Source: Myxococcales bacterium | GTDB taxonomy: Bacteria > Myxococcota_A > Polyangia > Polyangiales > Houyiibacteriaceae | Direction: 5' to 3' | DNA length: 34,377 bases | NCBI GenBank assembly: GCA_019637115.1 | Contig: JAHBWH010000080.1 | Span: 1-34,377 of the forward strand | Part shown: positions 1 through 34,377 of the stretch, piece by piece | Layout: every line of letters begins with the position of its first letter | Numbering within the stretch: position 1 is the stretch's first letter | Notes under the pieces: model-generated | Seen by the model: only the letters and a program-made list of their open reading frames with translations | Databases searched by the model: none | What the model was told of the DNA's origin: nothing | Program-made: the position numbers and the translations under genes

Positions 1-82
1 CGCTGGCTACACTATTTTTGCCCAGGAGGCTGTCTCAGGTCACGTTGGCACGTAGGGCGGGCTACCGCCGGGGGGCTACCCC

Positions 83-637
83 ATGGAAGCCGCACAACCA
101 CGGCAAGGATGGGCGCTCACGATCCTTGCTGCGGGCAGCGGAACCGAACGATTCACAGATGATGTGCTGACGATTGGCGTCCCCATGGGGCGAGATGGGT
201 GGTCATTCGAGTGGCGTTATTTTGACCCGGGTGGAGAGTTTGGCGAGCTCGACGTTGTTTCTGTTCGCCTCCTTCGTCGCGGTGCGACCAGTTCGGTTCT
301 TCATACTTTTGTTCCGACAACGCCTCATATGAATGTCTACAACATGGTTGAGAATCTGGAGCAGTTGATCGATATCGAGATCGTTCCGGATAACCCAGCT
401 ACGGCTTCGGACGAAACGAGTATGTTTGTTCGAGAGCGGTCGTGTCCCGATGGAGTGCTTTGCAATTGGCGGTTCCGCTGTGGCGGCGACAGTGGAGTTC
501 CTTGCGGGCGTCGGGTGCGGCCGGGAGACCGATTCGAGATCGGGGTGATGAGCGCGTCGGGTGGCACTGGAGGAAGGAACCGCACGTCGAACAGTGTTGG
601 AGTGTTCAGCGTGCGTCGGGACAGGCATTGCCCCTAG
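83..637 (+). CDS. Hypothetical protein, low-GC orphan gene (184 aa)
   Basis: I do not recognise this protein. ATG at 83 is the only usable start, because an in-frame TAG lies at 53-55 with no start codon between. There is no clear signal peptide or membrane segment. The C-terminal half has a small Cys cluster (NWRFRCGG, GVPCGRR) and a Gly/Ser/Arg-rich stretch. Codon use differs from the neighbours: many codons end in A or T, and 301-360 counts to 24 G+C of 60, against roughly 70% in flanking genes. That is seen directly and suggests recent acquisition. No strong Shine-Dalgarno sequence precedes the ATG. It could be a fragment of a larger transferred gene. The minus-strand ORFs over it look like shadows. 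Confidence 0.55.
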   Translation: MEAAQPRQGWALTILAAGSGTERFTDDVLTIGVPMGRDGWSFEWRYFDPGGEFGELDVVSVRLLRRGATSSVLHTFVPTTPHMNVYNMVENLEQLIDIEIVPDNPATASDETSMFVRERSCPDGVLCNWRFRCGGDSGVPCGRRVRPGDRFEIGVMSASGGTGGRNRTSNSVGVFSVRRDRHCP

Positions 638-717
638 CTCGGCCAGCGCCGTGGCAAGGCCCGCGACGTAACTCTTAGATGCGTGACGGGCTGCCCGAGA
701 GATGCTATCAAGGTGTC

Positions 718-2868
718 ATGCGTGCGAGCCTCGGGGTGCTCGTCGTGTGGGCCTGCGTGTGGAGCGTGGGGTGCCCGGGCGACGACGGTGGAATCATCTT
801 CGACGGGAGCGTGCCGGATGGCTCGCGACCGCCTGACTATCGACCGCCTCGCTGCGGCCCCGACGGGGGAATCGCGGACGCGGATTGCGGGGAGGGCGGC
901 GTGCCGCCCATCGAGACGGACGCGGGGCCGCCGCCGCCTCCGCCGCCGCCGTGCAACGAGGTGACGTTCACGTACACGAACGCATCTGCGTCGAGCGTGT
1001 GGATCGCGGGGTCCTGGCTGCTGCGTCCCGACGGCCAGTGGGCGACGAACCCAGCGGAGGGTGTGCTCGTGCTGGAGCGGATGGGCGACGCTTGGTCGAT
1101 CACCACCCTCATCGAACCGATCCAGCGCCACGAGTACAAGGTCATCCTCAACGGTACGGAATGGATCACGGACCCCGGTAACCCGAACATGGTGCCCGAT
1201 GGGTTCGGCGGCAGCGGCATGAACTCGGTCATCGACGTCTGTGCTGCGACCTGCGGGGACCTCGACGAGTTCGACTGGCGGGACACCGTGATGTACTTCG
1301 CGATGGTCGACCGTTTCTACGACAGCGACGGCTCGGGGCCGCTGAACGATGGCTCGACGGGCGGGAACGCGGCGACTGGGCCGAGTGCACGGTTCGAGGG
1401 CGGGGACCTGCGCGGAATCACGGAGCGAATGGAGTACCTGGCCGAGCTCGGTGTGACTTCACTCTGGATCACCGCCCCATTCGCGAACCGCACTGACCGG
1501 GGCGCGGCGGTCGATCCGGGCCGTGATACGAACTGGTATTCAGCGTATCATGGCTACTGGCCTAGTCCGCAGAACATTGCTTATTCGTCGTCAGGCGAGC
1601 CTTCTATGAGGCCACGGGTAGACTCCCGAATTGGTTCGGAATCGGATTTGATAGCGATGATTGAGGCTGCGCATTCGGCTGAGAGTGCGAACCGTCATGG
1701 TATCAAGGTGCTCTTCGACTACGTGATGAACCACGTCGACGCGCAAAGCCCTTTGTTTATGAGCAATCCGGGCTGGTTTCACCGCGCTCCTGGCCGAGAT
1801 ACGGCGCGTTTGTGCGGTGAAACCGAGCGTGTCGGGGACCGTGATGTCCAACTTTGGGACATCCCCGAATGGACTACCCGCTGTGCGTTTACCGACTACC
1901 TGCCTCCGTTCGACTTTGGGAACGTCAATGCACGACACTGGTCGGTGAGCGACGCCGTGTGGTGGGCCAAGGAGTTTGGCATCGATGGCTATCGTCTGGA
2001 CGCTATCAAACACGTTGACACGCAGTGGCTTCGTGACTTGCGGTCGCGCTTGACCTCCGAGGTTCCAGATGCTCCTGGGGATCGGTTCTACCTCGTAGGG
2101 GAGACATTCGAGTACAACGACCAAGCTCTGCTCGCGAGCTTCGTCGACCCCGACACGATGCTCGATGGGCAGTTCGACTTCCCTCACAAGGCAAGGCTCT
2201 GCGAGGCGGTGTTCCGCCCCGAGGGGCGGATGGACAACCTCCGCACCTTCATGGACGGCAACGACACGTACTATGGCCCGAACGCGCTCATGACGACGTG
2301 GATCGGCAACCACGACGTGCCGCGCCCCATCCACTTCGCGAGCCGGCAGATCGGCGACTGCCGGCAAGGCTCCGATCCTCCCACGAATGGCTGGACCTCC
2401 AACTACCCGCAGCCCGCGGAGGCCGAGCCCTACGAGCGGCTCGGGGTCGCGTTCGCCGTGCTCTTCACGAACCCGGGCGTGCCGCTGCTCTACTACGGCG
2501 ACGAGATCGGGCTCGCGGGCGGCGGGGATCCCGACAACCGCCGCATGATGCCGTGGAACGACGCGAGCCTGAACCCGCACCAGCGCGCGCTGCGCGATCG
2601 GGTGCGGGCGCTCGGACGGATCCGCGGCGCGTACCCTGTGCTCGGTCGCGGGCGTCGCGTCACCATCTCGGCGGATCAGGACACGTGGGTGTATCGCATG
2701 ACCGGCTGCGGCGACGACGTGATCGTCGCCATCAACAAGGCGGACGCCGCGCGCTCGGTGAACATCCCGGCCGGTAGCTACACGGACTTGATGACCGAAG
2801 GCGCCGCCTCTGGCGGTAGCCGCGAGCTCCCCGCACGGAGCTTCGTCATCCTCTCGCCGGCTCCTTGA
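718..2868 (+). CDS. GH13 alpha-amylase family lipoprotein
   Basis: Predicted exported alpha-glucan hydrolase of glycoside hydrolase family 13 (716 aa). I chose ATG 718 over ATG 679 because it begins a lipoprotein signal peptide (MRASLGVLVVWACVWSVGC, Cys19) and has AAGGTG just upstream. A Pro/Asp-rich linker with eight prolines (71-78) follows, then a beta-sandwich glucan-binding-like domain (about 81-175, Trp-rich, CBM48-like) and the TIM barrel. All four GH13 regions are present: DYVMNH (334-339), GYRLDAIKH (424-432, nucleophile Asp428), GETFE (acid/base Glu462) and GNHD (530-533). A C-terminal beta domain ends near 716. It probably sits on the cell envelope and degrades starch-like polymers. 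The stretch from about 1520 to 2130 is visibly poorer in GC than the ends of the gene. Exact substrate is unknown. Confidence 0.93.
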   Translation: MRASLGVLVVWACVWSVGCPGDDGGIIFDGSVPDGSRPPDYRPPRCGPDGGIADADCGEGGVPPIETDAGPPPPPPPPCNEVTFTYTNASASSVWIAGSWLLRPDGQWATNPAEGVLVLERMGDAWSITTLIEPIQRHEYKVILNGTEWITDPGNPNMVPDGFGGSGMNSVIDVCAATCGDLDEFDWRDTVMYFAMVDRFYDSDGSGPLNDGSTGGNAATGPSARFEGGDLRGITERMEYLAELGVTSLWITAPFANRTDRGAAVDPGRDTNWYSAYHGYWPSPQNIAYSSSGEPSMRPRVDSRIGSESDLIAMIEAAHSAESANRHGIKVLFDYVMNHVDAQSPLFMSNPGWFHRAPGRDTARLCGETERVGDRDVQLWDIPEWTTRCAFTDYLPPFDFGNVNARHWSVSDAVWWAKEFGIDGYRLDAIKHVDTQWLRDLRSRLTSEVPDAPGDRFYLVGETFEYNDQALLASFVDPDTMLDGQFDFPHKARLCEAVFRPEGRMDNLRTFMDGNDTYYGPNALMTTWIGNHDVPRPIHFASRQIGDCRQGSDPPTNGWTSNYPQPAEAEPYERLGVAFAVLFTNPGVPLLYYGDEIGLAGGGDPDNRRMMPWNDASLNPHQRALRDRVRALGRIRGAYPVLGRGRRVTISADQDTWVYRMTGCGDDVIVAINKADAARSVNIPAGSYTDLMTEGAASGGSRELPARSFVILSPAP

Positions 2869-3038
2869 GCTGCTCCTCGGTGGGCGAGGCGTCGGACCCG
2901 TTGGGCCGGCGCCTCGCCCATCGCCGTCTCCATGTCACTTTGCGCGATGACCTTGGTCCTTCGCGGGGGAGGCGGCGGCACCCGAACCCCGAGGCGGGCG
3001 GCGGGCCGCTCTCTGGTCTCCGCCGGTTCGCCGAAACC

Positions 3039-3178
3039 GGTCTCCGAGCACCGGTCTCCGAGCACTGGTCTCCGAGCACCGGTCTCCGAGCACTGGTCTC
3101 CGAGCACCGGTCTCCGAGCACCGGTCTCCGAGCACTGGTCTCCGAGCACTGGTCTCCGAGCACTGGTCTCCGAGCACC
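3039..3178. repeat. 14-bp minisatellite, ten tandem units
   Basis: Ten back-to-back copies of GGTCTCCGAGCACY start every 14 bp from 3039 to 3165. They differ only by C or T at the last position. A GGTTCGCCGAAACC flank precedes the first copy. The array fills the middle of the 333-bp gap between the amylase stop and the small lipoprotein start at 3202. A 14-bp period cannot keep a reading frame, so although several frames are open across it I regard it as non-coding. Confidence 0.97.
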
Positions 3179-3201
3179 AGCTCGGATACCCTGTCGCCTT
3201 C

Positions 3202-3366
3202 ATGCGTGCCCTCCTGATCAGCTCCGCGCTCCTCGCCCCGCTCGTCGCTGCGTGTGGTGACGGCTCGCTCGGGATGCGCGACGCGAGCGTCGACGCCGCT
3301 CCGAGCCCGAGCGACGCGGGCGCGGCGGGTCCACGCCGCGTGTTCTCGGCGCCCATCGTGCGCTGA
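3202..3366 (+). CDS. Small lipoprotein (54 aa)
   Basis: ATG 3202 opens a short ORF with a textbook lipoprotein signal: MRALLISSALLAPLVAAC, lipobox VAAC with Cys18. A short Asp/Ala/Ser/Pro-rich tail follows (DASVDAAPSPSDAGAAG) and ends in RVFSAPIVR. The mature part would be only about 37 residues with no recognisable domain. The same frame is open upstream through the 14-bp array, but that part is repeat-derived and I exclude it. The Asp/Ala tail resembles the linkers of the larger lipoproteins in this window. It may therefore be a remnant of a longer lipoprotein gene or a genuine small surface protein. It could be cotranscribed with the downstream gene at 3412, 45 bp away. Confidence 0.6.
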   Translation: MRALLISSALLAPLVAACGDGSLGMRDASVDAAPSPSDAGAAGPRRVFSAPIVR

Positions 3367-3411
3367 GGCCGCACCGCTGTAAGCGTCTGCCTGCTGCGCC
3401 GTTCTCGGGTC

Positions 3412-4287
3412 ATGCAGCCCGCTTCGCCCCGCTTCGTGATGACCCTGGTCGTGGCCCTCGCCGTCGTGTCTGTCGCGCCCCGCGCCTTCGCGGATCCGCA
3501 GGGCCCGCAGGTCGAGCCCGTCTCCGATCCGCGGCGCTCGGAGGGCGCTCAGGTCGACCACTCGCACGTCGAGCACGTGTACGTCGAGCAGCTCGTCGCG
3601 CCGCCGATCCAAGACGATCCCCCCGCGCGCCTCGAGGAGCTCCCTGCGCGGCCGTCGTCGCGGGGACAGACGACCGTCATGATCGGCTTCTGGGGCGCTG
3701 GCCACGACGTCGGCGAGCTCGTGTGGCGCTATCGGGGTGCGGACGTGGCGGCGCTCGACGGGCACCGGGTCCCGCAGGGAGTCTTCCCTCGTCGCGCGCG
3801 GCAGGTCGGCTTCCTCTATGGCGCGGGGTACAAGCCGCTGCCGTGGCTCCGGCTCCCGGAGGTGCGGCTCGGGCTCGGCGGAGGTGGCTATTACACCGGC
3901 ACGACCCATGACGTCGGCGATCGCGGCCTCGAGGTGACGGCGGCGCGCACCTTCCTCTTTCGCCTCGAGGTGCTCGCGGGCGTCGAGATCGATCTCGGCG
4001 TCGTCACGCCCTTCGTGCGCGGCTACGTCGCGGGGAGCGTTCGGACCCTCCGTACGCGCGTGAGCCACGGGGACCTCGGCGCGCTGGGTACGGAGCGCAT
4101 CACGAAGCTCGACGGCGATCTCGGCGTCGAGGCGGGCTTCGCGATGCACTTCCGCCCGAACGCACAGAGCGCGGCCTCGGGCTCCCAGCAGAGCCCCCGC
4201 ATCGGCTTCACGCTCGCCTACCGCCGAGGCCTGCTCGGCTCGGACGCCCACGGCGCGATCCTCGCGCTCTCGCTGATCAACGGCTGA
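3412..4287 (+). CDS. Exported protein, probable outer-membrane beta-barrel (291 aa)
   Basis: The protein starts with a Sec-type signal peptide (MQPASPRFVMTLVVALAVVS, hydrophobic core, probable cleavage after AFA). ATG 3439 (residue 10) is an equally possible start. Residues about 28-80 are polar and Asp/Val-rich. From about 85 on, alternating hydrophobic residues with aromatic girdles and many Gly (LGLGGGGYYTGT, LEVLAGVEIDLG, VTPFVRGYVAGSV, IGFTLAYRRG) suggest amphipathic beta strands. The protein ends with a strand-like AILALSLING. I cannot assign it to a named family. Role in the outer membrane is inference. Confidence 0.7.
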   Translation: MQPASPRFVMTLVVALAVVSVAPRAFADPQGPQVEPVSDPRRSEGAQVDHSHVEHVYVEQLVAPPIQDDPPARLEELPARPSSRGQTTVMIGFWGAGHDVGELVWRYRGADVAALDGHRVPQGVFPRRARQVGFLYGAGYKPLPWLRLPEVRLGLGGGGYYTGTTHDVGDRGLEVTAARTFLFRLEVLAGVEIDLGVVTPFVRGYVAGSVRTLRTRVSHGDLGALGTERITKLDGDLGVEAGFAMHFRPNAQSAASGSQQSPRIGFTLAYRRGLLGSDAHGAILALSLING

Positions 4288-4288
4288 G

Positions 4289-4360
4289 TAACTCGGTCTC
4301 GGACTCGGACTCGGACGCGGACTCAAACGCGGACTCGGTCTCGGACTCGGTCCCGGTCGC
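4289..4360. repeat. Degenerate hexanucleotide repeat (TCGGAC/TCGGTC)
   Basis: Directly after the stop of the beta-barrel gene lies a run of imperfect 6-bp units (ctcggt, ctcgga, cgcgga) up to the stop of the convergent hydrolase at 4364. It fills the whole intergenic space. No T-run terminator is seen. Confidence 0.8.
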
Positions 4361-4363
4361 CGA

Positions 4364-5065
4364 TCAGGTGCCCGGCGCCCAACGGATGCCAGGCGGGCCG
4401 TCGATGCCGCGCTCGCGCCGCAGATAGGCGAGGAAGGGGTTCGTGCGCAGCTCTCTATCGAGCGTCGTCACGGGGCCGTGGCCGCTGTGGACGCGGAGGT
4501 GGCCGGGGAGGGCGAGGAGCCGGCGGAGGCTCTCGACCGCGAGCTTCGGATCGCTGAGCGGGAAGTCCGTGCGACCGATGCTGCCCTGAAAGAGGGTGTC
4601 TCCGACGAGGATGTCCTCGTCCGTGTAGTAGCAGCCCTGCCCGGGCGTGTGGCCGGGGGTCGAGAGGAAGCGGAGCGTGGTCTCGCCGAGCTGGATCTCG
4701 GCGCCGTCCTCGATCCAGTGATCGACGCGACCCTTCGGTCGATCGAGGTGTGGCATGCCGAACATCGTCCCCTGCATCGGCAGGGTCTCGTAGAGCGGGC
4801 GGTCGGCGGCGGGGCAATAGGTCGGCACGTCGAAGCGCTCCTGCAGGAGCGAGAGCGCGCCAGCGTGGTCGATGTGCGTGTGCGTGAGCAGGATCATCCG
4901 AACGTCGAGTGATCCTTCGCTCGCCTCGAAGCGCGCGAGCCGCTCGAGGAGCTCGTCGTCCTCACCCGTGTCGAGGATCGCCGACTGGCCGGTCGCCTCG
5001 TCCGTGAGCAGGTACGTGTTCACCTGGAACATGCCGACGGTGAACGTTCGAATCTTCATCGCCAT
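4364..5065 (-). CDS. MBL-fold metallo-hydrolase, glyoxalase II-like
   Basis: Predicted metallo-beta-lactamase-fold hydrolase of the glyoxalase II-like group (233 aa). It has the dinuclear metal motif THTHIDHAG (HxHxDH), a later GHTPGQGCYY His, the bridging Asp in ILVGDTLFQGSIGRTDFP, and a final metal His in VHSGHGPVT. I place the start at ATG 5065 because GGAAGG lies seven bases upstream. ATG 5059, ATG 5080 and the longer frame back to 5176 are alternatives. Family members hydrolyse thioesters such as S-lactoylglutathione or act on other small substrates; the real substrate cannot be told from sequence. The gene is divergent from the PilZ-Hsp70 gene across about 200 bp and convergent with the gene at 3412. 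Confidence 0.9.
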   Translation of the reverse strand: MAMKIRTFTVGMFQVNTYLLTDEATGQSAILDTGEDDELLERLARFEASEGSLDVRMILLTHTHIDHAGALSLLQERFDVPTYCPAADRPLYETLPMQGTMFGMPHLDRPKGRVDHWIEDGAEIQLGETTLRFLSTPGHTPGQGCYYTDEDILVGDTLFQGSIGRTDFPLSDPKLAVESLRRLLALPGHLRVHSGHGPVTTLDRELRTNPFLAYLRRERGIDGPPGIRWAPGT

Positions 5066-5263
5066 CGAGTCGCCTTCCATCACGGCGCGCGCCGCCGCCG
5101 CGGCCTGAGCCTGGCCTCGAATGCCTCGCGCGTCGACCGCGCGCTCGTCGGTGCTCGCTCGAGCGGCGCGTTCCAAGCCGACCTGTCCGGAGAATCCGGG
5201 AGTGACCCTCGTTCACGACGAACGCCGTCGACCCCGCGCGCGCGGGGCGTATCCTGTCGCCGA

Positions 5264-7255
5264 ATGAGCGAACGCCGACGTCACCCGCGACTCCCCACCA
5301 CCGCTCGCGTCTGGTGGGCCCCCATCGACGAAGACGCCGTCCAGCTCGACCGCATCCGAGACATCAGCGCGTCTGGCGCGTGGATCGAGACCGAGTCCCT
5401 CGCCCACCGAGGCTCGCTCCTCGACGTCACCCTCGTCACCGACGACGAGGTCGAGCTCGCGTCCGGCACCGCCCGTGTCATCTGGTCCGATCCCATCCGC
5501 GGCCTCGGCATCGAGTTCGTCGACCTCTCCATCTCGCCCGCGAAGGTCGCGAACGCCGCGCCCCCGCCCGTCCCAGGCGCCGCGCGGCAGGTGCCGCCGA
5601 TGCCAGTGCGACCGCGGTCCGAGGGGCCCGCGCCGCTCGTCGAGGTCCTGAGCGCGCCGACCAAGGGCGTCGTGATCGGCCTCGACCTCGGCACGACCAA
5701 CACGTGCGCGTCGGTCGTCCGCGACGGCCGCCCCGTCATCATCCCGGGCCGAAGCGGGACCACGACCATCCCGTCGATGGTCTATTTCGACGCCGAAGGT
5801 CAGGCCCACGTCGGGCAGCGCGCCGCCGCGCGGCACGTCCTCGAGCCGACCCGCACCGTCTACGGATCCAAGCGCCTCCTCGGCCGCACCTACCGCGAGC
5901 GGCTCGCGCGCGAGCTCCAGGCCCACTTCGCCTACCCGCTCGGCGAGGCCGAGGACCAGCACTTCGGCGTCCGGATCGACGACTTCGTCATCGGCATGGA
6001 CGTCATCGCGACCAAGGTCCTGCAAGAGGTCGTCGCGTCGGCCTCGGAGTTCCTCGGAGAGCCCGTCGAAGGCGCCGTCATCACCGTCCCCGCCTACTTC
6101 AACGAGGCGCAGCGCGAGGCCGTTCGACGGGCCGGCGCCGCGGCCGGCATCACCGTGCATCGCCTGGTGTCGGAGCCGACCGCCGCGGCCGTCGCCTACG
6201 GCCATCGCCGGGACACCAAGGCGCGCGTGGCGGTCTGGGACTTCGGCGGGGGCACCTTCGACATCTCGATCGTCGAGATCGACCGCGAGGAGTACACGGT
6301 CATCGCGACGGGCGGCGACAACTTCCTCGGCGGTAATGACCTCGACGACCAGCTCGCGTCGTACCTCTGGGAGACGTTCGTGCGCGACGCGCGCATGCCG
6401 AGCTTCGATCCCACCCCGCAGCAGGTCGCGCGCCTGCGCGAGGCGGCCGAGCACGCGAAGCGGACGCTCAGCGTCGAGCGCGAGCATTGGGTCCACCTGC
6501 GGGACATGACCGAGGAGCCTCGGCGCGACCTCCACGTGCTCGTCACGCGGCAGGAGCTCGAGCAGCTCATCCGGCCCTGGCTCGAGCGGAGCGTCGCGCT
6601 CGCTCGCGACGTGCTGCGCCTCGCGGGCCTGACGACGAGCGACGTCGACGACGTCTTGCTCGTCGGCGGCTCGACGCGGGTCCCCGCCGTCCACGCGGCC
6701 GTCGCCGAGCTCTTCGGGCGGCCGCCGAGCCGACGGATCAACCCGGACGAGGCCGTCGCGATCGGCGCGGCGCTGCTCGCGGGCGAGCTCGGCCACGCCG
6801 ACGGCCCCGCGCTCCGTGACGTGCTGCCGATGACGATCTTCCACGCGAGCGGTGCCGCGCGCTACGAGCCGCTCGTTCGGCGCAACACGCGGGTCCCGAT
6901 CGAGGTGCGGCGCGACCTGCGCTGCGACGACCTCGGGGTCGCGCAGCTCCCGCTCTTCCAGGGGGACTCGGGCGAGCCGGCGAGTGACGAGTACCTCGGC
7001 ACGGTCGTCGTGACGACGCCTACGCCGGACGAGCCGGTCGCGGTCACGCTCGCCTTCGACGGACACGGCGTGATGACGATCGAGGCGCGGTCGCGGGCCA
7101 GCGGGCGCGGGCTGAGCGTCGACCTCGACCGCGCGCGTCCCTGGGGACAGGTCCTCGCCGAGCTCGGCCTCGAGGACGTTGTGCCCTCCCCTGCGGCGCG
7201 CGCGCCGGCGTCCAAGGTCGGCGCGTTCTTCGGTCGGCTCTTTCGGCGACGCTGA
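5264..7255 (+). CDS. PilZ-Hsp70 (DnaK-like) fusion protein
   Basis: A 663-residue protein with an N-terminal PilZ domain (about 1-90) and an Hsp70 ATPase. The PilZ part keeps both c-di-GMP contact motifs: RxxxR (R5-R9 in RRRHPR) and DxSxxG (DISASG, 33-38). A Pro-rich linker (about 92-134) leads to an Hsp70 nucleotide-binding domain with phosphate 1 LDLGTTNT (140-147), KRLLGR (203-208), SEPTAAAVAYG (303-313), phosphate 2 WDFGGGTFDIS (325-335) and adenosine motif LLVGGSTRVP (465-474). After the linker-like DVLPMTI (519-525) comes a beta-type substrate-binding domain. The protein then ends with a short basic tail (FFGRLFRRR); the alpha-helical lid of DnaK is absent. No J-protein or GrpE gene is adjacent. 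The inferred role is a chaperone-like ATPase whose activity or location responds to c-di-GMP. Confidence 0.93.
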   Translation: MSERRRHPRLPTTARVWWAPIDEDAVQLDRIRDISASGAWIETESLAHRGSLLDVTLVTDDEVELASGTARVIWSDPIRGLGIEFVDLSISPAKVANAAPPPVPGAARQVPPMPVRPRSEGPAPLVEVLSAPTKGVVIGLDLGTTNTCASVVRDGRPVIIPGRSGTTTIPSMVYFDAEGQAHVGQRAAARHVLEPTRTVYGSKRLLGRTYRERLARELQAHFAYPLGEAEDQHFGVRIDDFVIGMDVIATKVLQEVVASASEFLGEPVEGAVITVPAYFNEAQREAVRRAGAAAGITVHRLVSEPTAAAVAYGHRRDTKARVAVWDFGGGTFDISIVEIDREEYTVIATGGDNFLGGNDLDDQLASYLWETFVRDARMPSFDPTPQQVARLREAAEHAKRTLSVEREHWVHLRDMTEEPRRDLHVLVTRQELEQLIRPWLERSVALARDVLRLAGLTTSDVDDVLLVGGSTRVPAVHAAVAELFGRPPSRRINPDEAVAIGAALLAGELGHADGPALRDVLPMTIFHASGAARYEPLVRRNTRVPIEVRRDLRCDDLGVAQLPLFQGDSGEPASDEYLGTVVVTTPTPDEPVAVTLAFDGHGVMTIEARSRASGRGLSVDLDRARPWGQVLAELGLEDVVPSPAARAPASKVGAFFGRLFRRR

Positions 7256-7384
7256 CCGCGGATCACTCGGGCACGACGTGAAGCTGCGTGGGGCCGAGTC
7301 GAGCGAGCACCCGCGCGTGAGGAGGCCGGCCCGTGGGGCCGAGCCCGGCTCGAACTTCTGGGCAGAGGGAGTACAAACCTCGGC

Positions 7385-8008
7385 GTGCTGGCGGTCCGAG
7401 AGCTCGACGTGCGGATGGGGGATAGGGCGCTCCTGCGCGGGGTCTCCTTCGAGCTCGCGCCCGGCGAGGCGCTGACCCTCCGCGGCAAGAGCGGTCTCGG
7501 AAAGAGCACGCTGCTGCGCACGATCGCGGGGCTGCACGCCGACCCCGGCGACGCCGTCACGCTCGACGGCCGCAGCGCGCGCGCCTTCGGCGTCCCCGCG
7601 TGGCGGCGGCGCGTGACCTACCTCGCGCAAGCGCCCGTCATGCTCGAGGGGTCGGTCCGCGAGAACCTCGCGCGGCCCTTCACGTACCGGAGCGCGACCG
7701 GCGCGGCCTTCGACTCGGCGCGCGCCGAGCAGTGGCTGGCGGAGCTCGACCTCCCCGGCGTGCTCGATCGCGAGGCGGCGACCCTCTCGGGGGGCGAGAA
7801 GCAGCGCGTCCACCTCGTGCGCGCGTTGCTCGGCGGGCCCGCCGTGCTGCTGGCCGACGAGCCGACCGCGAGCCTCGATCCGGAGGGCCGCGCGCGCCTG
7901 CTCGACTGGCTCGACACCCGGCGCGGCGAAGGGCTCGCCGTGCTCTTCATCCGTCACGACCCCCGGCAAGGCGAGCGCGCGCTCGACCTCGAGGCGCTCC
8001 GTGGCTGA
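7385..8008 (+). CDS. fetA: ABC transporter ATP-binding protein, FetA-type
   Basis: ATPase subunit (207 aa) with Walker A GKSGLGKST, Q-loop region TYLAQAPVM, signature LSGGEKQRV, Walker B VLLADEP with TASLDP, and an H-loop His in LFIRHD. It is short like the FetA/YbbL family, and its stop overlaps the start of a FetB-type permease by eight bases, which fixes the assignment. Start is GTG 7385, because the strand preceding the Walker A begins there; a purine-rich AGAGGGAG lies rather far upstream. FetAB of E. coli is described as an iron exporter linked to peroxide resistance. Whether this pair moves iron is inferred from the family only. Confidence 0.88.
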   Translation: MLAVRELDVRMGDRALLRGVSFELAPGEALTLRGKSGLGKSTLLRTIAGLHADPGDAVTLDGRSARAFGVPAWRRRVTYLAQAPVMLEGSVRENLARPFTYRSATGAAFDSARAEQWLAELDLPGVLDREAATLSGGEKQRVHLVRALLGGPAVLLADEPTASLDPEGRARLLDWLDTRRGEGLAVLFIRHDPRQGERALDLEALRG

Positions 8009-8810
8009 GGGCGCCGACGTCATCGCGCTCTCGCTCGTCGACCTCGCGGGGGCGGCGACGCTCGTCCTGCTCGCCGGCGTCGTCAGCCTGCTGCTCCGGC
8101 TCGGGCTCGGAGGGCAGCTCGTCCTCGGGATGGTGCGCGCGACGGTGCAGCTCTTCCTGCTGGGCTTCGCGCTCCGCTGGATCTTCGCCCACGTCCACTG
8201 GGCGCTCACGGGCGGCGCGGCGCTCGTGATGATCTCGCTCGCGACCCGCGCGGCGCTTCAGCGCACGAGCCACGCGCTCGCGGGCGCCTTCGCGGGCAGC
8301 TTCCTGACGCTCGTGCTGACGGCCGGCGTCTTCGCGATCCTGGGCTCGGCGCTCTTCGTCGGGGCGGACCCCTGGTACCACCCGCGCTATCTCCTGCCGC
8401 TGCTCGGGATGCTGCTCGGCAACGGCCTCACGGGCATCTCGCTCTGCCTCGACAGCTTGCTGGTCTCGTTCGCCGACGATCGCGAGCGCGTGGAGCTCGA
8501 GCTCGCGCTCGGCGCGACGCGGTGGGAGGCGTCGCGAGATCCGCTCCGGCGCGCGGTGCGTCGGGGCATCGTGCCCATCGTGAACGCGATGATGGTCGCG
8601 GGCGTCGTGTCGATCCCAGGGATGATGACGGGGCAGATCCTCTCGGGGACCGAGCCCGTCGAGGCCGTGAAGTACCAGCTGCTCATCCTCTTTCTCATCG
8701 CGGGGGCCACGACGCTCGGCAGCCTAGGGGTGGCCGTCTTCGCGTCGATGCGCGCGCTCGACGAGGACCATCGCCTCCGCCCCGAGCGCCTCCGCCGGCG
8801 CGCGAAGTGA
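8001..8810 (+). CDS. fetB: ABC transporter permease, FetB/UPF0014 type
   Basis: Integral membrane permease (269 aa) with several hydrophobic helices and the conserved family segment LLGMLLGNGLTGISLCLD followed by VELELALGATRWEA, and later IPGMMTGQILSGTEPVEAV. These are hallmarks of the FetB/YbbM (UPF0014) family. Start is GTG 8001, inside the end of fetA, indicating translational coupling. The stop TGA at 8808-8810 overlaps a GTG at 8807 of the next gene. Partner of the upstream ATPase, probably an iron or metal exporter in the inner membrane. Confidence 0.9.
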   Translation: MAEGADVIALSLVDLAGAATLVLLAGVVSLLLRLGLGGQLVLGMVRATVQLFLLGFALRWIFAHVHWALTGGAALVMISLATRAALQRTSHALAGAFAGSFLTLVLTAGVFAILGSALFVGADPWYHPRYLLPLLGMLLGNGLTGISLCLDSLLVSFADDRERVELELALGATRWEASRDPLRRAVRRGIVPIVNAMMVAGVVSIPGMMTGQILSGTEPVEAVKYQLLILFLIAGATTLGSLGVAVFASMRALDEDHRLRPERLRRRAK

Positions 8811-9841
8811 CCGCGATGACCTCCGCGCGTCGCGTCCTCGTCGTCCTCGTCTGCGCGGCGCCCGTGCTCTTCGCCGTGAGCGCGCCGCTCCGTCGCGCCG
8901 TCGAGGCAGGCCGCGCGCTCGAGCGCTTCGAGCGCGGCGTGCCGCGCGTGGCGCGACGCGAGCACGTGGTCGAGGGGGTTCGGGTCCGGGACTTCGGCGC
9001 GGGGCCCGCGCTCGTGCTCGTGCACGGCGCGCACGAGGAGGGGATCGACGAGCCGCGGCTCGTGCGGCTCGCCGAGGTGCTGGCGGCGGAGGGCTTCGGC
9101 GTGCGCACCCCGGAGCTCCCGGGGCTCGTCGCGCTACGGCTCGAGCCCTCGGACCTCGACGCGCTGCGGCGCAGCAGCCCGCCCGGCGCCGCCGCGTTCG
9201 GCGTGAGCGTCGGTGGGACCTACGCGCTCCGCGTCGCCGCGGAGGCGCCGTCGGTCTTCTCGTCGCTGCTCGTGCTCGGCGCGCCCGCCGACCTCGAGCG
9301 GACGGCGCGCGCGCACCTCGTGGACGTCGAGCCGCGGGGTCAACCGCGGACGGTCGTCGATCCGCGGGGTCAGCCGCGGACGGTCGTCGATCCGCGGGGT
9401 CAGCCGCGGACGGTCGTCGATCCGCGGGGTCAGCCGCGGACGGTCGTCGACCCCTCGGGGCGACCAAGGACCGCCGTCGCGCGCGCGCACCCTTACGCCC
9501 ACCAGGTCTTCGCGACCGCCCTTGGCGGCGTCCTCGACGAGGCCTCGCTCGCGGCGGCGAGAACGCGGCTCGCGCGCCTCTCCCCCGAGCATCACCTCGC
9601 GGCGATCGAGCTCCCGGTCTTCGTCCTGCACGGCGCGGACGATCCGCTCGTGCCGACGGCCGAGGCGGACGCGCTCGCGAGCGCGCTCCCTCGCGCGAAG
9701 TGCTGGGTGTCGCCGCTGCTCGGGCACGCGGAGACGCGCGAGGTGGGCCTCGCCGAGCGCCTCGCGCTCGCCCGCTTCTTCGCCGAGGCCTTCGAGGCGT
9801 TCCGCCAGGCAGGAGCCACGCTGACGGTGCCGCCGCGCTGA
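8807..9841 (+). CDS. Alpha/beta hydrolase with in-frame 30-bp repeat insertion
   Basis: Alpha/beta-hydrolase-fold protein (344 aa) with an N-terminal hydrophobic segment (about residues 9-25, signal anchor). The oxyanion region is LVHGAH (71-76), the nucleophile elbow GVSVG (Ser134), the acid HGADDPLVP (Asp279) and the base LLGHAE (His307), so the triad looks complete. Between core strand VFSSLLVLGAP and the remaining fold, residues 176-225 are a tandem ten-residue repeat (PRGQPRTVVD), four near-perfect copies and one decayed. GTG 8807 overlaps the fetB stop (GTGA); ATG 8816 is the alternative start. Substrate unknown. Family breadth ranges from esterases to lipases. Confidence 0.85.
   Translation: MTAMTSARRVLVVLVCAAPVLFAVSAPLRRAVEAGRALERFERGVPRVARREHVVEGVRVRDFGAGPALVLVHGAHEEGIDEPRLVRLAEVLAAEGFGVRTPELPGLVALRLEPSDLDALRRSSPPGAAAFGVSVGGTYALRVAAEAPSVFSSLLVLGAPADLERTARAHLVDVEPRGQPRTVVDPRGQPRTVVDPRGQPRTVVDPRGQPRTVVDPSGRPRTAVARAHPYAHQVFATALGGVLDEASLAAARTRLARLSPEHHLAAIELPVFVLHGADDPLVPTAEADALASALPRAKCWVSPLLGHAETREVGLAERLALARFFAEAFEAFRQAGATLTVPPR
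9332..9481 (+). repeat. In-frame 30-bp tandem repeat inside the hydrolase gene
   Basis: Units begin at 9332, 9362, 9392 and 9422; a fifth, diverged unit spans 9452-9481. The first four differ by only a base or two. Each unit encodes PRGQPRTVVD and contains two CCGCGG palindromes spaced by GGTCAG. Because 30 is a multiple of three the expansion leaves the reading frame intact. Confidence 0.96.
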
Positions 9842-9924
9842 CGGTGCCGCCGCGCACATTTGCGGGTCTCGAGCTCGGCGCTCCTAAGCGCACGTCGTCG
9901 CCCGAGCGGTCAGGACGGAACGAC

Positions 9925-9952
9925 GAAGGGGAGCGCCGGAGCGCTCCCCTTC
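9925..9952. terminator. Bidirectional hairpin terminator between hydrolase and fusA
   Basis: A perfect 12-bp stem GAAGGGGAGCGC / GCGCTCCCCTTC with tetraloop CGGA sits between the convergent stops at 9841 and 9974. No U-tract follows on either strand, which is common in high-GC genomes. Confidence 0.75.
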
Positions 9953-9973
9953 ATCCGCCGGATGGCGGAGCCG

Positions 9974-12064
9974 TCACTTGTTCTTGGCGGCCTCGCGCTT
10001 GGCGACCTCTTCCTTGACCTGTTCGAGGATGTGCGGCGGCACGGGCGCGTAGTGGCTGAACTCCATCGAGAACTGGCCGCGGCCCGAGGTGGCCGAGCGG
10101 AGGTCGCCGATGTAGCCGAACATCGATCCGAGCGGGACGTCCGCCTTGATGCGGATCGAGCTCGCGCCCGGCTCCTGCGACTTGATCATGCCGCGGCGGC
10201 GGTTGAGGTCGCCGATGACGTCGCCGACGTTCACCTCGGGGACGAAGACGTCGACCTTCATGATCGGCTCGAGGAGCTGCGGCGCGCACTTCGGCATCGT
10301 GTGGCGGAACGCGGCCTTGGCCGCGATCTCGAAGGCCATCTGCGACGAGTCGACGGCGTGGAAGCCGCCATCCGTGAGCTTCACCTTGAAGTCGAGGAGC
10401 GGGTAGCCGCAGAGCGGGCCCTTCTCGAGCATCGACTTGAAGCCCTTCTCGACCGCCGGGATGTACTCCTTGGGGACGTTGCCGCCGACGACCGCCGACT
10501 CGAAGACGAAGCCCTCGCCGGGCTCGAGCGGCTCGATCGTGTAGTCGATCTTCGCGTACTGACCCGAGCCACCCGTCTGCTTCTTGTGGGTGTAGCTGTC
10601 GGAGACGGCGCGCGTGATCGTCTCGCGGTAGGCGACCTGCGGCTTGCCGACGTCGGCCTCGACGCCGTAGGTGCGCTTGAGGATGTCCACCTTGATGTCG
10701 AGGTGGAGCTCACCCATGCCCTTGAGGATCGTCTCGCCCGACTCCTGGTCGACCTCGGAGTGGAACGACGGATCCTCGGCGACCATCTTGCTGAGCGCGT
10801 TGCCGAGCTTCTCGCTGTTGGCCTTGTCGCGGGGGACGATGGCCATCGAGATGACGGGCGCGGGGAAGACCATCGGCTCGAGCGTCGCCGGGTTCTTCGG
10901 ATCCGCGAGCGTGTGGCCCGTGCGGACGTCCTTCATGCCGACGACGGCGATGATGTCACCCGCCTGCGCGGTCTCGATGAGCGTCCGGTCGTTCGCGTGC
11001 ATCTCGACCATGCGGCCGATGCGCTCCTGCTTGCCGGTCGCCGTGTTGACCAGCGCGTCGCCCTTGTTGATCGTGCCCGAGTAGATGCGGACGAACGTGA
11101 GCGTGCCGAAGCGGTCGTCCATGATCTTGAACGCCAGCGCGCGGGTCGGGCCGTTCGGGTCGACGATCGCGAACTTGCCCGTCTCGTTGCCCTCGAGGTC
11201 GATCTCCGGCTGCGGGTTGACCTCGGTGGGGTTCGGCAAGTAGTCGACGACGGCGTCGAGCACGTGCTGCACGCCCTTGTTCTTGAAGGACGAGCCGCAA
11301 TAGGTCGGGAAGAACGACATGTCGCGCGTGCCCTTGCGGATGCAGCGCTTGATGGTCGCGATGTCGGGCTCGTTGCCTTCGAGGTAGGCCTCGAGGACGT
11401 CGTCGTCCTGCTCGACGGCCGTCTCGATCAGCTCCGCGCGGTACTTCTCGACCTTCTCGACCATGTCCGCCGGGACGTCCTTGACGACGTAGTTCTCGGG
11501 AAGGCCCGAGTCGTCCCAGATGTACGCCTTGCGCTCGAGCAGGTCGACGATGCCGACGAAGTCGGCCTCGGTGCCGATCGGGAGCACCATGACGAGGGGC
11601 TTGGCGCCGAGGATCTTCTTGACCTGGTCGACGACGCGGTAGAAGTCCGCGCCGAGGCGGTCGAGCTTGTTGACGTAGATGATGCGGGCGACCTTCGAGT
11701 CGTTCGCATAGCGCCAGTTCGTCTCCGACTGCGGCTCGACGCCGCCCGAGCCGCAGAACACGCCGATGCCGCCGTCGAGCACCTTCAGCGAGCGGTAGAC
11801 CTCGATCGTGAAGTCGACGTGCCCGGGGGTGTCGATGACGTTGAGCTGGTGATCCTTCCAGAAGCAGGTCGTCGCCGCGGACTGGATGGTGATCCCGCGC
11901 TCCTTCTCCTGGTCCATGAAGTCGGTCGTCGCGGCGCCGTCGTGGACCTCCCCCAACTTGTGGATCTTGCCGGTGAGCTTGAGGATTCGCTCGGTGGTCG
12001 TCGTCTTGCCGGCGTCCACGTGGGCGAAGATGCCGATGTTGCGGTATTTGCTGAGGTCCTTCAT
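9974..12064 (-). CDS. fusA: Translation elongation factor G
   Basis: Complete EF-G of 696 residues, the usual length. Start ATG 12064 gives the canonical N terminus [20 protein letters not shown]. GTPase motifs: G1 AHVDAGKT (14-21), switch region [10 protein letters not shown] (about 56-65), G3 DTPGHVDF (78-85) and G4 NKLD (132-135). The C-terminal domain IV/V sequence ([32 protein letters not shown]) is intact. It catalyses GTP-driven translocation on the ribosome and, with ribosome recycling factor, subunit splitting. The gene stands alone, without rpsL, rpsG or tuf neighbours. It may be the only or a second EF-G. The long plus-strand ORF over it is a high-GC shadow. Confidence 0.97.
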
Positions 12065-12466
12065 CGCAGGGTCCGTTTCGTTCGACTCGGGGGGTCCGAA
12101 AAATCCAGGCGCTTCCTGCCCGGAACTGAGCGAAATGCAAGCCGAGCGACCCCCTTCAGCGTGATTTTTCGGAGGCGGTGGGACATCCGCGGAGCGCCGA
12201 GGGTGCCCTTTCGACCGGTCCGCGCGGGAGAGGGTGGGTGCGATTCCAGTCGGGGCGGATCGCATGCGGGCGGCGTCGCGACCGCCGTCGGTCGGGTGGG
12301 CGGGTGCGCCGCCAGGCGGTGAGGAGGAGCGTGCCGGGAGGCAGCCACGAAGGAGGAACCGCCTCGGGGAGTCCGGGATCATGGAGCAGATGCACGAGAA
12401 GGCCCACCGACGAGCGGCGGGCCTCCTTCGTGTGCTCCGCGGGGGAGAGCCCCCCGACAGATCGCC
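12065..12466 (-). other. 402-bp gap: fusA leader and peroxidase 3' region
   Basis: I see no gene here. The frames open over it are extensions or shadows of fusA and lack coding character. The part next to the peroxidase stop holds hairpins (see 12440-12455); the remainder must carry the fusA promoter. I cannot point to convincing -35/-10 boxes; the only A/T-richer patch is near 12159-12172. Confidence 0.5.
12440..12455 (-). terminator. Hairpin downstream of the haem peroxidase
   Basis: CGGGGG-AGAG-CCCCCC forms a short GC stem 11 bases past the peroxidase stop at 12467. A longer imperfect inverted repeat (GCACGAGAAGGCCC ... GGGCCTCCTTCGTGTGC, about 12392-12435) follows it in the direction of transcription. 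Together they are a plausible terminator; there is no T-run. Confidence 0.45.
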
Positions 12467-14575
12467 TCAGTCCCAGGGGTAGAAGGCGTTCGCGACGTTC
12501 GCGAGGCCCGTGCTGCCGAGCTCGGGGAAGTGGCGCAAGAGCACCGACTTCATCGAGCTCATCTCGACCCAGAGCAGACCCTCGTTCGTGTAGGTGTCCG
12601 CGTTGTAGAGCTCCGTGAAGAAGCGGTCGCCCTGCAGACGGCGGGTCGCCATCACGGTGAAGACCTGGAAGAGCGTCTCGCCGAAGCCATAGCAGCTCGG
12701 GCGCTGGCCCTCGGCGAGGGTGCCGACCATGAGGTCGACCTTGTCGATGTCGCCGTAGATCTGCTGCAGGCGGTGGGCGAGCGTCGCGTCGCCGCCGGTG
12801 AGCGTGATGAAGTCCGGCACGCGAGGCAGGCGGAGGAGCTGCCGCGCGTCGTTGTAGCGCGGCAGGCCGCGCTCGCGGTCGCGGACGATGTCGATGGTGC
12901 CCATGTCGATGAAGCCGCGGCCCGGGACGTGGAGGTCCTGGAGGAACTGCGGGTAGTTGTCGAGCACGAGCGCGCCGGGGTTCGAGATGCCGAACGAGTA
13001 GAGCATGTCGAGCATGCCGTGGCGCTGCAGCAGCGCGCGACCGCGCGCCTCGCGCGTGTGCTCGGTCGGCACGACGTCGCGGAAGCGATTGTTCTGCGCG
13101 GAGCGGACCACGAAGTGCTCCGGGAGGAGCGGGTGCATGCGGTAGACCGAGACGAACTCCTCGGTCATCGCGTAGGCCGCGTCGTGGAGGTTGCGGCCGT
13201 CAGGGTTGCCGACGACGCCGTAGACGACGGGGTTCGGATAGAGGCCCGGGATCGGCGGCAGCGGCGGGCACGTGTAGTGGTTCAACCCGTACCAGTTCGC
13301 GTGCATGCCGATGTCGAGGTTCGAGTTCGGCAGGATCGCGGGGGTCCACTCGAGCGTGTGGATCTTCGCGATGAGGGCGGCGTTGATGAGGCGCGCGGTG
13401 TCGAAGAGGCGTTGATCGTCCCAGCTCGGGTAGTTGCGCGCGAGCATGTCCGCGATGGCGTTGTGCTCGCGGACGAAGAGGTTGTGCAGGAGCTCGAGGC
13501 CGACCCAGAAGTTCTCGCGCATCCCGGTGTCGGAGTAGCCGCCTTGCCCGACGGGCAGCATGCCTCGGTGGTCGAGCTTCATCCGGCCGCCCACGAAGGC
13601 GCGCAGGCGATTCGCCGTCGCCTCGTCGCTGCCGTAGACCTGCGAGGCGTCCCACCAATGCGTGACCTCGTTGGTGTACGTGGGCGGCAGGCCATCGTCG
13701 CGGCCGGCGACGCGCGTCGGGTCGGGGCGCGTGCGGGGGATCGAGAGCGTGCGCTGCCCGCGCAGGCGCGCGGGGTCGAGCGGGCTCAGCGGGACCTCGA
13801 TGGTGTCGCGCGAGTTGCGGGGTACGGGGCCGTGGTCGAACCAGTCGTGGATCTGGAACTGCGTCCACGCGCCCGCGAGGTTGTTGAGGAAGGGCACCGG
13901 CTTGAAGCCGGAGCCCGCGATCCCGCGGCGGCGCAGGAGCGCCAGGCTGATGGTGCGCGGGTTCGGCTCGAGCATCGTCGCCTCGTTCGGGTAGGCGGCG
14001 GCGAGCGCGATGTTGCGGCCGAAGCGGGTGCCGGCCGCGCCCATGAGCGGGTTCGTCGGGTCGTTGCAGGTGCCGTCGAGGTTGCGGCGCGTATAGGGCC
14101 CCGCCGCGCAGACCACGGAGGGCCGCGCCGGATCCGTGATCAGCGGGACGCCCGTCGCGCCGCCGACGTAGGTGTCGATGAGGTTGAAGCGCTCGAGGAT
14201 GCCGCGCATCACCGCGAGCTTCGCGAGCCCGCGCTCACGCGGCTCGTAGTACCAATTCGTCCACGGACCCGTGAAGAGGTCGGCCGCGAGCGCCGGATCC
14301 TGGGCCATCGTCAAGAGGCCGATGAGCTCCGAGGAGAGCACGGTCGCGGGCGCCGGGCCGTCGGGGCCGACGCAGACGGGCACGGTCCCCCGCGCCGGGT
14401 CGGCCGGGCAGCAGAGCCCCATCGCCGCGGAGATGGGCTCGCACACCGTCCCTGCGTCGCACGACTCGGGAACCCCGGGCGCGCAGAAGCCCTGCGCGTC
14501 GGCTGTCGTGGGTACCCAGGATGCCAGCGCGACCGCCGCGCCGACCCACAGTCCAACACCACGTGAAGTAGCCAT
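12467..14575 (-). CDS. Secreted haem peroxidase, cyclooxygenase/alpha-dioxygenase-like
   Basis: Member of the animal-type haem peroxidase superfamily (702 aa). ATG 14575 starts a Sec signal peptide (hydrophobic 9-20, cleavage after ADA near 27). A Cys-rich region (31-68) follows, then the catalytic domain. Distal haem side: TQFQIHDWFDHG (His243). FVREHNAIADML (368-379) and KIHTLEW precede the proximal segment EFVSVYRMHPLLP, in which Tyr478 and proximal His481 keep the Tyr-x-x-His spacing of COX Tyr385/His388 and plant alpha-dioxygenases. RERGLPRYN (567-575) is another superfamily hallmark. By family this points to fatty-acid dioxygenation rather than simple peroxidation; the product is unknown. 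It acts outside the cytoplasm. The divergent neighbour is an exported hydrolase. Confidence 0.9.
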   Translation of the reverse strand: MATSRGVGLWVGAAVALASWVPTTADAQGFCAPGVPESCDAGTVCEPISAAMGLCCPADPARGTVPVCVGPDGPAPATVLSSELIGLLTMAQDPALAADLFTGPWTNWYYEPRERGLAKLAVMRGILERFNLIDTYVGGATGVPLITDPARPSVVCAAGPYTRRNLDGTCNDPTNPLMGAAGTRFGRNIALAAAYPNEATMLEPNPRTISLALLRRRGIAGSGFKPVPFLNNLAGAWTQFQIHDWFDHGPVPRNSRDTIEVPLSPLDPARLRGQRTLSIPRTRPDPTRVAGRDDGLPPTYTNEVTHWWDASQVYGSDEATANRLRAFVGGRMKLDHRGMLPVGQGGYSDTGMRENFWVGLELLHNLFVREHNAIADMLARNYPSWDDQRLFDTARLINAALIAKIHTLEWTPAILPNSNLDIGMHANWYGLNHYTCPPLPPIPGLYPNPVVYGVVGNPDGRNLHDAAYAMTEEFVSVYRMHPLLPEHFVVRSAQNNRFRDVVPTEHTREARGRALLQRHGMLDMLYSFGISNPGALVLDNYPQFLQDLHVPGRGFIDMGTIDIVRDRERGLPRYNDARQLLRLPRVPDFITLTGGDATLAHRLQQIYGDIDKVDLMVGTLAEGQRPSCYGFGETLFQVFTVMATRRLQGDRFFTELYNADTYTNEGLLWVEMSSMKSVLLRHFPELGSTGLANVANAFYPWD

Positions 14576-14794
14576 ACGGCCCCCTTTCCACACCCAGTCC
14601 GTGAGGAAGCTTACAGTCCGGAACCTGGCGATCCAAGGCCGGGGACCCGAAAGCTCGCCAAGATGGCCAAAAAACGCCGACAAATTCGCTGGTGTACGAA
14701 TGTTGCGCTATTCGTGCACAGGCGACGCAGCGTCATCTTTGCACGAGTTGAAAGTTGTTCTTCCAACTTTTAGATTTCGTCGCGGAGGTGTCGC
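14576..14794. promoter_or_regulatory. Divergent regulatory region with two inverted repeats
   Basis: This 219-bp region separates the divergent peroxidase and hydrolase genes and is richer in A/T than its surroundings (14660-14775). It contains TCGTGCA (14712-14718) with TGCACGA (14740-14746), and AAAGTTG (14751-14757) with CAACTTT (14764-14770, loop TTCTTC). Either could be a protein-binding site or an RNA hairpin. GGAGGTG at 14784-14790 is a strong ribosome binding site for ATG 14795. Confidence 0.5.
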
Positions 14795-16069
14795 ATGCGT
14801 GTGATGGTGCTTGGCTTGGTCGCGGCCTCGTGGGGGCTCGGCTGCGGGAGTGACGACACGAGCGATGACGGGCGCGGTGACGCGAGCGTCGCGGACGCGC
14901 GCGACGACGCGACGATGGACGCGACCGCGCCTCCCGACGCGACGGACGCGGTGGACGCGGCGGCGCGGCCGGACGCCTCGCGGCGCGACGCAGGGGAGCT
15001 GCCGGCACTGCCGGATCTACCGGCCGAGGGGTGCGAGGGCGCGAGCCTCCGCGTCGTCCCGGGCGCTCCGGAGGTGCGGGGGCCCTGGGCGGTCGGCGCG
15101 CGCACGGTGAGCGTCGGCCGCCTGACCGCCGAGGTCTGGTATCCGGCGTCGTCCGCGGAGGGCGAGGCTGCGCGTTACGATCTGCGCGCGTGGCTGCCGC
15201 CTTCGCAGCGCGACCGGATCACCGACGACGAGAACCCCTGGCAGGACTGCGATTGCGTACGCGACGCGCCGATCGACGCCGAGCACGGGCCCTATCCCGT
15301 GGTCGTCTTCGTCCATGGGACGGCGGCGTTCCGGACCCAGTCGCTCTCGATCCTGACGCACTGGGCGAGCCGCGGCTTCGTCGTGGTGGCGGCGGATCAT
15401 CCGGGCCTCTTCCTCGGCGACCAGCTCGCCGTCGCCTGCCCCGACACCGCGAGCGGCGCGCGCGACATCCCCGGCGACGTGGCCGCGCTGCTCGCGGCGC
15501 TCGACGCCCCGTCGGGCGAGCTCGCCTTCCTCGACGGGCGGATCGAGCGCGCGCGCACGGCCCTCGCGGGCCACAGCGCGGGCGGCGCCGTGGCGAGCAT
15601 GACCTCGCGCGCGGGCGTCCGCGCCGTCATCGGGCTCTCGTCGAGCCAGGCGGCGAGCGCGTCGGAGGGCCTGCTCGGCGCGCTCTTCGTCGGCGCCAAC
15701 CAGGATCGCGTCGTCCGCTACATGCAGACGGTCAACGCCTTCGGGGCCTCGCCCGATCCGAAGTGGCTGCTCGGCATCGAGGGCAGCGGGCACCTCGCGC
15801 CGAGCGATCTCTGCGACCTGGTCAACGACGACGGCGAGGACCTCGTGGCCGTGGCGCAGCGTCGCAACGTCTGCGGCGCGATGTTCGCGTCGTTCCTCTT
15901 CGACTGCCGGGACGACCACATCGATCCCGAGGAGGCGCGGGTCGTCACGCGCGCGATCACGACGGCGGTGCTGGAGCAGACGCTGCTCTGCCACGACCGC
16001 GCGGACGCGATCGAGGCGATCCCGAGCCGCTTCGAGGCCGTGTCCGAGCTGCGCGGGCCAGGGCTCTGA
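14795..16069 (+). CDS. Lipoprotein alpha/beta hydrolase
   Basis: Exported lipoprotein (424 aa): signal MRVMVLGLVAASWGLGC with Cys17, then an Asp/Ala-rich linker to about residue 68. The alpha/beta hydrolase domain has VVVFVHGTAAF (oxyanion HG 174-175), nucleophile elbow AGHSAGG (Ser261), likely acid Asp304 (GANQDRVV) and base His333 (IEGSGHLAPSD). Layout resembles the platelet-activating-factor acetylhydrolase / polyester-hydrolase-like dienelactone hydrolase group. Several Cys pairs (DCDC 152-154; Cys340 and others near the C terminus) may form disulfides. GGAGGTG five bases before ATG 14795 fixes the start. Divergent from the COX-like peroxidase and possibly coregulated with it. An esterase acting on extracellular lipids or esters is plausible but not shown. 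Confidence 0.86.
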   Translation: MRVMVLGLVAASWGLGCGSDDTSDDGRGDASVADARDDATMDATAPPDATDAVDAAARPDASRRDAGELPALPDLPAEGCEGASLRVVPGAPEVRGPWAVGARTVSVGRLTAEVWYPASSAEGEAARYDLRAWLPPSQRDRITDDENPWQDCDCVRDAPIDAEHGPYPVVVFVHGTAAFRTQSLSILTHWASRGFVVVAADHPGLFLGDQLAVACPDTASGARDIPGDVAALLAALDAPSGELAFLDGRIERARTALAGHSAGGAVASMTSRAGVRAVIGLSSSQAASASEGLLGALFVGANQDRVVRYMQTVNAFGASPDPKWLLGIEGSGHLAPSDLCDLVNDDGEDLVAVAQRRNVCGAMFASFLFDCRDDHIDPEEARVVTRAITTAVLEQTLLCHDRADAIEAIPSRFEAVSELRGPGL

Positions 16070-16136
16070 GCGGCTTCGTGGCGGGTCGAAGACGCCGACG
16101 TCTTGCGCCGGCGCGCGCGCAAGACACGATGCGGCG

Positions 16137-16853
16137 ATGTCGCGCGCGCTGCTGCTCGACGCGGGCAACACCCTCGTCTACTTGGACCACGCGGCCGTGG
16201 CCGCGATCGCGGGGCTGGACGCGGGCGCCGTCGAGCGCGCCGAGGCGCCCGCCAAACGCCGCTACGAGGCGATGCTCCGCGAGGGGGCGAGCCACGAGGA
16301 CGGCTGGGCTGCCTTCATGCGCGAGCTCCTCGGCGCGGCTGGCCTCGCGAGCGCGCGCGTCGACGAGACGGTCGTCGCGCTCCGCGCGGCCCACGACGAG
16401 CTGAACCTCTGGCGCCGCGTGCCGAGCGGGTTGCCCGAGGCCCTCCGCAGGCTGCGGCAGGCGGGGTGGAAGCTCGGCGTGGTCTCGAACTCGGAGGGGC
16501 GCCTCCGCGAGCTCTTCGACGTCCTCGCGCTGACGTCGCTCTTCGAGGTGATCGTCGACAGCGGCGTCGTCGGCCTGCAGAAGCCCGACCCGCGCGTGTT
16601 CTGGCTCGCGACCGAGGCGCTCGGCGTCGCGCCCCCGGACGCGGTCTACGTCGGCGACATCCCGGCCGTCGACGTCGACGGCGCTCGCGCGGCGGGGCTC
16701 TCGGCCGCGCTCGTCGACACGCTCGGCGTCTTCCCGGACTACCGCGGCGCGCCGCGCTACGAACGGACCGAGGCGCTGATCGATGATCTGCGCGAACACC
16801 GCTTCGTGTGGGAGTCGCCGCCGAGCGGCTCGGAGGACCCCCATGGGAGGTGA
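16137..16853 (+). CDS. HAD-superfamily hydrolase
   Basis: HAD-like protein of 238 aa. Motif I is LLLDAGNTLVYLD: the nucleophile Asp8 is present, but the position two residues on, usually Asp in phosphatases, is Gly10. Motif II is GVVSNS (Ser117), motif III LQKPDP (Lys149), and motif IV VYVGDIPAVDVDG (Asp174, Asp179). A helical cap lies between motifs I and II, as in subfamily IA. Loss of the +2 Asp is also seen in dehalogenase-type HADs, so reaction type is open: phosphatase, dehalogenase-like or other. The stop overlaps the next gene's start by 11 bases, so the two are translationally coupled. Confidence 0.87.
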   Translation: MSRALLLDAGNTLVYLDHAAVAAIAGLDAGAVERAEAPAKRRYEAMLREGASHEDGWAAFMRELLGAAGLASARVDETVVALRAAHDELNLWRRVPSGLPEALRRLRQAGWKLGVVSNSEGRLRELFDVLALTSLFEVIVDSGVVGLQKPDPRVFWLATEALGVAPPDAVYVGDIPAVDVDGARAAGLSAALVDTLGVFPDYRGAPRYERTEALIDDLREHRFVWESPPSGSEDPHGR

Positions 16854-17481
16854 GCGCGAGCGGCCGCTCTGCCTCGTCGGCATGAGCGGGGCGGGCAAGA
16901 GCCACGCGAGCCGGGCCCTCGCGGCGCTCGGCTTTGGCTGGCACGACTGCGACGCCGCCATCGCGGCGCGGCTCGCTGACCTCGTAACGCCAGAGCCAGG
17001 TGAGGCGCCCGTGCACGCGCTCGGGCGCTGGATGGGCATGCCCTGGTCGGCCGGCTTCGCCGAGCGCGAGGCGCGCTATCTCGCGCTCGAGGCGGAGGTG
17101 ACGCGCGAGGCGCTCGACGCCGCGCAGGAAGGGTCCCAGGTCGTCGACACGACGGGGAGCGTCATCTACCTCGACGAGGCGCTGCGGCAGGCGCTCCGCG
17201 CGCGCTGCGAGGTCGTCTACCTGCGCACGCCCGAGGCCGACTACGAGCGCATGCTCGCGCTCTACCTCGCGGAGCCCAAGCCGGTCGTGTGGGGAGGCCT
17301 CTTCGCGGCGCGGCCAGGAGAGTCGGACGAAGACGCGCTCGCGCGCTGCTACGCCGCGCTCCTGCGCGAGCGCGACGCACGCTACCTGGCGCTGGCGCAC
17401 CGCTGGATCTGGGCCACGGACCTCCGAGGCGCGGACGTGGCGGCGGTGCTCGGGCGCGCGCCGCGACGGAGCGCCCGATGA
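16843..17481 (+). CDS. Shikimate-kinase-like P-loop kinase
   Basis: Small P-loop kinase (212 aa) starting at ATG 16843, with GGAGG at 16832-16836. The Walker A motif is GMSGAGKS (13-20). HDCDAAIAARL (34-44) matches the Asp-x-Asp substrate-binding region of shikimate kinases, and VVDTTGSVIYLDE occupies the place of the family's GGG loop, though the glycines are reduced. RTPEADYERML and an Arg-rich lid-like region follow. True AroK has a conserved GGG; its absence here suggests a different small-molecule substrate. The stop overlaps an ATG at 17478 (ATGA), the first of three copies of the thioredoxin gene's 5' end. Confidence 0.78.
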   Translation: MGGERERPLCLVGMSGAGKSHASRALAALGFGWHDCDAAIAARLADLVTPEPGEAPVHALGRWMGMPWSAGFAEREARYLALEAEVTREALDAAQEGSQVVDTTGSVIYLDEALRQALRARCEVVYLRTPEADYERMLALYLAEPKPVVWGGLFAARPGESDEDALARCYAALLRERDARYLALAHRWIWATDLRGADVAAVLGRAPRRSAR

Positions 17482-17703
17482 GCGCCGTCCTGCACGCGAC
17501 CCCCGAGATCTCTTCGATCCTTGCGTCGACGTGCGGTAGCGCTCGGGCGCGCGCCGCGATGGAGCGCCCGATGAGCACCGTCCTGCACGCGACCCCCGAA
17601 ACCTTCGGTCCTCGCGTCGACGTGCGGTAGCGCTCGGGCGCGCACCGCGACCAAGCGCGCGATGATCCCCGTCCTGCACGCGACGCCCGAGACCTTCGAC
17701 GAG
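17431..17703 (+). repeat. Tandem triplication of the kinase/thioredoxin gene junction
   Basis: Three diverged copies of a unit of about 92 bp. Each joins the 3' end of the kinase gene (GGACGTG..GCTCGGGCGCGCGCC) to the 5' end of the thioredoxin gene (ATG then CCGTCCTGCACGCGAC). The start codons lie at 17478, 17571 and 17662, i.e. 93 and 91 bp apart. Copy 1 still overlaps the kinase stop. The middle copy lacks an 8-base stretch (ACGAGCTC) present in the intact gene. Confidence 0.9.
17478..17630 (+). pseudogene. Duplicated, decayed thioredoxin 5' end (50-codon relic ORF)
   Basis: An ORF from the ATGA overlap at 17478 to TAG at 17628-17630 reads through copies 1 and 2 of the duplicated junction. 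It contains MSAVLHATPE and MSTVLHATPE, each matching the MIPVLHATPE start of the intact thioredoxin gene. It has no CxxC and no thioredoxin fold. If translated it would work at most as a coupling leader between the kinase and thioredoxin. I call it a relic, with the leader role as the alternative. Confidence 0.65.
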
Positions 17704-18018
17704 CTCGTCCTCGCGCCCCGGGACGAGCTCGTCGTCGTCTATTTCTGGGGGCCCGACTGCCCCAACTGCGACTTCTTCGCGTCGCGCTTCCCGCACCTGC
17801 TCGAGGCGCTCGGCGACGTCCCCGCCCGCGTCGTGAAGGTGAACGCCTACGAGCACGACGCGCTCGGCGCGCGCTTCGCGATCTTCGGCATCCCTCAGTT
17901 CCACCTCTTCCGCGACGGAAAGCGCATCGGGCGCATGAGCGAGTTCCGCGGCGACGACTTCTTCGTGCACGTGCTCCGCGAGCACCTCCCCAGCGCGTGG
18001 GGTGGGGGCACGCCATGA
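17662..18018 (+). CDS. Thioredoxin-family protein
   Basis: Compact 118-residue thioredoxin-like protein. VVVYFWGPDCPNCDFF carries the redox CPNC (Cys33, Cys36), a variant of the classic CGPC. FGIPQFHLFRDGKRIGR contains the cis-Pro loop and the beta hairpin expected after it. There is no signal peptide, so it is cytoplasmic. The start at ATG 17662 is the third copy of a repeated gene 5' end; only this copy continues into a full domain. By position it probably belonged to the HAD/kinase operon before the junction expanded. Function: thiol-disulfide exchange; partner unknown. Confidence 0.9.
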   Translation: MIPVLHATPETFDELVLAPRDELVVVYFWGPDCPNCDFFASRFPHLLEALGDVPARVVKVNAYEHDALGARFAIFGIPQFHLFRDGKRIGRMSEFRGDDFFVHVLREHLPSAWGGGTP

Positions 18019-18053
18019 CGGGAGCCATGACGGGAGGGCCACGCCATGACGCG
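18012..18053 (+). repeat. Short tandem GCCATGACGGGAG repeat
   Basis: GCCATGACGGGA occurs at 18012 and 18024, and a variant GCCATGACGCGA follows at 18043, straddling the thioredoxin stop. The rest of the gap to 18205 shows no gene. Confidence 0.75.
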
Positions 18054-18205
18054 ACGGGCACGGCGCGCGTCGCTCGTGAGCGTGATGGCGCGTCGTGCGG
18101 CGGGGGCACCTCGCGGGCGCAACACGGCGCGAGTGGCTGGCGAGCGCCGTCCGGGCGCGTGAAGCCCCTTTCCCTCCGCGGCCCCGGCCGTCACCATTGC
18201 ATCCG

Positions 18206-20110
<1,905 letters not shown>

Positions 20111-20143
20111 GCTTCGGTGCGGACGCAGGCGCTCGGGCTCGAG

Positions 20144-20185
20144 CGGTCGGACTCGGGCGGTCGGACTCGGGCGGTCGGGCCCGAG
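20144..20185. repeat. Three 14-bp units in a convergent gene end
   Basis: CGGTCGGACTCGGG at 20144 and 20158, with a diverged third copy at 20172, between the convergent stops of the kinase (20110) and rsgA (20197). GCTCGGGC (20131-20138) and GCCCGAG near 20180 can pair around the array, so it may also act as a terminator. Confidence 0.8.
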
Positions 20186-20196
20186 AGCGTCCCGGC

Positions 20197-21120
20197 TCAG
20201 CGCTCCTCGCCCTCGTAGAGGCGGAGGTAGCTGTCGTAGCGCTCGGGGGAGATGCTCCCCGCCTCGACGGCGGCCTTCACCGCGCAGCCAGGCTCGGCTC
20301 GGTGTCGGCAGTCACGGAACGCGCACTGCCCGAGGTGAGGGCGCATCTCGACGAAGCAGCGGTCGAGCACCTCGAGCGGCAGCGCCCAGGCCCCGAGCTC
20401 GCGGATGCCTGGGGTGTCCGCGACGTAGCCGCCGCCCGCGACGGGGTGGAGGGTCGCGACCCGCGTCGTGTGCTTGCCCTTCGTCGTATGGGAGCTGGTC
20501 TCGCCCACCCGAAGCGCGAGCGCCGGGTCGATGGCGTTGATGAGGCTGCTCTTGCCGACGCCGCTCGCGCCAACGAACGCGCTCGTCTTGCCGAGGAGCC
20601 GCTCGCGGAGCGTGTCCACGCCCTCGCCGGTCAGCGCGCTCGCGTGCACGACCTCGTAGCCGAGCGCGGCGTAGCGGTCGAAGAGCGCCCGCTGCTCGGG
20701 GCGCACCTGGTCGAGCTTGTTGGCGACGATCACGACCTCCAGCCCGCCGTGCTCGGCGATCGCGAGGAAGCGGTCCAACATGCGCGGGTGGAAGGGCGGG
20801 TCGCCGAAGGCGAAGACCACGAAGAGGCGGTCGAGGTTCGCGATGATCACGTCCTCGCGATGCGCTTGCGCGGGGTGCTGTCGAGACAGCACGGTCTCGC
20901 GAGGGAGGACCTCCTCGATGGTGCCGAGATCGCCGTCGGCTCCGGGGCTGAGGCGTACGCGATCCCCGATCACGCAGAGGTCCGTGCGTTGACGCTCCTT
21001 CTTGAGGCGCCCGCGGAGCTTGCAGGTCACGACCCCCTCCGAGGTGGCCACCTCGATGAAGCCCGCGGTCGCCCGCAACACGATGCCCTCCTCGACCGTC
21101 ACGACGGCGAGAGTGGCCAC
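20197..21120 (-). CDS. rsgA: Ribosome small-subunit-dependent GTPase A
   Basis: RsgA (YjeQ), a 30S-subunit maturation GTPase, 307 aa. The circularly permuted G-motif order is diagnostic: G4 NKLD (134-137), G5 SALTGEG (161-167), then G1 GASGVGKSS (184-192) and G3 DTPG (235-238). An N-terminal OB-fold (about 10-75) precedes them. The C-terminal zinc site is CAFRDCRHRAEPGC (Cys266, Cys271, His273, Cys279). Start is GTG 21120, with GAAGG eight bases upstream; the frame continues open further upstream but that is antisense to the YbjN-like and pspA genes. It helps place late 30S proteins and dissociates from mature subunits after GTP hydrolysis. Confidence 0.95.
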   Translation of the reverse strand: MATLAVVTVEEGIVLRATAGFIEVATSEGVVTCKLRGRLKKERQRTDLCVIGDRVRLSPGADGDLGTIEEVLPRETVLSRQHPAQAHREDVIIANLDRLFVVFAFGDPPFHPRMLDRFLAIAEHGGLEVVIVANKLDQVRPEQRALFDRYAALGYEVVHASALTGEGVDTLRERLLGKTSAFVGASGVGKSSLINAIDPALALRVGETSSHTTKGKHTTRVATLHPVAGGGYVADTPGIRELGAWALPLEVLDRCFVEMRPHLGQCAFRDCRHRAEPGCAVKAAVEAGSISPERYDSYLRLYEGEER

Positions 21121-21204
21121 GCTCGGGGCCTTCGGCAAGCGCCCAGCGGCGCGGCGCCCGGGGGGCCGAAGCCCTTGATGGTGGGATCGGCACGCTGGTA
21201 GGCT

Positions 21205-21228
21205 GCCTCGGCGACTTCGCGCCGAGGC
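21205..21228 (+). promoter_or_regulatory. Hairpin covering the ribosome binding site of the YbjN-like gene
   Basis: A perfect 9-bp stem GCCTCGGCG / CGCCGAGGC with loop ACTTCG ends six bases before ATG 21235. The GAGG Shine-Dalgarno (21224-21227) lies in the 3' arm, so the folded leader would hide it. Confidence 0.6.
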
Positions 21229-21234
21229 TCGACC

Positions 21235-21645
21235 ATGCGCACACGAGAAGACATCGAATCGTACCTCCGCCGCTCCCAGCTCGCGTTCAGCGACGTCGGT
21301 GACGAGACCGACGAGGCCATGTGGCTCGTCCGAGACCGCTCGACCGGCGAGAACATCGTCGTGAGCATGGTCCAGCCTCTCTTGCTCTTCCGCGTGAAGG
21401 TCCTGGACCTCGACCACGTGAAGGATCGCGAGGCGCTCTTCCAGCGGCTCCTCGAGCTGAACGCGCGGGACATGATGCACGGCGCATACGGGCTCGCGGA
21501 CGGCGCGGTGGTGCTCACCGCCGGGCTGCCCCTCGAGAACCTGGACTACAACGAGTTCCAGGTGACGGTCGACGACCTCTCGCTCGCGCTGACCAACCAC
21601 TACGACGACATCAAGACGTTCGTGTCGTCCGCCACCGAGGCCTGA
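21235..21645 (+). CDS. YbjN-family protein
   Basis: 136-residue acidic protein resembling the YbjN / type III secretion chaperone-like fold. It starts with a helix (TREDIESYLRRS), then strands around MWLVRDRSTGENIVVSMVQPLLLFRVKVL, a helix with ALFQRLLELNARDMMHGAYGL, strands (GAVVLTAGLPLENLDYNEF), and a final helix ALTNHYDDIKTFVS. There are no catalytic residues or membrane segments. Family members are small cytoplasmic proteins thought to bind or modulate other proteins; the exact role is not established. It lies 84 bp upstream of pspA on the same strand, suggesting a shared envelope-stress role. Confidence 0.75.
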   Translation: MRTREDIESYLRRSQLAFSDVGDETDEAMWLVRDRSTGENIVVSMVQPLLLFRVKVLDLDHVKDREALFQRLLELNARDMMHGAYGLADGAVVLTAGLPLENLDYNEFQVTVDDLSLALTNHYDDIKTFVSSATEA

Positions 21646-21729
21646 GCGCCTCGCCTTTCTTCGCGCGGGACGAAATGTCTGCCCGCCTTCGTACGTAGCC
21701 AATCCGCCAGCATCGTCCGGGAGACACGA

Positions 21730-22527
21730 ATGGGCTTCTTCGGCCGCCTCGCCACGCTCATCAAGAGCAACCTGAACGACCTGATCAGCAAATCCGAAGA
21801 TCCGGAGAAGATGCTGAACCAGGTCATCCTGGACATGAACTCGCAGCTCGTGGAGGCGAAGAAGCAAGTCGCCGTCGCGATCGCGGACGAGAAGCGCCTC
21901 AAGAAGCAGCTCGACAACGAGAAGAGCGTCGGCGCCGAGTGGGAGCGCAAGGCGATGATGGCCATCCGGGCGGGCGACGAGGAGCTCGCGAAGGAGGCCT
22001 TGCTCCGCAAGAAGGAGCACGACCAGCTCGCAGCGCAGTACGAAGACCAGTGGAACAAGCAGAAGCAGGCGACCGACCAGCTCAAGCTCGCCTTGCGCGC
22101 GCTGAACAACAAGATCGAGGAGGCGAAGCGGAAGAAGAACGTCCTCATCGCGCGCAAGCGGCGCGCGGAGGCGATGAAGTCGATCCAGCAGACGATGAGC
22201 GGGCTCTCCGACACGTCGGCCTTCGACACCTTCGACCGCATGGCGCAGAAGATCGATCAGATGGAGGCCGAGGCGGAGGCCGCCGGCGAGCTCAGCGAGG
22301 AGTTCTCGGGCGACGTGCTGCGCCATCGGTTCGCGCAGCTCGAGGCGACCGCGGGCGCCGACGCGGATCTACTCGAGCTCAAGCGCAAGATGGGCCTCGT
22401 GCCGGAGGAGGCCCCGGCCGTCTCGGCGCGGGTCGATGCCGAGGTCGAGGACGAGATCAGCGACGAGGAGATGGCCGAGCTCGAGGAGGCGCTCGCCGCG
22501 CTCCGCGAGCGCGAGATGGGCGGCTGA
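21730..22527 (+). CDS. pspA: PspA/IM30 family membrane-stress protein
   Basis: PspA/Vipp1-type ESCRT-III-like protein, 265 aa. The N-terminal amphipathic helix MGFFGRLATLIKSNLNDLIS binds membranes. DPEKMLNQVILDMNSQL is the family's conserved second element. Long coiled-coil helices follow (about 30-190, rich in Lys/Glu/Gln: EAKKQVAVAIADEKRLKKQL). The C-terminal portion is acidic (DAEVEDEISDEEMAELEEAL). Ribosome binding is likely via GGGAGA, six bases before ATG 21730. The protein assembles on damaged inner membrane to maintain integrity. No pspF, pspB or pspC is nearby; the YbjN-like gene upstream is the only apparent partner. Confidence 0.93.
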   Translation: MGFFGRLATLIKSNLNDLISKSEDPEKMLNQVILDMNSQLVEAKKQVAVAIADEKRLKKQLDNEKSVGAEWERKAMMAIRAGDEELAKEALLRKKEHDQLAAQYEDQWNKQKQATDQLKLALRALNNKIEEAKRKKNVLIARKRRAEAMKSIQQTMSGLSDTSAFDTFDRMAQKIDQMEAEAEAAGELSEEFSGDVLRHRFAQLEATAGADADLLELKRKMGLVPEEAPAVSARVDAEVEDEISDEEMAELEEALAALREREMGG

Positions 22528-22551
22528 CGGCGGACGGCGGTGGACGGCGCG

Positions 22552-22629
22552 CGCGGACGGTGCGGGCGGACGGCGCAGGCGGACGGTGCAGGCGGACGGT
22601 GCGGGCGGACGGTGCGGGCGGACGGTGCG
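22552..22629. repeat. 13-bp minisatellite, six units
   Basis: Units of GGCGGACGGTGCR repeat every 13 bp from 22565 to 22617, with a slightly shorter first unit at 22553. They lie in the convergent gap between pspA (stop 22527) and the porin gene (stop 22769). The rest of the gap (22630-22768) shows no gene. Confidence 0.93.
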
Positions 22630-22768
22630 GGCGACGCTCGCTCGATGGAGCGTCGCGTCGGCTCCTAGAGCCGAGCAAGGGGAACGAGCGAGCTTTCCTC
22701 CCCTCCCGCGCGGCGTTCGTGGGCGCTGGGACGCTGCGACGTTTGGAGTGCGTCGGGTGCAGTGACGC

Positions 22769-24310
22769 TCAGTAGAAGAGCTGGAGCTGGACGCGCGCCT
22801 GGTGCATCACGTCGACCAGGCGGTCGCCGAAGAGGACGCCGTAGTCCGCTTGGAGCTTCAGGTTGTGGCCGTGGATGTACCAGCCGACGCCGCCGAGGAG
22901 CTCGCGCTGGGTCGGCATCGCGCTGCCCTCGTGCGTGGGGCGGATCTCGGCGAAGCGGGCGGCGAGCTCGATCACGCTCACGAAGTAACCCGCCTGAAGC
23001 GTGTACCCGAACGCCGAGCCGAAGCGCTCGGTGACGAGGACGCCGTCGACCACCCCGGTCTGCGTGTCGGCCCGGGCCCGGCGCCAGAGCAGCTCGGCGA
23101 GCAGTGAGAAGCCGTTCCACTTGAAGGCCACGTCCGCCTCCGCGTGGAAGACGTCGAAGCCCTCGTCGAGCTGGAAGAACGCGCCGTGCGTGCCGTTCTC
23201 GCGGTGGGTGCGGTGGTTGTAGGCGAAACCCGCGCCGATCGAGAACCGCGGCGTGCGCGTGCGGAGCAGATCCGCCTCGGCGTAGGCGTCGTCGAAGCGG
23301 CCGGTCGGCTGCACCTGGAGCCTCGCGACGTAGAGCAAGCCGAGGTCGCGGTTGATGCGGTTGCGCCCGTTGCCCGAGTAGACGCCGAGCTGGGCGCCGA
23401 TGTAGCCGCCGAGGCCGAAGAGGTCGTTCGAGAAGAGCTGGATGCCGATGTCGCGATCGAGGTTGAGCGCGGCGTTGACGATCGAGCGGTCGACGAGCTG
23501 CAGCGCAGAGGAGCTGATCACGCGCTCGCGGTTGAACGGCACCTTGGTCTGACCGACCTGGACGCCGAGCTGACTCGTCGGCATCCACGTGATGACCGCG
23601 TCGCGGATGGGGTTGAAGTAACCAGGCTCGAGATCGCCCGGGGCGAAGCCGAGCTGGATGTAGAAGAGGAGCTTCGGGCTGCCGAGGTGGCCGAGGAAGA
23701 CGAGCCGCATGCGGCGGATGAGGAAGGCGAAGGCGTCCGCGGGCTCCTCGCCCGCGAGGTCGCGGGTGAAAGCGGCGCGGGCTTGGATCCGGCCGCGGAC
23801 GGTGAGCGAGAAATCGCCGTCGTCGCTTCGCAGCGTGATGCCGCGGCCGAACTCTGCCTCGAGACCCTCGGCGAGGGGCATCGCGGCGGTGGGCGGCATC
23901 AGCTCGGGGGTCGTCGGGTAGTGCTGGGCGTCGGCGGCCGCGGCGGTGTCCGCAGTGCCTGCGGAGGTGGAGCTCGTAGCTGCCGCCGAGGCGTCTGCAG
24001 TGGCGCCCTCGGATGCGGCAGCCGAGGGGGGCGGGGGGACGAGCGGATCGTCGTTCTCGCGCGGGGGAGGCTCCGCCTCGGACGGCCCCTCGGGAGACGG
24101 CGCCTCGGGAGACGGCGCCTCGGGAGACGGGCGCTCGGGAGACGGGCGCTCGGGAGACGGCGCCTCGGGAGACGGGCGCTCGGGAGACGGCGCCTCGGGA
24201 GACGGGCGCTCGGGAGACGGGCGCTCGGGAGATGGCGCGGGCTCGCCCGGCGCCTGTGCTCCGGCGTGAGCGGCGACGAGGAGGAGCGCGACCGCGAGGA
24301 TTCGAGCCAC
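22769..24310 (-). CDS. Phosphate-selective-porin-like outer-membrane protein
   Basis: Outer-membrane beta-barrel of the OprO/OprP (phosphate-selective porin) type, 513 aa. I chose GTG 24310, which gives the signal peptide MARILAVALLLVAAHAGAQA; TTG 24319 is possible. Residues 26-75 are ten PSPE(R/A/G) pentapeptides, then an Ala/Ser/Thr-rich stretch to about 125. The barrel follows: ITLRSDDGDFSLTVRGRIQARAAF is the typical first strand pair, FLIRRMRLVFLGHLG and LLFYIQLGFAPGD follow, and the end LQADYGVLFGDRLVDVMHQARVQLQLFY closes on an aromatic residue as barrels do. It probably forms a channel for anions or other solutes. No phosphate transport gene is adjacent, so specificity is unproven. Confidence 0.83.
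   Translation of the reverse strand: MARILAVALLLVAAHAGAQAPGEPAPSPERPSPERPSPEAPSPERPSPEAPSPERPSPERPSPEAPSPEAPSPEGPSEAEPPPRENDDPLVPPPPSAAASEGATADASAAATSSTSAGTADTAAAADAQHYPTTPELMPPTAAMPLAEGLEAEFGRGITLRSDDGDFSLTVRGRIQARAAFTRDLAGEEPADAFAFLIRRMRLVFLGHLGSPKLLFYIQLGFAPGDLEPGYFNPIRDAVITWMPTSQLGVQVGQTKVPFNRERVISSSALQLVDRSIVNAALNLDRDIGIQLFSNDLFGLGGYIGAQLGVYSGNGRNRINRDLGLLYVARLQVQPTGRFDDAYAEADLLRTRTPRFSIGAGFAYNHRTHRENGTHGAFFQLDEGFDVFHAEADVAFKWNGFSLLAELLWRRARADTQTGVVDGVLVTERFGSAFGYTLQAGYFVSVIELAARFAEIRPTHEGSAMPTQRELLGGVGWYIHGHNLKLQADYGVLFGDRLVDVMHQARVQLQLFY
24086..24235 (-). repeat. In-frame 15-bp repeat encoding PSPE(R/A) in the porin
   Basis: Ten 15-bp units at the 5' end of the porin gene encode PSPER, PSPEA or PSPEG directly after the signal peptide. 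The units differ mainly at the Arg/Ala codon. Confidence 0.95.
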
Positions 24311-24410
24311 GGCGGCCAATGTGACAGATCCGACACGCCGCGCCCGTGGCTCGGGACGGAGGTGGTGACGCGCTTGTTGCGCTCGGAAGCTGGCCCCATG
24401 CTCGAGCCGC

Positions 24411-26000
24411 ATGGAGCTCGTCCGCGCCCTTACCGACCGCATCCTCCCCGAGGCCAAGACCCACACGGGCGGGCCGACGCCTCCCGGCCCCGACGCCCCC
24501 CACGCGATCGTGATCGGCGCGGGCTTCGGCGGGCTCGCGGCGGCCATCCGGCTCGGCGCGCGCGGGTACCGCGTGACGATCGTCGACCGCCTCGACCAAC
24601 CCGGCGGGCGGGCGCGCGTCTTCCGCGAGGGCGGCTACGTCTTCGACGCTGGCCCCACGCTCGTCACTGCGCCCTTCCTCTTCGAGGAGCTCTGGACGCT
24701 CTGCGGGCGGCGCATGGCCGACGACGTCGATCTGCGGCCGACGCTGCCTTTTTACCGGATCCGCTTCGACGATGGCTCGACCTTCGAGTACACGGGCGAC
24801 GCCGACGCGATGCGCCGCGAGGTCGCGCGCCTCTCACCGGACGACGTCGCGGGCTACGAGGCCTTCGTCCGCAAATCGCAGGCGATCTTCGACGTCGGTT
24901 TCACGAAGCTCGCGCACGCGCCTTTCTCGCATCCGGTGGACATGGCGCGCGTCGCGCCCGCGATGATCCGGCTCGAGAGCTACCGGACCGTGGCGGGGCT
25001 CGTCGGAAAGTACGTGAAGGACCCGAAGCTCCGACAGGTGCTCTCGTTCCACCCTCTGCTCGTCGGCGGCAACCCCTACGACACGACCAGCATCTACACG
25101 CTCATCGCGTACCTCGAGCGCAAATGGGGTGTGTGGTTCCCGATGGGCGGGACGGGCGAGCTCGTGCGGGGGCTCGCGAAGCTGCACGAAGGGCTGGGGG
25201 GGACGACGCGCCTCGGCGAGACCGTGGAGGAGATCACCATCGACGCGGCGGGTGGGCGCCCACGGGCGAGCGGCGTGCGGCTCGCGAGCGGCGAGACGTT
25301 GCGCGCGGACGTCGTCGTCTCGAACGCGGACAGCGCCTACACGTACTATCACCTCGTCCCCGAGCGATGGCGCAAGCGCTGGACGAATCGGCGAATCGAG
25401 CGCGCGAAGTTCTCGATGAGCCTCTTCGTTTGGTACTTCGGCACGAAGCGCCGCTACGAGGACGTCGCCCACCACACCATCCTGCTCGGGCCCCGCTATC
25501 GGGAGCTGCTCGAGGACATCTTCGAGCGCCACGTGCTCGCCGAGGATTTCAGCCTCTACCTCCACCGCCCGACGGCGACGGATCCGTCGATGGCGCCGAC
25601 GGGGCACGACGCGTTCTACGTGCTCTCGCCCGTCCCGCACCTCGACGCAGACGTCGATTGGGAGGAGCGCACCGAGCCCTACCGCCGCGCGATCGCGCGC
25701 CACCTCTCGCGCACGGTGCTGCCCGGCCTCGAGGACGCGCTGACCGTCTCGAAGACGCTCACGCCGAGGGGCTTCGCGAGCGACTACCTCGCGTTCAAGG
25801 GGGCGGCGTTCGGGATCCGACCGAACCTCCTGCAGAGCGCTTACTTCCGCCCGCACAACGCGAGCGAGGACCTCGACGGACTCTTCCTCGTCGGGGCGGG
25901 CACGCACCCGGGGGCGGGCATGCCCGGCGTGCTCTCGACGGCGCGGGTGCTCGACTCGGTGGTGCCGGATCCGGCGCGCTACGCGCGAACGGCGCGGTAG
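24411..26000 (+). CDS. crtI: Phytoene desaturase-type carotenoid oxidoreductase
   Basis: CrtI-family FAD-dependent desaturase, 529 aa. The Rossmann motif is IVIGAGFGGLAAAIRL (GxGxxG 36-41), followed by VDRLDQPGGRARVF. The substrate/FAD C-terminal motif LVGAGTHPGAGMPGVLSTA is characteristic of carotenoid desaturases, as is NPYDTTSIYTLIAYLERKWGVWFPMGGTGELVRGL. It would introduce double bases into phytoene or related C40/C30 polyenes at the inner membrane. No crtB, crtE or regulator is adjacent, so it may serve a pathway encoded elsewhere or act as another CrtI-like enzyme (isomerase or oxygenase). ATG 24411 lies about 100 bp from the divergent porin start. Confidence 0.88.
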   Translation: MELVRALTDRILPEAKTHTGGPTPPGPDAPHAIVIGAGFGGLAAAIRLGARGYRVTIVDRLDQPGGRARVFREGGYVFDAGPTLVTAPFLFEELWTLCGRRMADDVDLRPTLPFYRIRFDDGSTFEYTGDADAMRREVARLSPDDVAGYEAFVRKSQAIFDVGFTKLAHAPFSHPVDMARVAPAMIRLESYRTVAGLVGKYVKDPKLRQVLSFHPLLVGGNPYDTTSIYTLIAYLERKWGVWFPMGGTGELVRGLAKLHEGLGGTTRLGETVEEITIDAAGGRPRASGVRLASGETLRADVVVSNADSAYTYYHLVPERWRKRWTNRRIERAKFSMSLFVWYFGTKRRYEDVAHHTILLGPRYRELLEDIFERHVLAEDFSLYLHRPTATDPSMAPTGHDAFYVLSPVPHLDADVDWEERTEPYRRAIARHLSRTVLPGLEDALTVSKTLTPRGFASDYLAFKGAAFGIRPNLLQSAYFRPHNASEDLDGLFLVGAGTHPGAGMPGVLSTARVLDSVVPDPARYARTAR

Positions 26001-26005
26001 GGCCT

Positions 26006-26926
26006 TCAGTCGAAGGCGCGGCTGAGTGACTCGACGTGGGCGCGCCCGAGCTCCGGCTCGAAGAGGCGCGGCAGCGTGACCCGAGGCGCGTCGATCGAGC
26101 GGAGCAGGGCGAGGCTCGTCTCCTGAACGCCCTCGCGCAGCGCGCGGATCCGGCCAGCCTTCGCGAGGCTCGCGATTGGGGAGCCCTCGTCGAGCTTTGC
26201 CGGGAGCGCCTCGAGCAGCGGGCGCTCGCCGGACTCGAAGAGCTTCGGGAGGAGCTGGTTGACGACCAGCGCCGGGACCGGCATCGCGAGGTCCTTCGTC
26301 AGCGCCTCGTGCAGCTCGAGCGTTTCGTGCGCGGGCATGCCCTCGGGGAGCGTCACGACCACGCAGCCCGCGCGCTGCGGGTCGCGGAAGAGCGAGAGCG
26401 CCCGCTCCGCCTCGCGGCGGAGCAGCCCGGGCGGCGCGACGTCGACGATCACCTGCGGCACCCGCAGCATCTCGAGCCCGTGGCCGGTCGCCGGCGCGTC
26501 GAGGATGACCAGGTCGTAGTCGCCGCGGCCCTCCGGACCGTGGCCCATGGCGTGGAAGTACGCCTTGCCGAGCATGGCCCACGCCTCGATGCCGGGCGTC
26601 CCGCGGAGGAACGCGCGCACGAAGCGGTTCTCGAAGACCGCCTGGTAGAGCGTGCGGACCTTCAGGATCATCATCCCGTACTCTTCGAGAGCCGCCGCCG
26701 GCGTCATGTTCACGGCGTCGAGGTTCGGCGCGACGTTCGTGATCTTGTCGGTGATCGGCGGGCACTCGTAGAGCGACGAGAGTCGCTCCTTCGCGTTGAC
26801 CATCGCCACCAGGGTGCGCTTGCCCTTGCGGGCCGCGGCGAGGCCGAGCGAGGCCGCGACGGTCGTCTTGCCGACGCCTCCTTTTCCGACGACGAAGAGG
26901 AAGCGGTGGTCCAGCAGCGACGGCAT
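26006..26926 (-). CDS. ArsA/Get3-like ATPase
   Basis: Single-domain P-loop ATPase of the ArsA/Get3 family, 306 aa. The deviant Walker A is GKGGVGKTT (14-22). YDLVILDAPATGHGLEML carries the switch II Asp and the DAPATGHGL signature of bacterial ArsA-like proteins. VVTLPEGMPAHETLEL and VPALVVNQLLP match the later nucleotide-binding strands. There is no arsenite-metal Cys triad and no arsB/arsR neighbour, so arsenic resistance is unlikely. Bacterial homologues often occur as one or two copies of unknown role. It converges with crtI with only five bases between the stops. Confidence 0.85.
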   Translation of the reverse strand: MPSLLDHRFLFVVGKGGVGKTTVAASLGLAAARKGKRTLVAMVNAKERLSSLYECPPITDKITNVAPNLDAVNMTPAAALEEYGMMILKVRTLYQAVFENRFVRAFLRGTPGIEAWAMLGKAYFHAMGHGPEGRGDYDLVILDAPATGHGLEMLRVPQVIVDVAPPGLLRREAERALSLFRDPQRAGCVVVTLPEGMPAHETLELHEALTKDLAMPVPALVVNQLLPKLFESGERPLLEALPAKLDEGSPIASLAKAGRIRALREGVQETSLALLRSIDAPRVTLPRLFEPELGRAHVESLSRAFD

Positions 26927-27083
26927 CCAGGTGCCGCCAACCGTATCAGCGAAGCGCGCTCGGGCAAGCTCAGGGCGGCCAGTACCGCCGGCCGGGAGCT
27001 CGAGTCGGGGTGATTGGTGGGGAAGTCGGTCCGCGGTGCCGACTCGCCGACCGACAACCGCGTCGCGGCTACCGCGCGTGCCG

Positions 27084-28196
27084 TCACTCGAACGCCAGGA
27101 CGCGCTCCTCGCCCCACCGGTCGATCAACGCTCCCACGTACGACAGCAGCGTCTCGCGCCGCTCGAGCACGCCCTCGATCTGTGCGTCGCTCAGGAGCGG
27201 CGTCTGGGCGTGGCTCGGATCGGCGGCGAGCGCGCGCTCGATCGCGTCGCGGTCGAGCCGCTGCACGCGGTCGACGAAGCTCCGAGAGAAGCGCTCGGCG
27301 TAGACGAGGCGGTCGCGGATGCGGGTGTGGATCTCGCTCGAGATCGACGCCGCGAGGGCGACGTCGTGGTCGCGGATGATGAGCCGAGGACCCTCGTCGG
27401 TGCTCGCGAGCCCCTGCATGTTTCCGCCGCTGAAGCGGTCCCAGTTGGCGATCAGGTAGTCGAAGGCGACCGCGTTGGAGAGGTCGCGACAGAGTGCGCG
27501 CCGGTCGGAGGGGATCTCGCCCGATTGGCTCAGCCAGCCTCGCCACTCGACGAGCCCCGGGCCGCGATCGAGGCCGAGGTCGGTGAGCTCCGGTACCCAG
27601 TAGATCGAGGCGCCGGGGACGTCGCCGTTCGACTCGGGGACGAGCGTGCTCTGGATGTCGTTCCACGTGTCGGGATCGGCGTAACGGGCCTCGAGCCGGT
27701 CCCTGATCTCGTGGTTGCGGACGATGCGGACCGTCGCCGGCGGGACGTTCTCGAGGCCGAGGATGCGGGCCAGGCGATAGGCAGCGGCCTCGCGTAGGTA
27801 GCCCTCGCGGTGGGTGCGGCTTCGGGGCTTGAACGCGGCCGTGTGCTCGCTGCGCAGGCGCATCCGAAACGCCAACGAGGAGGTGCCGATCGGCTTGAAC
27901 TGTCGAGACGGAGTGTTCGCGAGCGCGTCGAGCAGCTCCTCGTGCGCGAAGGCGCCGGGAGGGAAGGTCAGGTCGCTCGGGACCTCGAGCGGCGCGGGCG
28001 GCTCAGGTTCGGGCTCTGGCGCCGGCTCGGGGGCGGCCGGGCGTTCGACTGGGGTCGGCGTGGGAGCCGGCTCGGTGGCGGCCTGTGGGGGGGGCTCGCA
28101 TCCTGCGGCGAGCGCGAGCCAGCACACTCCGCCCACGAGGGAGGAGAGCAGGGTCGGGCGGCGGGAGGAGGGGGCCACGGCGGGGGAGGGTAGCAA
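27084..28196 (-). CDS. Exported lipoprotein with Fam20C/HipA-like kinase fold
   Basis: Lipoprotein (370 aa): an Arg-containing N-region, hydrophobic core and lipobox AAGC (Cys33), then a Pro/Glu/Ala linker (34-71). The remainder shows the ordered motifs of the Fam20C/HipA-like kinase clan: TAAFKPRSR (Lys123, ATP-binding), REAAAYRLARIL (Glu136 in helix C), FDYLIANWDRFSGGN (Asp246; catalytic Asp253, Asn259), and LIIRDHDVAL (metal-binding Asp276/Asp278). All key positions are filled, so an active kinase is plausible. It would sit in the periplasm or on the surface, where ATP is scarce. Substrate unknown. No antitoxin-like partner is adjacent, so a HipBA module is unlikely. Function is inferred from motifs only. 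Confidence 0.7.
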   Translation of the reverse strand: MLPSPAVAPSSRRPTLLSSLVGGVCWLALAAGCEPPPQAATEPAPTPTPVERPAAPEPAPEPEPEPPAPLEVPSDLTFPPGAFAHEELLDALANTPSRQFKPIGTSSLAFRMRLRSEHTAAFKPRSRTHREGYLREAAAYRLARILGLENVPPATVRIVRNHEIRDRLEARYADPDTWNDIQSTLVPESNGDVPGASIYWVPELTDLGLDRGPGLVEWRGWLSQSGEIPSDRRALCRDLSNAVAFDYLIANWDRFSGGNMQGLASTDEGPRLIIRDHDVALAASISSEIHTRIRDRLVYAERFSRSFVDRVQRLDRDAIERALAADPSHAQTPLLSDAQIEGVLERRETLLSYVGALIDRWGEERVLAFE

Positions 28197-28228
28197 AGCG
28201 ACCGGCGGTCGAGGGGACGTGTCGACGG

Positions 28229-28261
28229 CTCGGGCCGAAGAACGGCGTTCTTCGGCCCGAG
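28229..28261 (-). terminator. Strong hairpin terminator after the acyl-CoA dehydrogenase gene
   Basis: Perfect 15-bp stem CTCGGGCCGAAGAAC / GTTCTTCGGCCCGAG with a 3-base loop, 27 bases past the acyl-CoA dehydrogenase stop (minus strand). It isolates the downstream kinase-like gene. No T-run. Confidence 0.75.
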
Positions 28262-28287
28262 CGCGGTGTCGCGGTGAGAGGAGGTGA

Positions 28288-29436
<1,149 letters not shown>

Positions 29437-29450
29437 GGGGACAACTCCGT

Positions 29451-29579
29451 TCAGTTCATGCGATCGCGGCGCTGGCGCTCTAGCTCGGCCCGCGCGGCGC
29501 GGGCGCCGAGGCGAAAGCCTAGAGCCAGGCCGAGCAAGAGCACGCCGGGGATGTAGAAGAGGTGATCGATCGACGGCAT
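29451..29579 (-). CDS. 42-aa membrane microprotein in the ccm cluster
   Basis: A short ORF starting at ATG 29579, four bases after the CcmD-like stop. It encodes a hydrophobic helix (about residues 8-24, FYIPGVLLLGLALGF) followed by a strongly charged tail (RLGARAARAELERQRRDR). The one-helix-plus-basic-tail plan is that of classical CcmD, which helps release haem-loaded CcmE. No family match can be claimed at this length. Evidence for reality: tight packing between the CcmD-like gene and the acyl-CoA dehydrogenase, and a sensible membrane-protein composition. There is no clear ribosome binding site; translation would rely on coupling. Confidence 0.55.
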   Translation of the reverse strand: MPSIDHLFYIPGVLLLGLALGFRLGARAARAELERQRRDRMN

Positions 29580-29583
29580 CGGA

Positions 29584-29895
29584 TCAGCTTCGCTGCTCGC
29601 CGATGCTCTTGCGCAGCGCGGCGAGGTCCTCGGCGGTGCGCGCGTGCAAGCGGCCTACGCGCCAGAAGTAGCCGAGGATGAGCACCCATGCGCCGGCGTA
29701 GGCGATGACCGTCAGCGTCCCGCCAGGGACCCGCTCGGCGTCGGGACCCGACACGGCGCGGAAGGTCGCCGCCCGGCGCGAGGGATCGTCGTCGGCCGTC
29801 GGCTCGTCTTGGGCTGTCGCTGGCGCCGCGGCGCCGACGACGAGCGCGCCGAAGACGAACGCGCGCTGGAAGAAGCGGAAGAAGGACTCCGTCAT
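29584..29895 (-). CDS. CcmD-like small membrane protein
   Basis: 103-residue protein. The N-terminal hydrophobic segment (FFQRAFVFGALVVGAAAPATA) looks like a signal peptide or first helix. A polar loop follows, then a second helix YAGAWVLILGYFWRVGRL and an Arg/Glu-rich coil ending in KSIGEQRS. The second half matches the short CcmD pattern of one helix plus a charged cytoplasmic tail. ATG 29895 overlaps the ccmC stop (ATGA), so the two are translationally coupled, which supports a role in haem delivery for cytochrome c maturation. Sequence similarity alone would be weak. Confidence 0.72.
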   Translation of the reverse strand: MTESFFRFFQRAFVFGALVVGAAAPATAQDEPTADDDPSRRAATFRAVSGPDAERVPGGTLTVIAYAGAWVLILGYFWRVGRLHARTAEDLAALRKSIGEQRS

Positions 29896-30623
29896 GACTC
29901 GCCTCCCAGGCCGCGTCGGGCCGCCTCGAGCTCGAGCGACGCGAGCTCCTGTCGTTGGCGCTCGACCCGGATCCGCGCCCACATCAACCAGACGAAGAGG
30001 ATCGTCACCGCGCAGAACCCGCAGACGAGCGCGGGCACCATGTCCTCGTGGATGCCGCCGCCGCCGCTCGCCAGCACCACGGGGTGCTGTCCGCTCCAGC
30101 GCTGGACGCTGAATTTGATGAGGAAGAGCAGCGGGAAGCCGACGATCGCGAGCGCCGCGGCGAAGCGCTTCTCGGCTTCGCCCGCGGCGCCGAACCCGCG
30201 CAGGGCGAGGAAGGACGAGTAGATCATCGCCGTCAGCAGGGTGCTCGTGATGCGCGGATCCCACGCCCAGTAGACGCCCCAGGCCTTGCGGCCCCAGAGC
30301 GGGCCCGTGAGCAGCACGATGAGGGCGAAGAGGGTGCCGATCTCGGCGCCTGCGAGGCTGAGCGCGTCCCAGCGGTCGCTGCGCTTCCAGAGGTACATCA
30401 GGCCGCCCAGCGCGGCCGCGGTCCAGCCGACGTACATGCCGTAGGCGCTCGGGACGTGGATGAAGAAGATCTTCTGCGACAGGCCCATCTGCTCTTCGAC
30501 CGGCGCGACCTCGAAGGCGAGGTAGAAGGTCGCGGGGAAGAGCACGGCGCTGAGGACCGCGAGGCCGGTCCAGAGAGCGCGGCTCGTGCCGCTCAGAGTC
30601 GAGGCGGGGTGGGTGGGGGCCAT
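29892..30623 (-). CDS. ccmC: Haem exporter/handling protein CcmC
   Basis: CcmC of system I cytochrome c maturation, 243 aa with about six transmembrane helices. The tryptophan-rich WWD motif WGVYWAWDPR (115-124) binds haem. Two conserved His on either side, IHVPSAYGMY (His56) and WSGQHPV (His180), correspond to the axial ligands known as His60 and His184 in E. coli. It transfers haem to CcmE at the periplasmic face. I chose ATG 30623; the frame remains open to 30665. The stop overlaps the CcmD-like start. ccmA, ccmB and ccmE are not in the window. Confidence 0.93.
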   Translation of the reverse strand: MAPTHPASTLSGTSRALWTGLAVLSAVLFPATFYLAFEVAPVEEQMGLSQKIFFIHVPSAYGMYVGWTAAALGGLMYLWKRSDRWDALSLAGAEIGTLFALIVLLTGPLWGRKAWGVYWAWDPRITSTLLTAMIYSSFLALRGFGAAGEAEKRFAAALAIVGFPLLFLIKFSVQRWSGQHPVVLASGGGGIHEDMVPALVCGFCAVTILFVWLMWARIRVERQRQELASLELEAARRGLGGES

Positions 30624-31078
30624 TCGTCGACGCGGGACGCTACCACGCGGCTTCGGGGGGGGCACGCCCGCGTGTTGGGTGGCTCGGGTGAGGCTCGCGG
30701 CTTCGGCCCGAGGAGCTCGCGGGCTTCGACGAGGATCGGAGCGTGCCTTCGATCAGAATCCGGTCGCGCGCTTCACGATGGCGGATGTGCCCTTCGTCGT
30801 GAGCGCGAGGACGCGTTGCTGGAGCGGTCCAGAGCCAGCAGCCTCGCCGACGATCGTGCCTCGCTCTTGGGTGCTCGAGACCAGAGCGGGCGGCCCTCGC
30901 CGACGAGCGCGCCTCACCCTCTTGGGGGGCGTCCCGCCCGGGACCCACCTGGCGTCCGCCACCCCCTCCGCCGCCAATCCGCCGCCAGGGGCCGTTTTGG
31001 CGGCCAAATTCGCGAATAATTTCAGTGCGGCATCTCGCGAAAACGCCAGGCACATCGCTTGCTCATCCGCTCGACGCG
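30624..31078. other. 455-bp gap upstream of the transposase, with palindromes
   Basis: I see no gene. A minus-strand frame is open over part of it but has no family likeness. The 3' part has a 7-bp hairpin GCCGCCA / TGGCGGC (30981-31004) and the palindrome ATTCGCGAAT (31008-31017) in a local A/T-rich patch, 60-100 bp before the transposase start. The A/T patch may hold the transposase promoter, or the hairpin may mark an element end. Confidence 0.5.
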
Positions 31079-32002
31079 ATGAGCAAGCCCCACCTCGTCC
31101 TGCCTGGCCAGGTCATCTCCACGAGCCGCCAGGTGCTCCACCGGCACTTCAGGCTGCGGCCCGACCGTCAGATGGTGGAGCTCTTCAAGTACCTCTTGGC
31201 GCTCTACGCGGCGAAGTACGGCATCAAGATTCACGTCTGCTGCCTGATGAGCACGCACTACCACCTCGTCTTCACGGACGTGCACGGCAATCGGGGCGAG
31301 TTCTTCCGCGACTTCCACTCGATGCTCACGAAGTGCGTGCTGGTCTATCGCGGGCTCCGGGGCACGTACGTCTTCGACAAGTCGCAGACGAGCCAGTGCG
31401 ACTGCATCAACGAGGCCGTCATCGAGGCGGTCGCGTACGCGCTCGCGAACCCGACGGCGGCGGGCATCACGTCGACGCCGAGCGAGTGGCCCGGCAACTT
31501 CTGCCACGCCGACGAGCTCGCGACGGGGAAGACCGAGCGGGTGAAGCGCCCCGACACCTTCCGCCGCGAGGACGGCAGCCACGTCCGCTTCTTCGACCTC
31601 GCGAGCGAGCGCTGGCCCGAGGAGGTCGAGCTCCGCTTCGAGCCCGTGCCGATGCTCGCGGACGCCGCGGAGTACCAGCGCCTCGTCCAGGTCGAGCTCG
31701 AGGGCCTCATCCGGAAGAAGCTCGAGGAAGCCGGCGGTCAGCCCTTCTCCCGCGTCCGCCAGGCCTCCGCCGCTCCATCCACGACCAGGCCAGCCAAGAC
31801 CTCCCCTTCGGCGAGCGCGAGCCCCGCATCAAGGCCGGCCGAGGCCAGAAGGCCGCGCGCGAGCAGGCCATCCACCGACCTCCGCGAGTTCTGGGCCCTC
31901 CACGCCGAAGCCGTCGCCAACTTCAAGAAAGGCGACGAGGTCGTCTTCCCTCCCGGCACCTACCGCTGGGCCAAGGTCTTCGGCTTCCCCGTCGCCACCT
32001 AA
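31079..32002 (+). CDS. REP-associated tyrosine transposase (HUH/Y1 type)
   Basis: Y1_Tnp (IS200-like/RAYT) transposase of 307 aa from ATG 31079. The HUH metal motif is in IHVCCLMSTHYHLVF (His60-Tyr-His62). The expected catalytic Tyr is Tyr120 in AVAYALANPTAAG, which occupies the place of the family's YI..NPVRAG segment. Such enzymes cleave single-stranded DNA at hairpins and form a 5'-phosphotyrosine bond. Unusually, residues about 215-270 are a Ser/Pro/Arg linker leading to a short extra C-terminal module (TDLREFWALHAEAVANFKKG ending in WAKVFGFPVAT). RAYTs are single-copy and linked to REP repeats; here a dense repeat array starts 70 bp after the stop. Confidence 0.88.
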   Translation: MSKPHLVLPGQVISTSRQVLHRHFRLRPDRQMVELFKYLLALYAAKYGIKIHVCCLMSTHYHLVFTDVHGNRGEFFRDFHSMLTKCVLVYRGLRGTYVFDKSQTSQCDCINEAVIEAVAYALANPTAAGITSTPSEWPGNFCHADELATGKTERVKRPDTFRREDGSHVRFFDLASERWPEEVELRFEPVPMLADAAEYQRLVQVELEGLIRKKLEEAGGQPFSRVRQASAAPSTTRPAKTSPSASASPASRPAEARRPRASRPSTDLREFWALHAEAVANFKKGDEVVFPPGTYRWAKVFGFPVAT

Positions 32003-32071
32003 CGCCCGACCCACTCCAACGGAGCCCACCGGATGCCCCAGCGCCGGCAGGCCCCACTGCGCCCCGAGCCT

Positions 32072-32252
32072 CGCGTGACCCACCCCGGCCACGCCGAGGC
32101 CGAAGTGCGTCCGTCGCCCGCCGCGACCCGCCGCGCTCGAACGCGGCGCGCGCGCCCGCGCCGACCCGCGCGAACCGCAGAGCGAGAACCATCCGCTCCG
32201 ACTGAACCACGCGCTCCGCGCGCTCGAGGCCGTCCTTCGGTTCGCCAGCTTC
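32072..32252. repeat. Long direct repeat, copy 1 (about 181 bp)
   Basis: From CGCGTGACCCACCCCGG to TTCGCCAGCTTC. Nearly the same sequence recurs at 32295-32473, two bases shorter and with a few substitutions. The end contains the array's core CCTTCGGTTCGC. Confidence 0.93.
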
Positions 32253-32294
32253 CCCGCCGCGCGCTCGAGGCCGTCCTTCGGTTCGCCAGCTTCC

Positions 32295-32473
32295 CGCGTG
32301 ACCCACCCCGGCCACGCCGAGGCCGAAGTGCGTCCGTCGCCCGCCGCGACCCGCCGCGACCGAACGCGACGCGCGCCCGCGCCGACCCGCGCGAACCGCA
32401 GAGCGAGAACCATCCGCTCCGACTGAACCACGCGCTCCGCGCGCTCGAGGCCGTCCTTCGGTTCGCCAGCTTC
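32295..32473. repeat. Long direct repeat, copy 2 (about 179 bp)
   Basis: Second copy of the unit at 32072-32252, separated by 42 bp that include another CTCGAGGCCGTCCTTCGG core. Confidence 0.93.
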
Positions 32474-32522
32474 GTCCGCGTCGGTTCGCCAGCTTCGTCC
32501 TTCGGTTCGCCAGCTTCCCGAC

Positions 32523-32782
32523 TGAACCACGCGCTCCGCGCGCTCGAGGCCGTCCTTCGGTTCGCCAGCTTCGCCAGCTTCGCCGGTTCGCCAGCTTCGC
32601 CAGTTCGGGTCGGTTCGCCGCTCGAGGCCGTCCTTCGGTTCGCACATCGCGGTGAACCACGCGCTCCGCGCGCTCGAGGCCGTCCTTCGGTTCGCCAGCT
32701 TCGCCAGCTTCGTCGGTTCGCCAGCTTCGCCAGTTCGGGTCGGTTCGCCGCTCGAGGCCGTCCTTCGGTTCGCACATCGCGG
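32523..32782. repeat. Perfectly abutting 130-bp tandem duplication
   Basis: Two adjacent copies (32523-32652 and 32653-32782), each from TGAACCACGCGCTCCGCG to CGCACATCGCGG. The one difference I see is GCCGGTTCG against GTCGGTTCG. Inside each are smaller CAGCTTCG repeats. Confidence 0.94.
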
Positions 32783-33034
32783 AGGCCGTCCTTCGGTTCG
32801 CACATCGCGGCATCGGTTCGCACGCCGCGCGCGTCGGTTCGCACGCCGCGCCGGCGCCGTCCTTCAGTTCGCGCGCCGCCTCAGTTCGCGCGCCGCCTCG
32901 GGGTTCGCGCGCCGCCACCGCCGCGGTTCTCGGGTCGCGCGCCGCCGTTCGCCAGCGTCGTCGGTTCGCCCGACGTTGTCGTTCGCCGGGCTGTAAGGGA
33001 GGCGAGCCGTCCCGCGGCGGGCCATGATGCGGGC

Positions 33035-33916
33035 ATGTCCTTGCGGAGCTGGGTGCGGGCCGCGCGGCCTTTGGCGCAGGCGAACATCGCGCCGCCGGTG
33101 CTCTTCGGCCAGGCGCTCGCGTGGGGGCTGACGGGGCGCTTTTCGTGGGGGGCGTTCGCGCTCGTCCTGCTCTGGGGCGTGCTGGATCAGGTCTTCATCG
33201 TCTTCGCCAACGACGTCGCTGACGCGCCACACGATCGCGCCGATGCGCGCACGCCCTTCTCGGGCGGCAGCGGCGTGATCCCCGAGGGGCTCCTCTCTCG
33301 CGGCACGCTCGCGCGGGCGGCTCTCGTGGTCTTCGCGGTGCTCGGTGCCGTCTCGGTCGGCCTCGCGATCACCGCGAGCGCGTGGGCGCTCGCCGCCTGG
33401 CTCGCCGCGGGCGGGCTGGTCTGGGCCTACAGCTTCCCGCCGCTCCGGATGAGCTATCGCGGAGGTGGTGAGCTGCTCCAAGGGCTCGGGGTGGGCGCGG
33501 TCTTGCCGCTGCTGGGGTTCGTCGCGCAGGCGCAGGCGCTCGGCCCATTTCCTCGGTGGGTTCTGATCGCGACCGTCCCGCTCGCGATGGCAGGCAACGT
33601 CGCGACGGCGCTCCCGGACGAGGTCGCAGACCGACGCGCCCTCAAGCGGACGTGGCCCGTGCGTATGGGGCGGACACGCGCGGCGTGGGCGTGTCTCGGG
33701 CTGACGGTGGTCGCCCTGTACGCTGCGCTCGCGCTCGCGGTGATGAGACCGGAGACCGGCGCGACGCCCGCCGTCGCGCTCGCCGCCCTGCCGCTGCTCG
33801 GCGCGCTCTTCGTGAACGTGCGGACTCGGCGGGGGGCCCTCGTCTTCGTCGTCTTGCACGGCGCGACGACACAGCTCTTCTGGCTCGGTTGGGGGCTCGC
33901 GCTCATCCTGGCCTGA
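33035..33916 (+). CDS. UbiA-family prenyltransferase
   Basis: Integral membrane prenyltransferase, 293 aa, about eight to nine helices. First Asp motif: FANDVADAPHDRADAR (Asn59-Asp60, Asp63, Asp67), binding Mg-diphosphate. Second Asp motif: LPDEVADRRALKR (Asp195, Asp199). YSFPPLRMSYRGGGE (132-146) resembles the segment of MenA-like enzymes. It attaches a polyprenyl chain to an aromatic acceptor, plausibly 1,4-dihydroxy-2-naphthoate in menaquinone synthesis; other acceptors cannot be excluded. ATG 33035 is the first start after the repeat array; the upstream open frame is repeat-derived and not included. Confidence 0.85.
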   Translation: MSLRSWVRAARPLAQANIAPPVLFGQALAWGLTGRFSWGAFALVLLWGVLDQVFIVFANDVADAPHDRADARTPFSGGSGVIPEGLLSRGTLARAALVVFAVLGAVSVGLAITASAWALAAWLAAGGLVWAYSFPPLRMSYRGGGELLQGLGVGAVLPLLGFVAQAQALGPFPRWVLIATVPLAMAGNVATALPDEVADRRALKRTWPVRMGRTRAAWACLGLTVVALYAALALAVMRPETGATPAVALAALPLLGALFVNVRTRRGALVFVVLHGATTQLFWLGWGLALILA

Positions 33917-33920
33917 AGGG

Positions 33921-33952
33921 ATCGGTCGCATCGTCGGGCGAGCGCGACCGAT
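33921..33952 (+). terminator. Possible terminator after the prenyltransferase gene
   Basis: ATCGGTCGC (33921-33929) can pair perfectly with GCGACCGAT (33944-33952) around a 14-base loop, starting four bases after the stop. The remainder of the gap to 34027 shows no gene. Confidence 0.45.
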
Positions 33953-34027
33953 GCGTTCGACGGCAACCGGCGTCACAGGCCCGAACGTCGAGACGCAACC
34001 GACGTCGGACGGGCTCGACGGATGCGA

Positions 34028-34377
34028 TCAACGTCCGAGCCGCGCCTCCGCGACACACATCAAGGTGCGCAGGTCGTCCCCGTCGGTCGGCGCGCACGCG
34101 AGCCCGATCGCGACGTCGAGGCCGCACGCGCCCTCGACGTCGATCTGCGCGACCTCCTCACGGAAGCGCTGGAGCGCAGCGGACATCGGCTCGGCGCTCG
34201 TCTCGGCGTACCCCGCGACGAAGAACGGATCCCGCCAGAGGCCGCGGACGTCCTCCATGCGAAAGCGCGACGCGAGGAGCTGCGCGACGGCGGCGCGGTG
34301 CGCCGGGCTCACCGCTCCGCGGAGCTCGAAGACCGCGAGCGTGAAGGGGCGCGCGCGTCGGCGTGTCTCGCTGAGAC
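34028..34377 (-). CDS. C-terminal end of a protein with a degenerate GGDEF-like domain (partial)
   Basis: The frame is open to the window edge, so the 5' end lies outside; GTG 34312 is probably internal. The visible sequence follows the GGDEF fold order: strand RPFTLAVFELRG, helix HRAAVAQLLASRF, then GLWRDPFFVAGYAE at the place of the RxGGDEFxxxL turn, helix SAALQRFREEVAQ, strand GLDVAIGLACAPTDGDD and the final helix LRTLMCVAEARLG. The GG(D/E)EF residues are replaced, so it should not make c-di-GMP. It may be a receptor or structural remnant in a regulator. Assignment rests on pattern, not on catalytic motifs. Confidence 0.5.
   Translation of the reverse strand, partial: LSETRRRARPFTLAVFELRGAVSPAHRAAVAQLLASRFRMEDVRGLWRDPFFVAGYAETSAEPMSAALQRFREEVAQIDVEGACGLDVAIGLACAPTDGDDLRTLMCVAEARLGR

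Follow-up and report, generated by a model that had tools for sequence, protein, structure and literature searches.

RAYT transposases (TnpA_REP) have an HUH motif and a tyrosine core with Y-x3-NP, and those that have been characterised cut single-stranded DNA at C|T, become joined to it by a 5′-phosphotyrosine link and transfer the 3′-OH to a T (PMC8266576). They are low in copy number and diverged (domesticated). Tandem clusters of REP/REPIN sequences that include flanking sequence, some of them beside RAYT genes, have been described (PMC3116915), and PMC3733652 reports REP clusters that are repeated together with variable lengths of adjoining DNA; tandem REP clusters of this kind, flanking sequence included, are already known. 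The TIRYT/TIRtron elements of PMC3733652 encode a tyrosine transposase with a long C-terminal extension and carry terminal inverted repeats (TIRs), not REPs. They largely correspond to subclass 2.1 of PMC6006769, which has a C-terminal HTH-like domain (Bac_DnaA_C, HTH_23 or HTH_28). Members of the IS200/IS605 family (IS608, ISDra2) are small single-gene elements with a Y1 HUH transposase.

The window (the whole stretch of DNA analysed, 34,377 nt) carries a gene for a related enzyme, and the features of this locus are listed in Table 1. The HUH and tyrosine core with Y-x3-NP is common to RAYTs and the window family. The locus differs from RAYT systems in having about nine near-identical copies per genome, a C-terminal extension of ~110 residues, and arrays built of the element tip itself, with no dispersed REP family. 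Unlike IS200/IS605 transposases, the window protein has Y-x3-NP in place of Y-x3-Q, is not matched by Pfam Y1_Tnp, and comes with a long C-terminal domain and end arrays. As in TIRYT/TIRtron elements, TIRs are seen in relatives, such as CCGACCGAGGTTG...CAACCTCGGTCGG; they are clear in G009 and G111-G115, but no clear TIR is present at the ends of the window element or in its own subfamily.

Table 1. Positions of the element, its gene and the adjoining array in the window.
Feature	Position	Strand	Remarks
Conserved left (5′) end, CCACCTGGCGTCCGCCACCCCCTCCGCCGCCAATCCGCCGCCAGG...	30945..30995	+	9 genome copies, ≤1 mismatch
Predicted HUH/Tyr (TnpA-Y1, RAYT-related) transposase gene	31079..32002	+	307 aa; HYH, predicted catalytic Tyr, FPxGTW/Y domain
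Stretch out of frame relative to homologs	31750..31880, limits approximate	+	Bounded by two compensating indels
Element 3′ tail ending ...CGCGCTCGAGGCCGTCCTTCGGTTCG (right tip)	32003..32244	+	92-96% identity in C5, C382, C261
Two-copy repeat, period ~221	32072..32520	+	TRF, 93% matches
TCGGTTCG, commonest unit start	32237..32244	+	27/57 distinct left breakpoints, 9/10 arrays
Array of tip-suffix + locus-specific units	32245..32988, right limit approximate	+	
130-bp tandem duplication	32523..32782	+	32523-32652 / 32653-32782, 99% identical

The HUH motif of the protein is HYH at residues 60-62 (H60-Y-H62), and Tyr 120, within the motif YALANP, is the predicted catalytic residue; H60, H62, Y120, N124 and P125 are invariant in alignments of 19 and 24 homologs. 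No Pfam family was matched by the window protein (P0001), and a PDB sequence search with the transposase gave no match. Three homologs reached 18.3-22.1 bits with Pfam Y1_Tnp (cut-off 23). Against NCBIfam REP_Tyr_transpos (NF047646) the window protein scored 20.8 bits and the homologs 21.9-44.5 bits, all below the cut-off of 80. The fold comparison was made on a homolog (L237) standing in for the window's protein; its predicted model (pLDDT 92) had the E. coli RAYT 4er8 as its best PDB match (Z 12.8, 155 residues, 3.3 Å; Foldseek E 7e-5, TMt 0.71), followed by IS608 (Z 9.6), and the IS200/IS605 structures matched at Z 8-9.6. The first-pass annotation had called the enzyme RAYT-type, and a RAYT-related transposase is supported by the sub-cut-off NCBIfam match together with the modelled fold of this homolog.

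The C-terminal domain with FPxGTW/Y is kept across the whole family, but when modelled alone it reached a pLDDT of 73, too weak for a structure search. In seven family members no HTH Pfam match of the kind given for subclass 2.1 appeared up to E 1, a limit that leaves room for remote similarity. The extra module that the first-pass annotation had placed after a Ser/Pro/Arg linker is therefore genuine, though family-wide, while the linker itself reads as a frameshift artefact of the window copy. Residues ~225-266 are out of frame, the alternative frame encodes the conserved ...RRSIHDQASQDLPFGEREPRIKAGRGQKAAREQAIHR... that matches a paralog (L051), and the copies at C5 and C382 have one base fewer than the window copy at ~31878.

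The transposase gene is the body of a multi-copy mobile element, not a lone gene. Gene and flanks make up an element of ~1.3 kb present in about nine copies in the 8.9-Mb genome. The nine close matches to the left end all lie at contig ends except the window's own, three more variants have 2-3 mismatches, and a control pattern gave 0. The right tip reads ...CCGTCCTTCGGTTCG, with its last base at 32244, and beyond this the sequence is locus-specific; right ends are similar in number to the left ends. The 3′ part of the gene plus the tail was found again at C5 and C382, and the tail or array at C261, C233, C374, C109, C424 and C101, mostly at contig ends. Many of the 434 contigs of the assembly end in the transposon because its near-identical copies broke the assembly, and for several right-end arrays the gene lies beyond the contig. 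Two paralogs (58% identity) are located at C20 and C113. The neighbours are ordinary: upstream lies a gene for cytochrome c assembly, and downstream one for a UbiA prenyltransferase. Elsewhere in the genome, a solo right-end array with no transposase gene (L053, G000:C109, 2066-2160) lies 2 kb from a second such array and adjoins left-end-like sequence. About ten copies of GGTCGTTGGACGC occur upstream of the left end at L131 (G000:C253), the unit there being without the element end. A CRISPR-like array (L052, G000:C20, about 6620-11530; dozens of units of the ~37-bp repeat GTCTCAATCCCCTGAGCGGGGCTCTGCCGTTTCCGGCC) lies downstream of a paralogous transposase (58% identity), starting ~300 bp away.

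If this were a RAYT-REP system in the strict sense, REP hairpins and a dispersed REP family would be expected. When folded as ssDNA, the ends did no better than shuffled sequences (z -1.0, 1.0, 0.4, 0.0), and no dispersed REP family was found in the genome, so the strict reading is not supported. The left-end palindrome has 12 occurrences with ≤3 mismatches, nine of which are the element's own left ends. An RNA family search of 28000-34377 found none, with one sub-threshold match.

The repeats start 70 bp past the gene stop, at 32072, and form a nested array, just as first described. Of the ~0.9 kb then taken to be almost wholly repeats, the array stands, but 32003-32244 belongs to the element as its conserved 3′ tail. 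Nine exact copies of the tip 12-mer CCTTCGGTTCGC were counted again, at 32234-32801. The 130-bp tandem duplication was likewise recovered and, by its near identity, looks recent. The supposed 180-bp direct repeat has the right offset but amounts to 104 nt of 100% identity, 180 nt offset (32149/32370), within the period-~221 repeat, which copied part of the 3′ tail along with early array units. The units of the window array begin with CCAGCTTC..., followed by ACATCGCGG, ACGCCGCGC and GCGCCGCC variants. Genome-wide there are 24 copies of CCTTCGGTTCGC, 22 of them inside such arrays and the other two lone matches, unlike the flanking repeats of RAYTs, which are abundant elsewhere; the reversed control pattern matched once, and no CCTTCGGTTCGC clusters were found away from element ends anywhere in the genome. 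The rightward decay of the copies was also confirmed. The tip part of the units shortens away from the gene, from a mean of 39 nt in the proximal half to 11 nt in the distal half, and proximal units have the longer tip suffixes (permutation p 2e-4, 8 arrays); the newest units adjoin the element. Other tandem arrays in the window (3036-3178, 9325-9479, 17448-17699, 22542-22633 and 24081-24238) have no relation to the transposon as far as seen.

Each unit consists of a variable-length suffix of the element tip followed by a prefix of locus-private sequence. The sequence after the tip is CCAGCTTC in the window, TGCTCGG at C5, CCGGCTCCG at C382, CCGCTGGCG at C261, CTCGCGAGGC at C233, TGCCCG at C109 and CGCTCGTCG at C424. 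Within one locus the identical prefix recurs after the tip, cut to differing lengths, and units can also include long pieces of the 3′ tail of the element itself (as much as ~100 nt). The identity of the 8-mers right of the junction was 0.55 with all locus labels kept and 0.395 when labels were shuffled, with 0 of 2000 shuffles reaching the observed value. Spacers modelled as flank-prefix plus tip-suffix, using equal numbers of candidate flanks, fitted same-locus flanks at 0.90 and those of other loci at 0.72, with 70% and 11% of spacers, respectively, at ≥0.9 identity. By the label and spacer tests together the arrays are shown, as far as sequence comparison goes, to be repeated tandem duplications across the element/flank junction. 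The private unit sequence would be target DNA from before the insertion, since in some arrays it continues into the unique flank, as does the last prefix copy at C233. No clean empty site was found among the relatives compared: G001 (same genus) shows no synteny across the insertion, the intergenic sequence of g2 relatives is too diverged for comparison, and five loci compared via one flank were uninformative on the private sequence. The best case, L383, has no gene at a site occupied in L335 and still retains a left end and three right-end units.

Left breakpoints were counted from suffixes of 6-40 nt, made distinct by context although not strictly independent events, and 27 of the 57 fell exactly at CCT|TCGGTTCG, where a null model of uniform starts with chance extension expects 2.8%. 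The flank-side (right) breakpoint varies. The base preceding TCGGTTCG in the units is G, C or A, never T as in the element, and microhomology at the joins has a median of 1 nt (control mean 1.0). This pattern points to a putative nick just 5′ of TCGGTTCG, at 32236|32237. The breakpoint in the window's subfamily, to which the fixed position applies, is T|T, the unit starting with T after an element base T. Characterised RAYTs cut at C|T (PMC8266576), differing from the T|T deduced here from breakpoints, and a T at the unit start is common to both. In the relative genus G111-G115 unit starts peak instead at the TIR start CAACC, which may merely reflect TIR length. Neither PMC3733652 nor PMC6006769 mentions junction-spanning arrays with a fixed breakpoint in the parts accessible, and no description of a fixed breakpoint or of family-wide private arrays was found in the openly searchable literature (subscription papers aside).

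Homologs are present in 45 of 57 relatives and in 41 of 89 high-quality genomes of the order; a search for related loci with the window protein alone returned none. Those in other genera are ~30% identical and have arrays at the equivalent place. A TRF array starts 180-320 bp past the stop at 20 of 63 loci, compared with 11 of 361 background windows (3.0%; Fisher test, p 4e-11). Downstream of the stop, TRF cover is 21-23% at 200-300 bp and ~3% further out; upstream of the start it is 9-13% at 50-200 bp and ~1% further out. Control loci of DDE transposases had ~9% TRF cover downstream with no sharp peak (n 22-30), and for this reason the test took its background from within the loci. Five loci in G009 have the tip CAACCTCGGTCGG or CAACCTCGGTTGG in common, with the unit differing per locus. 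The G111-G115 genus (including Sorangium cellulosum So ce26) has 5′ arrays at 30 of 33 copies and 3′ arrays at 18 of 33, and arrays occur in 16 of 154 element-free control windows. The link of gene and array thus recurs at other copies in the same genome, at homologs and in G111-G115, and a chance neighbourhood was rejected; the earlier question of genome-wide repeats and array-less homologs was answered in favour of the link, though a 3′ array detectable by TRF is absent from about two thirds of those homologs that are more distant. The element is best explained as a single-strand (HUH/Tyr) transposon belonging to a RAYT/TIRYT-like family that has spread among Polyangiales-type myxobacteria.

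L339 and L351 represent one insertion shared by two genomes, with flank identities of 81% and 86%. L339 is ~430 bp longer on the left and ~306 bp longer on the right, filled with end units, and L351 has single ends and no arrays; the difference may represent growth in one or loss in the other. The most regular left-end array seen, at L333 (G112), lies about 900-130 bp upstream of the gene and holds some thirty near-identical copies of GCGACCGACCCAGGTTGG. At L125 (G002:C18) a perfect 114-bp tandem duplication directly precedes the start codon of the homolog, and at L126 (G002:C11, 1748-1832) the homolog's element directly adjoins a tRNA-Leu gene. At L335 (G112) and L347 (G114) two elements lie beside the same gene in opposite orientation, hinting at preferred insertion sites.

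We consider it probable that this ~1.3-kb HUH/Tyr transposon, once inserted, has had its tip/target junction duplicated repeatedly, the array growing by transposase nicking and short re-copying. The transposase would nick the element tip and stay linked through its tyrosine to the 5′ end (TCGG...); from the 3′-OH released in this way, synthesis would run across the tip and into the flank for a short and variable distance; and the new 3′ end would be rejoined to the tyrosine-linked 5′ end, adding one unit. The later 221- and 130-bp duplications could be further rounds, or ordinary recombination between units. That the enzyme may generate the array had been suggested from the first, and the fixed tip breakpoint favours it; we infer that the transposase drives the duplication because unit starts are fixed, joins lack microhomology, arrays lie at the ends and the known chemistry of relatives fits. 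Somewhat more tentatively, the family as a whole may write arrays in place, by repeated nicking of the tip, re-copying with host flank and rejoining, giving each locus a private array.

Passive growth, in which host replication slippage or recombination expands short GC-rich end repeats and the transposase merely brought the ends, is the less likely account, although the near-perfect 221- and 130-bp duplications resemble ordinary unequal exchange, and tandem arrays unrelated to the element occur in the window and in the element-free windows of relatives. It leaves unexplained why left breakpoints favour one position at the tip, why the joins have almost no microhomology and why arrays occur at both ends family-wide. 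Passive slippage possibly produced some of the growth, and is the probable source of the 221- and 130-bp duplications.

Serial insertion of short non-autonomous right-end fragments (REP-like or MITE-like), stacking beside existing ends, is improbable. Solo ends do exist, as in the gene-less array at C109 and the end units of L383, and enzymes of this HUH type are believed to mobilise REPs (PMC2817692, PMC3116915), but incoming fragments would be without the locus-private flank, and the spacers fit same-locus flank far better. It is very unlikely that the element inserts into pre-existing arrays containing its target sequence: all loci share the octamer TCGGTTCG, as would be expected of a target motif, but the units hold long stretches of the 3′ tail, no CCTTCGGTTCGC clusters were found away from element ends, and the orthologous insertion L351 is array-free. 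An assembly artefact of this fragmented genome, with its many contigs ending in the element, is also very unlikely, as the same structures are present in the single-contig genomes G112 (14.8 Mb), G113 (14.6 Mb), G114 and the Myxococcales MAG CP070713.

The origin of REP clusters and BIMEs beside RAYT enzymes is an old open question. Under repeated junction duplication by the transposase, the arrays described here would record the reaction itself, many times over and in independent insertions, the acceptor site being fixed within the tip and the donor end varying within the flank. If true, this would provide a directly testable model of the way in which REP/BIME clusters are built by RAYT-type enzymes, and the question would become one of a simple cleavage and strand-transfer assay. 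It points to an enzymatic, and not only slippage-driven, birth of bacterial tandem repeats.
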